Shown: one piece after another, positions 1 to 64,000 of the stretch
Position numbering within the stretch: the stretch's first letter is position 1
Layout: every line of letters begins with the position of its first letter
NCBI RefSeq assembly: GCF_004339245.1
Contig: NZ_SMGG01000003.1
Coordinates: 1-64,000 of the forward strand
DNA length: 64,000 bases
Direction of reading: 5' to 3'
DNA from: Seleniivibrio woodruffii
GTDB taxonomy: Bacteria; Chrysiogenota; Deferribacteres; Deferribacterales; Geovibrionaceae
Notes under the pieces: generated by a model
The model's database searches: none
The model's input: the letters and a program-made list of their open reading frames with translations, nothing else
Told to the model about the DNA's origin: nothing
Position numbers and translations under genes: made by a program

Positions 1-38
1 GCCAGCGTTCGTTCTGAGCCAGGATCAAACTCTCCATC
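1..38 (-). rRNA. rrs: 16S rRNA, 5' end only (partial)
   Basis: Read on the minus strand, the first bases of the window give the universal 16S start (GAGTTTGATCCTGGCTCAG, followed by AACGAACGCTGGC). The gene runs leftward out of the window, so only about 38 nt are present and the exact mature 5' end (about 36-40) is estimated. Confidence 0.93.
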
Positions 39-246
39 CGAACTCTGTATAAATCTTTTTATCACATATCGACCTTATTCTGTTGTCAAACATCATGGGA
101 ACCTTGCGGCTCCGGAGAATTTAAAACCCCTTTGCAGGGGAGGATTAACTTACCCGATTCCCTTTCGAAAGTCAAGAAGTTTTTTTCAACTTTCTTTTTC
201 CTTCCGTCCGGCCTTTCGAGCTTCCCGCTCTTTCAAGCGGCTGGTG

Positions 247-275
247 AATCTATCAAATCTGCTCACCGTTGTCAA
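247..275 (-). promoter_or_regulatory. rRNA promoter, proximal copy
   Basis: On the minus strand, -35 TTGACA (270-275) and -10 TAGATT (247-252) are separated by exactly 17 nt. The surrounding ~37 bp are a near copy of the promoter at 349-377, so the two are a tandem duplication 102 bp apart. Confidence 0.72.
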
Positions 276-348
276 TCTCTTTTTTTTAAAATCTAACATC
301 TTTCTTTCAAGTCCCTTTCAAAACCTTTCGGCTTTCATCGGGCTGGTG

Positions 349-377
349 AATCTATCAAATCCGTTCACCGTTGTCAA
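349..377 (-). promoter_or_regulatory. rRNA promoter, middle copy
   Basis: On the minus strand, -35 TTGACA (372-377), 17-nt spacer and -10 TAGATT (349-354). Near-identical to the copy at 247-275. Confidence 0.72.
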
Positions 378-529
378 CATCTTTTTTCAACTTTTTTCTC
401 AGGCTTTTTTCAAGTTATTCAAAACCGGATATTTCGCCTTCGGAACCAAGTCTGAAAAATCAGTTTTCTAACAACATTTTCGCCTTCCTGCTCTTTCCCG
501 TTCAGGGTGTCGCTCTCAGGCGGAGGTGA

Positions 530-558
530 GTTATAACCAATCCGGCAGAGTAAGTCAA
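530..558 (-). promoter_or_regulatory. rRNA promoter, distal
   Basis: On the minus strand, -35 TTGACT (553-558), 17-nt spacer and -10 TATAAC (530-535). It is unrelated in spacer sequence to the two downstream copies and has the best -10 of the three. Confidence 0.72.
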
Positions 559-621
559 TCACTTATTTTACTTTTTTGCGATTATTTTTTAACAGCTACG
601 TAAATAGCTAATAGTTAAGAA

Positions 622-698
622 ATGAGATTGCTTCGCCCATATGGGCTCGCAAAGACAAATGCATGTCTCTGCGAGGGTTAAGCCCGAAGCAGTCTCAT
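622..698. repeat. long imperfect palindrome downstream of fba
   Basis: An outer arm, ATGAGATTGCTTCG, pairs with CGAAGCAGTCTCAT. An inner stem pairs CTCGCAAAGACA with TGTCTCTGCGAG. The element lies just after the aldolase stop and probably forms a strong RNA hairpin. Similar CTTCG..CGCTCGCAAAGA text recurs at 63957-63980, pointing to an interspersed palindromic repeat family. Confidence 0.6.
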
Positions 699-708
699 CT
701 TTATATTA

Positions 709-1683
709 TTAAGCTCTACCTGCCGAACCGAGAACATTCTCGTTCTTGGCGGCATACATTTTAACAAGTTCCGCTCTTGCGGGTTTCAGATACTCTCTGG
801 GATCGAACTTAGACGGGTTCTGCGCCATAAACTCCCTTATCTTGGCAGTGAATGCCAGTCGTCCGTCGGAGTCGATATTTATCTTGCAGACTGCGCTTGC
901 GGCGGCCTTGCGAAGCTGTTCTTCGGGTATACCGACAGCATTGTCCATCTTTCCGCCGTACTGGTTGATCATTTCAACATAAGCGGGAAGGACACTGGAT
1001 GCGCCGTGGAGAACTATGGGGAAACCGGGTATTCTGCGCTCACACTCCTCAAGGATATCGAAACGGAGAGGAGGAACTGATTCACCGGGCTTAACTTTGA
1101 ACTTATATGCTCCGTGGGACGTACCTATAGATATGGCAAGTGAATCCACGCCTGTTCTCTCAACGAACTCAACCACCTGATCAGGGTTGGTGTACGTTGA
1201 GTGCTCTGCGGATACCTCATCCTCTATACCTGCCAGAACACCAAGCTCGCCTTCAACAGTCACATCGAACTGGCGGGCGTACTCAACCACTTTCTTTGTA
1301 AGGGCAACGTTATCCTCGAAAGAATGGTGAGAGCCGTCGATCATGACGCTGGAGAAACCGAAGTCCACGCAGCTCTTGCATGTTTCGAAGGTGTCGCCGT
1401 GGTCAAGGTGGAGAGCTATCGGTATCTCACAGCCCAGCTCTTTTGCATAGGCGACTGCGCCCATGGCCATGTAGCGGAGCATGGTTGCATTCGCATAGTC
1501 CCTTGCGCCTTTTGAAACCTGAAGGATAACAGGAGATTTCGTCTGAACACAGGCGGTGATTATCGCCTGAAGCTGTTCAAGGTTATTAAAGTTATAGGCC
1601 GGCACGGCATATTTTCCTGCCATTGCCTTTGCGAACATCTCCTTTGTGTTCACAAGCCCCAGTTCTCTGTAGCTGACTGCCAT
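709..1683 (-). CDS. fba: class II fructose-bisphosphate aldolase
   Basis: Cleaves fructose 1,6-bisphosphate to DHAP and glyceraldehyde 3-phosphate (and the reverse) in cytosolic glycolysis/gluconeogenesis, using a divalent metal. The 324-aa protein is of normal class II length. LHLDHGD (residues 91-97) carries the catalytic Asp94 and metal ligand His95; EGELG (144-148) and the GTSHG and HGAS segments further on are family signatures of metal and phosphate binding. It starts 10 nt after the stop of the flavoprotein gene, so both are probably cotranscribed leftward. A large palindrome follows the stop. The identification is secure; the preference for fructose over tagatose bisphosphate is inferred from overall similarity. 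Confidence 0.95.
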   Translation of the reverse strand: MAVSYRELGLVNTKEMFAKAMAGKYAVPAYNFNNLEQLQAIITACVQTKSPVILQVSKGARDYANATMLRYMAMGAVAYAKELGCEIPIALHLDHGDTFETCKSCVDFGFSSVMIDGSHHSFEDNVALTKKVVEYARQFDVTVEGELGVLAGIEDEVSAEHSTYTNPDQVVEFVERTGVDSLAISIGTSHGAYKFKVKPGESVPPLRFDILEECERRIPGFPIVLHGASSVLPAYVEMINQYGGKMDNAVGIPEEQLRKAAASAVCKINIDSDGRLAFTAKIREFMAQNPSKFDPREYLKPARAELVKMYAAKNENVLGSAGRA

Positions 1684-1693
1684 TATTCACTCC

Positions 1694-2233
1694 TTATATA
1701 AACATACTGAGCGACATAGATATCTCGTCCATCTTGACCCTTGCTGCGTCCGTGTTGGAGTAGCTGCATGAGGGGACAACTATGCCGTAGAATTTGAAGC
1801 CGAATATATTGCAGAAGCCTTTCATCCAGTCCAGAGTGGGCTGACCGTGGCTTCTGTTGGGAGAGCCCTGAGTGAGGATGAAGAAGAATTTCTTCGTTCC
1901 CTCAAAGGTCGGGCGGCCGCTTTTGTTCAGCAGGACATGGAACCTGTCCAGAAACATCTTCGCCGTTCCGCTGATGAAGCTGAAATAGTTGGGAGATATG
2001 AATATGATAAGGTCGCTTTTAAGAAGGGTTTCGAAAGATTCTCTGAGTCCTTCCTCCACCATTTCGGGACGGAAAGCCGGAGCTTCCCTGAATTTATTCT
2101 CGTATTCGTGTTCAAATTTCAGAGAGGACAGCTCAATGAGCCTGCTTCCTTCATACTTTTTGAACAACGCATCCGCTATAAACGCAGAATTGCCGTCGGA
2201 TTTCACCGCAGCATTAAAAATAACAGTATTCAT
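1694..2233 (-). CDS. NAD(P)H-dependent FMN reductase-like flavoprotein
   Basis: A 179-aa flavodoxin-fold protein of the NADPH-dependent FMN reductase/iron-sulfur flavoprotein superfamily. It shows a typical FMN-binding sequence around 'SPNYFSFISGTAKMFLDR', equivalent to the 'P-Y..-SG-K-F-DR' signature, and a 'TQGSP' loop later on. The cysteine cluster of iron-sulfur flavoproteins is absent, so it probably holds FMN only. I place the start at 2233; a longer frame reaches 2281, but residue 17 of that frame begins the usual beta-strand (MNTVIFNAAV). It is followed closely by fba. The physiological electron acceptor cannot be read from the sequence. Confidence 0.72.
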   Translation of the reverse strand: MNTVIFNAAVKSDGNSAFIADALFKKYEGSRLIELSSLKFEHEYENKFREAPAFRPEMVEEGLRESFETLLKSDLIIFISPNYFSFISGTAKMFLDRFHVLLNKSGRPTFEGTKKFFFILTQGSPNRSHGQPTLDWMKGFCNIFGFKFYGIVVPSCSYSNTDAARVKMDEISMSLSMFI

Positions 2234-2287
2234 AACTTCACCCCGCTCTATTTTACCCGCAACAAAGTGCCGTTTCAACAAATAATA

Positions 2288-2315
2288 TTGACAACACGCT
2301 ATTTACATTCATAAT
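2288..2315 (+). promoter_or_regulatory. promoter giving a probably leaderless mRNA
   Basis: TTGACA (2288-2293), 16-nt spacer, then CATAAT (2310-2315). The expected transcription start, 6-7 nt after the -10, falls on the ATG at 2322, and no Shine-Dalgarno precedes that ATG. Confidence 0.55.
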
Positions 2316-2321
2316 CCGCTC

Positions 2322-4040
2322 ATGGAAGAAATACTGAATTCAATATCCAGCGCAGGGATCAAAACCGCCCCTGAGAAACAGGCCGACATAACCGCCCTGC
2401 CCTCTTATAAGGGCAACTTCGGGTTTTACCACGTTAAGGGCGAAGACTGGGAAACAGTCATTATTAAAGGCGTGTTCAAGGACAATCTGCGCAACATAAA
2501 AGGCAAGTGCATGATCCCCGACAGGAAGATGAACGAGCTGGCACAGATGCTTTCCGATGTTGAACGCTGTCTGCGCAAACCTGCCTCAGTTCAGGTGTGT
2601 TTTGATGATGACAGCTTCTTCGTATGCGCTGCCGAAGAGGGAAGCTATACAAAGCTGGCTTATGATTCAAGGGATTTCACCATCAGATTCCCGCTGACAC
2701 CCGTTGAGGAATCGCTGGGACGCTCATCCTCCATCAGCGAAAAGTACCTCTTTGCAAGGTCGCCCTTCGCATCAATGTTCGGAGAGATTCTCAGCCCCTA
2801 CGCCTATTCGCTGTTCGAAGCGATGCCCGACGTCTTCTCCCCGCTCTTCATGAGTGCTGACATCAAGACCCATTCGCCGTCGGTTAAGACAATTTTCGGC
2901 AGAGTTCTCATGAATTCCAAAAATATTGAGACCATAATGTCGGCGTTTTACACCAAGCCGGATTTTTTCTATCTGAATTATCTGCCGTCAATATATAAGT
3001 CCATAAAAAAACCTGTGATGGAAGTTCCAAAAATATCTGTTCTGAAACTGGCCGAGGATGAACTTAAAAACACAATTGATGATATAGACAGGGTCACAGA
3101 CAGCCTTGACGAAGCGGCTCTGTTCAACAACGAGTTTCTCGAAGTGCCTATGCTGGGCGTAATGGCCTGGGAAATTGCTGTAGCAGGTATGTGGCACGCT
3201 TTCACCGGGTTTGCAAAAGCAACCGGGCTTGGACACGAAGATGCCATGCGTCATATATATAAGACGAGAAAGGGCGGGCTACTGAGATATGAAGGAGAGA
3301 TAATGCCCCGACTGGATCCGGCTTTCGAGCCTGTACGGCTTGAACCTGTTGAACTTGCCGCTGAGGATGCGGACGGGTTTTACGGCTCACTGTCGTCCAT
3401 CAAGCGTCTCATGCTCTCTAAAGTGAAGTACACAGCTCTGCTTGAGCAGACGCACAAGGCGCTGGATGATGCCGACAGGGTATATCTGTCACTCTCAGGC
3501 CTTGCCTCAAAGATACGCAGTGTTCTGCTGACCACAGCAGACAGACTGGTTGAAGACAGAATGCTCACCGACAGAAACGATATCTTCCTCCTTGAACATA
3601 AGGAGATACAGAACCTCATAAACGATTCTTTCTACGGCAACATCACTTTTACCCTTAATTTCCGCAGATGGCAGGGCAGCCGTTTCGCCTCTGTCTGTCT
3701 TCCGGCGTATCTTTACGAAAAGGACGTTGAAAACTACAAAGAGATAGCGGAAAAGCAGATGAGCAAATCCCTTAATGAAAAGATCATCCCATGCATGGCT
3801 TTTTTCCATAAGGACACAGAAACGGTGAATTTTGCATGCAGGTACGGGTTTTCCATTGCGGACGTTAAAGAAGCTGTTAAGGCCGACATTGTTGTGGCCG
3901 AGTCCGCATCGGTCTTCTCATACATTGCCCAATACTGCGCCACAACGGACAAGCCGCTCTACACAGGGGCAAGATTCGCACCCCTGCTGCTCAGGGACAA
4001 AAAACTGAAAACCGGAACGGATTCACTCACAATCGTCTGA
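2322..4040 (+). CDS. degenerate PEP-utilising-enzyme-like protein
   Basis: A 572-aa cytosolic protein, not confidently assignable. The segment around residues 415-435 (MLTDRNDIFLLEHKEIQNL) resembles the linker before the swivelling phosphohistidine domain in PEP synthase and rifampin phosphotransferase relatives ('R.DIFFL...EL'). The last ~60 residues look like a remnant of that swivelling domain: 'ADIVVAESASVFSYIAQYC' aligns with 'ADGIVTE.GG..SHAAIVA', but the catalytic His is replaced by Tyr. No N-terminal ATP-grasp is evident. It is therefore probably not an active phosphotransferase and may be a structural or regulatory derivative. It stands alone between convergent and divergent neighbours, with its own promoter and a strong terminator. 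Confidence 0.5.
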   Translation: MEEILNSISSAGIKTAPEKQADITALPSYKGNFGFYHVKGEDWETVIIKGVFKDNLRNIKGKCMIPDRKMNELAQMLSDVERCLRKPASVQVCFDDDSFFVCAAEEGSYTKLAYDSRDFTIRFPLTPVEESLGRSSSISEKYLFARSPFASMFGEILSPYAYSLFEAMPDVFSPLFMSADIKTHSPSVKTIFGRVLMNSKNIETIMSAFYTKPDFFYLNYLPSIYKSIKKPVMEVPKISVLKLAEDELKNTIDDIDRVTDSLDEAALFNNEFLEVPMLGVMAWEIAVAGMWHAFTGFAKATGLGHEDAMRHIYKTRKGGLLRYEGEIMPRLDPAFEPVRLEPVELAAEDADGFYGSLSSIKRLMLSKVKYTALLEQTHKALDDADRVYLSLSGLASKIRSVLLTTADRLVEDRMLTDRNDIFLLEHKEIQNLINDSFYGNITFTLNFRRWQGSRFASVCLPAYLYEKDVENYKEIAEKQMSKSLNEKIIPCMAFFHKDTETVNFACRYGFSIADVKEAVKADIVVAESASVFSYIAQYCATTDKPLYTGARFAPLLLRDKKLKTGTDSLTIV

Positions 4041-4047
4041 ACAAAAA

Positions 4048-4076
4048 AGGCGGGGTTTTGCCCCGCCTCTCTTTTT
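4048..4076. terminator. intrinsic terminator
   Basis: Hairpin AGGCGGGG-TTTTG-CCCCGCCT (4048-4068) followed by CTCTTTTT. It terminates the gene ending at 4040. On the other strand it directly follows the stop of the Ala-rich reading frame and is preceded by an A-run, so it may work in both directions. Confidence 0.85.
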
Positions 4077-6972
4077 ATCTGAACACTATATTAATTCTGA
4101 CCTTTCCGTAGACCTTTATATCCGCCGCCGCTTCAGCAGCAAGCCTTGCCGCCTCTGCCGCTGCCTGCGCCGCCGCAAGCTGTGTCGCCGCATTGGAGGA
4201 TGCTGCGCTTGCGTTCGTGGCCGCCGTCATGGCCGCCTGAACAGCCGCCAGAGCGTCTGCAAGCGCCTGTGCAGCCGAATCGGATATACTCTGTGCCACA
4301 GACTCGGAATCCGCCGCCGCTGCCGCCTGTTCAGCCGCAAGAGCAGCCAGATCCGCAGCTGCCTGTGCAGATTCAACCGCTGAATTTGCCGCCTGAGCTT
4401 TAAGAACAGCCAGAGCATACGCCGAAGACGCTGCCGAAACAGAAGTCTGTGCCTGCTGGCTTGCAGTCTGCGCCGCTGCCTGAGCCGCCGCAAGATCCGT
4501 CATAACTGTTGAACCCGTCAGAACAGATGTGGCTGTGGCAAGGGACAGTGCGTCCTGTGCCGCTGTTTTTGCCGCTTCTGCCTGAGAAGCCGCAGTGCCG
4601 AGATCAGTCAGATGATCTGAAAGCTGACCGTATGCGTTTTCTGCAGCCTGCTTATGAACAACCGACTGAGCCAGAGCCGCATTTGCCGCTTCAAGAGCCG
4701 AATTTGCCGCCGCCAGTGCCGCTGCCTGAGACTCCGCTTCGGCCGCCGCAGCCTGAGCTATCGCCAGAACATCTGCCAGTGACTGCTGCGCCTGAGAGTT
4801 GTATCCGGCTGCTGTGGTCGCCGCCGATGCTGCATAATCACTCGCCTGACCTGCACTCTGAGCATCTCCTGCCGCAGTGTTTGCTGCCGTGAGCACCGAC
4901 TGGGCTATCACCTGAAGCTGAGCGAACAGCTCGTGCTCCGCAGCTTTCTGTGCGGCTGTCTGAGCCGCTGACTGTGCAGTGTTCGCATAGCCGAGTGCCT
5001 GCTGAGCCGCCTGATATGCTTCCGCAGCTTTCGACGCCGCCAGTCCGGCCGCATTGCTGGCCGCTTCCGCTGCCGCTGTTGCAGCCGCCAGTGCCGCCGC
5101 TACTGCCGCCTGTGCCTGTTCAAGATGTGTTTCGGCTATTTCGAGAGCCTGCTGAGCGGCTGTTTTTGCCGCCTCTGCCGCATCTGCCGCAGAATGTGCA
5201 GCCTCCGATGCAACTTGTGTATCCGTCATGGCCTGCATTGCAAGGCCGTTTTTATAGTCTGCATAATTTGCCGCACTCGCAGCTGCTGAGAGTGCGTTGT
5301 TCACCGCTTCCATAGCTGCTGTCTGTGCTGCCGCTTCCGCAACGGCTTCATTTGCTGCAAGAACCGCCGCCTGTGCTGCTGCCTGTGCTGCCGCCTGCGC
5401 TGCCTGTGCCGCAGTTGCTTTGCTTACGGCATCAGCCGCTGCTGTTGCTGCCGCCTGAGCGACCGACTGAGCCTGTGCCGCCGCCGCCTGAACCTGAGTT
5501 GATGTGGACTGGGCAACCTGCTCGGACTGTGCCGCCGCCGCCGCTGTCGCTGCCGCCTGAGCCGCCTGCGCTGCCGCCGCTGCCGCTGCCTGAGCTGCCG
5601 CATTTGCCGCTGCAAGCTGCGCCGTTGTCTGCTGAGATGCCGCCTGTGCCGCCGCTAACGCCGCTTCCGCAGCTGTTTTGGCTGCCTGAGCATTGGCAAC
5701 TCCGTCTCCTGAGGCCTGCTTCGTGGCCAGAAGCGCTGCTTCCGCAGCTGTTTTCTGAGCTGCCGCTGCTGCTGCCGCATCTGAGGACTGGGTCAGCAAT
5801 GTCTGCATCTGGGTTGCCGCCGCCTGCGCCGCAGTGCTCTGCGTTGCCGCAGTCTGTGCCGCTGCCTGAGCTGCTGCCAGTGCCGCCTGGGCTGTTGCCA
5901 GTGCCTGCTCCTGAGATTGTGCCTCAGCCGCTGCCGCCTGTGCCGCTGCCAGTGCCGCCGCCGCCGCTGCCTGTGCCTGTGCGGAGGATATTCCCGCCTG
6001 AGACGCCGAGCCGGATGCGGAAGTTGAGCTTGCCTGAGTGGCCTGTGCGTTAACCGCCGCCTGTGCCGCAGATACTGCCGCTGCCTGAGCTGCCGCCTGT
6101 GCCGCCGCCGATGCTGTATACTGAGCCGCTGATGCCGCTTTCTGTGCTGCTGTCTGCGCCGCTGCTACAGCCGCCTGTGCTGCCGCCTGCGCCGCCTGCG
6201 CTTTCTGTGCTGCGGTCTGTGCAGCTGTCACTGCCGCCTGTGCCGCCGCCTGTGCCGCAGTGTTGGCCGCTTCAGCCGCCGCTTTTGCCGCCTGTGCTTC
6301 AGCTTCTGCTCTGGAGAGAGCCGTTTCGGCCTCCTGCTTTTTAACTATAGCCGCCGCCGCCTGTGCCGCTGCCAGCGCTGCCGCCTCTTGTGCCGCATCG
6401 TATGCGGCTTTTGCCTCAAGGCTGTATGTGCTTGTTGCGAGAGCTGCTTCGGCTGCCTGAGCCGCTGCTGTCTGTGCTTTCGCTTCCTGATCTTTTCTTA
6501 TTGCGTCAGCCTGAGCCTGAGCAGCCGCCTGTGCCGCTGCCTGCGCTGCCGCCTGTGCCGCTGCCTGTGCTGCGGCCTGTGCCGCCGCCGCCTGTGCCGC
6601 CGCCGCTGCCTGCGCCGCCGCTGCCTGTGCCGCCGCCTGCGCTGCCGCCGCCTGTGATGCCGCCTGCGCGGCTGCCTGTGCCGCCGTGTCCGCCGCCGAC
6701 TGAGCCGGCTGTCCGGCTGTACCCTGTCCGGCATTGTCCTGCTGCTGGCCTGAATCCTGTAATGACGATTCTATTCTCTGGGCAGTCTGGGACTGACCTG
6801 TATCTTCCGCCTGAGCGGCTTCATCGCTTCCGGCCTGCTGGAAAGCCGATTCCTCGCTCTGGACTGTATCGCCGCCGGAGTTGCTCTGGGCAACAGGAGG
6901 ACTCGTAAATATTCTCGAATTTGTGGAGATGTCATAAACCTGCGACGGTGCTCCGGTTGAGGAGATGAACAC
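4075..6972 (-). CDS. giant Ala/Gln-rich repeat region (likely 3' part of the FecR-domain gene)
   Basis: 965 codons are open, made mostly of Ala and Gln in repeating 'AAAQAA' blocks, with Ser, Thr and Glu in the later part. This composition predicts very long helices or coiled coils. The C-terminus changes abruptly to a short non-repetitive beta-type tail (KVYGKVRINIVFR). The frame stays open upstream of the first possible start (GTG at 6972) through a Gly-rich stretch (GGGLGAGGLGGGG type) and a Pro-rich stretch, as far as the C9 tract at 7211-7219. There it would join the FecR-domain frame after a change of one base. I therefore read it as the distal part of one ~1,235-aa surface or periplasmic protein. 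Whether it is expressed separately, by slippage or not at all is unknown. GC-rich low complexity makes sequence errors possible. Confidence 0.55.
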   Translation of the reverse strand: MFISSTGAPSQVYDISTNSRIFTSPPVAQSNSGGDTVQSEESAFQQAGSDEAAQAEDTGQSQTAQRIESSLQDSGQQQDNAGQGTAGQPAQSAADTAAQAAAQAASQAAAAQAAAQAAAAQAAAAAQAAAAQAAAQAAAQAAAQAAAQAAAQAQADAIRKDQEAKAQTAAAQAAEAALATSTYSLEAKAAYDAAQEAAALAAAQAAAAIVKKQEAETALSRAEAEAQAAKAAAEAANTAAQAAAQAAVTAAQTAAQKAQAAQAAAQAAVAAAQTAAQKAASAAQYTASAAAQAAAQAAAVSAAQAAVNAQATQASSTSASGSASQAGISSAQAQAAAAAALAAAQAAAAEAQSQEQALATAQAALAAAQAAAQTAATQSTAAQAAATQMQTLLTQSSDAAAAAAAQKTAAEAALLATKQASGDGVANAQAAKTAAEAALAAAQAASQQTTAQLAAANAAAQAAAAAAAQAAQAAATAAAAAQSEQVAQSTSTQVQAAAAQAQSVAQAAATAAADAVSKATAAQAAQAAAQAAAQAAVLAANEAVAEAAAQTAAMEAVNNALSAAASAANYADYKNGLAMQAMTDTQVASEAAHSAADAAEAAKTAAQQALEIAETHLEQAQAAVAAALAAATAAAEAASNAAGLAASKAAEAYQAAQQALGYANTAQSAAQTAAQKAAEHELFAQLQVIAQSVLTAANTAAGDAQSAGQASDYAASAATTAAGYNSQAQQSLADVLAIAQAAAAEAESQAAALAAANSALEAANAALAQSVVHKQAAENAYGQLSDHLTDLGTAASQAEAAKTAAQDALSLATATSVLTGSTVMTDLAAAQAAAQTASQQAQTSVSAASSAYALAVLKAQAANSAVESAQAAADLAALAAEQAAAAADSESVAQSISDSAAQALADALAAVQAAMTAATNASAASSNAATQLAAAQAAAEAARLAAEAAADIKVYGKVRINIVFR

Positions 6973-7135
6973 TCCCTGTCCGGGGCCAATTGTTATTACG
7001 CCGCCTCCAAAACCTCCGCCAAGGCCTCCTCCAAGACCTCCTCCGCCAAGGCCTCCTGCACCAAGGCCGCCGCCAAGGCCGCTGCCGCTATTAAATCCTG
7101 AACCGCCTGTATTAAGAGGTGCTGTCCCGCCGCCG

Positions 7136-7780
7136 CTAAGAACTCCCGCAGGAGCCTGCGGTTCCGGCTGTCCGGAAGCAAAACCGGGGGGCGGTGCAAC
7201 AGGAGGGGGTGGGGGGGGGCGGTGCTATAGCAAGACCACCCGGCTGAGAACCAAACGCAGGCGGGGCCACCGGTACCGGAGCAGGGGGAGGAGGAGGGAG
7301 AAGGGGAGGCCCCACAACCACCAGTCCGCTTATACATTCAACTGTAGTTCCGGTCGGATCCACCATGCCTGCGACCACGGTACCCTTAACGCCTATAACC
7401 GCATTGCTGGTCTTTATTCTGAAATCTCCGGCAACCTCGTGCATCTTCTCAACTTTGAAGAGCACTTTGCCTTTCTGTATCTCTGCATTGAATCCGTCTT
7501 TTGTTCTGTCCTGACCCAGCAGGAGCAGACGGGATTTTTCGAATACTTTTATATCGCTTCCGTCAACAAAGCTCACTTCGGCATAGCCTTTTCTTTTGGT
7601 TCTGAGGATATCGTCAAAGGAAAGATTCAGCCCCTCCTTTGCGACCTTGCCCATAACCGCCTGAGCTTTTACAACATCAACACCGCCCTTCACCACCTTT
7701 ACAGTACCCGCAACGGATGCCGCAAAGACCTGAGAGCTCACCATCATAACCGCAACAAATAACGCCGTAATCCTTTTCAT
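7136..7780 (-). CDS. FecR-domain exported protein (frame broken at C9 tract)
   Basis: The first ~20 residues are a signal peptide (MKRITALFVAVMMVSSQVFA). A FecR-type domain covers residues ~25-145, with the family pattern of short beta-strands: 'GTVKVVKG', 'DDILRTKRKGYAEVSFVDGS', 'VRIKTSNAVIGVKGT'-like text. From ~150 a proline-rich linker begins, and at the C9 tract (plus-strand G9, 7211-7219) the frame shifts into about 30 codons of unlikely Cys/Arg/Ser-rich sequence ending at 7136. With 8 or 11 C instead of 9 the frame would continue into the Gly-rich and then Ala/Gln-rich region to 4075. It starts 17 nt after the TPR-barrel gene and is probably in its operon. FecR domains are known from regulators and from exported structural proteins; the signal peptide supports the latter here. 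Confidence 0.7.
   Translation of the reverse strand: MKRITALFVAVMMVSSQVFAASVAGTVKVVKGGVDVVKAQAVMGKVAKEGLNLSFDDILRTKRKGYAEVSFVDGSDIKVFEKSRLLLLGQDRTKDGFNAEIQKGKVLFKVEKMHEVAGDFRIKTSNAVIGVKGTVVAGMVDPTGTTVECISGLVVVGPPLLPPPPPAPVPVAPPAFGSQPGGLAIAPPPPTPSCCTAPRFCFRTAGTAGSCGSS
7211..7219. repeat. G9/C9 homopolymer between FecR and Ala-rich frames
   Basis: Nine consecutive G on the plus strand (C9 in the coding strand), preceded two bases away by another G5 run. Homopolymers of this length are classic sites of slipped-strand mispairing and also of sequencing error. Losing one base or gaining two would fuse the FecR frame to the 4075-6972 frame. Confidence 0.8.
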
Positions 7781-7797
7781 GGCACACCTTCAGGAGA

Positions 7798-9429
7798 TCA
7801 GTAAGTATAGCTTATGCCGATGTCGAACACTGTCTTGTCATAGGTGTATTCATCGACATTGGAGTTGACATCGGAGTAGGTCACTCCGCCGCTGACGAAC
7901 ATTGAGTTCGTAAGCCTGTATATTCCTTTAAGACCGAGGTTCCAAGCCTTGTCCTCACGGATTATGGCAAGTCCGGGTCTGTTTCTGTCGTCTATCGCCG
8001 AGTTATAGAAATCTGAATAGGTATAGTCGGCGCTCACGCTGAGAGTGAATGATTTTGTGAGTGCAGCCAGAGTTCCCACGGATAAAGTATATGCCGTGTT
8101 GTCCTTGTCTTCGCCGTCGGTATTTTCAACATCAACACCAAGCCCTAGTGAAACAATGTACTTGTCCGCCAGCGTTCTGGAGAGTTCGCCGGAAATGCCG
8201 TACACGTATCCGTCCTTGTCGGCTCTGGGGTCGGGCGAGGCGACATAGCTTCGCTTTTCAAACTTAACGGGAACGTTAAGGCCGTATTCGCCCAGCTTCA
8301 GGTTTGAGGCCAGTTCGGCTCCGAAGCTCTCATAATATTTGCTGTTTCCCAGAGAGAGTATCCCTGCGGTAAGTTTCGGGGTGAAAGATGCTGTATCCGT
8401 ACTGCGGGTGAACTGGACATATGCCTTGTGCATCTCCAGGTCGAAGGAGCTTAAACCTTTTTTCATATTGAAAGACCTGTAGTTCATCAGACCTGCTGAG
8501 AACTTGTCCGCCCACAGAGGATAGAGATTGTATTTCGCATCAAGAACCATCGCCGTCCTGAAACTGGATACGCCGGAGGAGCCTATATCCTCGTTCTCCG
8601 ATCTCACGTTGTCGTCATACTCCTCGGTCAGTCCGGCATAGATGCTGAAAGGACGCTGATAGGATCTGACCTTTTCCAGCTTTTCCTTTGCATCCCCTGC
8701 GGCTGTCTCACCCTTAAAGTTTGCTACCGCTTCATAAACACACTGGAACCTGCCGCTGATGAGGCATATATCCGCTATAAGCGACTGAGCCTGAGTGTAT
8801 CTCTCGGCGTCCGCCGGAGAAACCATTCTGAAATTTGCCAGTGCGCCTGAGAAATCACCTTTTCTGTAGAGCAGCTTGCCCTTTCTGGAGTAATATCCGT
8901 CCTCTTTCGGGGCTTTTTCAAGTTCTGCTTCCGCTCTGTCCAGATCGTTCATGGACATATAGATATCAACAAGGGTCAGCCTCATGCTGACATCGCCTGT
9001 TTTGTCGGTGTAAGCCGTTATATCCGCAAGGGCGCCGTTCATGTCGCCGATGTTAAAATAGGCGAGGCCTCTGAACTTAAGGAGTACCGGATCGGTGTTG
9101 CCCTTGTTTATCTGAGTGTTTGTAACATAGACTATTTCGTCGTATTCCTGATTTTCCAGCATCAGGGTCAGGCCAAGAAAACCCTCTTTGGGCTGATTAT
9201 TTTCAAAAAAGCATATGGATCTGTAGATACTGCCGGATATGCCTTCGGATGCGGAAAGAGCCTTCAGCTCGCTCTCCATTGACCTGCACTTTCCGGCCTT
9301 TATGGCATCAAATACCTTTTGATAAGCACTGTTGTAGTCCCCTATGACAGGATAGTCATAAGCATTGACCACGGCAGGGCAAAAAGCGGCAGCCATCATC
9401 AGCCCTGCGGTGAACACAAATCGACGCAT
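7798..9429 (-). CDS. TPR plus outer-membrane beta-barrel protein
   Basis: A 543-aa exported protein. A signal peptide spans residues ~1-23 (ending VVNA-YDY). Residues ~60-250 form TPR-like helical repeats ('FRGLAYFNIGDMNGALADI', 'YRKGDFSGALANF'). Residues ~260-543 are alternating amphipathic beta-strands ending in an aromatic C-terminal strand (TVFDIGISYTY), typical of an outer-membrane barrel. TPR-then-barrel architecture recalls the surface lipoprotein assembly modulator (Slam, DUF560-type) proteins, but I cannot confirm membership. It is the first gene of a leftward pair with the FecR/Ala-rich gene 17 nt downstream, so it could anchor or export that product. An SD-like GAGGAGA precedes the ATG. 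Confidence 0.7.
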   Translation of the reverse strand: MRRFVFTAGLMMAAAFCPAVVNAYDYPVIGDYNSAYQKVFDAIKAGKCRSMESELKALSASEGISGSIYRSICFFENNQPKEGFLGLTLMLENQEYDEIVYVTNTQINKGNTDPVLLKFRGLAYFNIGDMNGALADITAYTDKTGDVSMRLTLVDIYMSMNDLDRAEAELEKAPKEDGYYSRKGKLLYRKGDFSGALANFRMVSPADAERYTQAQSLIADICLISGRFQCVYEAVANFKGETAAGDAKEKLEKVRSYQRPFSIYAGLTEEYDDNVRSENEDIGSSGVSSFRTAMVLDAKYNLYPLWADKFSAGLMNYRSFNMKKGLSSFDLEMHKAYVQFTRSTDTASFTPKLTAGILSLGNSKYYESFGAELASNLKLGEYGLNVPVKFEKRSYVASPDPRADKDGYVYGISGELSRTLADKYIVSLGLGVDVENTDGEDKDNTAYTLSVGTLAALTKSFTLSVSADYTYSDFYNSAIDDRNRPGLAIIREDKAWNLGLKGIYRLTNSMFVSGGVTYSDVNSNVDEYTYDKTVFDIGISYTY

Positions 9430-9503
9430 AACGTCTCCTCCTGAAAAAAATTCCTATCTTCCCGTATAAGATGCTACCACATTTTTAGCGATTATTTGCG
9501 GTT

Positions 9504-10445
9504 TTAAGCACTTTTCAGCATTTTTTTGCGGTTAATTATCACCACACCCACAATAACCATCACAATACTAATGATATGCGGTGCACGGAGATATCCTACC
9601 ATAAGGTCGTCGGCTCTGAAAAACGTCACGAAAGCCCTTATCAGACCGTAGAATATCAGATAGTAACCGAGCAGACGTCCGGTTCCTATGTTTTCGGATT
9701 TTCGCCACATTATATATAATGGAACAAAACAGATGAAATTAAGCAGCATTTCATAGATGAACGTCGGATGCACGGGAAGCGCACCGAAGTCGGCATATGC
9801 GGGCGTTCGGGGATAATTTCCGAAGCTCATTCCCCACGGAACGTATTCTTTGAGGGTATATACCTTATTGTCGAAAGTCACCTGCGCAGGCAGTTTGCTC
9901 ATCAACCCCGAAATACTCTCGGGCGTGGGGCTTAAGCCCGTCTGGGAGCAGACGGCTGACCAGAACTCTTTGAACCTGTTCTCAACTCCGAATATCACAG
10001 ACAGAGGAACCACAGTCGGCACGCCGTGCGCCTCGCCGTTTGCAAGGTTTCCTATACGCCCGATACACTGACCGAACATAAGCCAGGGAACCATGCTGTC
10101 TGCCAGGCCTATGAAACTGGCCTTCTTGAACTTCGTGAAGAAATAAAGACCGATGAGTGCGCCTATGATTCCGCCGTGGATGGCGAGGCCGCCATGCCAT
10201 ATGGCTATCATTTCAAAGAAATTACCGTTGTAGTAGTCCCAGCGGAGCGCAACATAATACATACGGGCGCCGATTATGCCCGACATAAAACATATAATGA
10301 CGGCATTCTCCATATCCGTGGGCTTAAGGTTAAGCCTGTCGGCCTTCCGCTTTACCATGAAAATGCCCACAAGAAGAGCAGCGATATACATAAGGCTGTA
10401 TACCCTTAAGTCAAAAGGACCTATTTTGAAAAGACTCGGAAACAT
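9504..10445 (-). CDS. lgt: prolipoprotein diacylglyceryl transferase
   Basis: An inner-membrane enzyme that transfers diacylglycerol from phosphatidylglycerol to the lipobox cysteine of prolipoproteins, the first step of lipoprotein maturation. The 313-aa protein has about seven hydrophobic segments. It shows the family's HGG segment (IWHGGLAIHGG, residues ~83-93) and the Lgt signature GRIGNLANGEAHG (~128-140). Length is slightly above the common 260-290 aa because of an insertion of ~40 residues after the signature (periplasmic arm region). It is transcribed divergently from rpsB with a separate promoter. A substrate in this window is the lipoprotein protease at 26155-27477. Confidence 0.95.
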   Translation of the reverse strand: MFPSLFKIGPFDLRVYSLMYIAALLVGIFMVKRKADRLNLKPTDMENAVIICFMSGIIGARMYYVALRWDYYNGNFFEMIAIWHGGLAIHGGIIGALIGLYFFTKFKKASFIGLADSMVPWLMFGQCIGRIGNLANGEAHGVPTVVPLSVIFGVENRFKEFWSAVCSQTGLSPTPESISGLMSKLPAQVTFDNKVYTLKEYVPWGMSFGNYPRTPAYADFGALPVHPTFIYEMLLNFICFVPLYIMWRKSENIGTGRLLGYYLIFYGLIRAFVTFFRADDLMVGYLRAPHIISIVMVIVGVVIINRKKMLKSA

Positions 10446-10471
10446 ACTTTCCCCCTTTATGTGCAGATCTC

Positions 10472-10500
10472 ATAATAAACAGTACCGTACATTTTTACAA
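10472..10500 (-). promoter_or_regulatory. lgt promoter
   Basis: On the minus strand, TTGTAA (10495-10500), 17-nt spacer, TATTAT (10472-10477), about 27 nt before the lgt ATG. Confidence 0.6.
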
Positions 10501-10512
10501 ATCAAAAAAAAC

Positions 10513-10541
10513 TTGCTTTTTTGTATGCCGCCTGATATAAA
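10513..10541 (+). promoter_or_regulatory. rpsB-tsf promoter
   Basis: TTGCTT (10513-10518), 17-nt spacer, TATAAA (10536-10541). It gives a structured 5' leader of about 120 nt before rpsB. Confidence 0.65.
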
Positions 10542-10547
10542 GAACAC

Positions 10548-10666
10548 CCATTTTGCACGCCCGTATAGCGTATAAAATCGCCGAGTGCCCGAAATCCTTT
10601 CGGGTGGCGGTTTTGCGGGGCGCAAGAATAACAAATTGCGAGACCTGAGGTCTCCGGGAGAAATTA
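10548..10666 (+). promoter_or_regulatory. structured rpsB leader, possible autoregulatory element
   Basis: Three hairpins can be drawn in series. The first is CGCC..GCCCGAAA-TCC-TTTCGGGT-GGCG (about 10579-10610), the second TTGCG-GGG-CGCAA (10612-10625), and the third GAGACC-TGA-GGTCTC (10640-10654), which ends directly against the SD sequence CGGGAG (10655-10660). Autoregulation of rpsB by S2 through its leader is known in other bacteria; here it is inferred only from the position of the last hairpin. Confidence 0.45.
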
Positions 10667-11449
10667 ATGTCCTATATTTCAATGAAAAGCCTGCTTGAGG
10701 CAGGTGTTCACTTCGGACACCAGACAAAACGCTGGAACCCGAAAATGTCCAAATACGTCTTCGGCGCAAGAAACGGTATCTACATTCTTGACCTTCAGAA
10801 GACTGTTCAGTGCTTCAACACTGCATACGAATTTGCAAGAGACGCAGCTCGTCAGGGCAGCAACTTCCTTTTCGTAGGAACAAAGAAACAGGCTCAGGAA
10901 GCCATCAAACAGGCCGCTGAAAAATGCAACGCTCATTACATGAACGAGCGCTGGCTCGGCGGTACTCTTACAAACTTCCAGACTATCCGCACAAGAGTGG
11001 CAAGACTGAAAGAACTTGAAGAGATGTTCGAAACAGGCTTCGTTAACAAATACACCAAAAAAGAAGTTTCCAAACTCAGAAAAGAGCTTGATAAACTCAC
11101 TAAGAACCTCGGCGGTATCAAAGACATGCAGTCTATCCCCGATGTTATGTTCATCATCGACATCAAAATGGAGCAGAACGCTGTAGCCGAAGCTCACAAA
11201 CTTGACATCCCGATAATAGCTATCGTGGATACAAACTGTGACCCCGATCAGGTTGATATGCCCATTCCCGGAAACGACGACGCTATCCGTGCTTGCCAGC
11301 TTATCGCAGGCCGCATAGCTGATGCCATCATCGAAGGCAGACAGATACTCGACGAAGAGAACATCGGTCAGGCTGAAGAGGACGGCGGCGAGGATATCCC
11401 CGTTGACCAGCTGCTTGCAGATATCCCCGTGGACAAGGAAGAGGAGTAA
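10667..11449 (+). CDS. rpsB: 30S ribosomal protein S2
   Basis: A 260-aa protein of the small ribosomal subunit needed for 30S assembly near S1. It begins with the family-typical [19 protein letters not shown] and continues with '[21 protein letters not shown]', all hallmarks of S2. '[14 protein letters not shown]' and the 'DTNCDPD' segment are also characteristic. The acidic C-terminal tail is unremarkable. tsf follows after 4 nt, the common bacterial rpsB-tsf order. Confidence 0.98.
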
Positions 11450-11453
11450 TCAA

Positions 11454-12326
11454 ATGGCAGAAATCACAGCTGCACTCGTAAAAGAACTTCGCGAAAAAAC
11501 AGGAGCAGGAATGCTCGACTGCAAAAAGGCACTGTCAGAAGCTGACGGCGACCTTGACGGCGCAATAGAATATCTCCGCAAAAAAGGCCTTGCCGCTGCG
11601 GCTAAAAAAGCTGACAGAATTGCGGCCGAAGGTATCGTTGCTGCCACAGTTAAAGACGGCGTCGGCGTTATCATTGAAGTTAACTCCGAAACCGACTTCG
11701 TTGCCAAAAACGATAACTTCACAGCTTATGCTGCGGAGATGGCTGAACTGGTTGCAGATGCAAACCCCGCAGACATCGATGCTTTCATGGCTGTTACAGC
11801 TAAAAACGGCGAAACTGTTGAAGCATACCTCAACAGCATGGTCGCTAAAATCGGCGAAAAACTCAGCATCAGACGTTTCGCTCGTCTCGACGGCGGCACC
11901 GTGGCTACATACATCCACGGCGGCGGCAAGATAGGCGTTGTTGTTAAACTGGAAGGCGGCTCAACTGAGCTTGCTAAAGACATCTGCCTGCACATCGCTG
12001 CAAGCAACCCCAAATATCTTGATTCCAGCTTCGTTGACGCTGCTTTCGTTGAGAAAGAAAAAGAGATCTACACTGCGAAACTGCAGGAACAGGGCAAACC
12101 CGAAAACATGATCCCCAAGATCGTTGAAGGTCAGGTGGCTAAACTTCTGAAAGAAGTTTGCCTCGTAAGCCAGCCTTTCGTTAAAGATCCCGACACAACA
12201 ATCGAAAAACTGGTTGCCGCTAACGGCGCAAAGATCGTTACATACACCAGATTCGAACTTGGAGAAGGCATCGAAAAAAAGCAGGAGAACTTTGTGGAAG
12301 AGGTCATGAAGCAGATCCAGAAATAA
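11454..12326 (+). CDS. tsf: elongation factor Ts
   Basis: The guanine-nucleotide exchange factor for EF-Tu in translation. The protein is 290 aa. The N-terminal UBA-like module (ITAALVKELREKTGAGMLDC) is followed by the signature 'SETDFVAKND' used in contacting EF-Tu, and then by two core subdomains. I start it at the ATG at 11454, 4 nt after rpsB; a longer frame inside rpsB (from 11322) is spurious. An intrinsic terminator follows at 12376. Confidence 0.97.
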   Translation: MAEITAALVKELREKTGAGMLDCKKALSEADGDLDGAIEYLRKKGLAAAAKKADRIAAEGIVAATVKDGVGVIIEVNSETDFVAKNDNFTAYAAEMAELVADANPADIDAFMAVTAKNGETVEAYLNSMVAKIGEKLSIRRFARLDGGTVATYIHGGGKIGVVVKLEGGSTELAKDICLHIAASNPKYLDSSFVDAAFVEKEKEIYTAKLQEQGKPENMIPKIVEGQVAKLLKEVCLVSQPFVKDPDTTIEKLVAANGAKIVTYTRFELGEGIEKKQENFVEEVMKQIQK

Positions 12327-12375
12327 GGGTCTGCATGACTGCCGCACTGGGCATTCTGTCGAAATTGAAATAATC

Positions 12376-12405
12376 AAAGCCGGAGTTTTGCTCCGGCTTT
12401 TTTTA
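12376..12405 (+). terminator. terminator of rpsB-tsf
   Basis: Hairpin AAAGCCGGAG-TTTTG-CTCCGGCTTT followed by a T-run. Confidence 0.9.
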
Positions 12406-12419
12406 TCCGCATCATACGC

Positions 12420-12456
12420 CCGTCACTCTGAGCATTAGCGAAGAGTCTCTGATTTA
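12420..12456. repeat. partial interspersed repeat (GTCACTCTGA type)
   Basis: Text of the form GTCACTCTGAGCATTAGCGA followed by AGAGTCTCTGA matches one arm of the palindrome at 53961-54022 (TGTCATTCTGA..GAAGAATCTC). It appears to be a half copy between tsf and thiG. Confidence 0.45.
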
Positions 12457-12489
12457 GCTGTTTCAAAGATGATGACACGGTAAAAGAAA

Positions 12490-12517
12490 TTGACTTTTTC
12501 CTGTCTGATATTATTAT
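12490..12517 (+). promoter_or_regulatory. thiG promoter
   Basis: TTGACT (12490-12495), 16-nt spacer, TATTAT (12512-12517). A short hairpin AAGACCC..GGGTCTT (12540-12561) lies in the leader. I see no TPP riboswitch consensus. Confidence 0.5.
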
Positions 12518-12591
12518 ATTTCTTGCCTACCCCAAACTTAAGACCCACTGGCAAGGGTCTTACAATCTTATCCAACAATCGGAGTACAGTC

Positions 12592-13371
12592 ATGTTCAAA
12601 AATGAACTTGTTATCGCTGGACGAACGTTCAGAAGCAGACTCATGGTAGGCACAGGCAAATTTCCCAATGCAAAAGTGATGGCGGATGCCATTGAGGCGA
12701 GCGGTGCGGAGATAGTCACCGTTGCTCTTCGCCGTGTGGATATAAACAATCCTCAGGATGATATCCTGAAACAAATAGACCCTTCAAAATACCTTCTGCT
12801 TCCCAACACATCCGGCGCAAGGGATGCCGCAGAAGCCGTTCGCCTCGCCCGCATAGCCCGTGCCGCAGGATGCGAACCCTGGATAAAGCTGGAGGTCACT
12901 CCCGACCCCTATTATCTTCTGCCCGACCCCATCGAAACCTTTAAAGCCGCACAGATACTTGTCAAAGAAGGCTTCAAGGTTCTGCCCTACATAAACGCTG
13001 ACCCAGTTCTCTGCAAGCGTCTGGAGGAGATAGGCACTGTCACCGTTATGCCCCTCGGAGCACCCATAGGCAGCAACAAAGGGATAAAGACCATCGATAA
13101 CCTGCGCATAATCATTGAACAGGCAAAGGTGCCGGTGGTCGTTGATGCGGGTATAGGCGCACCCTCCCATGCCGCTCTGGCAATTGAGATGGGAGCCGAC
13201 AGCGTTCTGGTGAACACTGCCATTGCCACCGCAAAAGACCCCGTTATGATGGCGCAGTCATTTAAACTGGGCGTTGAAGCCGCAGTTACAGCCCGTGCCG
13301 CAGGCATGCCCGGCACCCGAGACCACGCTGAGGCATCAAGCCCCCTCACAGGATTCTTAAGGAACGAATAA
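12592..13371 (+). CDS. thiG: thiazole synthase
   Basis: ThiG condenses deoxyxylulose 5-phosphate, dehydroglycine and ThiS thiocarboxylate into the thiazole phosphate of thiamin. The protein is 259 aa with a TIM-barrel pattern. '[11 protein letters not shown]' is near the start, 'PWIKLEV' carries the Schiff-base Lys, and '[19 protein letters not shown]' is the phosphate-binding end. I start at ATG 12592 (GGAG 8 nt upstream); the frame is open further upstream but the protein aligns from [11 protein letters not shown]. It overlaps thiH by one base. The sulfur-carrier genes thiF and thiS are about 48 kb away at 61626-62635. Confidence 0.95.
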
Positions 13372-14486
13372 TGAGTTTTGAACAGGAACTTGATCAATAT
13401 AATTTTAACGATACCAGAGACTATATCCACTCACGCACTGCGGCGGACGTCGAGTTTGCCCTCGGACGTGACAGACTGGACGAAGAGGACTTTGCGGCTC
13501 TTCTCTCCCCTGCGGCTCTCCCCTATCTGGAGGAGATGGCGCAGAAGGCATACCGCATAACAGTTCAGCGTTTCGGCAAGACAATAAAGATATACGCACC
13601 GCTCTATCTCTCCAACGAGTGCTCAAACTCCTGCCGTTATTGCGGTTTCAACCGTCATAACGAGATCCCCAGAGTGATACTCACCGATGAGCAGATAAAG
13701 CAGGAAGCGGAGATAATCCACAACATGGGCATCCGCCACGTACTTCTGGTGACAGGTGAATCCCCTGTTAAGGTCGGGACGGACTATCTCATAAACTCAG
13801 TAAACCTCATGAAGGACAAGTTCAGCTCTGTCTGCATAGAGGTCTACCCCATGTCGGTGGAAGATTATACCCTGATGTATAAGAACGGTGTCGACGGCCT
13901 CACCATGTTTCAGGAGACCTACAACCGTGAAAAATATGCCGACGTGCACCCCGCAGGAAAGAAAAGGGATTTCGGCTGGAGGCTCGGCGGCCCAGAGCGT
14001 GGAGCCGAGGCGGGTTTCCGCACAATAGGAATGGGCGCACTAATGGGACTGGAAGAGTTCCGCACCGATCAGTTCTTTCTGGGACTGCACTCCAGATACA
14101 TAATGAAAAATCACTGGAAGACACACGTCTCCATCTCTTTCCCCAGAATACGCAAGGCATCGGGCAATTTCAAGCCCTTCGAAATAGTCGACGACGTCGG
14201 CTATGTTCAGATGATCCTTGCCCACAGGCTGTTTCAGCATGATCTGGGAATAAACGTTTCCACAAGGGAATCCGCTGAGTTTCGTGACAGACTGCTTAAG
14301 CTGGGAGTCACACACATGAGTGCCGGATCGAAAACAGAGCCCGGCGGCTACGCAAAAGAGCACGACGGAAAACAGTTTCAGGTGGAGGACACAAGGACTG
14401 TAGCGGAATTTTGTGATATGATCCGTAATAACGGATATGATCCCGTCCTCAAGGACTGGGACACATATTTCCTTAACGGAGAATAA
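13371..14486 (+). CDS. thiH: 2-iminoacetate synthase (radical SAM)
   Basis: ThiH cleaves tyrosine to dehydroglycine (2-iminoacetate) and p-cresol, using a [4Fe-4S] cluster and SAM, and releases 5'-deoxyadenosine and methionine. The 371-aa protein carries the radical-SAM CX3CX2C motif in 'SNECSNSCRYCGFNRH' (~residues 80-95). 'QETYNREKY' and the C-terminal region are ThiH-like. The use of ThiH rather than glycine oxidase (ThiO) suits an anaerobic life. Start and thiG stop share one base (TAATG). The by-product 5'-deoxyadenosine gives a rationale for the mtnA-AOR-aldolase genes that follow in the same operon. Confidence 0.94.
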   Translation: MSFEQELDQYNFNDTRDYIHSRTAADVEFALGRDRLDEEDFAALLSPAALPYLEEMAQKAYRITVQRFGKTIKIYAPLYLSNECSNSCRYCGFNRHNEIPRVILTDEQIKQEAEIIHNMGIRHVLLVTGESPVKVGTDYLINSVNLMKDKFSSVCIEVYPMSVEDYTLMYKNGVDGLTMFQETYNREKYADVHPAGKKRDFGWRLGGPERGAEAGFRTIGMGALMGLEEFRTDQFFLGLHSRYIMKNHWKTHVSISFPRIRKASGNFKPFEIVDDVGYVQMILAHRLFQHDLGINVSTRESAEFRDRLLKLGVTHMSAGSKTEPGGYAKEHDGKQFQVEDTRTVAEFCDMIRNNGYDPVLKDWDTYFLNGE

Positions 14487-14487
14487 G

Positions 14488-14961
14488 ATGCAGTTCTGGG
14501 ACAGTGTAAGATGCTCAGCGGGTTACGACCTTTTCATAACCTTTGACGAAGACAGAGTCTATGACATAGCATCTTCACGCCCCGACACACTTGCGAAAAA
14601 GCCCCTTGCGGAAAGGTTCCTCTATATGGCAGAATACCTGAAAGACTGCTCCAAACAGCCTATGCTGATAGAAGCTCTGGATGACCTTGATTTCTCGTGG
14701 ACGACACCATTCTCGCTGTCTGTCTACCGTGCTCTGGCATTGATACCCTTCGGGGTGACAGTTACATACGGAGAGCTGGCACAGCTTGCCGGACATCCGG
14801 ATGCGTTCAGGGCGGTTGGAACCGCAATGTCAAAAAACAGGTTTCTCATCATAGTTCCCTGCCACCGTGTTCTGGCGGCGGGAGGAAAGATAGGCGGATT
14901 TTCCAGCGGTCTGGATATGAAAAGGGCACTGCTGAAAGCCGAGGGACACAATGAGTTTTGA
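14488..14961 (+). CDS. ogt: methylated-DNA-protein cysteine methyltransferase
   Basis: A suicide repair protein that transfers methyl groups from O6-methylguanine (or O4-methylthymine) in DNA to its own cysteine. The 157-aa protein has a weak N-terminal domain and the conserved C-terminal domain. 'TYGELAQLAG' precedes the helix-turn-helix, 'RAVGTAMSKN' is the arginine-finger region and PCHRV holds the acceptor Cys (~residue 125). It starts 1 nt after thiH and overlaps mtnA by 11 nt, so it is in the middle of the operon; a link to its neighbours' metabolism is not obvious. Confidence 0.93.
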   Translation: MQFWDSVRCSAGYDLFITFDEDRVYDIASSRPDTLAKKPLAERFLYMAEYLKDCSKQPMLIEALDDLDFSWTTPFSLSVYRALALIPFGVTVTYGELAQLAGHPDAFRAVGTAMSKNRFLIIVPCHRVLAAGGKIGGFSSGLDMKRALLKAEGHNEF

Positions 14962-16000
14962 ATCGCTTCCGTACACATTAAGATGGGTTGAGGACATCCT
15001 TTATGTCATCGACCAGACCAAGCTTCCGGAACAGTTCATCGAAGTGCCCCTGCGCAACATCGACGACGTATACGTCGCCATAAAGACCCTTCAGGTTCGC
15101 GGAGCACCCGCAATAGGTGTCGCCGGAGCATACGGACTCTGCATCTGCGCCCAGAAATATCTTAACGATTCCCCCAACATGTTCATGCAGAACCTAGGAA
15201 ACGATGCGAAATATCTCAACTCCGCACGCCCCACCGCAGTAAACCTCAGCTGGGCCATAAAGCGTGTCATGAAAAGACTGTACGGTTGCGTCCAGTTCAC
15301 CACCGAACAGATGTACGGCGAGATACTGGATGAAGCCACAAAGATACATCAGGAAGATCTGATAACCTGCCGCCAGATAGGCGAGCACGGCAGAGACCTC
15401 ATTCAGGAAGGATTCGGCATACTGACCCACTGCAATGCAGGCTCGCTGGCAACATCTCGTCTCGGCACGGCCACTGCGCCCATGTATCTGGCACAGGAGC
15501 AGAAAAAACGTTTCAAGGTCTACGCCGACGAAACACGCCCCCTGTGTCAGGGTTCAAAACTCACCGCATGGGAGCTCCAGCGGGCAGGTATCGACGTCAC
15601 CCTGATATGCGATGACATGGCCGCCTCGGTGATGGCTTCCGGCAGGATTCAGCTTGTGATAGTCGGAGCGGACAGGGTTGCCGCAAACGGCGACACTGCA
15701 AACAAGATAGGCACGCTTGGAGTGGCCATCATGGCGAAACATTTCGGTATTCCTTTCTATGTGGCAATACCTACCTCCACGTTAGACATCCAGTCCGCCT
15801 GCGGACACGATATAGAGATCGAGCAGAGGGGCAAGGACGAGGTCTGCTTCTTCGGCGAAAAGCGTACCGCTCCCGTTGACATTCAGGTGCTTAACCCCGC
15901 TTTCGATGTTACGCCGTCATACCTCGTGACAGGTTTCATAACAGAAAAGGGCATCGTTAAACCGCCCTATGAAAAGAATCTGAAAGCAATTCTGAAATGA
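14951..16000 (+). CDS. mtnA: S-methyl-5-thioribose-1-phosphate isomerase
   Basis: Isomerises 5-methylthioribose 1-phosphate to the ribulose form. The same enzyme is known to act on 5-deoxyribose 1-phosphate from 5'-deoxyadenosine. The 349-aa protein has the family core: 'VRGAPAIGVAGAYG' near residue 50, the catalytic cysteine in 'THCNAGSLAT' (~160), 'TRPLCQGSKLTAWEL' and the catalytic Asp in 'GADRVAANGDTANKIGT' (~240). It overlaps ogt by 11 nt, and its stop overlaps the next ATG (ATGA). Downstream methionine-salvage genes such as mtnB/C/D are not in the window. Instead an AOR and a class II aldolase follow, as in the DHAP-shunt type of salvage. Confidence 0.94.
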   Translation: MSFESLPYTLRWVEDILYVIDQTKLPEQFIEVPLRNIDDVYVAIKTLQVRGAPAIGVAGAYGLCICAQKYLNDSPNMFMQNLGNDAKYLNSARPTAVNLSWAIKRVMKRLYGCVQFTTEQMYGEILDEATKIHQEDLITCRQIGEHGRDLIQEGFGILTHCNAGSLATSRLGTATAPMYLAQEQKKRFKVYADETRPLCQGSKLTAWELQRAGIDVTLICDDMAASVMASGRIQLVIVGADRVAANGDTANKIGTLGVAIMAKHFGIPFYVAIPTSTLDIQSACGHDIEIEQRGKDEVCFFGEKRTAPVDIQVLNPAFDVTPSYLVTGFITEKGIVKPPYEKNLKAILK

Positions 16001-17460
16001 GCCCCCACACCGGAAAGATACTCTCCGTCTGCCTCAGTTCACGCACATGGGACATAATCTGTCCGGACGATTCCGTATATGAAACATATCTCGGCGGCAG
16101 AGGACTCTGCGGCTGGCTCCTTTCCAAATATTTCTACAACGATCCCATAATCTTCTGCACAGGGCCGCTGACCGGTTCCGGATATCAGACCACCGCCAGA
16201 TGTGCCGTTATGCATAAAGACACCATGACGGGAGGGCTTTTCCGTTCGGATTTCGGCGGAAAATTCGCAACCTCCCTTAAAAAGGCGGGATACGACGGTC
16301 TTCTGATAAAGGGTAAATCATCCGACGCTGTTCATCTGGTGATAGGCGAAACCGTATCGTTTGAGGAAAAAGCCCCCGAAGGCTTTTCCACCGTTAAGGC
16401 CGGAGCGAACAGGGATATCCTCTACTGCGGGATTATTGCAGACGGTTTTTTCAAAACCCACAGAGGTTCCACCGGAACCCTGATGCACTCAATGAATCTC
16501 CTGTCGGTGTCGGTAAAGACTGCCGATGAACCCGAAGCTCCGCACACGGGCGCATACGAGGACATCGAAAGACTTATAAATGCCTCTCCCTCCCTGACGG
16601 GCAGACTGGGCATCGGCCGTTTCGGAACTGCGGCCCTCTACGACCTAGCCCACGCAAGGGATCTTTTACCCAGCGGCTTTTTCGGACTGCCGAAGCCAGA
16701 CGCTAAACATAACGCAGGCGCATTCGGAGAGACGGAATCCGTCTCATGCGGTTCATGCACCATAGCCTGCCGCAAAAAGAAGAACGGACTGCGCATACCA
16801 GAATACGATGAAATGGCAATGCTGTTAAGCATCGGCGTACCGTTTGAAAAAATCACCGAAATTTACAATCACTGCCTGAACGAAGGCATCGACATGATAA
16901 CCGCCTGCCACTGCATCGCAGAGAGCGGCACAAAAATTCCTGCGGCAGAACTGCTGAAGAACCTGCCGAAAGAGTTCGGGCAGGGAATATCAAAGCTCTC
17001 CGTCAAAGGGGTTCCTCTGCCGTCGTTTGCTCCTCAGGGCGCACAGGGAACGGCACTGGGCTATGCGACCTCACCAAACGGAGCCGACTGGACAACCGCA
17101 ATGGCCATCACCCACGAAATTCTCAGAAAGCCTGTGCCCACCGACAGACACACAGCCATGGGCAAGGCTGTGATAAATGTTGCATACGAAAATGCCAAGG
17201 CGGCGGCGGATTCTCTGCCGGTCTGCCGATACGCTCTCTTCTCTGTCTCGCTGGAGGAGTTTGCGAAAACTCTGGACACCACAGCGGCACGTCTTTCGGA
17301 GTGCGGAAATACGATTTTCATGAACGAAACAGAGCTGATCCGCCGCATGGGTTTCACACCCGCGGACGACCGTCTGCCGGAAGGACTGCTTACCCCTCAG
17401 CAGCAGGCGGAGTTTGATGCGGAACTTAAAAAATATCACAGAATAAGGGGGATCTTATGA
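15997..17460 (+). CDS. divergent aldehyde:ferredoxin oxidoreductase-family protein
   Basis: A 487-aa member of the tungstopterin/molybdopterin aldehyde:ferredoxin oxidoreductase family, shorter than the usual ~600 aa. N-terminal signs are 'YLGGRGLCGWLL' and 'CTGPLTGSGYQTTARCAV', matching the family's 'GGRGL' and 'ATGPLTGT' regions. The [4Fe-4S] ligands are visible as CX2CX3C in 'SCGSCTIACRKK' and a fourth Cys in 'ADSLPVCRYALF'. Members oxidise aldehydes to acids and reduce ferredoxin. It overlaps mtnA by 4 nt, and the class II aldolase gene follows. That context suggests it oxidises the aldehyde released by the aldolase (acetaldehyde or methylthioacetaldehyde), which is inference. The moeA gene, for cofactor insertion, lies just beyond the aldolase on the opposite strand. 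Confidence 0.78.
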   Translation: MSPHTGKILSVCLSSRTWDIICPDDSVYETYLGGRGLCGWLLSKYFYNDPIIFCTGPLTGSGYQTTARCAVMHKDTMTGGLFRSDFGGKFATSLKKAGYDGLLIKGKSSDAVHLVIGETVSFEEKAPEGFSTVKAGANRDILYCGIIADGFFKTHRGSTGTLMHSMNLLSVSVKTADEPEAPHTGAYEDIERLINASPSLTGRLGIGRFGTAALYDLAHARDLLPSGFFGLPKPDAKHNAGAFGETESVSCGSCTIACRKKKNGLRIPEYDEMAMLLSIGVPFEKITEIYNHCLNEGIDMITACHCIAESGTKIPAAELLKNLPKEFGQGISKLSVKGVPLPSFAPQGAQGTALGYATSPNGADWTTAMAITHEILRKPVPTDRHTAMGKAVINVAYENAKAAADSLPVCRYALFSVSLEEFAKTLDTTAARLSECGNTIFMNETELIRRMGFTPADDRLPEGLLTPQQQAEFDAELKKYHRIRGIL

Positions 17461-17504
17461 TTTGCCCTCTTGAAACATATAACCTTTCTTTTCCCGATTC
17501 TGAA

Positions 17505-17587
17505 CCTCCCTTTGACAAAGGGAGGCAGGAGGGATTTACATTCGTTATTAAGAAAATCCACCCCAACCCTCCTTTGTTAAAGGAGGG
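17505..17587. repeat. interspersed palindromic repeat, double unit
   Basis: Two palindromes, CCTCCCTTTGACAAAGGGAGG (split here as CCTCCCTTTGA + CAAAGGGAGG, 17505-17525) and CCTCCTTTG-TTAAAGGAGG (17568-17586), flank outward-facing GGATTTACATT and AAATCCACCCC sequences. Related copies lie at 34796-34835 and 63848-63934. The end of this copy supplies the ribosome-binding site of the next gene. Confidence 0.7.
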
Positions 17588-17593
17588 AGAGAT

Positions 17594-18745
17594 ATGATGA
17601 ATCTCTTCCATAAATATCTGGGAAAACTGAAAAACCAGAAATTATCCGACAAAGCCTGTTACATCGTAACAGAAGATACGGTATCGGTTTACGGCTGTGA
17701 AGCAGATGCAGAGCTTTTAAGAGCCGCAGAGCTTCTGAAAACTCCCTGTCTGCTCTTTGTAAAGCCCTCAGAACCCTTTATGACAGCCCTGAACGAAGCG
17801 GCAAAGGGCGGAGAGTTCGCCCCGAACGATTCCGAGACCAGAACTTTTCTGCATACGGTACCTGTCATTGACGGGCTGAATGCTGACGAAATATCCAATG
17901 CTCTGAGGCGGCGAAAGGCTGTCTTTGTGCGAGAACGTGGAATAGTTACCTCGGCGGCGTTCGGAGCGGAACAGGCCTTCATATTCGCAAGCTCTGTGAT
18001 TTTCAGCGGATTCGTGAAGTATTTTGCTGATGCAGGCGAAGCCGCACTGCTCAAAAAACCTTACGACAGAGCACTTACAGCCTCACTGATAAAACAGTAC
18101 ATAGAAAAATTTCCTGCCCGATCTCTGCCGGAACTGAACAAAGATATTTTCCGCACCGACGGAACCATAATGAACGCAATGGTTCAGGCGGCGAAGGTCA
18201 CTGTGGATATGGGGCTGGTGGATTCATTTTTCGGAAATATATCGGCGTTCAGCGAAAATAACATTTATATAAGCCGCACGGGGAGCAGTCTGGACGAACT
18301 TGAGGGCGAAATAGACGTATGCCCCATGGACGAATCCTCATGCACAGGACTGACAGCATCCAGCGAACTTGCGTCACACCGCAGAATATACGAGCTGACC
18401 GGCAACAGGGTCATTCTGCATGCGCACCCACGCTTTTCGGTGATAATGTCCATGCTGTGCGCAGACGAATGCGAAAACAGAGGCAGATGCCACTATGCAT
18501 GCACAAAAAAAAGATTCATAGGGGATATGCCCGTTGTTGCGGGCGAGGTCGGCAACGGTCCCAGAGCAATGGTGAACACCCTGCCCCCTGAAATGAAAGA
18601 TAACGAACGTGTTACGGTATACGGACACGGCGTTTTCACCGTGTCCGCAGATGATTTCAACAAAGCTCTCAGGCTTCTCACCGAAGCGGAAGCGAAAGCA
18701 CTGGAGTTATATCAGCATCTTGCTTGCCAGCCACACGTCGACTAA
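17594..18745 (+). CDS. class II aldolase-family protein with N-terminal extension
   Basis: 383 aa. The C-terminal half (~residues 195-375) is a class II aldolase/adducin domain. It has the substrate loop 'GNISAF', 'SRTGSSLDEL', the acid/base Glu in 'TASSELASHRRIY', and zinc ligands in 'ILHAHPRF' and 'VYGHGVFT'. The first ~190 residues are an unrecognised domain ending in 'YIEKFPARSLPELNK'. By context (mtnA then AOR upstream) I infer cleavage of 5-deoxyribulose 1-phosphate or methylthioribulose 1-phosphate to DHAP plus an aldehyde. MtnB dehydratase belongs to the same fold and is the main alternative. The ATG at 17594 has GGAGG 7 nt upstream, provided by an interspersed repeat; a second ATG follows directly. 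Its 3' end overlaps moeA by 39 nt, tail to tail. Confidence 0.75.
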   Translation: MMNLFHKYLGKLKNQKLSDKACYIVTEDTVSVYGCEADAELLRAAELLKTPCLLFVKPSEPFMTALNEAAKGGEFAPNDSETRTFLHTVPVIDGLNADEISNALRRRKAVFVRERGIVTSAAFGAEQAFIFASSVIFSGFVKYFADAGEAALLKKPYDRALTASLIKQYIEKFPARSLPELNKDIFRTDGTIMNAMVQAAKVTVDMGLVDSFFGNISAFSENNIYISRTGSSLDELEGEIDVCPMDESSCTGLTASSELASHRRIYELTGNRVILHAHPRFSVIMSMLCADECENRGRCHYACTKKRFIGDMPVVAGEVGNGPRAMVNTLPPEMKDNERVTVYGHGVFTVSADDFNKALRLLTEAEAKALELYQHLACQPHVD

Positions 18746-19855
18746 TTCGCCTTCGTGCATCATCTCAGCCTCTTCGCTGATAACAGAAACACAGGGAAAA
18801 CCCACTCCGCCCTGATCGACGATTGCGTGTCCGTCTTCGCTGAATCTGAGCCATGTTCTGACAAGTTTTGAAAATCCTTTCTTTTTCTTCATGGTGAATC
18901 CGCTGACAGCCTTTATGCAGCCTGTCTTAAGACCGTGCCATTTACGGATGGCCTGCACCAGAAACACCTCGGAACAGGCTATCGCCGCCGCAGGTGAACC
19001 GGGGAACATGAAGAGGGGTCTTCCGCCCAGCAGTCCGAAACGGAATGTTTTTCCGGGGCCTATGCGCACTCCCTCAACGGGAATTTCGCCGCCTGCCTCA
19101 AGGACTGTGAGTTTCAGCAGGTCATATCTTGAGAAACCTGTTCCGCCGAAAGTTATGACCATATCACATTCCAGAGCGGCCTGTTTCATTGTTTTCGACA
19201 GCTCGCCCTCGTCGTCCGGCACAACGCCGAAATATTTCATATCAACATCAAAAATGCGCAGAAGACCGGCCATGTGATAGAAGTTGCTGTTCACTGTGCC
19301 GGGTTTCGTAAAGTCCTCTGTCAGCTCTGAGCCGGTGGAGATAACCCCAACCAGAGGAGCCTTTGCACAAGGCAGAGAGGGAATACGCATGCTTGCGAAT
19401 ATTTCCATCATTCTGATGTCCACACGCATGCCTTTACGGGCGATCACATCCCCTTTTCTTATATCGCTGCCCGCATGGGTGATATGCTTCTTTCTGTCCT
19501 CACCCTGATGGTAAGTGACGTTTTCACCGCTTCTGTGGGCATTTTCAAAGGGCACAACGAACTCTGTGTTCGAAGGAACCTTCGCACCTGTGGCAACACG
19601 GACGCATTCGCCCTTGCCCAGAGGTTTTTCATAGGAATCGGCCGCAGAGATCTCATTGACCACAAGACATGCGCCTTCGCTTCCCTGTCCGACAGCATAG
19701 CCGTCCATACGGGAAACATCCGCCTCGGGGTAGTCATGTTCCGCAACCACATCCGCCGCAAGCACCCGCCCGGCCGCAGCTATCAGGGGCACTTCTTCCG
19801 ACTTTGCGTCGGGGATCAAAGATATTATTGTTTTAAATGCTTCTTCAAGTTTCAT
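18707..19855 (-). CDS. moeA: molybdopterin molybdenumtransferase
   Basis: MoeA inserts molybdate (or tungstate) into adenylylated molybdopterin. The 382-aa protein shows 'VSRMDGYAV' (residues ~48-56), 'VATGAKVP', the pterin-binding 'TFGGTGFSRYDL' and the 'FMFPGSPAAA' loop typical of MoeA. The C-terminal domain IV is present. It is convergent with the aldolase gene, overlapping by 39 nt, and close to the AOR gene that would need its product. No clear Shine-Dalgarno precedes the ATG. Confidence 0.92.
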   Translation of the reverse strand: MKLEEAFKTIISLIPDAKSEEVPLIAAAGRVLAADVVAEHDYPEADVSRMDGYAVGQGSEGACLVVNEISAADSYEKPLGKGECVRVATGAKVPSNTEFVVPFENAHRSGENVTYHQGEDRKKHITHAGSDIRKGDVIARKGMRVDIRMMEIFASMRIPSLPCAKAPLVGVISTGSELTEDFTKPGTVNSNFYHMAGLLRIFDVDMKYFGVVPDDEGELSKTMKQAALECDMVITFGGTGFSRYDLLKLTVLEAGGEIPVEGVRIGPGKTFRFGLLGGRPLFMFPGSPAAAIACSEVFLVQAIRKWHGLKTGCIKAVSGFTMKKKKGFSKLVRTWLRFSEDGHAIVDQGGVGFPCVSVISEEAEMMHEGELVDVWLASKMLI

Positions 19856-19948
19856 AGATCAATAATAATACATTTTGCGGGATTATAAAAGAGAGTTAGG
19901 AATAAACCTGTATTTTTTTGCTCCCGTCATATAATATATACAGTAGCC

Positions 19949-21928
19949 ATGAACAGAATCGTTATATACAATTCAAAGGTCAACTTTTGTGATATATCCG
20001 ACCCCTTCTGCCGCATGGTTGCCGAATATGAGCAGATAAGCGGAACGCAAAAGCTCATAAACAGGCTTAAGGCAGGCGATGTCGATGCGGTGGTATTCGA
20101 TGCTGAAGGTACCGACGATGAATGTCTGGCCTATATAAAAAATCTCAACCTCTCCCCCGATGCACCAAAAACAGCCGTATATCTTTCCGGCAGTTCCGAC
20201 CTGCGGCGGTTCGCCGAAGCGGGCATAAACAATTTTTTCACCGACAGCTCAATGCACAGCGGAATCAAACAGCTGATAAAGGCCAAAAGCAGTAAATACG
20301 CTTCGCTTATGCACAGGGCGGTGGGACGGATGAAGGAACTGGCGGAGTGTGTGGAGCACGGCATAATAGTGTTCGATGCCGCCGGAAAGGTCTCTTTTGC
20401 AAACAACGCCGCAAAAGCCATTCTTGAATTGACCTCCGCAGACCTGAACAGCAGAACACTGAACGAAATATTTCTGATGCACCCCTACTCAAACTGCAAC
20501 GAAAGGTGCGACGAACAGCCCCACACCACCTGCAAAGGCAGGGAACTTATCCTGTCTTCAACGCTCACCGTGACCCGTGACAACGAAGACACCACAGGCA
20601 GCATTCTCATCTTCTACCCCGTCTCAGCAAGCTCCATAAACAGGCAAAAGGAACTGGAGCTTTTGAAATATCAGGAGCGGTATCACTCCACCCAGCAGAC
20701 TGCGGCATTCAGAAAGCAGATGCTGGTGATAAAGGATGAAGTTTCCGGAACCAAAGGCAGCAGGTTCTTTTTCGAGACCTATTTCAAGCCGCTGGATATC
20801 ATGAGCGGCGATATCTACGGAAACATGAACCTGAAGGACGGCCGCTACTTTTTATACATAATAGACGCAATGGGCAAAGGGCTGTCCGCATCGGTGACCG
20901 CTCTTCAGTCCAGTTCATTCATAAACCACGCAGTCGAACTCTCCATAATCAAGAATGACTTTGAGATGTCTAAAATGCTCAGTTCGTTTCTCCACTACAT
21001 CCGTGACAGACTGATGGAGGACGAAGCCCTGTGCGCAGTCTTTGCCATGATAGACACCAACACCGACACTATCTCCGTTTCCAGTTTCGGCATGCCGCCC
21101 ATTCTGGCCTGTATGAAGGACGGCACCGTGCAGAAACTCCGCACGCCGAACATGCCCATAATGCGGTTCATGGCGGTTAAGGAGGTAACGGATTTCAGCC
21201 TTAAAGACGTGGACAAGCTGCTGATATATTCCGACGGACTCACCGAATCTTTCACCCGTGACGGATCGCTCTACAACGAACGTCTGCCGGAAGCCTTCCG
21301 CAAAGCCGCTACAAAAAAACACCTCCTGAAAATGGTTAACTCAGATGTCACTCACAACGAGGATGACATCACCTTCTATTTCATAAGCAGCGAGCCTTCG
21401 GAAATAACAGCATCCGAAAGTTTCAGAGTCAGATCCAGCACAAGCCAGCTGAGTCTGGCCGCAGAAAAAATCAGTGCGTTTATGGAGGCTCAGCAGATTG
21501 ACCATTCAGAAATATCCACATTTGAGTTCGCAGTGAACGAGATGCTCATGAACGCTCTGGAACACGGAAGCCTCGGCATCAGTTTCAGGCAGAAACAGGA
21601 GCTTATCAGAAGCGGAATTTATGATGAGTTCATCGAGCAGCGCACAGAAGAGACCTCCGACTATTACAATAAGGAGATAAGCATCCTTTCGCACATTTCG
21701 GTGAATAAAGCCAGCGGCAACAGACTGCTTACGGTGGAGATAAGCGATACGGGCACGGGTTTCAACGTGCCGGAGATATTCAAGTTCAACAGTTTTGACG
21801 GGAACCTCTTCCGCATTGAAACGAAAGAGTACAACGGGCGTGGTATATTCATAACCGACAATCTGGTGGACGGTCTTTTCTACAGCGACACCGGAAACAC
21901 GGTTCACATCGTAAAGGTCATTGAATAG
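19949..21928 (+). CDS. SpoIIE-type serine phosphatase with PAS and anti-sigma-type ATPase domains
   Basis: 659 aa. Order: a receiver-like N-terminal region (~1-115) without the usual phospho-acceptor context; a PAS domain (~125-230) with a Cys-rich loop (CNERC..TTC); and a PP2C/SpoIIE phosphatase (~270-465) with metal motifs 'MSGDIYG', 'DAMGKGLSA', 'YSDGLTE' and 'EDDITFY'. A HATPase_c domain of the RsbW type (~485-659) follows, with N-box 'FAVNEMLMNALEHG', 'DTGTGF' and 'GRGIFITDNLVD'. Such fusions control sigma factors by partner switching in the cytosol. A TATAAT at 19930-19935 puts the start of transcription within ~8 nt of the ATG. The gene overlaps the kinase gene by 11 nt, tail to tail. 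Confidence 0.85.
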   Translation: MNRIVIYNSKVNFCDISDPFCRMVAEYEQISGTQKLINRLKAGDVDAVVFDAEGTDDECLAYIKNLNLSPDAPKTAVYLSGSSDLRRFAEAGINNFFTDSSMHSGIKQLIKAKSSKYASLMHRAVGRMKELAECVEHGIIVFDAAGKVSFANNAAKAILELTSADLNSRTLNEIFLMHPYSNCNERCDEQPHTTCKGRELILSSTLTVTRDNEDTTGSILIFYPVSASSINRQKELELLKYQERYHSTQQTAAFRKQMLVIKDEVSGTKGSRFFFETYFKPLDIMSGDIYGNMNLKDGRYFLYIIDAMGKGLSASVTALQSSSFINHAVELSIIKNDFEMSKMLSSFLHYIRDRLMEDEALCAVFAMIDTNTDTISVSSFGMPPILACMKDGTVQKLRTPNMPIMRFMAVKEVTDFSLKDVDKLLIYSDGLTESFTRDGSLYNERLPEAFRKAATKKHLLKMVNSDVTHNEDDITFYFISSEPSEITASESFRVRSSTSQLSLAAEKISAFMEAQQIDHSEISTFEFAVNEMLMNALEHGSLGISFRQKQELIRSGIYDEFIEQRTEETSDYYNKEISILSHISVNKASGNRLLTVEISDTGTGFNVPEIFKFNSFDGNLFRIETKEYNGRGIFITDNLVDGLFYSDTGNTVHIVKVIE

Positions 21929-23354
21929 TCGTACTGAAAACAGGCAGGTTCAGCTCAGCTGATGCGCCCTCGGCAGTGTTTCTAAGCTCAATATCCCCGT
22001 GCATATGCTCTTTTATGACTGCTCTGGCCATGAACAGCCCTATTCCGGCTCCCTTGCCCTCTTCCTTCGTTGTAAAGTAAGGCTCGAAAACCTTGTCCAT
22101 GATATCCCCTTTTATGCCCGTTCCGTTATCGGCAACAACAACCTTTATGCTTCCGTCGCTTCTGGCCGCTGTAACGGATATTTTTCCTCTGTATCTGGGA
22201 GTACCCACAGCCTTTTCGTTTATGGAATCGATGCAGTTGTATATCAGATTAAGAATAACGTGGCGGAACCTGTCCTGCTCGCCTTTGACATAAACATCCC
22301 TGTAGGAACAGTCAGGACAGGCAAGAACACTCGAACACATCTGGTCTCTTTTGCTGCATTTGCATAAAAAACGAGTGTCTATTCCAAGATAATTTATCTG
22401 CGCATGGAGAATGTTCATAACGTCGGTAAGCTCGGAGACTATGTTGAACTCTTTGCCTGGGCTGTCCGGAGCAAAGAAAAGCCGGAAATCGTCTATTATG
22501 CCGGACATGTTCTCTATTGTGGATGAGACAACACGGTTGTAGTCTTCAATATATTTATCGTTCAGCTCTCCTGCGGCGTATGAATCCTGCAGGTCGATGT
22601 TGTACAGAGCAAGAATGTTCAGCGGCTGACGCCACTGGTGGGCAATTGCGCTTAAAAGCTTGCTCATGTCCGCAACTTTTTTCTGATTCTCTATAAGATG
22701 CTCCTGCCTGTGACGTTTTTTCAGCTCCTCTTCAACCTTCTCTTTCAGTTCGTTGTGGATGTGGCGGATGTGGTTGTCCATAAGAACGTATGAGGTCATA
22801 TCCCTGCACATGACCAGAAACCTGTCCTCCGCAACCCTCACCGCATGGCAGGAAAGATAATATTCCGCACCGCATTTCTTAAGGAATTTAAGTGTAACGT
22901 CCAGCGCATCAGCTGTCAGCATTTTTGCCAGAGCGGAGTAGCCCTCTTTAACGCTGTCCTTGCTCCACATGTTCTGAATAAGCATCTTATGAAGTTCATC
23001 GGAGGTATATCCGGAGATGGATTCCATGGCGGGGTTCGACTCAACTATTTTTCCGGTTCTGTCGCAGACAATTATGGGGTCGGGCGAGTTGCTGATATAG
23101 GTCTTATATTTTCTGTCATGCTCCAGCGCCTTTTCCTCGACACTCTTCATCCGCTTCATGGTTCGCCATACGACAAAGGCGAAAAACAAAAAAAGCACAG
23201 ACGCAAGAGACCTTTCGGAAAACTCCCTCGCAAAATCGTTATGAGCGAATTTTGTGTCGGAGAGATAATCCAGAAAAATATACGCACAGGCAAAACCTGC
23301 CGACAACAGAAAGAAATGCAATCCGGACCTGTTTTTAAATAAATAATTATCCAT
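21918..23354 (-). CDS. membrane sensor histidine kinase with PAS domain
   Basis: 478 aa. Two transmembrane helices near the N-terminus (~12-30 and ~47-65) leave almost no periplasmic domain. A PAS domain spans ~80-200, followed by a coiled coil. The phospho-acceptor His is in 'SAIAHQWRQPLN', and the HATPase has 'LIYNCIDSINE', 'DNGTGI' and 'GAGIGLFMARAVI'. Between the H-box and N-box is a Cys-rich insertion (C-X-C, then further Cys, then CPDC), six cysteines within about 25 residues, which could bind metal or sense redox; this is inference. No response regulator is adjacent. It is convergent with the SpoIIE-type phosphatase gene. Confidence 0.87.
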   Translation of the reverse strand: MDNYLFKNRSGLHFFLLSAGFACAYIFLDYLSDTKFAHNDFAREFSERSLASVLFLFFAFVVWRTMKRMKSVEEKALEHDRKYKTYISNSPDPIIVCDRTGKIVESNPAMESISGYTSDELHKMLIQNMWSKDSVKEGYSALAKMLTADALDVTLKFLKKCGAEYYLSCHAVRVAEDRFLVMCRDMTSYVLMDNHIRHIHNELKEKVEEELKKRHRQEHLIENQKKVADMSKLLSAIAHQWRQPLNILALYNIDLQDSYAAGELNDKYIEDYNRVVSSTIENMSGIIDDFRLFFAPDSPGKEFNIVSELTDVMNILHAQINYLGIDTRFLCKCSKRDQMCSSVLACPDCSYRDVYVKGEQDRFRHVILNLIYNCIDSINEKAVGTPRYRGKISVTAARSDGSIKVVVADNGTGIKGDIMDKVFEPYFTTKEEGKGAGIGLFMARAVIKEHMHGDIELRNTAEGASAELNLPVFSTTIQ

Positions 23355-23631
23355 TCAATACCTGCTTATTAAAAGAGTATACACTATTTAATAGGATATT
23401 AAAAATAATTTTCCGCCTTTTTATATCCGTGAATCAATATTAAATCCGTGCACCGCAAAATATCGCTTCCTTCCACTCCGCACGGGTATATATTAGTTTA
23501 TGTTGCATAGCACTATCTGACAAAAAAATACGGACAGAGGATCAAAAAACTTTTGATTAATCTGCTAAATAAAGTTACATTATATATTATTAAAAGTTAC
23601 TAAGCGAAATAAATAGCATAGAGGATAGACA

Positions 23632-24672
23632 ATGGTTAAGACTTATAACTTAAATGTTCTTGCGCTCACACCGCTCATATCGCCGAACAACCTGAAACAG
23701 GTTTTTCCGCTCCCGGTGAAGGGCGCAGCGTTTGTTAAGGAATCCAGAGAGACCATACGGAATATTCTGCACGGAAGAGACAGCAGGCTTATGGTTGTTG
23801 TCGGCCCCTGCTCCATCCACGACACAAAGGCCGCTCTGGAATATGCGGACAGACTTAAAAAACTCTCGGACGAGCTTTCGGACAAACTCTTCATCATAAT
23901 GCGTGTTTACTTTGAAAAGCCCAGAACCACCGTGGGCTGGAAAGGCCTTATAAACGACCCCGACCTGAACGGCACGCACATGATATCCAAAGGCTTGGGC
24001 ATTGCGAGAAACCTGCTATGCACCATCACGGAGAAACAGCTCCCCATCGCATGCGAAATGCTCGACCCCATCACACCCCACTATCTTTCAGATATGATCA
24101 GCTGGGGAGCCATAGGCGCAAGAACGACAGAATCGCAGACTCACAGAGAGATGGCAAGCGGCCTGTCTTTCCCCGTAGGATTTAAGAACGGAACGGACGG
24201 CGGACTGAAAATAGCTACCGATGCGATGGCTTCTTCATGCAGACCCCACAGCTTCCTTGGAATAAACAACGACGGCGTAACCGCCATAGTTCAGACTGCA
24301 GGCAACCCCGACATCCACATTGTTCTCAGAGGCGGCAACAACTCGCCCAACTATTACAAAGAGAATATTGAAGAGACAGTGGAGCTTCTGAAAAAGGAGA
24401 AACTGCCGTCAGCCATCATGGTTGACTGTAGCCATGCCAACTCATACAAGGATCACGAAAAGCAGCCGATGGTTCTTGAAAGCATCGTAGCTCAGGTCAA
24501 GGCCGGACAGACTGATATCAAAGGGGTTATGATAGAAAGTAACCTTTTTGCCGGAAACCAGAACATTCCGGAGGACCTCTCATGCCTTAAATACGGCGTG
24601 TCGGTCACCGACAAATGTGTGGACTGGGAGACAACGGAAAGAATGCTGAGAGATGCACACTCAAAGTTATAA
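23632..24672 (+). CDS. 3-deoxy-7-phosphoheptulonate synthase (class I)
   Basis: Condenses PEP and erythrose 4-phosphate to DAHP, the entry step of the shikimate pathway. The 346 aa match the AroF/AroG/AroH group in length. Signatures include 'VVGPCSIHD' (residues ~59-67), 'MRVYFEKPRTTVGWKGLINDP', 'GARTTESQTHREMASGL' and 'DCSHANS', covering the PEP, E4P and metal sites. Feedback type (Phe, Tyr or Trp) cannot be told. The 277 nt upstream contain no gene. A strong terminator follows at 24675. Confidence 0.95.
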   Translation: MVKTYNLNVLALTPLISPNNLKQVFPLPVKGAAFVKESRETIRNILHGRDSRLMVVVGPCSIHDTKAALEYADRLKKLSDELSDKLFIIMRVYFEKPRTTVGWKGLINDPDLNGTHMISKGLGIARNLLCTITEKQLPIACEMLDPITPHYLSDMISWGAIGARTTESQTHREMASGLSFPVGFKNGTDGGLKIATDAMASSCRPHSFLGINNDGVTAIVQTAGNPDIHIVLRGGNNSPNYYKENIEETVELLKKEKLPSAIMVDCSHANSYKDHEKQPMVLESIVAQVKAGQTDIKGVMIESNLFAGNQNIPEDLSCLKYGVSVTDKCVDWETTERMLRDAHSKL

Positions 24673-24674
24673 AA

Positions 24675-24706
24675 AAGGGCGGCCAATCGGCCGCCCTTAT
24701 TGTTTT
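24675..24706 (+). terminator. terminator after DAHP synthase
   Basis: Perfect hairpin AAGGGCGGCC-AATC-GGCCGCCCTT (24675-24698) then ATTGTTTT. An A-run on the left side makes it usable from the opposite gdhA gene too. Confidence 0.88.
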
Positions 24707-24707
24707 G

Positions 24708-26066
<1,359 letters not shown>

Positions 26067-26070
26067 TTAT

Positions 26071-26110
26071 GTATGTAACAATTGTAATAAAACTTACAAT
26101 TAATACATAC
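26071..26110. promoter_or_regulatory. 40-bp double-dyad operator upstream of gdhA
   Basis: Symmetric arrangement GTATGT-4 nt-ATTGTAA-6 nt-TTACAAT-4 nt-ACATAC, beginning 17 nt before the gdhA ATG. A possible minus-strand promoter (TTGCAG at 26108-26113, TTTTAT 17 nt later) lies inside it, so a bound protein would block RNA polymerase. There is no T-run, and the AT-rich arms make it a poor terminator. Confidence 0.6.
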
Positions 26111-26154
26111 TGCAAAAAATTCCGTTTGAACATAGGAAAATTACATCAAAAACC

Positions 26155-27477
26155 TTATTTTATAATTTTTTCATCCCATGGAGCATGAATCTCCTTTTCG
26201 GCCACCTTAATTTTAGCCATCGATGCAGGTTCGGAAACGCATCCTCCGGTCTGGAGATAATTCAGAGCTGCGCCCAAAAATTTTTCATCCTCACTGCCGA
26301 ACTGCCCCAGAGAATCAACGTTTTCATACTTACGGCAGTCAGCGGAGATGCCGCTGAAATATCCGCCCTCGTCCAGCGTGTTCTTGTTTTCAAATGTCAC
26401 GGCGGAAAGGTATTTATCGCAATAGCCTATATAATGGGAACCCACAGGCTTGCCATAGGTATTCGAGCCTATCAGATATACGTCTTTAAAAGGTTTAAGT
26501 CCGTTTATCACCAGTTCGCTGGCCGAAGCTGTGGCTCCCGTCACCAGAAAAACAACCTTGTCGACATCCAGAGCATAGACAGGATCGGCAAAAGAGACCT
26601 TGCTGTTCATGCCGGAGTACTTGTTATTGAATATCATCTTAAGCATTGTAAGTCCGCTGAGACCACTGCCGCCGATGAAACTGCCGATATATTGCGCTGT
26701 TTTAACCAGCCCGCCTCCGTTATACCGCAGGTCAATTACCAGTTCACTCACCCCCGCCGTCCTGAAGGCCTCCATGGCGGCTGTTGTATCCGAGGTATTC
26801 TCGTTAAAGGAATTATAAAAAAGATAGCCTATCTTTTTGCCATTGCCGGAGTTGGTGAAGATGTCATAGACGGGTGCGGAATCCGCATAATATTCGGCCT
26901 TGCTTACCACCGCCGTCTTACTGACGTTAGAATTATCCAGATAGTCTATGGTGACAGAATATCCTGCCGTTGAGGGACCGAAAGCCGCATCGGACACTGC
27001 ACTGCTGGCCAGCATCTGCTCTGCGGAATATCCGTTCACACTCATAATTCTGTTTCCTCTTTCAAGTCCGGCCAGATCCGCAGGCGAGTCGGGGTAGACC
27101 ATTCTTATGTAAAGTCCTGTGCCGTCGGTTATTGTATTCAGCCCAAGGCCTATGTTTGAACCTGAATAGTAATCATTTATAAACTGCTTGGTGTAGATGG
27201 TGCTGAAAACGTCCTTGCTGTTGCGCATGGCATAGATAAGGTCATACTGGGAGTCGTATGCTTTGTAGTCCAGAACCGGAGAGGTATCCGCCCAGTAGTA
27301 AACATCGTGCATCGCTTTATAAACAAACTCGGTCTGCGCCGCCTCGGAACATTCTGCCGGATAGTAATCTATATTGAAAACCTTACTGCCGGAAGAGGAC
27401 GAATCTCCCCCGCCTCCTCCGCAGGCAGCCAGAAACATGGCAAGTGCCAGAACTGCGGTAAGTTTTAACTTTAACAT
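26155..27477 (-). CDS. S41-family (C-terminal processing-type) peptidase lipoprotein
   Basis: 440 aa. Signal peptide II with lipobox LAAC (Cys19), then a Gly/Ser linker; no Asp at +2, so outer-membrane sorting is likely. A PDZ-like region covers residues ~95-180 ('GLYIRMVYPDSPADLAGLERG' gives the carboxylate-binding strand). The protease domain has 'LVIDLRYNGGG' and the catalytic Ser in 'GATASASELVINGL', with Lys in 'YGKPVGS'. It should cleave periplasmic or outer-membrane substrates at exposed C-termini. The gene is 8 nt downstream of the LuxR-type regulator gene, same strand, so the two are probably cotranscribed. GGAGGAGAG precedes the ATG. Confidence 0.87.
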   Translation of the reverse strand: MLKLKLTAVLALAMFLAACGGGGGDSSSSGSKVFNIDYYPAECSEAAQTEFVYKAMHDVYYWADTSPVLDYKAYDSQYDLIYAMRNSKDVFSTIYTKQFINDYYSGSNIGLGLNTITDGTGLYIRMVYPDSPADLAGLERGNRIMSVNGYSAEQMLASSAVSDAAFGPSTAGYSVTIDYLDNSNVSKTAVVSKAEYYADSAPVYDIFTNSGNGKKIGYLFYNSFNENTSDTTAAMEAFRTAGVSELVIDLRYNGGGLVKTAQYIGSFIGGSGLSGLTMLKMIFNNKYSGMNSKVSFADPVYALDVDKVVFLVTGATASASELVINGLKPFKDVYLIGSNTYGKPVGSHYIGYCDKYLSAVTFENKNTLDEGGYFSGISADCRKYENVDSLGQFGSEDEKFLGAALNYLQTGGCVSEPASMAKIKVAEKEIHAPWDEKIIK

Positions 27478-27485
27478 CTCTCCTC

Positions 27486-28253
27486 CTAAACGCTGAGGTA
27501 CTTCGCAATCATAAGGGCGGTGACCGCCTGCTGTCTGTTGGATACACTGAGTTTCACAAATATATTCTTAAGATGAAATTTTACAGTATTTTCGCTGATA
27601 CCCATTATATGAGCAATCTCCCAGTTTGTCTTCCCCTTAACCAGCCACTCGGAAACCGCCTTCTCCTTCGCCGTCATGCCGTTGAAAAGAGTCAGCATAT
27701 CCAGCTTTTTCCTGCATATCATCATATGGGAAACAACCATCCTGCACATCATCTCGGTGCGGGCATCAGGTTTTTTCTTTTTGTCGGCAAACGAAACAAG
27801 AAATGCGAAATCCCGGTTCTCCGAATCGTCATAAACAGAACAGCCGTACTCAAGGCCGTAATGTTTGCGCCGCCTTACGAGATACTTCTCCCTGTCGCTT
27901 AAGGCTCTGTCATAGCTGTCCCATAATATAAATGACAGATTAGCGTTCATCGCCAGCCTTTTTTCCATCTCTATCCTGACAGGGTCGCACAGCAGGAAGT
28001 TCTCCCTGCGGTATTCATCCATCCACTCTTCAGGATTTGAAAGATTAACGATATCAATCTTGTATCCGTTGGCATAGGTTGCGTTCGTGTAGGCATACAG
28101 AACGTATCTGAAACCCATCCACGAGGCAAAATCCATGATGACCCTGTGATATTCCTCTTCGGTGGCTATCTTGAGGCACCTGTTTATGACGTCCAGACAT
28201 TTCACAAGATCCTGCTTGTCCAGTCTTCCGATTGCAGACGGTTCCACTGGCAT
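27486..28253 (-). CDS. LuxR-type transcriptional regulator
   Basis: 255 aa. The N-terminal ~165 residues have the layout of an autoinducer-binding domain ('FASWMGFRYVLYAY', 'WMDEYRRENFLLCDPV', 'LSFILWDSY'), including W and Y/D positions of the acyl-homoserine-lactone pocket. The C-terminal ~65 residues are a GerE/LuxR helix-turn-helix ('MTAKEKAVSEWLVKGKTNWEIAHIMG' split as MTAKEKAVSEW, KGKTNWEIAHIMG, then 'ISENTVKFHLKNIFVKL'). The frame is open to 28373, but AAGGAG lies 6 nt before the ATG at 28253, which I choose. No LuxI synthase is nearby, so it may be a 'solo' regulator. The RTX genes start 237 nt away on the other strand and are candidate targets. Confidence 0.85.
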   Translation of the reverse strand: MPVEPSAIGRLDKQDLVKCLDVINRCLKIATEEEYHRVIMDFASWMGFRYVLYAYTNATYANGYKIDIVNLSNPEEWMDEYRRENFLLCDPVRIEMEKRLAMNANLSFILWDSYDRALSDREKYLVRRRKHYGLEYGCSVYDDSENRDFAFLVSFADKKKKPDARTEMMCRMVVSHMMICRKKLDMLTLFNGMTAKEKAVSEWLVKGKTNWEIAHIMGISENTVKFHLKNIFVKLSVSNRQQAVTALMIAKYLSV

Positions 28254-28489
28254 AAACATCTCCTTCACACATATCATAAAATCATAGCATAAATTTGGTT
28301 GAGAACGGCATAAAGTGTGGTTTTTGCAGGGGAGAAGAATATTATAAAGCGAGCGCAAACAGAAAATACGCATTTTGTTTAATTAACTGGAAAGCTCACC
28401 CTTTCCCACATTATCCCCTGTGATTTATGTTAAGAAAATCCACATATAGACGATATTTATTTCACATACGTTCTTAATTTAGGTGCTGC

Positions 28490-30007
28490 ATGATAATTTC
28501 AGGCGCAGGCAACAGCCAGAACTACAGCTTTCTTAACATACAGCAGACGACCTCTGAAAGAACGCCTGCAACATCAGCTACAGACAAATATACACCTTCA
28601 ACCACCAATACTTCAAACAACTACAACATGTTCGGCAACCTACATAAAAACACATTCAATTCCTTAGCAGGTGCAAGCAGCTTCATGGATACAATCCGGG
28701 TCGTGCTCGACAACTTGGAGAATACAGCTTTAACAACCAGAGATATAGTTGAGGCCGCAGCAGAATCAGAAGAATTTCAGAAAGAAGGTTCATGGCTTTT
28801 GAAAACTGAAGATGGAAGGACACTTATTTCAGGTGCCAAAAATGCTTATTACAACGATGGAAATGGCAGCGGTAACGTCAGTATCGTAGGAAGCGAAAAC
28901 GTTGTTTATGATGCTGGGGAAGGAAATAATAAGACAGCGATTTATGGAAGCCGAAGAGTTGTTTCCGTCAGTGGGAACGGGAACGACACATATAATATGT
29001 GGTACACCAGCTCTGCAATAATAGACAGCGGTGGCGGAAACGACAAGATTTACATTGAATCCTCAGAAAACGCATATATTGAAAGCGGGAACGGGGATGA
29101 CAGCATTAAAGCAGCATTAACAGCAAATGCTAAAATAAACAGCGGATCCGGAAATGACAAAATTGGAGTAGTGCACTCATCAGATGTCAATGCTTCTGCC
29201 GGAGACGGTAATGATCAAATTGAAATATTTAATTCATCGAATGTCAATATTTCTGCCGGAGGTGGTAATGACAAAATTGAAATTGCATATTCATCAAATG
29301 TCAACATTTCTGCAGGGGACGGGGATGATACTGTAGAAATCGAAAACAGTTGGCGGGATCAATCTTCCACCATTGTGGATGCCGGCAAAGGGAATGATAC
29401 AATAATAATAAAGTCAGGCTCTGGATCGATAATACTCAACGGCGGCGATGGGGATGATTTCATACGCTCAAACACATCAGTAATTGTGGATGGCGGAAAT
29501 GGTAATGATGAAATATCTGCATCAGGTCTCATAAGCGGTGGAGACGGCGATGATGTAATTACTGGAAGTGGAATTATTAGCGGTGATGAAGGGGATGATA
29601 CAATAGATGCAAGTGGTATCATTTCCGGAGGAACCGGAAACGACTATATTACATTACGCTCATCTTTTGATAATACTGCAAGTACAATTCATTACCAAAA
29701 AGGCGATGGTAACGATATTATCAATACTCGAGGGGAAGATACTATTGTAGACATGAATACGCTGTCAATCAATGATGTTGAGATATCACAGTACATCAAT
29801 GAGGATACCGGACTTGAGGAAATGAAAATAACCATGAAAGACGGAAGCGGTAGTATGACGTTTGCATCAGATAAACATCTCGCAGAAATGCACGCAAACG
29901 CCGTGGCAGTCGGCAAACAAATGGGCTGGACACCAACTAAAGAATCAATCAGCTTTCTTCCATCTCAGATTATATTTAAAGATGCCAACCTCATGAGAGA
30001 ATCGTGA
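28490..30007 (+). CDS. RTX-like calcium-binding repeat protein 1
   Basis: 505 aa without a signal peptide. The first ~60 residues (MIISGAGNSQNYSFLNIQQT and a Thr-rich stretch) are shared with the next gene. From ~130 onward, glycine/aspartate nonapeptide-like units recur (GGDGDDFI, GGNGNDEIS, GGDGDDVIT, GGTGNDYIT), many degenerate to 'SGSGNDKI' with hydrophobic strands between, predicting a beta-roll that binds calcium. Such proteins are usually secreted by type I systems; no transporter is near. The C-terminus is non-repetitive. SD-like AGGTG precedes the ATG. It overlaps the next gene by 4 nt (GTGA). Confidence 0.75.
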   Translation: MIISGAGNSQNYSFLNIQQTTSERTPATSATDKYTPSTTNTSNNYNMFGNLHKNTFNSLAGASSFMDTIRVVLDNLENTALTTRDIVEAAAESEEFQKEGSWLLKTEDGRTLISGAKNAYYNDGNGSGNVSIVGSENVVYDAGEGNNKTAIYGSRRVVSVSGNGNDTYNMWYTSSAIIDSGGGNDKIYIESSENAYIESGNGDDSIKAALTANAKINSGSGNDKIGVVHSSDVNASAGDGNDQIEIFNSSNVNISAGGGNDKIEIAYSSNVNISAGDGDDTVEIENSWRDQSSTIVDAGKGNDTIIIKSGSGSIILNGGDGDDFIRSNTSVIVDGGNGNDEISASGLISGGDGDDVITGSGIISGDEGDDTIDASGIISGGTGNDYITLRSSFDNTASTIHYQKGDGNDIINTRGEDTIVDMNTLSINDVEISQYINEDTGLEEMKITMKDGSGSMTFASDKHLAEMHANAVAVGKQMGWTPTKESISFLPSQIIFKDANLMRES

Positions 30008-31338
30008 TAATCTCAGGATTGGACAACAGCCAGAACTACAGCTTTTTTAACATACAGCAGACGACATCTGAGAGAACGCCTGCAACACCGACCACAGACA
30101 AATATACCCCATCAATCACCAATACTTCAAACATCTACAACATGTTCGGCAACATACAGAAAAACATATTCGACTCCTTCGCAAGCGAAAGCAGTTTCAT
30201 GAATGCTGTCCGCGGTGTGTTCGATAACGTGGAAAACAAGGTGCTCACTTCTGATACATTAACTCAGGCTGCAAAAATTTCTGATGAATTCAGTAAGCAG
30301 GGCGAATGGCTCAGTATCAGTCATGACGGTACTCATGCCTCAATACGTGATGCAGAAATTGTTTACTATGAAGGTAATGAACAGAGTATATCGATTTCTC
30401 ACAGCAAAAATATTGTTCTAAATGTAACAAAAGGCAGCAGAGATATTGATATTTTCAGCAGTGATAATGTTATTTCCAGCACCGGAGACAATAGTGATCG
30501 CTTATCTGTGTCTGGATCAAAAAATGTGATCATCAACAGCGGTGGAAGCAACGATGGTATAGGGGTTTTGAATTCCAATAATGTTATCGCTAATGCAGGT
30601 AATGGGGATGATCGAATCTTTTTTGTGAAAACAAGTGACGCTGTAATCAACAGCGGAGCAGGTAATGATATTGAAACAATAAGCTCTTCAAGCGATGTTG
30701 TTTTAAACAGTGGAACAGGAAGCGACTATACAGAAATTCATGAGTCAAGCGGAGTCGTTGTAAACAGTGGCATGGGAGATGACTCAATAAGTATTCTCAA
30801 TTCAAACAAAATCGTATTGAATGGAGATCAGGGAAATGATGTCATAAATGTTGAACATTCTGCCAATGCAATCATAGATGGTGGAGATGGTGATGATATT
30901 ATAACCGTTAATGCCTCAACTAATACAATCGTAGACGGCGGGGCGGGAAATGACACTATCACAGCTTCCGGCATTATCTCCGGAGGCACAGGCGACGACT
31001 ATATAAAACTCTACCACTCAATTTTCGAGAAAGACGCAAAAGTTCAGGATGTCATCAAATACAGCAAAGGCGACGGAAACGACATAGTTGAAGGCGTAAC
31101 GGATGACACTGTGATTGACCTCAATGGTATATCAGTGGATGAATATGATATCACCGAATCACGAAACGAAGGCGGCACAAGAGTTAAAACCCTGACCATG
31201 AAAGACGGCAGCGGAAGCATCACTCTGGTTTACAATGGTCGTGCTGATAATGTTAAAAAACAGGATAATTCTGAACTATATGGTAATGCTCCTGAATACG
31301 CCCGTTTAAACGATGTCAGTGTCGGACAAGCAGACTAA
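30004..31338 (+). CDS. RTX-like repeat protein 2 (paralogue)
   Basis: 444 aa, start GTG overlapping the previous stop (GTGA), so it is translationally coupled. Its N-terminal ~60 residues are a close copy of protein 1 (MIISGLDNSQNYSFFNIQQT, then TSERTPAT..TDKYTPS). The repeats have decayed further: only a few canonical units remain (GNGDDRI, GGDGDDII, GGAGNDTIT, GGTGDDYIK) and the rest keep only the strand spacing. The shared 'TMKDGSGS(M/I)T' near the C-terminus shows the duplication covered the whole gene. No function can be assigned beyond a likely secreted beta-roll protein. Confidence 0.72.
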   Translation: MIISGLDNSQNYSFFNIQQTTSERTPATPTTDKYTPSITNTSNIYNMFGNIQKNIFDSFASESSFMNAVRGVFDNVENKVLTSDTLTQAAKISDEFSKQGEWLSISHDGTHASIRDAEIVYYEGNEQSISISHSKNIVLNVTKGSRDIDIFSSDNVISSTGDNSDRLSVSGSKNVIINSGGSNDGIGVLNSNNVIANAGNGDDRIFFVKTSDAVINSGAGNDIETISSSSDVVLNSGTGSDYTEIHESSGVVVNSGMGDDSISILNSNKIVLNGDQGNDVINVEHSANAIIDGGDGDDIITVNASTNTIVDGGAGNDTITASGIISGGTGDDYIKLYHSIFEKDAKVQDVIKYSKGDGNDIVEGVTDDTVIDLNGISVDEYDITESRNEGGTRVKTLTMKDGSGSITLVYNGRADNVKKQDNSELYGNAPEYARLNDVSVGQAD

Positions 31339-31485
31339 GTTATAACATTGTGCAGTAGCCCGCTCTTCAGGAAATGTCAATTGATGTGTTTTCTAGCATT
31401 GCGTTCGCATTAACCCGAACAATGAATCCCATGCTCACATAGTGCTGACATAAAAAATTTCTGAGAAAATCGATTAAAAATGAAC

Positions 31486-31515
31486 AACAAAAAAGGCCTT
31501 CGTTAAGAAGGCCTT
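31486..31515 (-). terminator. terminator of tRNA-Asn
   Basis: Perfect 9-bp hairpin AAGGCCTTC-GTTAA-GAAGGCCTT (31493-31515); on the minus strand it is followed by TTTTTTGTTG. Confidence 0.85.
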
Positions 31516-31521
31516 CTTAAA

Positions 31522-31594
31522 CTCCCTGAACTGGACTTGAACCAGTAACCTATTGATTAACAGTCAATTGCTCTGCCGATTGAGCTATCAGGGA
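31522..31594 (-). tRNA. tRNA-Asn (GTT)
   Basis: On the minus strand the cloverleaf reads acceptor TCCCTGA/TCAGGGA, D-arm GCTC..GAGC, anticodon stem ATTGA/TCAAT with loop CTGTTAA (anticodon GTT), T-arm ACTGG-TTCAAGT-CCAGT and discriminator G. All stems pair. Confidence 0.97.
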
Positions 31595-31613
31595 TTATCT
31601 TCAACAGGGGGAG

Positions 31614-31642
31614 AATATATCAATATCCGCCCCCTTTGTCAA
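31614..31642 (-). promoter_or_regulatory. tRNA-Asn promoter
   Basis: On the minus strand, TTGACA (31637-31642), 17-nt spacer, TATATT (31614-31619). The expected start is ~12 nt before the tRNA. Confidence 0.8.
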
Positions 31643-31667
31643 CTACTTATCAGAAGATTTTTTCAAA

Positions 31668-32177
31668 TTATTTTTCGAGGGAAAATTCCATTGCATCAAA
31701 CCAGAATCCGTCCTGAGCCATGAAGTCAAGCTCTGCCTGAATGATGTCTCTGTGTTTCATCTCGACCTCGGACAGCTTAAGGAAAAATGCTTTCAGCTCA
31801 GCATCTTCAGTCTTCTCCGCCTCTTCTTTATAGAAGGCGCAGGCCTTTTCTTCGTGAGCCAGAGCTATCTTGAGAGCGGTCTCATCGCTGACGGTGGATT
31901 TCTCTGTTTTCGTTCTGGATGCATCGGAAACTTTGGGCATAAACTCGGAGATTCTGGCCTTGGGCACTTTAACCGGCTCAAACTTTTTTCCGGCCAGAAG
32001 GTTGTCCATGTACTTTTCGATCATGTCCATGTGGTCAACTTCGTCCAGAGCAAGCTGGAGAAACATGTTCTTTCCGCTGGCAACAGTTGTCTCCTTTGCA
32101 AACTTAAGGTAGCTCCTAAGGCCTTCTTTTTCGGCCTCATAGGCTGTTTTCAGGGCTTTCTGCATAGACTGGCTCAT
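31668..32177 (-). CDS. ferritin-like/rubrerythrin-type di-iron protein
   Basis: 169 aa. Two helical pairs each carry carboxylate ligands: 'EKEGLRSYLKFA' with 'DEVDHMDMIEKYM', and 'AHEEKACAFYKEEA' with 'EVEMKHRDIIQAEL' (E-X2-H type). This is the ferritin-like di-iron bundle of rubrerythrins, without the C-terminal rubredoxin Cys4 domain. It probably acts in oxidative-stress defence or iron handling in the cytosol. I use the ATG at 32177 because GGAGG lies 7 nt upstream; the open frame reaches 32201. It is upstream of tRNA-Asn on the same strand and divergent from the aminotransferase. Confidence 0.82.
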   Translation of the reverse strand: MSQSMQKALKTAYEAEKEGLRSYLKFAKETTVASGKNMFLQLALDEVDHMDMIEKYMDNLLAGKKFEPVKVPKARISEFMPKVSDASRTKTEKSTVSDETALKIALAHEEKACAFYKEEAEKTEDAELKAFFLKLSEVEMKHRDIIQAELDFMAQDGFWFDAMEFSLEK

Positions 32178-32294
32178 AAATACCTCCGCTTTTTTTGTCA
32201 CTATAAGTATTATTATAACATTTACCTTTGAAAAACAAAGTCAAGTAAGTATAATAGGATACTTTTGCCTTTTCCAAAGGGAGGTATATTTATC

Positions 32295-33605
32295 ATGAAT
32301 CCATTAGCCAAAGAGCTTAATGAACAAATTGCAAAAGACAGCCCCATAGTATTGGAGATGCTCTCCGATCTGGGCAAAAACCTTTTCATGCCCAAAGGTA
32401 TCATCACGCAGTCCGCAGAAGCAAAGGAGAAAGCCCACAAGTTCAACGTGACGATCGGTATCGCTACGGACAAAAAAGGCCCCATGTATCTGGACAGCGT
32501 TTACAAATATTTCAACGATATGTCCGCTCCCGATCTTTTCACCTATGCCCCTTCGTCCGGCAAGCCCGAACTGAGAAAAAGATGGGCGGAAAAGATACTT
32601 AAGGACAACCCCACTCTGGCCGGAAAGCAGATAAGCAACCCCGTTGTCACAAATGCGCTGACACACGGTCTTAAGCTGATGGGTGATATGTTCCTTGAGA
32701 GGGGCGACACCCTCGTTCTGCCCGACAAGTTCTGGGGCAACTACCGTCTCACCTTCGTCACCATCGGCGGAGCTGAAATAGCAACTTTCGCAACATTCAA
32801 CGATAAAGGCGGCTTCAACGTTGAGGCTATGCTTGAAAAATGCAGAGAGACAGCACGCATCAAGGGCAAAGTTGTGGTTATCCTCAACTTCCCCAACAAC
32901 CCCTCAGGCTACGCACCCACTGTCAGCGAGGCACACGCCATCGCCGACGGACTTGTGGAAATAGCTGAAGCGGGCTCAAAAGTTGTTGTTATCACCGATG
33001 ACGCATACTTCGGCCTGTTCTATGAGGACGATGTTTACCCCGAATCAGTGTTCAGCCTTCTTGTGGGCCGCAGCAAAAACCTGCTCCCCGTTAAACTGGA
33101 CGGCGCAACGAAAGAACACTTCGTATGGGGTTTCCGTGTGGGCTTCGTAACCTTCGGCGCAACCGCAGGCGGCGACCAGTCCGGCATGATGGCCGCTCTG
33201 GAGAAAAAACTCACCGGACTTATCAGAGGAACCATCTCTAACTGCCCGCACCCCTCTCAGTCCATCGTGCTGAAGGCGCTGAACGATCCCAAGTTCGACG
33301 AACAGCGTGCAGAGAAGGTCAAAATAATGAAAGGCCGTGCACTGAGCTTCAAAAAAGTTCTGGCCGACAATAACTTCTCTGATGAATTTGTCCCCTATCC
33401 CTTCAACTCAGGCTACTTTATGTGCCTTAAGCTGAAGAACGTTGACGCAGAGGAACTCCGCATTTACCTGCTGAACCAGTACGGCATCGGAACCATCTCC
33501 GCAAGCAGCACAGACCTGCGCCTTGCGTTCTCATGCCTTGACGAAGCGGACACTCCCGAGCTGTTCAAATATATTTATCAGGCCTGCAAAGAGCTTCATA
33601 AATAA
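32295..33605 (+). CDS. class I/II pyridoxal-phosphate aminotransferase
   Basis: 436 aa, fold type I. The PLP region includes 'ILNFPNNPSGYAP' (Asn contact), 'VVITDDAYFGLFYEDD' (Asp and Tyr contacts), and the Schiff-base Lys in 'KLDGATKEHFVWGFRVGF', with the phosphate-binding Arg just after. The substrate-carboxylate Arg is probably in 'DLRLAFSCL'. Substrate specificity cannot be told. It resembles the less-studied aminotransferases of anaerobes more than AspC. The ATG at 32295 has GGGAGG 10 nt upstream; the frame is open to 32265. A terminator separates it from selD. Confidence 0.87.
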   Translation: MNPLAKELNEQIAKDSPIVLEMLSDLGKNLFMPKGIITQSAEAKEKAHKFNVTIGIATDKKGPMYLDSVYKYFNDMSAPDLFTYAPSSGKPELRKRWAEKILKDNPTLAGKQISNPVVTNALTHGLKLMGDMFLERGDTLVLPDKFWGNYRLTFVTIGGAEIATFATFNDKGGFNVEAMLEKCRETARIKGKVVVILNFPNNPSGYAPTVSEAHAIADGLVEIAEAGSKVVVITDDAYFGLFYEDDVYPESVFSLLVGRSKNLLPVKLDGATKEHFVWGFRVGFVTFGATAGGDQSGMMAALEKKLTGLIRGTISNCPHPSQSIVLKALNDPKFDEQRAEKVKIMKGRALSFKKVLADNNFSDEFVPYPFNSGYFMCLKLKNVDAEELRIYLLNQYGIGTISASSTDLRLAFSCLDEADTPELFKYIYQACKELHK

Positions 33606-33623
33606 CATTTACCTGACGATGTT

Positions 33624-33661
33624 AAAGGCACGCTGGCTTTACGGCCTGCGTGCCTTTTTTG
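33624..33661 (+). terminator. terminator between aminotransferase and selD
   Basis: Hairpin AAAGGCACGC..GCGTGCCTTT followed by a T-run. Confidence 0.85.
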
Positions 33662-33681
33662 TTTAGACCACGGAGGAAACG

Positions 33682-34716
33682 ATGGACGTAAAACGTCTGA
33701 CCGAATACGCCAAAGCTGCCGGCTGAGCAGCCAAGACGGGTCCGGGCGACCTGGCGGCAATACTTTCCGATCTGAAACTCTTCCGCCCTTCAAACCTCCT
33801 TGTGGGTTTTGAAACGGGTGATGATGCCGCTGTGTTCGATCTCGGAAACGGTTCATATCTGGTGCAGACCGTTGATTTCATTACGCCCGTTCTGGACGAT
33901 CCATACCTTTTCGGCCGTGTTTCGGCTCTCAACTCATTAAGCGACGTTTATGCAATGGGCGGCAGACCGCTCACGGCTCTCAGTGTTTTTCTTCTCAACT
34001 GTTCTCTGGAGGCAGACTCCATAAAAGCCATGCTTCAGGGTGCGGCGGATGAGTGTGCGGCGGCCGGGGCGGCACTTTGCGGCGGACACACTGTTGCCGA
34101 CAAAGAGATAAAGCTGGGCTTCTCCGTAACAGGTATAATTGAAGACGGCAGGATATATAAAAACTTCGGACTGAGGGCGGGCGACGCTCTCATCTATACG
34201 AAAAAACTCGGCGTGGGTCTGGTCACCACCGCACTGAAAGCGGGCAAAGCCTCCGATGAGCATATCAAAGCCGTAGCCGATACAATGCTTCTGTCGAACA
34301 GGAACGCATCAGGAGTTCTTCGTCAGTTTGACGTGTCCGCATGCACGGACATAACGGGCTTCGGAATGGCTGGCCACGGATACGAGATGGCAAAAGGTTC
34401 GGGCGTTACTATAAACTTCGATTCAAAATGTTTTGCGTTTCAGGACGGCGCAAAGGATTACGCATCGCAGTTCATAATCCCCGGCGGGGCATACGCAAAC
34501 GAGGAATTCGTAAAGCCTTTCTGCGGTTATTCTGCGGCGGCTGACAACTCCCATATGCTGTTCTTCGACCCGCAGACTTCCGGCGGACTGCTCATAGGCG
34601 TGGCGGAGAAAGAGGCGGAGGCGATGGTTCGTGTTCTGAGCTCCGTGGGCTATCCGGATGCCTCTGTGGTGGGCATCGCAACCGAAAAAACCGACAAATC
34701 GGTGATATTTATTTGA
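33682..34716 (+). CDS. selD: selenide, water dikinase, itself a selenoprotein
   Basis: SelD makes selenophosphate from selenide and ATP for selenocysteine and selenouridine synthesis. The reading frame with its own Shine-Dalgarno (GGAGG, 33672-33676) begins at ATG 33682 and meets TGA at codon 15 (33724-33726), then stays open to 34716, giving 344 aa, the family's normal length. The local sequence AAG-U-AAKTGPGDL puts Sec exactly at the catalytic position (Cys17 in E. coli) with the essential Lys three residues later. Downstream signatures are 'VGFETGDDAAVF', 'DFITPVLDDPY', 'CGGHTV' and 'TDITGFGMAGHG'. Ordinary gene calling would start it late, near 33802, and lose the active site. The organism should therefore carry selA/selB/selC elsewhere. 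Confidence 0.95.
33724..33751 (+). promoter_or_regulatory. UGA(Sec) codon and candidate bacterial SECIS hairpin
   Basis: The UGA is at 33724-33726. Twelve nt later GGTC-CGGGC-GACC (33739-33751) can form a small stem with a G-containing loop, the position expected for the apical part of a SelB-binding SECIS. The base of the stem is imperfect. Confidence 0.55.
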
Positions 34717-34795
34717 CGTTAAGCCGTAAAGCTGATATAAACCGCTGTACTTAATGGGCATAATTGAGTTTTTTCGGATAGATTCGATTAAAGAC

Positions 34796-34835
34796 GAATG
34801 TAAATCTCCCCTAGCCCCTCTTTGACAAAGAGGGG
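34796..34835. repeat. interspersed repeat copy (AATGTAAATC type)
   Basis: GAATGTAAATC, then CCCCTAGCCCC, then CTCTTTGACAAAGAG palindrome. Related to the repeats at 17505-17587 and 63848-63934, here as a single arm just upstream of tRNA-Leu. Confidence 0.6.
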
Positions 34836-34876
34836 AACAAGAGAACTGGATTGTTTTTATACAACTGAATAGATTT

Positions 34877-34960
34877 GCCTGGGTGGCGGAACTGGTAGAC
34901 GCAAGGGATTTAAAATCCCTCGGTCGCAAGGCTGTACGGGTTCGATTCCCGTCCTAGGCA
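34877..34960 (+). tRNA. tRNA-Leu (TAA), integration site
   Basis: Cloverleaf of a class II tRNA: acceptor GCCTGGG/CCTAGGC, D-loop GGTAGAC, anticodon arm AGGGATTTAAAATCCCT with TAA, variable arm CGGTCGCAAGGCTG-type, T-arm CGGG-TTCGATT-CCCG, discriminator A. The acceptor contains one G-T wobble. The displaced copy at 50130-50188 has C instead, which would pair perfectly, so the current 3' half was delivered by the inserted element. Confidence 0.96.
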
Positions 34961-34961
34961 T
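34902..34961 (+). other. attL (tRNA-Leu 3' end)
   Basis: Starts with CAAGGGATTTAAAATCCCTC and runs to the tRNA end. Identical to 50130-50189 except T at 34955 versus C at 50183. Confidence 0.93.
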
Positions 34962-34975
34962 TTTAGTACCAATAA

Positions 34976-35039
34976 GTTAGAAAGCCTCAGCAATAGTTGG
35001 GGCTTTTCTACTATGCAGATTTCTAACGTTTTTTCTAAC
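34976..35039. repeat. left arm-type integrase site candidates
   Basis: Three copies of the octamer TTTCTAAC: inverted at 34976-34983 (GTTAGAAA) and direct at 35020-35027 and 35032-35039. The same octamer is clustered at the right end of the element next to the integrase. Confidence 0.6.
34982..35008 (+). terminator. element-borne terminator for tRNA-Leu
   Basis: AGCCTCA-8 nt-TGGGGCT followed by TTTTCT, 22 nt after the tRNA. It would replace the original terminator now stranded at 50198. Confidence 0.6.
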
Positions 35040-35105
35040 TATGCGTTCTTTTTGAAAACGGAAAGTTTCCAATATCTGATTTTATTTTTCTTAAACAGAT
35101 TGCTA

Positions 35106-36944
35106 TTAGATGTTTTTAATATTCTTTCTAATACGACTTACCAGAATAGCTTCTTTTGATACAAAAGAGTTTGTAGCCTTAGCCCAATCCAATATACCAT
35201 TATCAATATTATCATTTTCTAATAACCTATTCGAGAACCAAGCAAAAATAGGTATTATAGTTGATTCTGGATTGTTTAAATTTACCAGTCCGCCAGCAAT
35301 CGTGAGCAACCCTAGAATATCCCATTGTTTTAACCGCTTTTTGTCTTTCTCAAATTTTGTCACTTCTTTGTTAATCTCATCAATATGGAATTGGACTTCA
35401 TTATAATTCACTGCTTTAATAATTTTAGAAACTCTATCAATATCTCTGTGTGAAAAACAACTGTCAACTTCTAATACTGGAGCATCATTATCAATACAAA
35501 ATAGACCATTGGTAAGTAACTGGAGATTTTTTATATTAACATTATTAGGTAAAACTTCTATTCCAGTGTAGCAACTTGCACAAAGTTGTGTTGCATCAAA
35601 CGAAGAATATCCTTCATCACATGCAGGAATGATTGTAGCCTTTAAGCCAATCGCAATATCAAGTGAAGCACACGCAAGAGCAAATTCATCGTTTCTATCA
35701 ATCCCATATGCCATATTGTAATAATAAGCTAATATTGAACCAAAATTATTCAACAATAACCCCATAGAGCCTCTCGTATTTATTACATATTCATAAAAAC
35801 TTAATTGTAACCCCATTACTTTTATCATTGATTGTAATAAAAGATTTGGAGATACATCATAAATTGATACTAATACTTCTAAGAGCTTCCGCCTTTCAAT
35901 TATGCCCATAGTCGGAAACATAAACGGCATCTTTTTTTTCATCTCATTTATGGTTATTGCAGCCAATCTTCTTGTAAAAATTAAAGATCTGGGTGATGCC
36001 TCCATTAATTGGAGAATAAATCCTTGATTATATCTTTCAATTGACTGAGGCAGTATAAATTGTACTCTTCCTCTTATAGTCAACTCAATAAGCTCTTTTT
36101 CATTAATATTTAAAGCTTTTACAAATCCACTCAGGTTCTCTGCCAGAGGCATCACAATTATTAGCCTTCTGTATAACGTGAGATATGTTCGCATATTATC
36201 AGGTGGCAAAAATGTTGCATCGATCAAACATGCAGACCCATCCATTGCATAGCTTTTATCGATAAAGGATTGCGGGTCATTTTTTGTAAAAACACTGTTT
36301 CTATTTTCAGCCCAAAAATCTTCATCTTGTTCATAATATTCTTTAATTAAACTATTGCACTGACATCCAAGTTCTCGACTTGTTTTCAGAATCATAGGGT
36401 TATCAATTTTATAAGTTTTTGTATTGGTATCATTTAAGGATGATGTAAAATTGTCTGTTTTAATAATAACATCAAGAGATTCGTTTATCATTTTACATGT
36501 TTCTTCAAGAACACAAGTCTCTTCTAGTGTTAAGGATTCTTTGAAAATAACAGAAAGTTTATGTCCATTTACCTCAAACTTAAATTCTGGAAACTTTTTT
36601 GGCAAATTAACTATAAGTTCTCTCATAAACTCATCTAATGTCAGAGGATCTCCTCTAAGGCAGGCTAAATCAGTAACGCTTCTCTCTTCAACCCTCAGAG
36701 AATCATCCGGTGCTTTTTGCACGATCGAGATTGGAGATGATGCCATTCGGCATTCATTATCAAACCATTCAGTTAGTTTTTTGTCATTTACATTGTATTC
36801 TTTTTCGTTGAGATAAGGGCATACTGCAAAATATTGATTATCTTTTACCCAAAGACCATTAAAAGGCACGTGTGGAGCTTGTAATATTAATCTTTCATAA
36901 GAAACTCTTGCATAGTATTTATCATGATTTATATCATTACTCAT
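35106..36944 (-). CDS. large protein of unknown function
   Basis: 612 aa from the ATG at 36944, which has GGAG 6 nt upstream. I do not recognise a domain. The N-terminal ~190 residues are mixed alpha/beta. The middle (~200-420) contains a 'YAMDGSACLIDATFLPP' segment and a long helical stretch. A cluster of cysteines lies near residues 440-470 (ACDEGYSSF..LCASCYTG). Near the C-terminus is a hydrophobic stretch (WDILGLLTIAGGLV), long enough for a membrane or buried helix. No signal peptide. It is the last gene of a leftward operon after the AlbA_2 gene (55-nt gap). The AT-rich composition matches the mobile element. A role with the NTase-hydrolase is inferred only from position. Confidence 0.6.
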   Translation of the reverse strand: MSNDINHDKYYARVSYERLILQAPHVPFNGLWVKDNQYFAVCPYLNEKEYNVNDKKLTEWFDNECRMASSPISIVQKAPDDSLRVEERSVTDLACLRGDPLTLDEFMRELIVNLPKKFPEFKFEVNGHKLSVIFKESLTLEETCVLEETCKMINESLDVIIKTDNFTSSLNDTNTKTYKIDNPMILKTSRELGCQCNSLIKEYYEQDEDFWAENRNSVFTKNDPQSFIDKSYAMDGSACLIDATFLPPDNMRTYLTLYRRLIIVMPLAENLSGFVKALNINEKELIELTIRGRVQFILPQSIERYNQGFILQLMEASPRSLIFTRRLAAITINEMKKKMPFMFPTMGIIERRKLLEVLVSIYDVSPNLLLQSMIKVMGLQLSFYEYVINTRGSMGLLLNNFGSILAYYYNMAYGIDRNDEFALACASLDIAIGLKATIIPACDEGYSSFDATQLCASCYTGIEVLPNNVNIKNLQLLTNGLFCIDNDAPVLEVDSCFSHRDIDRVSKIIKAVNYNEVQFHIDEINKEVTKFEKDKKRLKQWDILGLLTIAGGLVNLNNPESTIIPIFAWFSNRLLENDNIDNGILDWAKATNSFVSKEAILVSRIRKNIKNI

Positions 36945-36999
36945 GGTAAGCTCCAAATATCTTTGCCATATGCAATTTAGGATTAGACTTACAAAATTA

Positions 37000-38463
37000 C
37001 TAGTATCTATAAGTGGTTAATCGTTCCTTTCCTTTCTCTGTGGCACGATACTTCTGTTTACTACTTGTTGGCTTATCCGGTTCAGTCATTTCAAGTAGAC
37101 CTGCTGTAATAAGAGGCTTAAGCACTTGGTTCCTAAACTTAGTTCTGTCAGATCTACCTTCAATAGACATTAAATCTGATATACTACTTTCAGTTAAACA
37201 CATTTCTAATATTTTAACTTGGTGCCGACTTAGTGCCAGCTTAGTGCCTTGTCCGGCACTATCTCCAGAATCTTTGCCACCGCCAAACTCAGGCACTTTG
37301 ATAATTATCTTGAAAATATCTCCTTCTATAAGCTCAGGATTCTCACCGCCGTAAGCTTTGCCATATTTCATAAGGTTGCGAACACCGGAACCAAGCTCAT
37401 CAGCCAAACCAATCTGCCTGAAGAACCGTGCGATAACTGGATTTTTCGGATAAGGAGTAAAAGATGCAGGATTGATTATGCCCATTCCATGTGGTCTGTT
37501 GCTGTTCTCGGTGCGAACCAGCCCTTTCTCAATGATCAACTTTGCCGGAAACGCATTCATATATTCCCTGTGAATCAGAATGTTTGAAGCCACCTCTCGA
37601 AATATAGTATCCCTGAGACTGATGTTTGTTGTACCTTCGAGATAAAACGGATCGGGGAGATGCTTTGCGATAAAAGCCAGAATCCTGTCATAGCTTTCTA
37701 CAAGATTTACTTCAACAAGGTCTCTGTCATCGTATCTGTCTAAGTTTACTTTTCGGAGTATCAGGTCTGTGCGGTGATGCGGCACGGCAGACAAGACAGA
37801 AGCATGTTTTCCGAGCAATAATATCCCAGCAAGAGTCAGCCCGCTTTTTCCTGTCTCTCTGTCGATCTGGTATAACTGTGCACTTTGCAGAAGATCCATA
37901 TCGTCCATATCTTTCCAAGGATGATCACCTCTTCGGATAGTAGCTGTTTTACGGCATTTTGCCAGTAAGCTGAGTTCAATATCCTCAAGCCCCGTATATG
38001 GAAATATTTTGTTTTCGCTATAAGACGACTGCTTACGTTGATAAAGTCTGGAAACCATGTCAGTATTGTTTGTAATGTCCAGATCACCATCTTCGTTACG
38101 GTCAAATATTTTTGCTCCGCACCTGTGTACCTGAGAACTTTCCGGAACATATATGTGAAGTACAGTTTTGCCGTCAATTTCAACCGGATCAACCGAAAGG
38201 TATGTTGGAGGATTTATCTTCTGGGGATTATTAACTGTAGTAACAAAAGTTTCTTTGATTGCCTGGACACAATCCTTGTCAACGCCGACAATATTCTTAT
38301 TATCATCCACGCCAAGAAGTATCGTTCCACCATGGCGATTTAGAAAAGCACAGACTGTGTCATACACATCTTTGTTCAGACTTATTCTTGATTCTTTAAA
38401 CTCGACAGTCAAGCCTTCGCCATTCTCGACAAGGCTTTTAATTATACCGATGTCAGAAATCAT
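37000..38463 (-). CDS. AlbA_2 / HATPase_c_4 winged-helix protein
   Basis: 487 aa. The N-terminal AlbA_2 (Schlafen-core-type) domain spans ~10-130 with 'GEGLTVEFKES' and 'NRHGGTILLGVDDNKNIVG'. A HATPase_c_4-like module follows (~290-400), with 'REVASNILIHREYMN', 'GMGIINPASF' and 'LADELGSGVRNL'. The last ~80 residues form a winged helix. Such proteins are often annotated as RecG-like or RNA-binding regulators and recur near defence genes; biochemical roles are poorly known. ATG 38463 directly follows the upstream gene's stop (38464-38466) with no gap. Its codon use is more GC-rich than that of its neighbours, suggesting a separate origin. Confidence 0.8.
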   Translation of the reverse strand: MISDIGIIKSLVENGEGLTVEFKESRISLNKDVYDTVCAFLNRHGGTILLGVDDNKNIVGVDKDCVQAIKETFVTTVNNPQKINPPTYLSVDPVEIDGKTVLHIYVPESSQVHRCGAKIFDRNEDGDLDITNNTDMVSRLYQRKQSSYSENKIFPYTGLEDIELSLLAKCRKTATIRRGDHPWKDMDDMDLLQSAQLYQIDRETGKSGLTLAGILLLGKHASVLSAVPHHRTDLILRKVNLDRYDDRDLVEVNLVESYDRILAFIAKHLPDPFYLEGTTNISLRDTIFREVASNILIHREYMNAFPAKLIIEKGLVRTENSNRPHGMGIINPASFTPYPKNPVIARFFRQIGLADELGSGVRNLMKYGKAYGGENPELIEGDIFKIIIKVPEFGGGKDSGDSAGQGTKLALSRHQVKILEMCLTESSISDLMSIEGRSDRTKFRNQVLKPLITAGLLEMTEPDKPTSSKQKYRATEKGKERLTTYRY

Positions 38464-39624
38464 TTATATATCCTGTTTATTTCTTTTACGATTCTTAATG
38501 AATTCAGTATACCAAATATCTTTATTCAAATAAAGATACGGAAGCCAATATCCTTCTATGACATCTTTTTTGATCACATTGTTGTGTTTGAAAATATTAT
38601 TATCTGTTTCTAAAAGAATTTCTGACTTATGAATAAACCCATCAACGCCTGAAGTTCCAAAAAGCGCATCTTTTGTCAACCAATCAATTGTAGGCATCCA
38701 TTTAACATACTCATCCTTGGGAGATTTTTCATTTAAAACCCTTGCAACATGTGTACCTCGATAAATATTCCAATCAAAATTTGTCGTTATGATACTACCT
38801 GTTAATATTAAACAATTCAGTGACACTGGAGGAGTATCTTTAAAGCCACTAATATAAGCAGCAATAATATATGTACCAAATGAGTGAGCTATTATTGAAA
38901 TTGGTTTTTTATAGATTCCATTAAGAGCAAACAACCATTCCCGAAACTCATCAACCACTTTATCTCTTTTCTTTTTATTTCTGAGTAAATCAATACCATT
39001 ATCTTCAGTATAACTATATGGGGCAAAGATCCAATTTTTAGATGAAATAAGCGGCGCAAGATCATTATTCCATTTGGCATCAGTCATCAAACCATGAATA
39101 GTTACAATGACACCATTGGAATCATAATGATCTATAAAATGCCTACCTATATATGCCCGTTGAATAATCTCATATTCAATGTCAGAAGGATAATGCTTTA
39201 TTTCCCATGTTTTATTTGTTGAAGTAAGATTGACCTGTATAACACCAACTTTTTCACCAGAAGCTTTCGTCATAAATAAATGAAGAAAACTATCTATAAC
39301 ATTAGGGTATTTTATAGAACATACCTGTATATCAATCTTCATCGCATCTATTGTTAGCATTTCATTTCTACGAGGCAAATTTGTATCGTCACGAAAAACA
39401 ATTAAACAGTCAATATCATTTGGTTCATGAGCCTTCGTTACAAAAGAGCCGCCAAAAATAATAAATATGGCACCTGATTCTGTAGCCCAATCAAAAATAT
39501 CAGCGATCGACTTTCTAAAGCTTTCTCTGTAATCATTAAAACAAAAGAAATCAATAAACTCTAGTCCAGAGCATTCATGAATACCTTCTGGCAATAAATA
39601 ATTAGAATTAAAATTTGGAATCAT
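38464..39624 (-). CDS. nucleotidyltransferase - alpha/beta-hydrolase fusion
   Basis: 386 aa from the ATG at 39624; an open frame continues to 39678 from TTG. Residues ~1-130 are a polymerase-beta-type nucleotidyltransferase resembling DUF6932 proteins, beginning 'MIPNFNSNYLLPEGIHE'. The active site is intact: GGS (58-60), D70-X-D72 in 'PNDIDCLI', and a third Asp (~98) in 'MKIDIQV'. Residues ~165-386 are an alpha/beta hydrolase with the oxyanion HG (178-179) and nucleophile Ser248 in 'AHSFGTY'; a later Asp and His could finish the triad. No signal peptide. First gene of the three-gene operon. I know of no named system with this fusion; signalling-nucleotide synthesis coupled to lipase or esterase action is one speculation, protein modification another. 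Confidence 0.72.
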   Translation of the reverse strand: MIPNFNSNYLLPEGIHECSGLEFIDFFCFNDYRESFRKSIADIFDWATESGAIFIIFGGSFVTKAHEPNDIDCLIVFRDDTNLPRRNEMLTIDAMKIDIQVCSIKYPNVIDSFLHLFMTKASGEKVGVIQVNLTSTNKTWEIKHYPSDIEYEIIQRAYIGRHFIDHYDSNGVIVTIHGLMTDAKWNNDLAPLISSKNWIFAPYSYTEDNGIDLLRNKKKRDKVVDEFREWLFALNGIYKKPISIIAHSFGTYIIAAYISGFKDTPPVSLNCLILTGSIITTNFDWNIYRGTHVARVLNEKSPKDEYVKWMPTIDWLTKDALFGTSGVDGFIHKSEILLETDNNIFKHNNVIKKDVIEGYWLPYLYLNKDIWYTEFIKNRKRNKQDI

Positions 39625-39675
39625 GGGAGTAACTCGAATGAATTGATTAACTTCAAATAAGTCAAGCAATAATAG

Positions 39676-39762
39676 CAATTTTCATATACACTCTTGCTAA
39701 GGCTCTCTGCCGATCTTTCTTGTATAATCTGCTTGTTATATTTGATTGTCATATGAAAATTG
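39676..39762. promoter_or_regulatory. 12-bp perfect inverted repeat upstream of the NTase-hydrolase gene
   Basis: CAATTTTCATAT (39676-39687) and ATATGAAAATTG (39751-39762), 63 nt apart, in a 269-nt gene-free stretch (39625-39893) that must also hold the operon promoter. Two operator half-sites or a long hairpin are both possible. I see nothing else there. Confidence 0.4.
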
Positions 39763-39893
39763 TAACACTTGCAAAAAACCTGTCCATTCCATTTTGCTCA
39801 TGCTATTTGCTTTACCATCTTTTAAGCTATTTGACCTTTTTTCAACTGAATACCACAGTTTTTTCTGCTAAATAATTACAGATTTTGTATTAG

Positions 39894-41015
39894 CTAAAAA
39901 ACAATGTTTAAAATATATCTAAAAATGCCAACTAAAAACAAAAGAACGACATAAGCTCCAATAGATTCTCTAAACTTTAAATTGAGAAGAAACTTTGTAG
40001 AAGCAACAGGATATATAACAAAATACGCTGTACTTAATACCATTATTGGAACTTTGAAGTGTCCGTTTGGTGATAACAGCTGATAAGAAATAAGTCCAAA
40101 TACAAATAAAACTATTGAATATGTATTTAAAAAAATAAAAAAAAGACCACCATAAGTGGCTCTTGAAAATTTATACATTTTATTAGCAATAACAAAGATT
40201 AATGTAGAAAGCATAATAGCTAATAACAGCGTCAAGATATTATTAATATCTACTAGCATATTTAAAGTATCTATCAAGCCATTAGTCATCAGTTGAAATT
40301 GTTCCTTTTTATCTTTTCCTGCACTTGCCAATAGTTCTTTTACATTATACGAAGACAATATCTTTTGGAATGCATTCTCAAATAATTTTTTAGCAGATAA
40401 ATAGCCTAGCAGATGGAAAGCCAAAGATGTTGAAACAAGCTCAATATTACTAAATCTACGGACGGTATGCTTAATTGGCAAAAATAAAATAAGAAGTAAG
40501 TTAATCCATTTATAAATATCAAAGATGTCTTGATAATCTAATACTACTGAAGACCTTGTCTTGTTTGATGCCTGTTTTTCTTGATGTCCTTTGTCTCTGA
40601 GAACCTCAACGATATTTGGAATTCTTCCAACCTTGACATAGAACCCTTCAATCGAAATTTTGAAGTTGTGGTTTCTGTTATAATTTACATCAAAATAGCT
40701 GATCATTCGTTCGTTTAATCCTTTAAAATAAGCAATTACAGCACTTCTTTTAGAAGGTACTTTTGTCTCATCTCGCTTGCAATCATCACCTGAATCTCTA
40801 TTAAAATATTTGAAAAATCTGTCATCACATCTCAGAACATTAGACTCATTAAGCATTTTTATAGTTTCCTTAACATAACAATGAGTCGTTGAGGCATTAC
40901 CAGTTTTATGTTCGCTTTCGTAGTATAAAAAACTATTCAGAAAGAGAATCGTTTCTTCTTTTTCCGTCTGAGAGTAATAAATTTCGTCAATATGCACAGA
41001 TTTTTTTTTCGCCAT
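39894..41015 (-). CDS. multi-pass membrane protein of unknown function
   Basis: 373 aa. The N-terminal ~165 residues are soluble and charged. About five or six transmembrane helices follow: ~170-186, ~198-215, ~260-280, ~292-315, ~325-345 and ~352-370. An A9 run encodes Lys3-5 (plus-strand T9 just before 41011), a possible slippage site. I do not recognise the family. It lies upstream of the NTase operon on the same strand (269-nt gap), divergent from the mobilisation genes. AT-rich. Confidence 0.55.
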   Translation of the reverse strand: MAKKKSVHIDEIYYSQTEKEETILFLNSFLYYESEHKTGNASTTHCYVKETIKMLNESNVLRCDDRFFKYFNRDSGDDCKRDETKVPSKRSAVIAYFKGLNERMISYFDVNYNRNHNFKISIEGFYVKVGRIPNIVEVLRDKGHQEKQASNKTRSSVVLDYQDIFDIYKWINLLLILFLPIKHTVRRFSNIELVSTSLAFHLLGYLSAKKLFENAFQKILSSYNVKELLASAGKDKKEQFQLMTNGLIDTLNMLVDINNILTLLLAIMLSTLIFVIANKMYKFSRATYGGLFFIFLNTYSIVLFVFGLISYQLLSPNGHFKVPIMVLSTAYFVIYPVASTKFLLNLKFRESIGAYVVLLFLVGIFRYILNIVF

Positions 41016-41060
41016 AATCCCATCCTAGAGAGGTAGTTGCCCAGTACATTCCCAAAGGTG

Positions 41061-41070
41061 CAGGTACCTG
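41061..41070. promoter_or_regulatory. palindromic operator candidate between divergent genes
   Basis: Perfect palindrome CAGGTACCTG in the 122-nt gap between the membrane protein (leftward) and the HTH-relaxase genes (rightward). It is a plausible site for the HTH protein encoded next to it. Confidence 0.35.
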
Positions 41071-41137
41071 ACCAGTAACAAACTTTTCTTATCAGATAAA
41101 AAAAGCTATGTCTAGGTAAACAAAACAGGAGGCTACG

Positions 41138-41320
41138 ATGGATAAACCTATGAATGTAGAGGAAGTGGCAATATACCTGCACAAAGCTGTTAGCACCATT
41201 TATCAAATGACACACAAAAAGCAAATTCCACATATCAAGGAAGGCGGCAACCTTTTATTTGACAGAGATGACATTAATAATTGGCTCGCAAGTAAAAAAG
41301 TACCTGTTAGGAAATGCTAA
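41138..41320 (+). CDS. small helix-turn-helix protein, excisionase-like
   Basis: 60 aa, nearly all one MerR/excisionase-type helix-turn-helix: 'MNVEEVAIYLHKAVSTIYQM' recognises DNA with 'IPHIKEGGNLLFDRDDINNWL' as the wing. Proteins of this kind act as recombination directionality factors or local regulators in mobile elements. AGGAGG lies 7 nt before the ATG. The stop overlaps the relaxase start, so the two are co-translated. Whether it controls excision or mobilisation genes cannot be told. Confidence 0.75.
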   Translation: MDKPMNVEEVAIYLHKAVSTIYQMTHKKQIPHIKEGGNLLFDRDDINNWLASKKVPVRKC

Positions 41321-43998
41321 TGAGCCTTGCTCGTTCTATATCAGCTTCAAACGCTGAAAAATACTATTATGAAAAAGACCCGCTCCTTAGTAAAGAACCT
41401 GAAGGCAACTCAAAATGGCAAGGACAAGGTGCTGAAAAGCTGGGGCTAAATGGACAAGTATCGAAAGATACCTTTGTAAAAATACTTGATGGTAGGCATC
41501 CAGAGACTGGTCAAAGGTTAGTTGCACTTGGAGTAAATGGTGAACACCGAGCTGGAATAGATTTTGTCTTCTCACCGCCTAAAAGCGTCTCTATATATGC
41601 ATTACATGGCGGACACGCTGAAATACTCAAAGCTCATCAAGAAGCTGTCAGAGACACGATAAAACATATTGAGACCATTGTTACCTCAAGAAGCACGGAG
41701 AATGGTCAAACAAAATATCAGAATACTAGCAATGTTGTAGCCGCGACATTTATGCATTCCACATCCAGAGCCAATGATCCGCAGCTACATACACACGCAA
41801 TAATTATGAACATGACAGAATCCAACGGAGAATGGAAAGCAGTCTCAAATGAATCCCTATTTATTTCTCAAAACATTATCAATCAGGTTTATCAGAACCA
41901 TTTGGCTCAAAATATTGTTGAGCTTGGATATAGTATAGACCGCAGAGGATCGTCATTTGAGATATCTGGCTTTAAACAGGAGTGGATTGATCAATTCTCT
42001 AAAAGGTCAGATGAGGTCACAAAATACCTGAATGAAAATATTGATAAACTACGTGAACAGTATCCTGAAGCCTCAGAGCAGAAGTTAAAAGACTTAGCTA
42101 TTTTGGCCAGCAGAGATGAAAAAGACAAATCCATTACCTCAGCAGAATTGAAAGACCTGTGGGAATCTCAGGTCAGCCGAGACAGCATAGAACAAGCCGT
42201 CTGTAATTCCATTGAGCAGCAACTTCAAAGCTACACATTAGAAAAGACAGCGGATCTTATTACAGAAAACCAGAACACTTTTACAAAAGAACTGTTCGCA
42301 GAAACATACCTCAAGCTAAATGTTGGCTCACGCACTATTGAAGATTTCAAAATAGAGCTCCAAAAGTCTCTTTCAAATGAACAAATTCAAAAAGTTGGAG
42401 AAGTCCCAACAAGAATAGGCGCTCGGACAATCAATTTACCGCAAGCGATCTACACAACAGCCAATGTAATAGAAACAGAAAAAGCGATTCTAAACACTAT
42501 TGAAAACCAGAAGAGTATCAAATCATATATGACGGCTGAACTGGTGAGCCAGTATCTTGAAAACACCTCATTGACTGCTGGACAACAACAACTTGTAGAG
42601 CATATTGCAACTACAGATAAACGATTCTCATTTATTCAAGGAGACGCAGGAACGGGCAAAACATATGCTCTGGATATGGTTGCGAGCATCTTGCAGCAAG
42701 AATCTGAAGTTAAGATTATCGGAGCCTCATTCACAGGGAAAGCCGCCGCAGAAATTGAGGAAAAAACTAGCGGTAATATTCAGGCTCATACACTCCATAG
42801 CCTTCTGAACAACTGGGATCAGCATATTAAACTTGATCAAGCATCACTTCTTATCGTTGATGAAGCTTCGATGATTTCATCTAAGCAATTCGCATCTATT
42901 ATTGCACATGCTCAACAAACTGACACCAGAGTCATATTTATAGGTGATACAAAACAGCTTCAGCCAATTCAGGCTGGGCAAATTTTCAAAGACGCTATCG
43001 ACAAATTCGGTGCAGACGTAGTTCTCTCTGAGAATTTACGTCAACAGACCTCACTTGCTCAAGAGATAGTCGGATCGGTTAAAGATTACCACCAGGGAAT
43101 AAATGATAATGGTGTACATCAAGCTTTTTCATCGTTATCTGCCAACGACAAAATTCATGAACAATCGGATTTCACCAGCAAAGCTATTAAAGACTATATT
43201 TCAAATATTCAGGCGAATAAGGATACCTTGCTTCTGACACATAAGAATGACCTTAAAGATACATTGAATATTAATATTAGAGATCGTCTATTAGATAGCA
43301 ACACTCACCGTTTTGAACTCACTGTCAGAGAACAGATAAATATTAGCCAAACCGATAAATTTAATTCACACAGCTATGAAGCTGGACAGAGCATATTTAT
43401 AACAGCAGCCATTGATAATTTTAAAGCTGGCTCAGAATGGCAGATTTCATCTATAGACCATGAAAACAACAGCCTTAATGTCATAAATCCCAAAGGCTAC
43501 ACTGAATCAATCGACCTATCGGAACACGGAAACCACATTTCAGCATTTACAGAGCAGACAAAAGAATTCGCCATAGGAGACAAAATAGTCTTCGAAAAGA
43601 ATGATTACCTTATTGATGTCAAAAATGGGCAGACAGGGCAAATAGAGAGCTATGAGAACGGTATTCTCTCAATCAACAAAGACAACGGCGATTCAGTTAA
43701 TTTCAAACCTGAAAACTATAATTACCTTGATTATGGGTACGCTCTGACAGTCCACAAAGCTCAGGGGCAGACATGCGACACTGTCCAGTATGTCACCGAA
43801 TCTAACGACAAAATGATTAATTCTGAAAGCTTCTACGTGGCAATGACCAGAGCCACAGATGACATAAACATATACACCGATGACGCTGACAAACTCGCAG
43901 ATCGGGCAAGCATTCATGAAAACGAAATATCGCTTCATGACATGCTTGAGAACACCAACACCCACGAAACAGAAATTGACAACCAGATAGAATTTTAA
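41320..43998 (+). CDS. MobF-family conjugative relaxase-helicase
   Basis: Nicks and unwinds the element's DNA at oriT for transfer. About 892 aa. The relaxase domain has an N-terminal Tyr cluster (EKYYYEKD) as catalytic residues and the metal-binding three-His cluster ('FMHSTSRANDPQLHTHAII'). The RecD-type helicase domain has Walker A 'GDAGTGKT' (~residue 445), Walker B 'LLIVDEASMIS', and the C-terminal 'VHKAQGQTCDTV' and 'FYVAMTRATDDINIY' motifs. TrwC and TraI are known relatives; this one is somewhat shorter than TrwC. I choose the ATG at 41320 (AGGA 7 nt upstream, TAATG overlap with the HTH gene); 41314 is a possible start two codons earlier. Confidence 0.92.
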   Translation: MSLARSISASNAEKYYYEKDPLLSKEPEGNSKWQGQGAEKLGLNGQVSKDTFVKILDGRHPETGQRLVALGVNGEHRAGIDFVFSPPKSVSIYALHGGHAEILKAHQEAVRDTIKHIETIVTSRSTENGQTKYQNTSNVVAATFMHSTSRANDPQLHTHAIIMNMTESNGEWKAVSNESLFISQNIINQVYQNHLAQNIVELGYSIDRRGSSFEISGFKQEWIDQFSKRSDEVTKYLNENIDKLREQYPEASEQKLKDLAILASRDEKDKSITSAELKDLWESQVSRDSIEQAVCNSIEQQLQSYTLEKTADLITENQNTFTKELFAETYLKLNVGSRTIEDFKIELQKSLSNEQIQKVGEVPTRIGARTINLPQAIYTTANVIETEKAILNTIENQKSIKSYMTAELVSQYLENTSLTAGQQQLVEHIATTDKRFSFIQGDAGTGKTYALDMVASILQQESEVKIIGASFTGKAAAEIEEKTSGNIQAHTLHSLLNNWDQHIKLDQASLLIVDEASMISSKQFASIIAHAQQTDTRVIFIGDTKQLQPIQAGQIFKDAIDKFGADVVLSENLRQQTSLAQEIVGSVKDYHQGINDNGVHQAFSSLSANDKIHEQSDFTSKAIKDYISNIQANKDTLLLTHKNDLKDTLNINIRDRLLDSNTHRFELTVREQINISQTDKFNSHSYEAGQSIFITAAIDNFKAGSEWQISSIDHENNSLNVINPKGYTESIDLSEHGNHISAFTEQTKEFAIGDKIVFEKNDYLIDVKNGQTGQIESYENGILSINKDNGDSVNFKPENYNYLDYGYALTVHKAQGQTCDTVQYVTESNDKMINSESFYVAMTRATDDINIYTDDADKLADRASIHENEISLHDMLENTNTHETEIDNQIEF

Positions 43999-44187
43999 GA
44001 CTCGGAAAAGGAGGATACTTCACGCAACCATGTTGCTTTGAAGAATCAGAAGAAAATTAAAGAATATAAGTAAGTTAAATAAAGAATTCTGTAATGCAAA
44101 ATGCATGACAGAGTGTGCGAAAAATTGCTGAAACGTCTGGCCAGACAATGCACTGACAACGCACGACAAAATTAATACGGAGGACAG
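43999..44187. other. candidate oriT region
   Basis: A 189-nt non-coding gap between the relaxase and RHH accessory genes, the usual place for oriT in MobF systems. It contains a perfect palindrome TCTGGCCAGA (within ACGTCTGGCCAGACAATG, about 44131-44148), a smaller inverted repeat TGCAAAATGCA (~44096-44106) and a TGCGAAAAATTGC stretch (~44117-44129). No known nic consensus is obvious. Confidence 0.45.
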
Positions 44188-44571
44188 ATGTATAAGAACA
44201 TCACTTTCAGGATCAGTTTTGCGGATTATGCCGCTATCCAGTCCTTCGCTGAGTCAAAGAATATGACTATCAGCGAAGCGATCAGAGAGCTAATCCGAAG
44301 CATCGGCAAACAGAAAGCATTCGAGGCCAGATTAATGGATTTTATGAAAAAAATCGAATCTGAAATTAATGCTTCTGGCGATTATGACACCACACTTTTG
44401 AAACAGATCTTTGACGAGGTAATCAACGTCAACAAAGGTCTGGCTATCATGGTGAACAAACATAACCGGAACGAATGGGACGACATGGTAAAGATCAAAA
44501 AAGCTCTTTATCTATTATCAACTTCATCACCACAAACAGCAGCAGAAATGAAAAAGTTGCTGGAAAACTAA
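44188..44571 (+). CDS. ribbon-helix-helix mobilisation accessory protein
   Basis: 127 aa. The first ~45 residues read as a ribbon-helix-helix DNA-binding domain (MYKNITFRISFADYAAIQSF then a Ser/Glu helix SEAIRELIRSIG). The rest is helical, as in MobC/TraY/TrwA-type proteins that bind oriT and help the relaxase nick. It sits between the candidate oriT and the coupling-protein gene (10-nt gap), with GGAGG before its ATG. The family assignment rests on fold pattern and context. Confidence 0.7.
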   Translation: MYKNITFRISFADYAAIQSFAESKNMTISEAIRELIRSIGKQKAFEARLMDFMKKIESEINASGDYDTTLLKQIFDEVINVNKGLAIMVNKHNRNEWDDMVKIKKALYLLSTSSPQTAAEMKKLLEN

Positions 44572-44581
44572 GGAGCATGTA

Positions 44582-46357
44582 ATGAGTGAAAATCATAATT
44601 ACACAGGCTTTGAAGCGTGGCTTCATAACCTTAAAATGTCAATGAGGATGATGTTATTCATCCTCGCTGCTCTTGCAATTGTGTATGTAGCAGTAGTGGT
44701 AACTTACGTCTACTTCTCGTATGACAAGGATCAGCTCTATTACATGTACAAGTGGCTATTGTCGGGCGCATTGGCAAAGACATTTCCGAATTTTACCATG
44801 CACCTGAACTATGACGGCAAGGTTATTGAAGTCGCAGCTCATAACCTGTTTTCAGTCTATTATGAGCAAGGCATGACAGATTTATTGGCTCTAAGGTCAG
44901 TAGCGATAAAATCATTGTTAGTATTTCTGCTGTTCTTTCCGTTGCATAAGTTCTTCAGCAACAAAGCTAAGAGCCAATCAAAGGATGAGTACGCCAGAGG
45001 ATCTCAACTAAGCACTCCAAAAGAGTTGAGAAAGCAGCTTAGAAAGGAACAACTGAGTTTACCGTTTGGAGAAGTCAAGATGCCTATCAAGGCAGAGGTG
45101 AAGCATTGCTTCATAGTAGGAGCAACAGGCAAAGGGAAAACTGTCCTGACAAGCTCATTTATCGAAGAACTCAGAAGAAGAGGAGAAAAGGCAATCATCT
45201 ATGATTTTAAAGGTGATTACGTCAGCAGATTCTTTGATCCTGAAAGAGATTTGCTATTTAACCCTCTGGATAGCAGATCTATCAACTGGGATATCTTTTC
45301 AGATATGAAAACGCCTATGGATATCATATCTATGACGGCCTCTCTGATTCCAGAGCAAGCCCATACATCACAGCCGTTTTTTAATTTGGCGGCAAGGGAT
45401 GTATTTACAGGTGTTGTAAGTCACCTATTCCAGACAAACCAGAAGAATTATTCCACTCTATGGAACACACTGACTAAGTCGCCTGAAGAATTAGCAGAAC
45501 TTCTTCGAAACACCAAAGGTGGCACAGCAGGAGCGGCACACATAGCAGACCCATCAAATAAACAGACAGGATCAGTTCTGTCAACAATGCACCTGTATTC
45601 TAAAATCTTTGAATATTTCAAAGATGATAACGACTCATTCAGCATTGAAGAATGGGTGAAAAACGGATCAGGAATATTGTTCATCTCCAATTATGATAAG
45701 CTAAAAGAGACTCTTAAGCCGATTCTGACAATGTTCATAGATACAGTTGCCAGAAACCTGATATCTATGCCTGACGATCCAAATAACAGGCTGTTCTTTA
45801 TTTTGGATGAGTTTGGAACTCTTCAGAAGATGCAGAGAATCGTTGAGCTTTTGACACTCTCCCGAAGTAAAGGAGGTGCAGTCTTTCTGGGTATTCAAGA
45901 TATCGGCCAGATAGATAATATCTACGGCAAAGACCTCAGAAACACTATTATCAATGCTTGCGGCACAAATGCTATATTCGGTGTAAATGACCCAGACACT
46001 GCCGACTTCTTAAGTCGCAAAATTGGCGATACTGAATATCACAAGGCTTTGAGCGGAATGACGTTCGGATCATCAGAAAGAAACTCTGTAAATATGCATA
46101 GGCAAAAAGTCAGAGAACCGCTGTTCATCTCATCGCAGATTATGCAGTTGCCTGATTTACAGTGCTATGTAAAATTCCCCAACTTTGCCGGCTGCATGAC
46201 AACCTTAAAGCCTAAAAGTTACTCGGTGAATCAGGAAGAGTTTAAAATGAGACCAGATCTATCACTGGACAATATCTTTTGGGAACGACAAAAGATCCTT
46301 GATGAGCTACAAATCATCAAAACTGATCAAAACTCTTCTAAATTAGAGAAGTTTTAA
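44582..46357 (+). CDS. type IV coupling protein (TraD/TrwB/VirD4 type)
   Basis: A membrane ATPase that brings the relaxase-DNA complex to a secretion channel. 591 aa. Two N-terminal transmembrane helices (~20-43 and ~108-122) enclose a periplasmic loop. The ATPase has Walker A 'GATGKGKT' (~180-187), 'YDFKGDYVSRFFDP' and Walker B 'LFFILDEFGTL' (~403). The all-alpha region and the 'IINACGTNAIFGVNDPDTA' segment fit TrwB/TraD. It follows the RHH gene by 10 nt and ends the mobilisation operon at a terminator. No pilus or channel genes follow, so the element must borrow a secretion system. Confidence 0.9.
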   Translation: MSENHNYTGFEAWLHNLKMSMRMMLFILAALAIVYVAVVVTYVYFSYDKDQLYYMYKWLLSGALAKTFPNFTMHLNYDGKVIEVAAHNLFSVYYEQGMTDLLALRSVAIKSLLVFLLFFPLHKFFSNKAKSQSKDEYARGSQLSTPKELRKQLRKEQLSLPFGEVKMPIKAEVKHCFIVGATGKGKTVLTSSFIEELRRRGEKAIIYDFKGDYVSRFFDPERDLLFNPLDSRSINWDIFSDMKTPMDIISMTASLIPEQAHTSQPFFNLAARDVFTGVVSHLFQTNQKNYSTLWNTLTKSPEELAELLRNTKGGTAGAAHIADPSNKQTGSVLSTMHLYSKIFEYFKDDNDSFSIEEWVKNGSGILFISNYDKLKETLKPILTMFIDTVARNLISMPDDPNNRLFFILDEFGTLQKMQRIVELLTLSRSKGGAVFLGIQDIGQIDNIYGKDLRNTIINACGTNAIFGVNDPDTADFLSRKIGDTEYHKALSGMTFGSSERNSVNMHRQKVREPLFISSQIMQLPDLQCYVKFPNFAGCMTTLKPKSYSVNQEEFKMRPDLSLDNIFWERQKILDELQIIKTDQNSSKLEKF

Positions 46358-46362
46358 CAAAT

Positions 46363-46387
46363 AGCCCCTCGAAAGAGGGGTTATTTT
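46363..46387 (+). terminator. terminator of the mobilisation operon
   Basis: CCCCTC-GAAA-GAGGGG (46365-46380) followed by TTATTTTAT. Confidence 0.82.
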
Positions 46388-46430
46388 ATAATCTTTATAT
46401 TTTATAACTAAATTACTCTCAATTATATGC

Positions 46431-47267
46431 TCACATCATATTGTTTGCATATTTAATATCAAGAAGATTTATTTTATCAATTTTATCTTTATGAATAACG
46501 ATACTGAGCTTTGCTGGATATTTAAATCTCATCTCACTAATTCGAAATGTCCATAGCATAATTTTGAGTAACTCCTCATCACTTATGGCCTTATGACCTT
46601 CAATACATGTGATACCAGAGCCAAAAATTGGAGTAGATACGCTTTTTTGAGCGTAAACATTATTAACATTATCCCAAAATGTAATTAAAAACTCCAAATA
46701 CTCAGGCATTGTAAGCCTTGCCTTATTTTTGTTATCAAATTTAGAAAATGCTGTTATCAAGTAGTCTTCATATACGCAAATTGTGCCTATTTGAAAACGA
46801 TCTTTTTTACCTCGAGATCTTGTTTGAATAGTTCCTAATATTTGATTATTCTGAAGGTTATATGTGTTGATATATTCATCAAATTCAGCGACAGAAACAT
46901 CCAGATATTGATTGATGAATATTCCGTTTAATGAATGAGCTGCTATTACTTGATCATCAACTTGGGTATCAAAATACTCATTGAATGCAATTGCTTTTAA
47001 TCCTTCTTGCTGGAAAAGATCACCCACCTTAATGATCACATCACTTCCTTCAATATTAATATCAATCTTATTTAAATTATTCGATTTAAACCAAATAATA
47101 AAATAAATCACTACTAATAGCACAAGAAAAATCCATCCATAAATAGTCTTATTATTAGCAGGGATATCAACAAAAAGAACAACCAACGACAGTATTGTAC
47201 TTATAACAGAAGTGGCCTTAAGAAAACTTCCAATAACCCTCTTATCGAAAAAACTTACTTTTGTCAT
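46431..47267 (-). CDS. two-TM macro-domain effector, type II Thoeris ThsA-like
   Basis: 278 aa. Two transmembrane helices at ~17-34 and ~42-60 form a hairpin, followed by a soluble domain (~66-255). 'IIKVGDLFQQEGLKAIAFNEYFDT', 'SLNGIFINQY', 'TMPEYLEFLITFWDNV' and 'STPIFGSGITCIEGHKAIS' match my knowledge of the macro domain in the membrane-bound ThsA group (former DUF6430); key glycine-rich loops are present. In this type of Thoeris, the TIR partner makes an ADP-ribose-derived signal upon phage infection, which the macro domain binds so that the effector damages the membrane. The gene is 28 nt downstream of the TIR gene on the same strand. Identification is by recall of the family, not by search. 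Confidence 0.8.
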   Translation of the reverse strand: MTKVSFFDKRVIGSFLKATSVISTILSLVVLFVDIPANNKTIYGWIFLVLLVVIYFIIWFKSNNLNKIDINIEGSDVIIKVGDLFQQEGLKAIAFNEYFDTQVDDQVIAAHSLNGIFINQYLDVSVAEFDEYINTYNLQNNQILGTIQTRSRGKKDRFQIGTICVYEDYLITAFSKFDNKNKARLTMPEYLEFLITFWDNVNNVYAQKSVSTPIFGSGITCIEGHKAISDEELLKIMLWTFRISEMRFKYPAKLSIVIHKDKIDKINLLDIKYANNMM

Positions 47268-47295
47268 GATTACCCTATTCCTATGCTAAGCGAAC

Positions 47296-47859
47296 TTAAG
47301 ATTTGTATATATAAATATCTGCATCTCTTTTTGTGGATAACATAAAGTTTGTATTATTTAATGCTCTCTCAATTATACTCTTTTCAAGATGAATATGGAG
47401 AGTAGGAACTTTACTCATAGAGTCTCTGAAGATAGGAAGCTTATCCCATAGACTTTTTACACTATCTTTCAGATACCCGTTTGTCAAAAGACTCTCTTTA
47501 GTTGCATACTCTGGATATATTACAATAACCGGTAGCTCTTGATTGTTAATTCCGTAGTCAATTTCTTCTCTCAGTGCCCTTGAATTTACGGTATTAGCAC
47601 TAAGGAAAAGCACTATATTTTTTGAGTTTCTCAGACGTTCTCTTAGCCTTGGTTTCAAAGTAGTTTCCCAATCGCTATCATCTCGGACGTTGTATGTCTT
47701 GTTATGTGAATCATTAAATGGAAATGAAGAATCCGTACTTTTCCAAGCTCTCAACAATTGATAATAAAGAAAGTCTTTTGTTGCATATGCTCCAAGTGTG
47801 CTTTCAACAAATGGTTCGGCGACGTAAAAAGCTGCGTAATTTCCATTTCTATAAGCCAT
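47296..47859 (-). CDS. TIR-domain protein, type II Thoeris ThsB-like
   Basis: 187 aa. Starts 'MAYRNGNYAAFYVAE', the usual opening of these TIR (DUF1863-type) proteins. It continues with 'YYQLLRAWKS', 'FNDSHNKTYNVRDDSDWET', 'RLRNSKNIVLFLSANT' and 'SRALREEIDYGI'. The Glu pair at 98-99 is at the position of the catalytic TIR Glu; 'ELPVIVIYPEY' is a core strand. ThsB proteins sense infection and convert NAD+ into a signal for ThsA. GAGG lies 7 nt before the ATG. It is the first gene of the pair with the macro-domain effector. The divergent 47953 gene is 93 nt away. Confidence 0.83.
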   Translation of the reverse strand: MAYRNGNYAAFYVAEPFVESTLGAYATKDFLYYQLLRAWKSTDSSFPFNDSHNKTYNVRDDSDWETTLKPRLRERLRNSKNIVLFLSANTVNSRALREEIDYGINNQELPVIVIYPEYATKESLLTNGYLKDSVKSLWDKLPIFRDSMSKVPTLHIHLEKSIIERALNNTNFMLSTKRDADIYIYKS

Positions 47860-47952
47860 GATTAATCCTCACAATTTAGAAAATATTCCAACATATCATC
47901 TTCACATCATGCTACAATAATTTCATAAAAGCTAATATAATTGAGGTATCAA

Positions 47953-48849
47953 ATGACAGAATTCTTCAGTGATCAAGAAAAAGGGAAAAAGGAACTTATT
48001 ACTGAGAATATATCTAATAACTTATACAACACATTGTTAGAGCTACACGAAAGTTACAAAAATAACCTTTCTTTTTCTTTTAGCATGCTATGCAGCGATG
48101 GAGATGGAGTGGTGTGCGGTTTCGATGAAAACAAATTTATAAGAAGGATCCAAAGCATAATACCAGACTTATCTTTTTCACTGATTAAAACAAATGCTTT
48201 TAATAAGCCAGAATCAGTAGACGAAAAACTCAATTATGCCATTATTGATTTTTTACAGTTCATTTATGATAACATTAAGGATTACGAAGTAATAAACTAT
48301 CACTATTATATGAAACACCATCATATCAAAGAAATTGTAACTGAAGATGCAAAAAATAAATTTAGAGAAGAAGTTAACCAACTTTTTGAAAGAAATGGCG
48401 TAGTTTTTTATCTTGATCAAAACGGCAGTATTAAAAGAAAACTACAAACAGGGATGCAAAATCTTATTAATAAGATTGATATATCAAAAACTGAAACCGA
48501 ACTTAAAAAACATTTACTTGAGGCATGCTCACAAATTATTAGCCCTAAAACTGATGATAGAAAATATGCTTTGCGAGACCTTTGGGATGCTTTTGAAAGA
48601 ATTAAAACAATTATAAATCCAAGTGATAAAAAGGATTCAGCAAATCAACTTGTAGATAGGATTGTTAAAATAGATAATCTTAATAAGTACATTATTGAAA
48701 ATGAGTTTAAGCAATTAACAGAGATTGGAAATCAATACCATATAAGGCATGCTGAATTAACTCAGATAGATGTTAATGACATACATACCATAGACTACTT
48801 ATTTTTCCGAATGATGGCATTGATCAATATTGCACTAAAGGTAATTTGA
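47953..48849 (+). CDS. unknown protein beside the Thoeris pair
   Basis: 298 aa from the ATG at 47953 (GAGG 6 nt upstream; the frame is open to 47941). No confident family. It is mainly helical with a 'SMLCSDGDGVVCGFDENKF' segment early on. The C-terminal ~50 residues (NQYHIRHAELTQ, then DYLFFRMMALINIALKVI) look like the HEPN-type helices found at the end of several abortive-infection-type proteins, but the RX4-6H RNase motif is not clear. AT-rich. Divergent from thsB, convergent with the integrase (24-nt gap). A defence role is suggested only by location. Confidence 0.55.
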   Translation: MTEFFSDQEKGKKELITENISNNLYNTLLELHESYKNNLSFSFSMLCSDGDGVVCGFDENKFIRRIQSIIPDLSFSLIKTNAFNKPESVDEKLNYAIIDFLQFIYDNIKDYEVINYHYYMKHHHIKEIVTEDAKNKFREEVNQLFERNGVVFYLDQNGSIKRKLQTGMQNLINKIDISKTETELKKHLLEACSQIISPKTDDRKYALRDLWDAFERIKTIINPSDKKDSANQLVDRIVKIDNLNKYIIENEFKQLTEIGNQYHIRHAELTQIDVNDIHTIDYLFFRMMALINIALKVI

Positions 48850-48873
48850 CCAAAATTACAACAAGGCTATAAT

Positions 48874-49950
48874 TTAAAGCTTTTCGACGGCATCACGAAG
48901 GTTTTTCTGATTGAGGTGGGCATAGCGTTTTGTAACTGTGATGTTGCTATGGCCAAGAAGCTCTGAGACGGTATAAAGACCGACTTCTTTTTGGACTAAA
49001 CGGCTGGCGAAAGTGTGTCTGAGATCATGAAAATTAAAATCGTTTATCTCTGCTCTTTTAATTGCATTTTCATATGCGCCACGAATGCTTTTATTTTTAA
49101 AAAGTTTCTCTTCGTCTCCAATACTGCCACATTGATTAAAATATTCCACCAGAACGTCATATAAGGCATCATTAATAGGGATAAATCTTTGCTTACCATT
49201 TTTTGTATTGTGCTGAGCAATGATTATAGATCTATTTATCAAACTCACATTTTTACCTTTCAGAGTAAGTACTTCTGAGAACCTCATTCCTGTTTTCAAC
49301 GCAACTTGGACAATGTAGTATAAATTTTTATTTCTGCTTCTCCTGCATTCCGTAAGCACTCTTTCGACCTCTTCATTTGTCAAATATCTTGTGCGCTCAT
49401 TAGAAACAGGCATCTGTTTTATATGTCTCATTGGGTTAATTACGATAATATTCAGCTCAATAGCATAGTTCATCATCCGCTTAACCGTGGCAATATACCT
49501 GTTAATAGTACTCTTGGAGATTTTACGTTCCAGTTGGAGATATTTAAGAAATTTATCAATATCATATTCAGTTACACTTTTAAGCAGGATATCCCCTAAT
49601 TGTTCTTTAATAACTTTAAAGCGGCTTTTTTCCGATTTAAACGCTTTATTTTTCAGCCTGTAGTGAGGTGTGAATTGATTATCAATAAAGTCACTGAAGA
49701 CTATATTTTTAAGTTCTTTATTGACTTGCCCAACCTTTCTGTCAATAAGATCGTTTTTCTTTTTTGTTTCGAGTTCTTTCGCAAATTTTAGGCTATGCCC
49801 TGCATGTTCCCAAACTTTTTTTCCATTAAACGTATAAACAATGTAGTAAAGCTTCTTTTTGTCCTTTTTCAGATCATTACCGCATTTACATGTGGAATTC
49901 TTCAAAGATACCTTTGCATGACACTGTGAACATTTAACCATAACAGCCAT
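48874..49950 (-). CDS. int: tyrosine recombinase/integrase of the element
   Basis: Catalyses site-specific integration into tRNA-Leu. 358 aa. An N-terminal zinc-ribbon-like segment (CSQC..CKC) is followed by arm-binding and SAM-like domains (~70-170). The catalytic domain has Arg in 'KTGMRFSEVLTL', 'HDLRHTFAS', the second His in 'LLGHSN', and the nucleophile Tyr in 'TKRYAHL'. I place the start at 49950, with GAGG 6 nt upstream; the frame continues to 50007. TTTCTAAC repeats just upstream of the start could let the integrase repress its own promoter. Confidence 0.93.
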   Translation of the reverse strand: MAVMVKCSQCHAKVSLKNSTCKCGNDLKKDKKKLYYIVYTFNGKKVWEHAGHSLKFAKELETKKKNDLIDRKVGQVNKELKNIVFSDFIDNQFTPHYRLKNKAFKSEKSRFKVIKEQLGDILLKSVTEYDIDKFLKYLQLERKISKSTINRYIATVKRMMNYAIELNIIVINPMRHIKQMPVSNERTRYLTNEEVERVLTECRRSRNKNLYYIVQVALKTGMRFSEVLTLKGKNVSLINRSIIIAQHNTKNGKQRFIPINDALYDVLVEYFNQCGSIGDEEKLFKNKSIRGAYENAIKRAEINDFNFHDLRHTFASRLVQKEVGLYTVSELLGHSNITVTKRYAHLNQKNLRDAVEKL

Positions 49951-49968
49951 ATTAAGCCTCTTTTGATG

Positions 49969-49995
49969 TCTAACTTTTCTAACTATTTTTCTAAC
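49969..49995. repeat. right arm-type integrase site candidates
   Basis: Three copies of TTTCTAAC spaced 12-14 nt or less: TCTAAC (49969-49974), TTTCTAAC (49976-49983) and TTTCTAAC (49988-49995). Counterparts lie at 34976-35039. Confidence 0.6.
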
Positions 49996-50129
49996 CAGAT
50001 ATAGCAAATTATGCCAAAATGGATAGAAAAGTCAATAAATTTTACGAAGCCATCCCAGAAGTAAACCACTGTTAATAAATAGAATATAAAAGAATAATAA
50101 TCCAGATAAAAACAAATCAAAATAATACA

Positions 50130-50189
50130 CAAGGGATTTAAAATCCCTCGGTCGCAAGGCTGTACGGGTTCGATTCCCGTCCCAGGCAT
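50130..50189 (+). other. attR, displaced 3' end of tRNA-Leu
   Basis: 60-bp copy of the tRNA-Leu 3' part (anticodon arm to discriminator) with CCCAGGC acceptor strand, which pairs perfectly with the GCCTGGG at 34877. It is therefore the original chromosomal 3' end. Confidence 0.93.
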
Positions 50190-50197
50190 AAACAAAA

Positions 50198-50225
50198 AAA
50201 GGGTACTGAAATCAGTACCCTTTTC
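50198..50225 (+). terminator. original tRNA-Leu terminator
   Basis: GGGTACTG-AAAT-CAGTACCC (50201-50220) followed by TTTTCTT. It is now cut off from the tRNA by the element. Confidence 0.82.
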
Positions 50226-50357
50226 TTATTTCTATTAGCACGATGAACAATACAATGATTTAACCGTATAATAATTATTTCTCATATCACTTATTAAGAT
50301 GTATAATATTAGAAACAACATATCGAGGACACTATCAGATATCTCATAATTGAGCTG

Positions 50358-52022
50358 GTGTTGGTGATGTTTATTCTTTTCACTGGTGACTACATGATCC
50401 AGAAAAGTCTTCGCCAACAATATATTTCTTTGCAGCAGGCTCAGGTTTATTCAAAGATGGGTGAACTGCGAGCCAAGCTCGAATATGAAGTCACCAGCAG
50501 TATGCTTCTGATACAATCCATGGCATCATACATTTCCATATACCCTGACCTTACGACAGCGGATTTCAATAGATTTGCAAAAGAGTTATTTGAAAGAAAC
50601 GCACATTTAAAAAATATTACTGCGTCGCCTGATTTTGTATTCAAATATGTTTATCCTCTGGAAGGAAATGAGGCACTTCTTGGAAAGAATTATAGAAATA
50701 TTCCGGGGCAGTGGGAAAGAGCAAAGATGGCGGCGGAAACAGGAAAAGTTGTTCTGGCCGGACCAGTGGATCTGATTCAGGGCGGAAAAGGACTGGTAGG
50801 CAGAGTACCTGTGTACAATGATAAGGGTGTATTCTGGGGACTGGTTTCCTCTATATTAAATTTCAACCTTATGATGGAATCCATCAGCAAGGCTAATTCC
50901 ACTAATCCCATCAAATTTGCTTTGAAAGGTTATGATGTATTTGGCAACAAAGAAGATATCATCTATGGTGAACCGGAACTTTTCAGCAAAACCGATGTTA
51001 TCAATATGAGCATCAGCATCCCCAGCGGCAAATGGAGAATGGTTGCAGAACCCGTTAACGGCTGGGCTGTTTCACATCCGCATGCTCTGTATGTTCATTT
51101 AATAACTTTGGCCATGATGCTGCTTGCGTTCTATCTGACTGTCGGCAGAATAAAGAATATGAACCAAATGAAAGCTGCCCGTACCCACGAGGAACAGATC
51201 AAAAAGCAGTTGGAACAGCTCAACAGCGAACTTCAGGACAGGGTTAAACAGGAAGTGGAAAAAAACAGGCAGCATGTGGAAATGATAGCCGAACAGCAAC
51301 GGTTTGCAGATATGGGACAGATGATAAATGCTATTGCTCACCAATGGAGACAACCCCTGAACAATATCAGGCTTGTTATGCAGATGCTTGATGATATGGA
51401 CAGCGGCGAAGACTATGGAAAGACACGTGAAGAACTGTATGAACAGCATTCTGAGCTGGTAGACTACATGTCAAAAACCATTGACGATTTCAGAAACTTT
51501 TTTTCTGCGGGTAAGCAGAAGCAGATTTTTTCTCTGGATTACGAGGTCGCCAGAACCCTAAGGCTGGTTCAACCGCAGCTTAGCCATTACAACATAAGAA
51601 CGATACAGAATTGCAGTTACGAAAATAACCCTGATGACCCGAGCGATATGTATTTCGGTTTCATGTCAGAGCTGAGACAGGTTCTTCTGAATATTATTAA
51701 CAATGCGAAAGATGCTCTTTTAAGCGTTGAAAATGATGCAAGAAGGATAGTCATCAATATCGACAAAAAAGATAATAACTACTATTTATCAATCTTTAAC
51801 AACGGGCCGGCAATCCCTGAGGATATCCTGAAAAAGATTTTTGTGGCTTATTTTACGACAAAACAGGAAAAGCACGGTTCCGGTATAGGGCTTTATATGT
51901 CACGCACTATCATCGAAAACCATTTCAACGGTACTCTGCACGCCGAAAACACACCGGACGGCGTTATTTTTTACATAATATTCCCGGAGAATTCGCCCCC
52001 CGCAACTTTACCTCAAAACTGA
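50358..52022 (+). CDS. CHASE-domain sensor histidine kinase (start uncertain)
   Basis: About 554 aa. One N-terminal membrane segment, a periplasmic CHASE domain (~40-230) with the hallmark 'YPLEGNEALLGKNYR', a second TM (~243-262), a coiled coil, H-box 'NAIAHQWRQPLNN', and a HATPase with 'LLNIINNAKDAL' and 'GSGIGLYMSRTIIE'. CHASE domains bind small extracellular ligands. From GTG 50358 the first TM is too short. In-frame codons run back to 50313 without a usual start, whereas an ATG at 50299 one base out of frame would give MYNIRNNISRTLSD leading into YLIIELVLVMFILFTG. So the true 5' end may hold a one-base frameshift. No regulator is adjacent. Confidence 0.8.
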   Translation: MLVMFILFTGDYMIQKSLRQQYISLQQAQVYSKMGELRAKLEYEVTSSMLLIQSMASYISIYPDLTTADFNRFAKELFERNAHLKNITASPDFVFKYVYPLEGNEALLGKNYRNIPGQWERAKMAAETGKVVLAGPVDLIQGGKGLVGRVPVYNDKGVFWGLVSSILNFNLMMESISKANSTNPIKFALKGYDVFGNKEDIIYGEPELFSKTDVINMSISIPSGKWRMVAEPVNGWAVSHPHALYVHLITLAMMLLAFYLTVGRIKNMNQMKAARTHEEQIKKQLEQLNSELQDRVKQEVEKNRQHVEMIAEQQRFADMGQMINAIAHQWRQPLNNIRLVMQMLDDMDSGEDYGKTREELYEQHSELVDYMSKTIDDFRNFFSAGKQKQIFSLDYEVARTLRLVQPQLSHYNIRTIQNCSYENNPDDPSDMYFGFMSELRQVLLNIINNAKDALLSVENDARRIVINIDKKDNNYYLSIFNNGPAIPEDILKKIFVAYFTTKQEKHGSGIGLYMSRTIIENHFNGTLHAENTPDGVIFYIIFPENSPPATLPQN

Positions 52023-52024
52023 TA

Positions 52025-53860
52025 TCAGAAAAACCCTTCAAGTGCACCGCCCCTGACGGCCATGTTTTCGACCTTCTTAATTACTTCTTCGTCCATCTCC
52101 ATCGCTTCGGGATGGTATGCCTTCACTCTGGCATCGATGACCATTGAACCTGTACACCCGAAATGTTTGGCATGTGTGAATGCCCCTATGCCGTAGACAT
52201 CGGTTGCCGGGTTGGAGCGGGTGAACGTTACCCAGAGGAAATTATTTATATTTGCCGCCGTAAAATCACTGTCGTCCACAAGCACAATCAGCGGAAAACC
52301 GTTCACAGGGTTATCCGCCTCAAAAGATTCGCAGAATCTTATCATCGCAGGATCGTACTCCCCTCTGGGGGCAGTGTGTTTCGGCGCACGGACGGCAAGA
52401 ACACCGTTCATGACAACCCTCGGAGCATCAAAACCGTCAGGCAGGTTTATATTCTCAGGCAGTCTGTCGGGCAGTGTGCGTTTTTTCTCTCCGCAGGCTG
52501 CCACGGTGAGCTTCGACCCTTTGTTCAGGCCGTGCCCCGTATAATCCAGCGTATCTATGGTCACAGAGGTCTGGAAATGCAGGTCTCTGCGCCAGTCAGC
52601 CCGCTCAAGTACATGGGTAAAAAATTCTTCAGCGTCATGTATATCCAGTGCGGGATTATCCGCATGGTTCGTAATAAAAAGATATTTCGCAAGGGAGAGC
52701 TGACCCTGCCCCAGAATAGCGTTGGCCTGAGTGAGTATCTCTTTCGGTTCGTCCTGCTTCTGGTACGGAGTGTAGCGTTCCGAGCCGATGGCGAACAGCA
52801 GAGGGTGCACCCCAGCGGGGTCTACCGCATGAACAGCCTTCACGCCCGGCAGAACGTCAGGGATAAGCTCGCCTGTGAGCTCGTGGATGAAATTGCCGAA
52901 GCTGGTATCTTCCTGCGGAGGTCTGCCCACGGTGGTGAAGGGGAAAATCGCTCCGTCCCTGTGGAAAACTCCGGTGACCTTCATCACGGGAAAATCGTGT
53001 TTAAGGCTGTAATAGCCCACATGGTCGCCGAAAGGTCCTTCGGGTTTCAGAGTTCCGTCTATGTATCCGCAGATAACAAAGTCCGCCTCAGCATAGACAG
53101 CTGTGCCCTGCTCCGGTCTGAAAAAAGGTATGCGATGTCCGCCCAGTGCTCCCGCAAAAGATATTTCGGGCATGCCTTCAGGAAGAGGCATAACAGCGGC
53201 AATTGTCATTGAGGGCGCACCGCCGATGAAGACGTTGACATAAAGCCTCTCACCTTTGGCCAGTGCCTCGGTGTGATGTATCCCAAGCCCTCTGTGGAGC
53301 TGATAGTGCAGTCCTGCCTCATCCGGCGCATAGTCGTTGCCGGATATCTGTACACGGTACATGCCGAGGTTGCTGTTTCTGAACCCGCCCTTGACGGGTG
53401 ATTCGGAATAGACCTGCGGAAGGGTTATGAACGCCCCGCCGTCCTTCTGCCAGCCCACAAGCTGAGGCAGGTCTTTCAGAGCGATGCGGTTTTTCATAAC
53501 AGGCGCACTGCTCACCGTCTTAGGCAGAATATTCAGCCCGGCCGCCGGAAGTTTCAGCAGTTTCGAAGGATTTCTGAACAGATATGCGGGGTCGGTCTTT
53601 GCCTTAACCATAGCTTCGATGGACGCAAGAGTGTCTCTGAATATGAACCTGGTGCGCTCCATTGTTCCGAATATGTTTCCGGCCATGGGAAATCTGCATC
53701 CCTTTACGTTGGTAAAGAGCAGTGCGGGGCCGCCCGCTTCATAAACTTTTCTCTGAATGACTCCCATCTCAAGACAGGGGTCTATCTCAGCATCTATTCT
53801 TTTGAGCTGTCCGTGTCTTTCAAGGTCGTCCAGACAGTGTTTCAGTGTTCTGTATCCCAT
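52025..53860 (-). CDS. UbiD-family (prenylated-FMN) decarboxylase
   Basis: 611 aa, the long UbiD type seen in menaquinone/futalosine organisms, longer than E. coli UbiD (~497). Family text includes 'YRTLKHCLDDLERHGQLKRI' at the start, 'GLGIHHTEALAKGE', and the active-site 'PEGPFGDHVGYYS' holding Glu and Arg/Glu partners. It needs prenylated FMN from a UbiX partner, not in this window. A role in menaquinone synthesis is inferred from length class. AGGTGA precedes the ATG. Downstream of mrp on the same strand, with a hairpin and a repeat between. Confidence 0.85.
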   Translation of the reverse strand: MGYRTLKHCLDDLERHGQLKRIDAEIDPCLEMGVIQRKVYEAGGPALLFTNVKGCRFPMAGNIFGTMERTRFIFRDTLASIEAMVKAKTDPAYLFRNPSKLLKLPAAGLNILPKTVSSAPVMKNRIALKDLPQLVGWQKDGGAFITLPQVYSESPVKGGFRNSNLGMYRVQISGNDYAPDEAGLHYQLHRGLGIHHTEALAKGERLYVNVFIGGAPSMTIAAVMPLPEGMPEISFAGALGGHRIPFFRPEQGTAVYAEADFVICGYIDGTLKPEGPFGDHVGYYSLKHDFPVMKVTGVFHRDGAIFPFTTVGRPPQEDTSFGNFIHELTGELIPDVLPGVKAVHAVDPAGVHPLLFAIGSERYTPYQKQDEPKEILTQANAILGQGQLSLAKYLFITNHADNPALDIHDAEEFFTHVLERADWRRDLHFQTSVTIDTLDYTGHGLNKGSKLTVAACGEKKRTLPDRLPENINLPDGFDAPRVVMNGVLAVRAPKHTAPRGEYDPAMIRFCESFEADNPVNGFPLIVLVDDSDFTAANINNFLWVTFTRSNPATDVYGIGAFTHAKHFGCTGSMVIDARVKAYHPEAMEMDEEVIKKVENMAVRGGALEGFF

Positions 53861-53920
53861 ATTTCACCTGCTGGATAAGGATATAATGAGAAAGGGGAAA
53901 CGGCAAGAGGGAAAGAGAAG

Positions 53921-53940
53921 AGGCCGCCACAGGGCGGCCT
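53921..53940 (-). terminator. hairpin between mrp and ubiD-type gene
   Basis: AGGCCGCC-ACAG-GGCGGCCT, 8-bp perfect stem. The following minus-strand sequence is pyrimidine-rich but lacks a clean T-run. Confidence 0.4.
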
Positions 53941-53960
53941 CAGAATTATAGATCAGATAC

Positions 53961-54022
53961 TGTCATTCTGAATGCAATGAAGAATCTCAGTTTCAGATCC
54001 TTCGCATTCGCTCAGGATGACA
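53961..54022. repeat. interspersed palindrome (TGTCATTCTGA type)
   Basis: TGTCATTCTGA..GAAGAATCT on the left is mirrored by AGATCCTTC..TCAGGATGACA on the right. It is immediately downstream of the mrp stop. A half copy lies at 12420-12456. Confidence 0.65.
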
Positions 54023-54025
54023 CTG

Positions 54026-54901
54026 TTATTTCGCTATTGTCTGTTTGGCAACGTTGAGAGCTATCTCTTTGAAAGCGTTTGCCGTGGGGGTGTCTTTCAC
54101 CTCAAGCACATAAGGCTTTCCGGTGTCTCCCTGAATGACCACCATGGGGTCTATGGGCACTCTGCCGAGGAAATTAACCTCCATCTCCGTTGCCATGCGC
54201 TCGCCGCCACCTGTTTTGAACAGGTCGACAGTGCCGCTGCAATGGGGGCAGACAAGTCCGCTCATGTTCTCCACGATTCCCAGCACCGGGATTTTCAGCT
54301 TATGGGCAAAGGTCACGGATTTTCTGGAATCAAGCAGTGCAACTTCCTGAGGAGTTGTAACTATCACAGCGCCGTCAACAGCACCGATGGTGTGCGCAAC
54401 GCTGAGAGGCTCGTCGCCTGTGCCGGGGGGCAGGTCGATAATGATGAAGTCAAGATCGCCCCAGTCAACGTCTGAGATGAACTGTTCGATCATTCCGTGT
54501 TTAACGGGTGCACGCCAGATTATCGCATCGCTGTCGTTCTCCAGAAGGAAGCCGACGGACATGACTTTAAGGCCGTCCACTGCCTCAAAGGGAACGAGTC
54601 CGTTCTCGCCGGACTGAACACCCTTCTGAGCCAGACCGAACATTTTGGGGATGTTGGGTCCGTGGATGTCGGCATCAAGGATACCCACGCTGTAGCCCAG
54701 AGAATGCAGAGCGGAAGCGAGGCTCACGCTTACTGTGGATTTACCCACACCGCCCTTGCCGCTCATTACCATTATCTTGTATTTAATCTTCGACAGCCTG
54801 TCATCAAGCCGCTTTCTGGCATGCTGTTTTTTCTCGTCCGTGTTGCATCCCGCCGCCGAGGAGCAGGAAGAACAGGAGCTGTTTGAGTTGCAGTCACTCA
54901 T
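54026..54901 (-). CDS. Mrp/NBP35-type iron-sulfur carrier ATPase
   Basis: 291 aa from ATG 54901 (GGAGG 8 nt upstream). The N-terminus is Cys-rich ('CNSNSSCSSCSSAAGC'), as in NBP35-like proteins. A deviant Walker A 'MSGKGGVGKST', 'ILDADIHGPNIP' and 'IIDLPPGTGDEP' are typical of the Mrp/ApbC group, and 'LVCPHC' supplies the CXXC that holds a bridging [4Fe-4S] cluster between subunits. It delivers iron-sulfur clusters to apoproteins in the cytosol. It lacks the N-terminal MIP18-like domain of E. coli Mrp. Divergent from the receiver-protein gene. Confidence 0.92.
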   Translation of the reverse strand: MSDCNSNSSCSSCSSAAGCNTDEKKQHARKRLDDRLSKIKYKIMVMSGKGGVGKSTVSVSLASALHSLGYSVGILDADIHGPNIPKMFGLAQKGVQSGENGLVPFEAVDGLKVMSVGFLLENDSDAIIWRAPVKHGMIEQFISDVDWGDLDFIIIDLPPGTGDEPLSVAHTIGAVDGAVIVTTPQEVALLDSRKSVTFAHKLKIPVLGIVENMSGLVCPHCSGTVDLFKTGGGERMATEMEVNFLGRVPIDPMVVIQGDTGKPYVLEVKDTPTANAFKEIALNVAKQTIAK

Positions 54902-55053
54902 TTTGAAAACCTCCGTTTGTATGTGTCTTTCGGAAATATATAAATTTAAGTACATAATTTCCACTTGTTTTTGGATTTTCCTGATGATGAACAATTTATT
55001 TTTAATTGCGGGATTTATTTTGTAGGTATAAAATATACGGAGCAAGGGGAAAC

Positions 55054-55461
55054 ATGAACGAAGAATACAACAAAGACGTTGAGTTATTGAAGAATCTTTC
55101 TGTGATGCATGTTGAGGATGACACAAGCGTCAGAGAGAGCCTTATGCGTTTTCTGAAGAGACGTTTCGACACCATCTACTCCGCAAAGGACGGCGCAGAA
55201 GGCCTTGAGATGTACAGAGAACACCGACCCGACATAATCATAACAGACATTCAGATGCCTGTTATGGACGGAATAGAGATGTCCAGAAGGATACTCGATG
55301 AAAACCCCTCAGCAGTGATAGTCATTACCACTGCATTCAATGAAAAACCCTACATTGACAAGGCAGCGGAGATAGGCATTTTCGAATATCTCAAAAAGCC
55401 CGTTGTTAAGGAAGATCTTACCCTGACGCTCCGCAAATGTGCGGAACGCCTCGGCAGATAG
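55054..55461 (+). CDS. single-domain response regulator (CheY-like)
   Basis: 135 aa. Receiver domain only: acidic pair 'HVEDD' (~19-23), phospho-acceptor Asp65 in 'ITDIQMPVMDGIE', the 'VITTAF' Thr and the 'LKKPV' Lys. With no output domain it probably acts by protein contact. AAGGGG lies 6 nt before the ATG at 55054; an earlier start in the same frame (55006) is less likely. The partner kinase is not adjacent; the HQWRQP kinases at 21918 and 50358 are orphan candidates. Convergent with thiD (4-nt gap). Confidence 0.9.
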   Translation: MNEEYNKDVELLKNLSVMHVEDDTSVRESLMRFLKRRFDTIYSAKDGAEGLEMYREHRPDIIITDIQMPVMDGIEMSRRILDENPSAVIVITTAFNEKPYIDKAAEIGIFEYLKKPVVKEDLTLTLRKCAERLGR

Positions 55462-55465
55462 TTTT

Positions 55466-56257
55466 CTACCGCATCATCCAGAAATGATCCACCGGCCCGT
55501 GACCTGAACCTATCTTCAGTGCGTCCGCACCCTCAATGGCTTTCTGTATATATTTTTTTGCCGCATCGACACTGTCGTAGACCGAAAGCCCCTTTGCCAT
55601 TCCGGCGGCAATTGCGCTGGCCATGGTGCATCCTGTGCCGTGGGTGTTTTTAGTAGCTATGCGTTTTGAAGTGAATGTGTGAAAATCCGTTCCGTCAAAG
55701 AACAGGTCTGTGGCCTCTTCGCCGCCCAGATGTCCGCCCTTCAAAAGAACGCTGCGCACTCCGTAATCAGCCAGCTCCAGACACACATCCTTCATGTCCG
55801 CTCCGCTGACAATCTTTTTTCCGGTTATGTATTCAGCCTCGGGAATGTTAGGCGTGATTATGTCCGCCAGAGGGAACAGCAGGTTTTTCATGTTGTTCAC
55901 CGCCTCCTGCTGAAGAAGGGGCGAACCGCCCTTTGCAACCATAACAGGGTCGACAACGACCTTTTCCAGATGATATTTCGCAATTTTGTATGCCACCAGA
56001 GCCACAGTGTCGGGGTTTGAGAGCATTCCGGTTTTCAGGGCATCGGGTCTTAAGTCGGTGACGATGGAATCTATCTGCATTTCAATGTATTCCAGCGGGA
56101 TATCCACATATCCCTGAACGCCTGTGGTGTTCTGAGCAGTCACCGCAGTGATAACGCTCATGGCGAACACGCCGTTCGCGCTCATGGATTTGATATCCGC
56201 CTGAATGCCCGCTCCGCCGCCTGAATCCGAACCTGCTATTGTAAGTGCTTTTCTCAC
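55466..56257 (-). CDS. thiD: hydroxymethylpyrimidine (phosphate) kinase
   Basis: Phosphorylates HMP and HMP-P in the pyrimidine branch of thiamin synthesis. 263 aa. Ribokinase-fold signatures: 'TIAGSDSGGGAGIQADIK' at the N-terminus, 'VVDPVMVAKGGSPLL', 'LKGGH', and the anion-hole 'THGTGCTMASAIAAG'. Start codon GTG overlaps the dnaE stop (GTGA), so translation is coupled to dnaE. It complements thiG/H and thiF/S elsewhere in the window. Confidence 0.94.
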   Translation of the reverse strand: MRKALTIAGSDSGGGAGIQADIKSMSANGVFAMSVITAVTAQNTTGVQGYVDIPLEYIEMQIDSIVTDLRPDALKTGMLSNPDTVALVAYKIAKYHLEKVVVDPVMVAKGGSPLLQQEAVNNMKNLLFPLADIITPNIPEAEYITGKKIVSGADMKDVCLELADYGVRSVLLKGGHLGGEEATDLFFDGTDFHTFTSKRIATKNTHGTGCTMASAIAAGMAKGLSVYDSVDAAKKYIQKAIEGADALKIGSGHGPVDHFWMMR

Positions 56258-59200
56258 GAATCCCCCGTGCGTTTCTTAAAGAAACTTGGTTTCTGCTCTT
56301 TATGTTCGTATGCTTTCGCTTTGATCTCGTATCTGCCCTTGCCGATGAGGTCGTCGATCTCCTTGTAGAAATCGAAATCCGGCTTCACCTTATAATCCTC
56401 TCCGGCGTTGATGAACACACCGTAGGTCTTGGGTCTTTCCAGATAGAACGACACCGGAACGTCCCCTTTGTGGGTTCTGATTATGGTTTTCAGCTTACTG
56501 ATTATCTCTGTGGTCATGCCCAGACTGGTGAGCTTCACCGTCACCCGCTCGGTAAGTTTTTCCACGGCCTCAGGAACATCCATAATGGCATCCGCCAGAA
56601 TGGTTATCTCCTCGTCCTTGTGGTTGACGTTACCCGCCACGATTATGATCTTGTCCGCCACAAGATGTCTTATGACCTGCTCGTACACCTTCGGGAATAC
56701 GACTACATCAAGCTCGCCGTCCATATCCTCAATGGTGACGAACGCCATCTTGTCGCCTTTTTTGGTGAAAATATTCTTTATTGCCTTCACCAGTCCGCCC
56801 ACAACGTATGCGCCGGACGCATCAGGGGTCTTCACATCCGCCAGAGGAACTGCGAAGGTTTTAAGTATATTGTTGTAGACGGCGAGAGGGTGGTTTGAGA
56901 TATAGAAATCCAGAACCTCCTTCTCCATCTTAAGAAGCTCGTTTTCGGGCATCTCGGTCACATCGGGAAAGTAGTAGCTCTGCTCCCCGTTCTCGGTCTC
57001 GTCCTCAAGGAAGGACTCCAGAGAGATTATCCCCTGCTGCTCCATTTTCTGCTTGCGCTGTCCCTCTTCCAGAGCTTTTTCGAGCACCTGAAGGTTCTGT
57101 CTGCGGTTTTTGCCTGTGCTGTCGAAAGCTCCGGCCTTAACCAGTGATTCCAGCACCTTTTTATTGCTCAGGCGCAGGTCGACCCTTGCGCAGTAATCGT
57201 ATATGTTTTTGAACTCGCCGCCCTCTTCCCGCACCTGAAGTGCCGCTTCGATGGCGTGCATGCCTACGTTTTTAATGGCTCCCAGACCGAACCGGATTGT
57301 GTTGCCGTCGATGACGAACGATGCTCCGGATCTGTTGATATCCGGCGGATGCACCTCTATCCCCATGCTTTTGCACTCTTCGGTGAAGGTTACTATCTTT
57401 TCACCCTTGTCAATTTCGCATGAAAGGATGGCCGCCATGTATTCCACAGGGAAGTTGGCTTTCAGATATGCGGTCTGATAGGAGACCATTGCGTATGCCG
57501 CTGAGTGCGACTTGTTGAAGCCGTATCCGGCGAACTTTGCCAGTTTGTCGAACAGGTCTTCGGCCATAGCCATATCGAAGCCCATTTTCTTTGCACCCGG
57601 AATGGTCTTTCCGTCGCCGTGAAGGAAAAACTCCTTCTGCTTCTCCATTTCCGAGGCTTTTTTCTTACCCATCGCACGGCGCAGGTTGTCCGCCGAACCC
57701 AGCGAATAGCCCGCAACTATCTGTGCGATCTGCATTACCTGTTCCTGATAGATAACAACCCCTCGGGTCTCTTTCAATATCTCCTCAAGCTGAGGGAAGA
57801 TATAGTCTATCTCCTCCTCGCCCCATTTCCTTTTAACGAACGAATCAAGCATGCCCGATTCCATGGGGCCGGGACGATAGAGAGCCACAAGTGCTATGAT
57901 GTCCTCGAACTCCTCCGGTTTCAGCTTTTTCAGAAGGTTTTTCATGCCAGAGCTTTCCAGCTGGAAAACGCCGGTGGTGTCGCCCCGGGTCAGAAGGTCG
58001 TATACTTTTTTATCGTCCAGCGGAATTTTTGAGATATCAAGGTCAATCCCTCTGTTCTCCCTTATCCGCTTGATAGCTTCATCTATGATGGTCAGGTTGT
58101 TCAGACCGAGAAAGTCGAACTTGACCAGACCTACGGCCTCCAGAGTATCCTTTTCAAACTGGGTGATAACCTCGTCGTTCTGACCTTTGCAGAGCGGAAC
58201 GTATTCGTTCAGAGGTTTATCGGAGATAACCACGCCCGCCGCATGCATGCCGGTGTTTCGCACCAGTCCTTCCAGCTTCACAGCGTGGTTCAGGATGTCA
58301 AGCCCCTGCTCCACCTCTTTGAAATTATCGTTAAGGCTGGGATCCTTTTCCAGTGCCTTGCGCAGGGTCATTCCGGGGTCACCGGGCAGAGCCTTTGCCA
58401 GTTTATCAACGTCTTTCAGCGGCACTTCCAGAACACGCCCCACATCCCGTATGGTGCTTCTTCCCAGAAGCTTACCGAAGGTGATGATCTGCGATACCCT
58501 GTCGTCGCCGTATTTCCGGCGGACGTATTTGATCACCTCTTCACGCCCTCTTACGCAGAAATCGATATCAAAGTCGGGCATGGACGCTCTTTCGGGGTTC
58601 AGAAATCGCTCGAACAGCAGTTTGAACCTGATGGGGTCAATGTCGGTGATTCCGAGCGCATATGCCACCAGAGAGCCAGCACCCGAACCCCTTCCGGGGC
58701 CGACGGGAACGCCGATGGTGTGTGCATGGTTTATGAAGTCCCAGACTATCAGGAAGTAGCCTGCGAAATGTTTGTCGATGATAACGTCCAGCTCAAGCTG
58801 GAGACGTTTATGATATTCCTCGTGTCTGTCGGCGGGTATCTTAGCCAGTTTTTTGACAAGTCCGTTCCTTGACAGATGGGTCAGGTAGCTTGCGATGGTG
58901 TAGCCTTCCGGAACCTCAAACTCAGGCAGGTGAAGGTTTCCGAACTCTATTGAGGTGTTGCATCTTTCGGCAATGGCAACAGTATTAGTCAGAGCAGAAG
59001 GTACTTCTGCGAACGCCGCCCACATCTCCTCGGGGCTTTTCACCCAGAGCTGATCGGAGTGTATCTCGAACTTGTTGGGGCTGTTTACTGTGGACTGGGT
59101 CTGAATGCATATAAGAACCTGATGGCTCAGGTGGTCGCCCCTGTTCAGATAGTGGCAGTCATTCGTTGCCACCAGAGGAATTCCCGTTTCTTTGGACATC

Positions 59201-59790
59201 CTGATTATCTGACGGTTCACCATCATCTGCTCTTCGATGCCGTTCTCCTGAATCTCAAGGAAGAAGTCGTCCTTGCCGAGGATGTCACGGTATTCCATGG
59301 CCGCTGCCAGCGCCTCGTCATATCTGTCACGCATTATCTTTCTGGGAATCTCCCCCGCCAGACATGCGGACATGCCTATAAGCCCCTCGGAATATTCCGC
59401 AAGAATCTCTTTGTCGATACGGGGTTTATAGTGGAAGCCCTCGAACTGCGCCTTGGAAACCAGCTTTTGCAGATTCGAAAGTCCCTTGTTGTTCTTGGCC
59501 TGCAGCACAAGGTGATAGTTCCTGTCCTGCCCCTTCTCGTATGATGTGTTTTTGCGGGTGTCCGGCGCAACGTACACCTCGCAGCCGAGAATGGGCTTAA
59601 TGTCGTTTGCCAGAGCCTGTTTATAGAAATCCACTATGCCGTGCATGGTTCCGTGGTCGGATATGCCTACAATGGGCGTTGAGCCTTCGGTCTTTATCTT
59701 CTTCATCAGATCGCCCACGATTATGGCACCGTCCAGCAGTGAATACTGGGTGTGCAGGTGCAAATGGACGAAATCTTTCTTCTGGGACAT
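56254..59790 (-). CDS. dnaE: DNA polymerase III subunit alpha
   Basis: The replicative polymerase catalytic subunit. 1178 aa, normal for DnaE1. The PHP domain begins at 'FVHLHLHTQYSLLDGA'. The polymerase core has the metal-binding 'MPDFDIDF' and the palm/finger text 'GPGRGSGAGSLVAYALGI' and 'TGMHAAGVVIS'. HhH, OB-fold and C-terminal tau-binding regions follow. SD AGAGG precedes the ATG. thiD follows with a 4-nt overlap. Divergent from comEC (86-nt gap). Confidence 0.96.
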   Translation of the reverse strand: MSQKKDFVHLHLHTQYSLLDGAIIVGDLMKKIKTEGSTPIVGISDHGTMHGIVDFYKQALANDIKPILGCEVYVAPDTRKNTSYEKGQDRNYHLVLQAKNNKGLSNLQKLVSKAQFEGFHYKPRIDKEILAEYSEGLIGMSACLAGEIPRKIMRDRYDEALAAAMEYRDILGKDDFFLEIQENGIEEQMMVNRQIIRMSKETGIPLVATNDCHYLNRGDHLSHQVLICIQTQSTVNSPNKFEIHSDQLWVKSPEEMWAAFAEVPSALTNTVAIAERCNTSIEFGNLHLPEFEVPEGYTIASYLTHLSRNGLVKKLAKIPADRHEEYHKRLQLELDVIIDKHFAGYFLIVWDFINHAHTIGVPVGPGRGSGAGSLVAYALGITDIDPIRFKLLFERFLNPERASMPDFDIDFCVRGREEVIKYVRRKYGDDRVSQIITFGKLLGRSTIRDVGRVLEVPLKDVDKLAKALPGDPGMTLRKALEKDPSLNDNFKEVEQGLDILNHAVKLEGLVRNTGMHAAGVVISDKPLNEYVPLCKGQNDEVITQFEKDTLEAVGLVKFDFLGLNNLTIIDEAIKRIRENRGIDLDISKIPLDDKKVYDLLTRGDTTGVFQLESSGMKNLLKKLKPEEFEDIIALVALYRPGPMESGMLDSFVKRKWGEEEIDYIFPQLEEILKETRGVVIYQEQVMQIAQIVAGYSLGSADNLRRAMGKKKASEMEKQKEFFLHGDGKTIPGAKKMGFDMAMAEDLFDKLAKFAGYGFNKSHSAAYAMVSYQTAYLKANFPVEYMAAILSCEIDKGEKIVTFTEECKSMGIEVHPPDINRSGASFVIDGNTIRFGLGAIKNVGMHAIEAALQVREEGGEFKNIYDYCARVDLRLSNKKVLESLVKAGAFDSTGKNRRQNLQVLEKALEEGQRKQKMEQQGIISLESFLEDETENGEQSYYFPDVTEMPENELLKMEKEVLDFYISNHPLAVYNNILKTFAVPLADVKTPDASGAYVVGGLVKAIKNIFTKKGDKMAFVTIEDMDGELDVVVFPKVYEQVIRHLVADKIIIVAGNVNHKDEEITILADAIMDVPEAVEKLTERVTVKLTSLGMTTEIISKLKTIIRTHKGDVPVSFYLERPKTYGVFINAGEDYKVKPDFDFYKEIDDLIGKGRYEIKAKAYEHKEQKPSFFKKRTGDS

Positions 59791-59875
59791 GAATACCTCT
59801 GAGTCAATTTTCCGGATGGGGGCATTGTATCAAAACCGCACTATTAATGAAATAATAAATACGTTAGAATATAGC

Positions 59876-61645
59876 ATGCTGAAAAAGATAATCCCTATGT
59901 GGCAGAGACTTAACAAAAAAACCGAGATTTTCTTTGCGCTTTCTGTCCTCTCGGCACTGGCGTTTTATCCCGCCGAGGTGCCGATGCTCATTGCCGCATT
60001 CCTCCTGCCCGCCATTTTCATAGGGAAACGGACGGGAATAGCCGTCGGCCTGTTCACAGCCGCACTGGCATATATTCTGTCGGGGCACATCCTTATCACC
60101 GAGATAAAGAAACCCGAAGGTGACAAATGGCTCTATAAGACCACATGGGGTTCGCTCCTCGCACCCGCAGGTTTTCAGCCGGGGGACATTCTTTCTGGAA
60201 AATTCAGCAAAAAGACCTATTCGTTTCTGAAAGAGAGCAGATTCTCCGCCGGATACTACATAGCCGACCGCATCGATAAAAAAACCTCAGTACCGTTCAT
60301 ACAATCCATCCTGCTGAAACGGGAGGATCTTTCCGACAGCCTGTATTTCGCATCGGGCGGAAAGGCTGTTCTGACGCAGGCGCTGGCCCTTGGCGACAGG
60401 CGGTATATTTCGCCATCCATGAACGACCTGTTCATCGTTACCGGTCTGGGGCATCTTCTCTCCGTATCCGGAATGCACGTTGCCGTTCTGGCGGGTATGC
60501 TATATTTTGTTTTCGGTTTTCTGCCCAGAAAACTGCGGCTGATTCCCATGATAATGTCCATGCTCCTGCTGATGCCGTTCACGGGATTCACCGTCACGGT
60601 TTGCCGTGCGGCTCTGTTCGGACTAGCTATTATGGGTGCGAAACTCCTCGACTACCGCACCGATACGGGGAAACTGCTTCTGTTCACAGCCGGCATGTTC
60701 GTTCTCATAACCCCTTCAATGCTCGGAGATATCTCGTTCATATTTTCGTTCTCCGCCGTTTTGGGACTGGTCTATCTGCCGCAGATAAAGAACTCGCTCT
60801 GGGGAGGCATAGCTGTAGGGCTTGCAGCTTCGGCGTTCATCATGCCTGCGGCGGCGGCAGTGTTCGGCATGTTCAATCCGTCCTCAGTTATCTCAACCGT
60901 GCTCCTTACCCCCGTGGTGGCTTTGCAGATGGCCTGCTTCGGTCTGTTCTGCATATTCCCGCAGCAGTCCGTTGCGCCCATACTGTTTCTGGATGAAGTG
61001 CACATGGCAGTGGTGAAATTCTTCTCCGACTATTCAGGCTTTTTCTATCAGGTATACAAACCTGACAAATACATCATAGCCGCAATGATTGTTTTCCTGC
61101 TCTACACGCTCTACAGGCGGCAGGTGCTTGCGGCATGCGTCCTGCTTATGCTCCCCTATCTTCCGGCGGACAGAGCGGCAAAACCTATTGAAACGACCGT
61201 ATCTAAAACTCAGACCTCGGCATCGCAGCCTCAGAACTCTCTGAAGGGTGCATATTTTATGGGCTATCAGCGGTCGAAAGCGTTTCTGATTTTGGACGGC
61301 AAAGTGCGGGTATTTTTCAAGGGGACATATGGAGATTTCAAGTATAAGTTCGTGCCGTTTCTCACCGAAAAGGGTATTTCAAAGGCTGACACAGGCACAG
61401 TTATAATCTATAATGGCGAAAACCACCTGCTGAAGATAGCAGAGGAGAATGAGGACTACGGCGGCGTTTGCGTGAACGAGACACGGGAAGACTGCAAAGC
61501 GGTTTATCATACCCGCAGCAATACTTACACTTGCGATGATGACAAACGTGTGCATATTCTATATAATAACGACAGAAATTGCAGAGATATGATTCTGCTC
61601 AAGCATACGGGGGATATTGTTTTAGATGAAAGTACTTATAAATGA
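59876..61645 (+). CDS. comEC: ComEC/Rec2-family DNA-uptake channel protein
   Basis: An inner-membrane protein that moves single-stranded DNA into the cytosol during transformation. 589 aa from ATG 59876; the open frame extending back to 59636 lies inside dnaE antisense and is ignored. Several TM helices surround the competence signature 'GLGHLLSVSGMHVAVLAG' (~195-212). The N-terminal OB-like region is present. The C-terminal metallo-beta-lactamase domain of full ComEC is missing; only ~140 residues of other sequence follow the helices. Overlaps thiF by 20 nt. Confidence 0.82.
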   Translation: MLKKIIPMWQRLNKKTEIFFALSVLSALAFYPAEVPMLIAAFLLPAIFIGKRTGIAVGLFTAALAYILSGHILITEIKKPEGDKWLYKTTWGSLLAPAGFQPGDILSGKFSKKTYSFLKESRFSAGYYIADRIDKKTSVPFIQSILLKREDLSDSLYFASGGKAVLTQALALGDRRYISPSMNDLFIVTGLGHLLSVSGMHVAVLAGMLYFVFGFLPRKLRLIPMIMSMLLLMPFTGFTVTVCRAALFGLAIMGAKLLDYRTDTGKLLLFTAGMFVLITPSMLGDISFIFSFSAVLGLVYLPQIKNSLWGGIAVGLAASAFIMPAAAAVFGMFNPSSVISTVLLTPVVALQMACFGLFCIFPQQSVAPILFLDEVHMAVVKFFSDYSGFFYQVYKPDKYIIAAMIVFLLYTLYRRQVLAACVLLMLPYLPADRAAKPIETTVSKTQTSASQPQNSLKGAYFMGYQRSKAFLILDGKVRVFFKGTYGDFKYKFVPFLTEKGISKADTGTVIIYNGENHLLKIAEENEDYGGVCVNETREDCKAVYHTRSNTYTCDDDKRVHILYNNDRNCRDMILLKHTGDIVLDESTYK

Positions 61646-62432
61646 CAATGAATATTTTTTGGCTGACGATGCACTCTCAGGAGCTGGAGCTGATTTGGTC
61701 AAGCCTGATGCAGATGTTATCATACACAACGGGTTCATAGCAGGAAGACAGAGTCCGCTGAAAGACGGCGACACACTGTATCTCATAAAACGGGGCGAAA
61801 TACCCACACATGAGGAGATGCAGAACCTTATATATTCACGCCACACCCCGAAGATTGCAGACAGGATGGCAAAAGCAAGAATCGCAGTTTGCGGTCTGGG
61901 CGGACTGGGGTCAAACATAGCCCTGAACCTCGCCAGAATGGGCGTGGGATATCTGCGGCTGATAGATTTTGACGTGGTTGAACCTTCGAACCTGAACCGC
62001 CAGCAGTATTTTGTAGATCAGCTGGGCATGAAAAAGACAGATGCCACTCTGCAAAACCTTAAGCGTGTTAACCCGTATATCGAATACGACATCCACGATC
62101 TTTATATCACCAAAGATAACGTTAAGGGACTGTTTGACGGATGCGATGTTATCATCGAGGCGTTCGACAGTGCCGTAAACAAGGCAATGCTAATCTCCAC
62201 CGCCGCAAATGCTTATCCGGACTCATTTATCATTGGGGCATCGGGTCTGGCGGGGCTTGGCAGTTTCAAGGAATTTAGGGTGGTAAAAGCGGGAAAAAAC
62301 GTGCATATTGTAGGTGATTTCACATCCGAGGCGGCCGTTGGCAGAGGGCTTATGGCAACAAGGGTTGTGATTGCCGCAGGTATTCAGGCAAACCTCGCCG
62401 TGCGGCTTATTCTTGGCGAAACGGAGGCATAA
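61626..62432 (+). CDS. thiF: ThiF-type sulfur-carrier adenylyltransferase with ubiquitin-like N-domain
   Basis: 268 aa. Residues ~1-60 look like a ThiS-like beta-grasp domain that lacks the C-terminal Gly-Gly. The remainder is an E1-like fold: ATP-binding 'VCGLGGLGSNIALNLARMG', 'DFDVVEPSNLNRQQYF', and 'IIEAFDSAVNKAM'. It adenylates the C-terminus of ThiS so that it can accept sulfur. thiS follows after 2 nt, which makes the ThiF role likely rather than MoeB. No CXXC zinc pairs are visible in this protein. Start is inside the comEC 3' end. Confidence 0.88.
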   Translation: MKVLINDNEYFLADDALSGAGADLVKPDADVIIHNGFIAGRQSPLKDGDTLYLIKRGEIPTHEEMQNLIYSRHTPKIADRMAKARIAVCGLGGLGSNIALNLARMGVGYLRLIDFDVVEPSNLNRQQYFVDQLGMKKTDATLQNLKRVNPYIEYDIHDLYITKDNVKGLFDGCDVIIEAFDSAVNKAMLISTAANAYPDSFIIGASGLAGLGSFKEFRVVKAGKNVHIVGDFTSEAAVGRGLMATRVVIAAGIQANLAVRLILGETEA

Positions 62433-62434
62433 TC

Positions 62435-62635
62435 ATGAAAATAATTCTTAACGGTGACGCTGTAGAGCTTGAAAGAGCATATACCATCAGCGAACTGATA
62501 ACAAAATACGATATGAAAAAAGAGACTGTTGTTGTTGAGCTGAACGGCGACCTGCCGGACAAAGCCACCTATGACGACACCTTCACCAAAGAGGGCGACA
62601 AAATCGAACTTATCAGATTTGTCGGCGGGGGCTGA
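62435..62635 (+). CDS. thiS: sulfur carrier protein ThiS
   Basis: 66 aa, beta-grasp fold. 'KIILNGDAVELERAYTISEL' and 'VVVELNGDLPDKATYDDT' are typical, and the C-terminus is ...VGGG with the terminal Gly-Gly that becomes the thiocarboxylate used by ThiG. Two nt after thiF. Confidence 0.93.
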   Translation: MKIILNGDAVELERAYTISELITKYDMKKETVVVELNGDLPDKATYDDTFTKEGDKIELIRFVGGG

Positions 62636-62694
62636 TAGACTTTTCTCAGCTTAAATCACTTGTCACATCGCCAACCAACGTTTAAAATATCCCT

Positions 62695-63849
62695 ATGCGA
62701 GGGGATATGGAAGAAAAACATGAAAATCAATGTGTGGTTGAAGGGTGTGAGTTGAAACGTTCTATTCTTCATAATAAATGTGTCGTTCATTGTGCTAAAG
62801 GCAGTCCATCAGGACTTTCACCAAACTACTTCGCAAACCAATTTAATGAATATTTAAAGTGCAGAATATCTAGTTCTTCTCAAGGAGTCTGTACTCTTAA
62901 CTCAGTTGTTTTTCCACATGATTGGTCTGATGATTATGATTCTTTATTTCGTGATTTTGACAAGAACATAATAATCGAATGGAAAGATTGCTCATTTAAT
63001 TATAATTTTTTACCTAGAATTAAAACTAATTTTACAAACTGCTCATTCAACAATAGTTTTTCTCATGATGATGAGCTTAACAATATGAACTTATCTTTCA
63101 TTAACTGCACTTTTAATGGGGATTTTAAACTTGAACATATTAAATCATTATCTTTGTATTTCCAAAAATGCCGCTTTAAAAACGAATTTATCATTTTTGA
63201 TTGTTCGATTGAACATTTCACTCTTTTAGATTCTAATTTTAATCTTTCAGCAAAAATTTCTCAAAGCTCTTTAGGTGTAAATGAATGTATTCCTCGCATA
63301 ATCAATTCAATTTTTACTGGAATCCTGAGCTTTGAATTATCTAAATTTCCTTATGGACTACACTTTGATTCTAACATTACGCATGAGCCACCTAATTTCC
63401 GTGGCATAGACATTTCATCGTCATCAGCAAAAAAAGTTACATCACGAGAAACATACCGTATCATCAAATTTAATCTTGATAGTGTAGGAAATATAGTTGA
63501 AGCTAATAAGTATTTTGCTCTTGAGATGGATAAACTCTATTCCGAATTAAGCTGGAAAAAGAATCTTTCAGAAAAGTTCTTGCTTTCAATCAATAAGTAT
63601 TCCTCTAACTTTGGTCAAAACTGGTGGCTACCAATCGTATGGATGATTGTCTTTGCTTCTTTGTTTTACATTTTTAGAGATTATGACCCATTTGATTATT
63701 CTTTTTTAAATGGCATTGCGTCTTTTATCATTCCTTATCAAGGTATAATAGGCGATACGCATCAAATGTCTAAGCTATTGTGTTCTATACTATTTGGTGT
63801 CTTGTTTTACCAAACGACAGTCGCTTTAAAGCGGAAGACAAGGAGATAA
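62695..63849 (+). CDS. pentapeptide-like repeat protein with C-terminal membrane domain
   Basis: 384 aa. The N-terminus is a small Cys/His cluster (CVVEGCELKRS..CVVHC), possibly a zinc site. Residues ~60-230 carry irregular pentapeptide-like units rich in 'F..C.F' (FTNCSFNNSF, FINCTFNGDF, FQKCRFKNEF), predicting a right-handed beta-helix. After a helical linker (ETYRIIKFNLDSVGNIVEANKYF), two TM helices (~312-330 and ~355-378) enclose a short hydrophobic segment, reminiscent of a TM-loop-TM channel. Strongly AT-rich against its GC-rich neighbours, suggesting transfer. A second ATG at 62707 is possible. Its stop overlaps the repeat at 63848. Confidence 0.62.
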   Translation: MRGDMEEKHENQCVVEGCELKRSILHNKCVVHCAKGSPSGLSPNYFANQFNEYLKCRISSSSQGVCTLNSVVFPHDWSDDYDSLFRDFDKNIIIEWKDCSFNYNFLPRIKTNFTNCSFNNSFSHDDELNNMNLSFINCTFNGDFKLEHIKSLSLYFQKCRFKNEFIIFDCSIEHFTLLDSNFNLSAKISQSSLGVNECIPRIINSIFTGILSFELSKFPYGLHFDSNITHEPPNFRGIDISSSSAKKVTSRETYRIIKFNLDSVGNIVEANKYFALEMDKLYSELSWKKNLSEKFLLSINKYSSNFGQNWWLPIVWMIVFASLFYIFRDYDPFDYSFLNGIASFIIPYQGIIGDTHQMSKLLCSILFGVLFYQTTVALKRKTRR

Positions 63850-63934
63850 TGTAAATCCACCCCAACCCTCCTTTATCAAAGGAGGGGGTTTTAAGTCTCC
63901 CTTTAATAAAGGGAGATTTAGAGGGATTTACATT
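63848..63934. repeat. MITE-like repeat with 11-bp terminal inverted repeats
   Basis: 87 bp, starting AATGTAAATCC and ending GGATTTACATT. Inside are two palindromes, CCTCCTTTATCAAAGGAGG-like and CTCCCTTTAATAAAGGGAG-like. It overlaps the stop codon of the preceding gene (TAATG). The same building blocks occur at 17505-17587 and 34796-34835. Confidence 0.7.
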
Positions 63935-64000
63935 CCTGCTTTTCTGATATGGAAGTTTGCTTCGCTACGCTCGCAAAGAATTACAGTGAAACGACCGCAT

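Follow-up and report, generated by a model that had tools for sequence, protein, structure and literature searches.

Does the run of nine cytosines at which the FecR gene of this DNA changes its reading frame separate two genes or interrupt a single one, and is such an interruption a switch, an error or a one-way break? The window, which is the whole 64,000-nucleotide stretch that was analysed, is the start of a 1.28 Mb contig of a 2.9 Mb genome. The gene order on its minus strand is the lgt-like gene, the TPR-barrel gene, the FecR ORF, the Ala/Gln ORF and the terminator (Table 1). When the sequence is re-read, the C9 tract is located at 7211-7219 of the minus strand, as given in the earlier note, and a pattern search of the 2.9 Mb identifies it as the only C/G run of nine in the genome. 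The Ala/Gln frame is open from just 5' of this tract, with its last upstream stop at about 7227. The frame change must occur within approximately 86 bases (7139-7224), which include the C9 tract, because the two open frames overlap only there. The claim that the FecR protein changes frame at a homopolymer is therefore borne out, and the joined reading of 1235-1236 residues in either joined frame agrees with the length of about 1,235 aa that had been proposed. A minus-strand terminator is not found between the FecR and Ala/Gln frames.

Table 1. Positions of the features of the split gene and its neighbours in the window
Feature	Position	Strand	Remarks
Intrinsic terminator	4047..4069	.	Works from both sides; directly 3' of the Ala/Gln stop
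Ala/Gln ORF	4075..6972	minus	965 aa; frame adjacent to the FecR frame
C-terminal beta-strand tag	4078..4122	minus	DIKVYGKVRINIVFR; common to the C-termini of all intact family members
Ala/Gln-rich core	4123..6687	minus	855 residues; from composition and periodicity
Linker, Pro-rich then Gly-rich	6973..7210	minus	In the Ala/Gln frame; without a start codon
FecR ORF	7136..7780	minus	214 aa; last ~25 residues, past C9, out of frame relative to relatives
C9 homopolymer	7211..7219	minus	Pro-codon linker; site of the reading-frame change
FecR domain (PF04773)	7319..7609	minus	Pfam E 7.7e-14; second search 2.7e-14
Sec-type signal peptide of the FecR protein	7721..7780	minus	MKRITALFVAVMMVSSQVFA; ~20 residues; by eye
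TPR and outer-membrane beta-barrel protein	7798..9429	minus	543 aa; Pfam matches; stop 17 bases before the FecR start
lgt-like gene	9504..10445	minus	Conserved upstream neighbour; synteny in L033-L042 and L044

Almost certainly, the FecR and Ala/Gln frames belong to one gene, the product of which carries a conserved C-terminal tag and which has the TPR-barrel gene as its neighbour. In G003 and G004, which belong to the same genus, the gene at the same locus is a single uninterrupted ORF of 820 and 1203 aa, respectively. The proteins encoded by these ORFs consist of a signal peptide, a FecR domain, a Gly-rich linker and an Ala/Gln region, and end with D[IV]KIYGSVKINITFK. The downstream frame in the window is homologous end to end with the continuous ORF of these relatives, indicating that the frame layout is not due to chance. 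The Ala/Gln ORF shows 53% identity to that of G004 over 952 aligned codons, with a dN of 0.47, a dS of 1.82, which is near saturation, and a dN/dS of about 0.26. Thus, one reading frame yields an intact conserved protein. The Ala/Gln frame contains 965 codons without a stop and shows no other damage. According to a simple count, about 290 single changes could each create a stop in the 965 codons, and in a neutral Ala/Gln frame the first stop is expected by about 0.03 substitutions per site. Comparison of the open frame with this neutral expectation indicates that the break is recent, or that some cells still translate the frame.

The reading preferred for the break, with a probability of roughly 0.38, is that the C9 tract is real DNA, is unstable in length owing to its length, and makes the gene a low-grade contingency locus in its 'off' length. 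The tract is a long simple repeat within the ORF, and is long enough for instability, because tracts of this kind vary in other bacteria. Tracts of at least 8 are mostly variable in N. meningitidis (PMC5084427), and long C/G tracts are polymorphic in Bordetella pertussis, in which three of them vary within single-colony cultures (PMC1891110). It is plausible that the gene is phase-variable. A purpose-evolved phase switch, that is, one that has been selected, is a minority reading inside the length-unstable one and perhaps takes a small share of the whole. A C/G run of at least 6 is not found in the copies of this gene in G001, G002, G003 and G004, with one genome compared per species, and a genus-wide switch at C9 is therefore excluded. 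A scan of genome contigs for sequences of the same species returned only one sister species. The mutS and mutL genes are intact in the genome, which counts against a specialised switch, because mismatch repair usually lowers slippage. The proposal of a phase-variable surface protein in the earlier note thus stands in so far as there is one gene, its break lies at a homopolymer, and its product is exported, probably to the envelope or surface. However, phase variation itself is not established, since the tract is seen at a single length, is limited to this genome among the relatives, and mismatch repair genes are present.

A doubtful but serious alternative is that the break is an assembly or sequencing error, so that the tract is in frame and the full-length protein is always made. 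Nine-base homopolymers are a classic site of consensus errors, the downstream frame shows no decay, and the gene is intact in the relatives. The other C/G runs found in the genome by pattern searches are one C8 and about 34 C7. The C8 and 25 of the C7 were inspected; 22 of these 26 runs, the C8 included, are located in frames of at least 180 aa, and the other four fall in short frames or have no clear gene around them. The C8 lies in an intact plsX-like ORF, and none of the 26 runs is accompanied by a split comparable to that of the C9 gene, although all these controls are shorter than C9. This result disfavours an assembly that is generally bad at homopolymers. The assembly completeness of 100% also argues against an error.

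It is unlikely, though in keeping with a second break in the genus, that the frameshift is a recent one-way event by which the Ala/Gln part is being lost and that switching is not selected. The G002 copy (L035, G002:C11, 7310-8272) has its own frame break just before the C-terminal tag. Its FecR ORF ends with ...GGGFAPPSAG-stop, the break site being GGGG followed by TGA, and the family C-terminal motif survives in the neighbouring frame, in the tail ...GNHSVDINIIIR-stop. A motif of this form is found in 0.045% of shuffled tails. Two of the four assessable genus copies are therefore intact, and the other two are cut from the C-terminus by frame breaks at unrelated places, as expected of a long form that is dispensable in some niches. 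The G001 copy is left out of this count, because it is cut off where its contig (G001:C4, L044/L002) ends, at 42115, among the first residues of its Ala-rich region; the repeats there probably broke the assembly. The presence of mismatch repair also fits a one-way break. In contrast, the 965 codons without other damage do not, and the breaks in both species could each be errors. Both breaks may be errors, or they may result from relaxed constraint or from recurrent switching. The G002 break counts against the length-instability reading as well, because the run at that site is short, and hypermutation of a long tract does not explain a break at a short run.

A programmed +1 frameshift, in which ribosomal or RNA polymerase slippage would give a short and a long product from one allele, is very improbable. 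This genome (G000) and G002 both reach the downstream frame by the same +1 step, at a run of CCC codons and at GGG-TGA, respectively, and +1 shifting at sites of both types is known in other genes. However, the two sites are not homologous and no shift is needed in G003 and G004, so that a conserved programmed frameshift is rejected. Least credible of all, and rejected, is a pair of separate genes, one for the FecR protein and one for an independent Ala/Gln protein starting from GTG 6972, the earliest possible start in the Ala/Gln frame, because the ORF is continuous in G003 and G004, this GTG aligns with an internal codon of the continuous proteins in the conserved block G-x-G-Q-G-[AV]-F, the Ala/Gln ORF has no signal peptide, no spaced ribosome-binding site is found before GTG 6972, and a weak promoter-like match at 6935-6908 sits downstream of it.

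The TPR-barrel gene is located directly upstream of the FecR gene in 12 of 12 family genomes, and we infer that the two genes are in the same operon. Pfam searches with the TPR-barrel protein of the window give matches to SlipAM (E 1.2e-6; 28.7 bits, above the cut-off of 22, covering part of the profile), TPR_19 (2.5e-6) and BBP2_2 (2.4e-4). When the aligned barrel copies of the family are compared, BBP2_2 and TPR_19 are detected in all 11, and SlipAM in one of the 11. In a structure model, the TPR half is confident, and a fold search with this half returns generic TPR proteins. For the barrel half, with a pLDDT of about 24, and for the FecR domain, with a mean of 35, the models are of too low quality to be used. 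In G011, only the C-terminal 319 residues of the barrel protein are in one ORF. The lgt-like (265 aa) and TPR-barrel (319 aa) ORFs of this genome (G011:C3, L036, 1408-3936) both look N-terminally shortened, possibly by frame breaks or sequence problems. The product of the lgt-like gene in the window is presumably similar to prolipoprotein diacylglyceryl transferase, as judged from its sequence. On the other side of the split gene, the terminator also serves a convergent gene on the plus strand (2322-4040). This gene encodes a 572-aa protein that is found near the same place in most family genomes, and the C-terminus of which weakly matches phosphoenolpyruvate synthase models (E 2.4e-5).

A comparable pair of genes is found outside the family. 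In G046 and G047, which represent another family of the class, a barrel homologue adjoins a FecR protein ending with PAVKIIVK. G049, which belongs to the same phylum, encodes a SlipAM protein of full length (52 bits) directly before a 704-aa FecR-domain protein (G049:C5, L091, 3956-7389 for the pair), and this is possibly a type 11 secretion pair with a FecR cargo. The FecR protein of the pair shows a weak, sub-threshold C-terminal match to a TbpB barrel.

The nine intact family copies (G003-G011) have lengths of 257-1203 aa and all terminate in an amphipathic strand of approximately x-V-x-I-N-I-x-F, and both broken copies (G000 and G002) keep this tag in the other frame. Pfam searches of five intact family members give no match for the C-terminal eight-stranded barrel of type 11 cargo; a short strand-like motif is located there instead. 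The region between the FecR domain and the tag differs completely across the family. In one genus it is rich in Asp and Gly, in another it is short, and here it is rich in Ala and Gln. In G011, G009 and G007 (L036, L037 and L038), for example, GDQGDGDQGDG repeats are among the Asp/Gly-rich sequences that lie between the same FecR domain and the C-terminal tag. The Ala/Gln core of the window consists of 48% Ala and 13% Gln, contains no Pro over its 855 residues, and has a 3.5-residue (heptad) periodicity, from which it is predicted to be a long helix or coiled coil. By our own estimate, this core would be about 128 nm long if extended, at 1.5 angstrom per residue, and would far exceed the width of the periplasm. 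A second FecR-domain protein of the genome (231 aa; G000:C4, L043, 4664-5359) has neither an Ala/Gln region nor a tag.

The gene would therefore be expected, from the layout of its product, to encode a Sec-exported protein composed of a signal peptide, the FecR domain, a Pro/Gly linker, an Ala/Gln helix of about 855 residues and the amphipathic tag. The most likely location of the TPR-barrel protein is the outer membrane. As the partner of the FecR protein, it probably anchors or exports this protein through the C-terminal tag, by analogy with type 11 secretion, in which a Slam-type barrel moves a protein encoded beside it (PMC12282271). The FecR/TPR-barrel pair is accordingly proposed to work like a type 11 secretion pair, but is not filed as a member of type 11, because type 11 cargo is defined by an eight-stranded barrel, which the tag is not. 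The helix may form an extended structure of the envelope or, putatively, of the surface. In this genome, the gene being out of frame at C9, the product would be a FecR stub that lacks both the helix and the tag. It is improbable, although conceivable, that a FecR surface fibre with the conserved tag is displayed by a dedicated TPR-barrel protein, type-11-like but outside Proteobacteria, and that recurrent frame switching in the genus, at C9 in one species and at a different site in another, provides a stub/fibre switch in a phylum of free-living environmental bacteria. The FecR protein does not have the arrangement of a FecR anti-sigma factor, which is a membrane-spanning protein beside FecI. 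Its N-terminus is a signal peptide, as judged by eye, and an ORF for a FecI-type sigma factor is not found beside the gene by position and synteny.

If the tract switches, it would represent a contingency locus in an environmental Deferribacterota lineage, for which host immunity is no obvious driver. Apart from the switch, the locus offers a FecR/TPR-barrel pair in which the strand tag is conserved and the low-complexity middle can expand; this pair seems to be a display or export system of the outer membrane that has yet to be described. Neither a FecR/Ala-Gln protein nor the surface proteins of Seleniivibrio could be traced in the literature searched. The pair with its conserved C-terminal strand is a more durable lead than the switch.

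The split gene resembles the slipped-strand poly-C/G contingency genes of Neisseria, Campylobacter and Bordetella in that a unique long C tract lies in the ORF of an exported protein, and in that one frame is full length and the sequenced frame is not. It differs from them in that mismatch repair is present, the tract is not conserved in the relatives, and the genome contains a single tract of this kind. The gene pair shares with type 11 secretion (Slam/SlipAM, PF04575) the side-by-side position of two genes, one for an outer-membrane protein with TPR and barrel parts and one for a protein that is exported, and the barrel of the window passes the SlipAM cut-off. In contrast to that system, all the aligned family barrels match BBP2_2 and a single one of the 11 matches SlipAM, and the FecR protein carries a short strand tag in place of a C-terminal eight-stranded barrel. 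The long, Pro-free, Ala-rich helix is, by description, like TolA domain II and other Ala-rich envelope helices, but the core of the window is rich in Gln rather than Lys and Glu, and its 855 residues are more than a crossing of the periplasm needs. LipL45 and Lsa33 of Leptospira, which are FecR-domain surface proteins, likewise have an exported FecR domain that does not serve as an anti-sigma factor, and the protein of the window matches their NCBIfam models with E-values of 5e-7 and 1.6e-7, at scores far below the family cut-offs.

Follow-up and report, generated by a model that had tools for sequence, protein, structure and literature searches.

A DUF6932 nucleotidyltransferase joined to a lipase-like hydrolase in a mobile element of Seleniivibrio woodruffii, a candidate one-gene conflict system

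What may be the function of a single gene that joins a minimal nucleotidyltransferase (hereafter abbreviated as NTase) to a serine hydrolase, and which of the two halves would control the other? The question is raised by a gene lying within a 64,000-nucleotide stretch of Seleniivibrio woodruffii DNA, the whole of which is called here the window. An initial annotation, based on the letters of the window, had proposed that the gene encodes both enzymes with intact catalytic sites and that it resides in a mobile element equipped with phage defence. We have followed up these proposals by analysing the gene, its surroundings in the window and its relatives in other bacteria.

The fusion gene and its two predicted active sites

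The open reading frame of 38464-39624 encodes 386 residues on the minus strand (the initial annotation gave no strand), from the ATG at 39624 to the stop at 38464-38466, and the plus strand of the same interval is interrupted by many stops. An alternative TTG start at 39678 would give a reading of 404 residues; the alignments of homologues begin at the ATG. The layout consists of an N-terminal DUF6932 NTase followed by a C-terminal alpha/beta hydrolase in one chain and is common to many homologues from unrelated bacteria, which rules out a chance read-through. The features of the protein are as follows, with NTase motifs counted over 16 full-length fusions (the window protein among them) and hydrolase residues over 31 sequences comprising fusions and 18 hydrolases without NTase.

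38464..39624, minus strand: DUF6932 NTase-alpha/beta hydrolase fusion, 386 aa (ORF, Pfam and structure model)
39229..39618, minus strand: DUF6932 / Pol-beta-type NTase domain, residues 3-132 (Pfam, 76.5 bits; same place in the genome search)
39445..39453, minus strand: GGS motif G58-G59-S60, identical in 16/16 fusions
39409..39417, minus strand: D70-x-D72 (D70-I-D72), predicted metal-binding motif, kept in 15/16 and lost only in the TIR-bearing L018
39331..39333, minus strand: third acidic residue D98, 16/16 fusions
39124..39150, minus strand: low-confidence inter-domain linker, residues 159-167 (pLDDT <50)
38524..39123, minus strand: alpha/beta hydrolase domain, residues 168-367 (VIA-align Z ~16 to small lipases)
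39091..39096, minus strand: HG oxyanion-hole motif H177-G178, 31/31 sequences
38881..38883, minus strand: predicted nucleophile S248 in AHSFGTY, 31/31
38713..38715, minus strand: predicted catalytic acid D304, 31/31
38584..38586, minus strand: predicted catalytic H347, 30/30 of the sequences with a letter there

The N-terminal half matches PF22014 (DUF6932) with an E value of 3.6e-21, well above the Pfam cut-off (76.5 bits vs 27), and NTP_transf_2 below threshold. It presents the motif of the Pol-beta NTase superfamily, hG[GS]...D-h-D...D, which is kept in 15-16 of the 16 fusions. Of note, the copy on the Klebsiella plasmid pKPN-332 (L005:7992-9170) has a G-to-D change in the GGS of its NTase (VGDSYV) with respect to the copy of locus L003. 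When modelled alone (pLDDT 78.9), this half is only ~135-160 residues long, without a modelled C-terminal helical lobe, and its structural matches are nearly all NTases, namely CCA-adding enzyme, ANT(4'), AadA, MNT and poly(A) polymerase. The scores of these matches are weak (Foldseek E at best 0.11; VIA-align Z 5.7, rmsd 3.1, 98 residues aligned). The predicted identity of this half rests mainly on the Pfam match and the motif, the structural matches being coherent in kind and weak in score.

The C-terminal half has only sub-threshold matches in Pfam (Lipase_2, Hydrolase_4), and a search for solved structures by sequence gave no meaningful match for the protein. Its predicted fold closely fits small lipases, with a VIA-align Z of 16.2 to lipase 6nkc (rmsd 2.6, 167 residues aligned) and of 15.7 to LipA of B. 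subtilis (1isp). The proposed serine hydrolase, initially recognised by its HG oxyanion hole and S248 nucleophile, is confirmed by these comparisons and its triad is completed by D304 and H347; triad and HG are kept in all the fusions compared and in all 18 hydrolases without NTase. Y205 and Y252 are common to fused and unfused hydrolases, whereas Y257 is invariant in the fusions only (13/13 vs 0/18); all three are candidate acceptors of an NMP. The predicted folds are consistent with both enzymes, strongly for the hydrolase and by weak matches for the NTase, and the residues expected of each catalytic site (G58-G59-S60, D70, D72 and D98; S248, D304 and H347) are in place, in agreement with the initial annotation. 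The AlphaFold2 model of the whole protein has a mean pLDDT of 88.7 and a pTM of 0.61; the latter value indicates that the arrangement of the domains is poorly defined, so that access of the NTase to the hydrolase is a supposition, which counts against the reading preferred below.

The mobile element and the neighbours of the gene

The gene lies in an element of ~15.3 kb that is inserted in tRNA-Leu(taa) and also carries a Thoeris system; the recognisable features of the element are listed here.

34876..34961, plus strand: tRNA-Leu(taa), insertion site and left end
35106..36956, minus strand: 616-aa protein, no match in Pfam or PADLOC
37000..38463, minus strand: Schlafen AlbA_2 / HATPase_c_4 / Fic-like_C protein (Pfam)
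41314..43998, plus strand: TrwC-type relaxase (Pfam 7.5e-79)
44582..46357, plus strand: TrwB-type coupling protein (Pfam 1.6e-102)
46431..47267, minus strand: Thoeris ThsA with Macro domain (PADLOC 1.2e-119)
47296..47859, minus strand: Thoeris ThsB, TIR (PADLOC 1.6e-75)
47941..48849, plus strand: PDC-S32, candidate phage defence gene (PADLOC 5.5e-74)
48874..50007, minus strand: tyrosine recombinase / integrase, read from sequence, beside the attachment repeat
50127..50188, plus strand: direct repeat of the 3' part of tRNA-Leu, ~62 nt and 97% identical, right end

The tRNA-Leu ends, integrase, relaxase and Thoeris genes bear out the earlier view of a mobile element with phage defence, which is predicted to be mobilisable from its relaxase and coupling protein. 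In a relative of the same genus (G009) the end of tRNA-Leu recurs twice, at distances of 16-27 kb from the tRNA, and the latter thus looks like a hotspot of insertion. Outside the element, at 28490-31338 of the plus strand, are two long genes, adjacent and related, whose repeats are rich in glycine and aspartate (RTX-like by eye) and whose N-termini are nearly identical.

The stop of the fusion gene directly abuts the ATG of the Schlafen-type gene (37000..38463), from which it follows that the two are probably co-transcribed in the window. The suggestion that the fusion co-occurs with this gene and with that of 35106-36956 did not hold, since neither is present at any of 18 other loci, and we have rejected a joint function on this basis. 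The two genes are possibly a separate system. The 373-residue protein encoded upstream on the same strand (39894-41015, minus) has no Pfam match and shows hydrophobic stretches in its C-terminal half; as a partner it was rejected too, for it is not conserved beside the fusion elsewhere. Indeed, no immediate neighbour is common to the loci outside Enterobacterales among the 18 compared, and the fusion therefore seems to act alone, most simply as a one-gene unit.

The family, its spread and its company

Full-length homologues of the fusion were recovered from six named phyla, with 34-48% identity to the window protein, which answers the initial call for a search in other genomes. They are found on plasmids of Aliarcobacter, Klebsiella and Pantoea and in genomes of Niastella and other Bacteroidota, Chlorobaculum, Arcobacter, Paenibacillus, Geomonas, Natronobacillus, Pseudogemmobacter and Sphingomonas. 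A single-sequence search of the genome contigs retrieved nothing, whereas an alignment-based scan of the same set found homologues. One viral contig (L060) carries a homologue of the fusion; none was found in phage records, no unfused NTase was confirmed in viral contigs, and E. coli gave only 54-bp matches. Broken copies also occur: the gene of Rahnella (L016:9989-13139) is interrupted by an IstA/IstB-type insertion and that of Rossellomorea (L020:10001-11154) is split into two frames. Such broken copies are a common sight in costly genes.

In the tree of the NTase half, the fusions form one clade with support of 97/88 against 40 unfused DUF6932 rows; an unfused Exiguobacterium protein adjoins this clade and the Aliarcobacter plasmid copy is nested within a Bacteroidota group. 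This topology, a single fused clade with the nested Aliarcobacter copy, is explained if the halves were joined once and the gene was then passed on horizontally. The distances of the two halves are correlated, with a Mantel r of 0.76 (0/5000 permutations as high). By all these comparisons of sequences the family is real, fused once and spread horizontally; the six phyla, the plasmids and the presence of the fusion in 1 of 12 genomes of the window's family speak for such a spread. The family is also rare. The DUF6932 domain was found in 1 of 51 genomes of the window's phylum, namely that of the window itself, which is at odds with homologues being only housekeeping genes. A sample of the class to which the Paenibacillus genome belongs gave DUF6932 above the cut-off in 22 of 399 genomes, and a like sample for the Bacteroidia genome gave 16 of 395; in each sample only the centre genome had a frame of the fused length (~400 aa), the others measuring ~100-275 aa.

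Most DUF6932 proteins are unfused. Immediately after the unfused gene, and frequently overlapping it, the Bacilli sample shows the gene of a small Xre-type HTH protein (a cluster in 14 loci) or that of a PDC-M63B protein (6 loci); by their layout these two-gene operons resemble a toxin-antitoxin pattern. PDC-M63AB, when tried in E. coli NILS69, conferred no defence that could be measured (PMC12409345), which counts against the reading preferred below. No mention of DUF6932 was found in our literature search.

The hydrolase subfamily, for its part, follows a receiver domain in L006 and L057, precedes TPRs in L031, ends a protein of 1379 residues with a HEAT-like region in L022 and is joined to further N-terminal parts elsewhere. 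In the case of L006, a plasmid of Enterobacter hormaechei (1555-6729), the receiver-hydrolase protein is encoded third in an operon that matches PDC-M60, a candidate defence system of PADLOC; another locus with this subfamily, L008, lies near a SAVED-domain gene. Across these architectures the hydrolase is reused as an interchangeable module, as one would expect of an effector. Alpha/beta hydrolases have been predicted to be membrane-lipid-attacking effectors in bacterial conflict systems (PMC7159879, PMC8195603).

The Natronobacillus relative (L018:9521-11032) has three domains in the order TIR (E 2.8e-15), NTase and hydrolase. The DxD of its NTase has become N-V-T and its hydrolase triad is intact; to judge from these residues it has probably lost the catalysis of the former and kept that of the latter. 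This combination suggests a fixed output in the hydrolase and a changeable control in the nucleotide part, even if L018 is the single case of a dead NTase and sits on a long branch, which weighs on the other side.

The link to defence islands, as anticipated, is seen in several lineages, on the basis of listed cases and not of statistics. Gabija and Olokun flank the fusion in Klebsiella, with the same clusters in Rahnella; a TIR-PNTD protein and a short pAgo are directly upstream in Flavobacteriales; PD-T7-1 is 16 bp downstream in Pseudogemmobacter; and an LmuA-like gene is near the Rossellomorea copy. With the window, PADLOC matches place defence neighbours in four unrelated contexts (Thoeris, Gabija/Olokun, TIR-PNTD/pAgo and PD-T7-1), the association being a listing of cases. 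Against this stand at least half of the loci, which showed no PADLOC match nearby among the proteins tried.

Control, output and likeness to known systems

We prefer a reading in which the hydrolase is the output and the NTase the control, because the conservation of the active sites, the operons of unfused relatives, the reuse of the hydrolase and the defence surroundings fit it. The fusion would be a self-contained, horizontally transferred conflict protein with output and control in one chain, most likely anti-phage and of the abortive-infection type, a proposal that we advance tentatively. Once released, the small lipase-like hydrolase (S248/D304/H347) would cut an ester or thioester, perhaps in a membrane lipid or an acylated protein. 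The minimal NTase, with NTP and metal at D70/D72/D98, would most likely restrain it: NMP could be transferred onto the hydrolase or a bound cofactor, or a nucleotide product could be made that stays bound. The restraint would end upon infection or when nucleotide levels fall. Restraint is preferred by analogy with MntA acting on HepT. The defence function, the role of the hydrolase and the direction of control are those that we infer from these comparisons. A bolder version, which we regard as speculative and rather unlikely, is a one-protein immune switch that keeps its own lipase inactive by nucleotidylation or by a held product, with sensing, control and killing in one chain; a swap of control, as in the relative that gained a TIR and lost NTase catalysis, would then yield new one-gene systems.

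The opposite direction of control is unlikely but survives best among the alternatives. Infection would switch the NTase on, and its nucleotide signal or modification would turn the fused hydrolase on, a CBASS logic in one chain; a fused pair that makes and acts on a signal, as initially suggested, is a possibility. Both sites are intact and co-inherited, one relative bears at its N-terminus a TIR, another maker of nucleotide signals, and defence genes are nearby, all of which would suit activation. The NTase half is however minimal and without the modelled helical lobe, as described above, PADLOC has no CD-NTase match for it, and no nucleotide-binding domain is recognised in the hydrolase half. 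The same considerations bear on the initial proposal of a synthase and effector of immune systems: the pairing of NTase and hydrolase stands, and its CBASS-like implication does not sit well with the shortness of DUF6932 and its toxin-antitoxin-like unfused relatives.

A further alternative, to which we give a small chance, would make the NTase the toxic part, acting for example on tRNA by nucleotide transfer in the manner of MenT; the hydrolase would then regulate it, serve as its antidote or contribute a second toxic activity. Toxins are known among MenT-type NTases (PMC10435456, PMC11541572), and the unfused DUF6932 gene often has an HTH protein as its partner, an arrangement that also occurs with NTase toxins; yet L018 lost the DxD of the NTase and kept the hydrolase triad, and the hydrolase occurs without NTase next to other regulatory domains. 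Locations on plasmids and on an integrated element, together with the toxin-antitoxin-like operons of unfused relatives, would be consistent with a single-chain addiction gene that stabilises the mobile element, phage defence being a side effect. This seems improbable, since the two parts of one chain would be equally stable, whereas classical addiction needs a toxin and an antitoxin that differ in stability, and the gene also resides on large genome contigs beside defence genes. Least probable is a bifunctional modifying enzyme carried as cargo, for instance an antibiotic-inactivating adenylyltransferase with an esterase: although by VIA the NTase half best matches the aminoglycoside adenylyltransferases AadA and ANT(4') and some Klebsiella plasmids carry the gene, these matches are on a par with those to MNT, poly(A) polymerase and others (Z 5.1-5.7), the gene lies beside different defence systems in unrelated bacteria, and its hydrolase family recurs as a module of an operon with a candidate defence function.

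If the preferred reading of a restrained hydrolase is true, the fusion would unite a modifier (or synthase) and its effector in the single chain of a compact immune protein, and the uncharacterised DUF6932 family would gain a place in bacterial conflict. The question would then become whether the NTase turns its own effector on or off, with the TIR-bearing relative as a natural swap of control domain.

Among known systems, the PADLOC candidate PDC-M63 is close through its M63A, a DUF6932-type NTase, which the window protein matches with an E value of 1.8e-5 and unfused relatives with values up to 2.8e-31. Its partner is M63B and it has no hydrolase; PADLOC found no M63B match among the window neighbours searched, and the idea that M63B could be a diverged hydrolase was rejected on an hhalign probability of 0.3%. 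HEPN-MNT (HepT/MntA) shares the minimal NTase with G-S-x(n)-D-x-D and the possible control of a toxin by NMP transfer, and the low-scoring fold comparisons of the NTase half include HEPN-MNT structures. MntA polyadenylylates HepT via a GSX10DXD motif (PMC7641770), the spacing being GSX9DXD in the fusion. However, HEPN-MNT has two genes and a HEPN RNase toxin whereas the fusion has a serine hydrolase in the same chain, and Pfam gave no HEPN match in the protein or in the neighbours searched. The PDC-M60-like operon of Enterobacter ends its third gene with the same hydrolase subfamily (26% identity); its control part is a receiver domain, accompanied by a 1191-residue protein and a second receiver, with no NTase.

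CBASS with lipase-like effectors follows a comparable logic of NTase and effector. It uses separate genes, a larger CD-NTase and a diffusible cyclic nucleotide, whereas the fusion is one chain with no conserved partner. Hailong has an NTase that controls its effector, in two genes of which one encodes a membrane effector, and its HalB NTase (9dbj) turns up with a weak score in the Foldseek comparison of the NTase half. In VMAP, GAP1 and EAD/Death-like conflict systems the alpha/beta hydrolase is a variable effector fused to regulatory domains or beside them (PMC7159879, PMC8195603); the accessible parts of these two papers mention no DUF6932 fusion. A literature search, with subscription papers and preprints outside its scope, found no description of the fusion, in keeping with the earlier remark that no such layout had been described. 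Taken together, these comparisons point to a real and conserved protein, undescribed in the searchable literature, in which known parts are joined in a new arrangement with a probable function in immunity.
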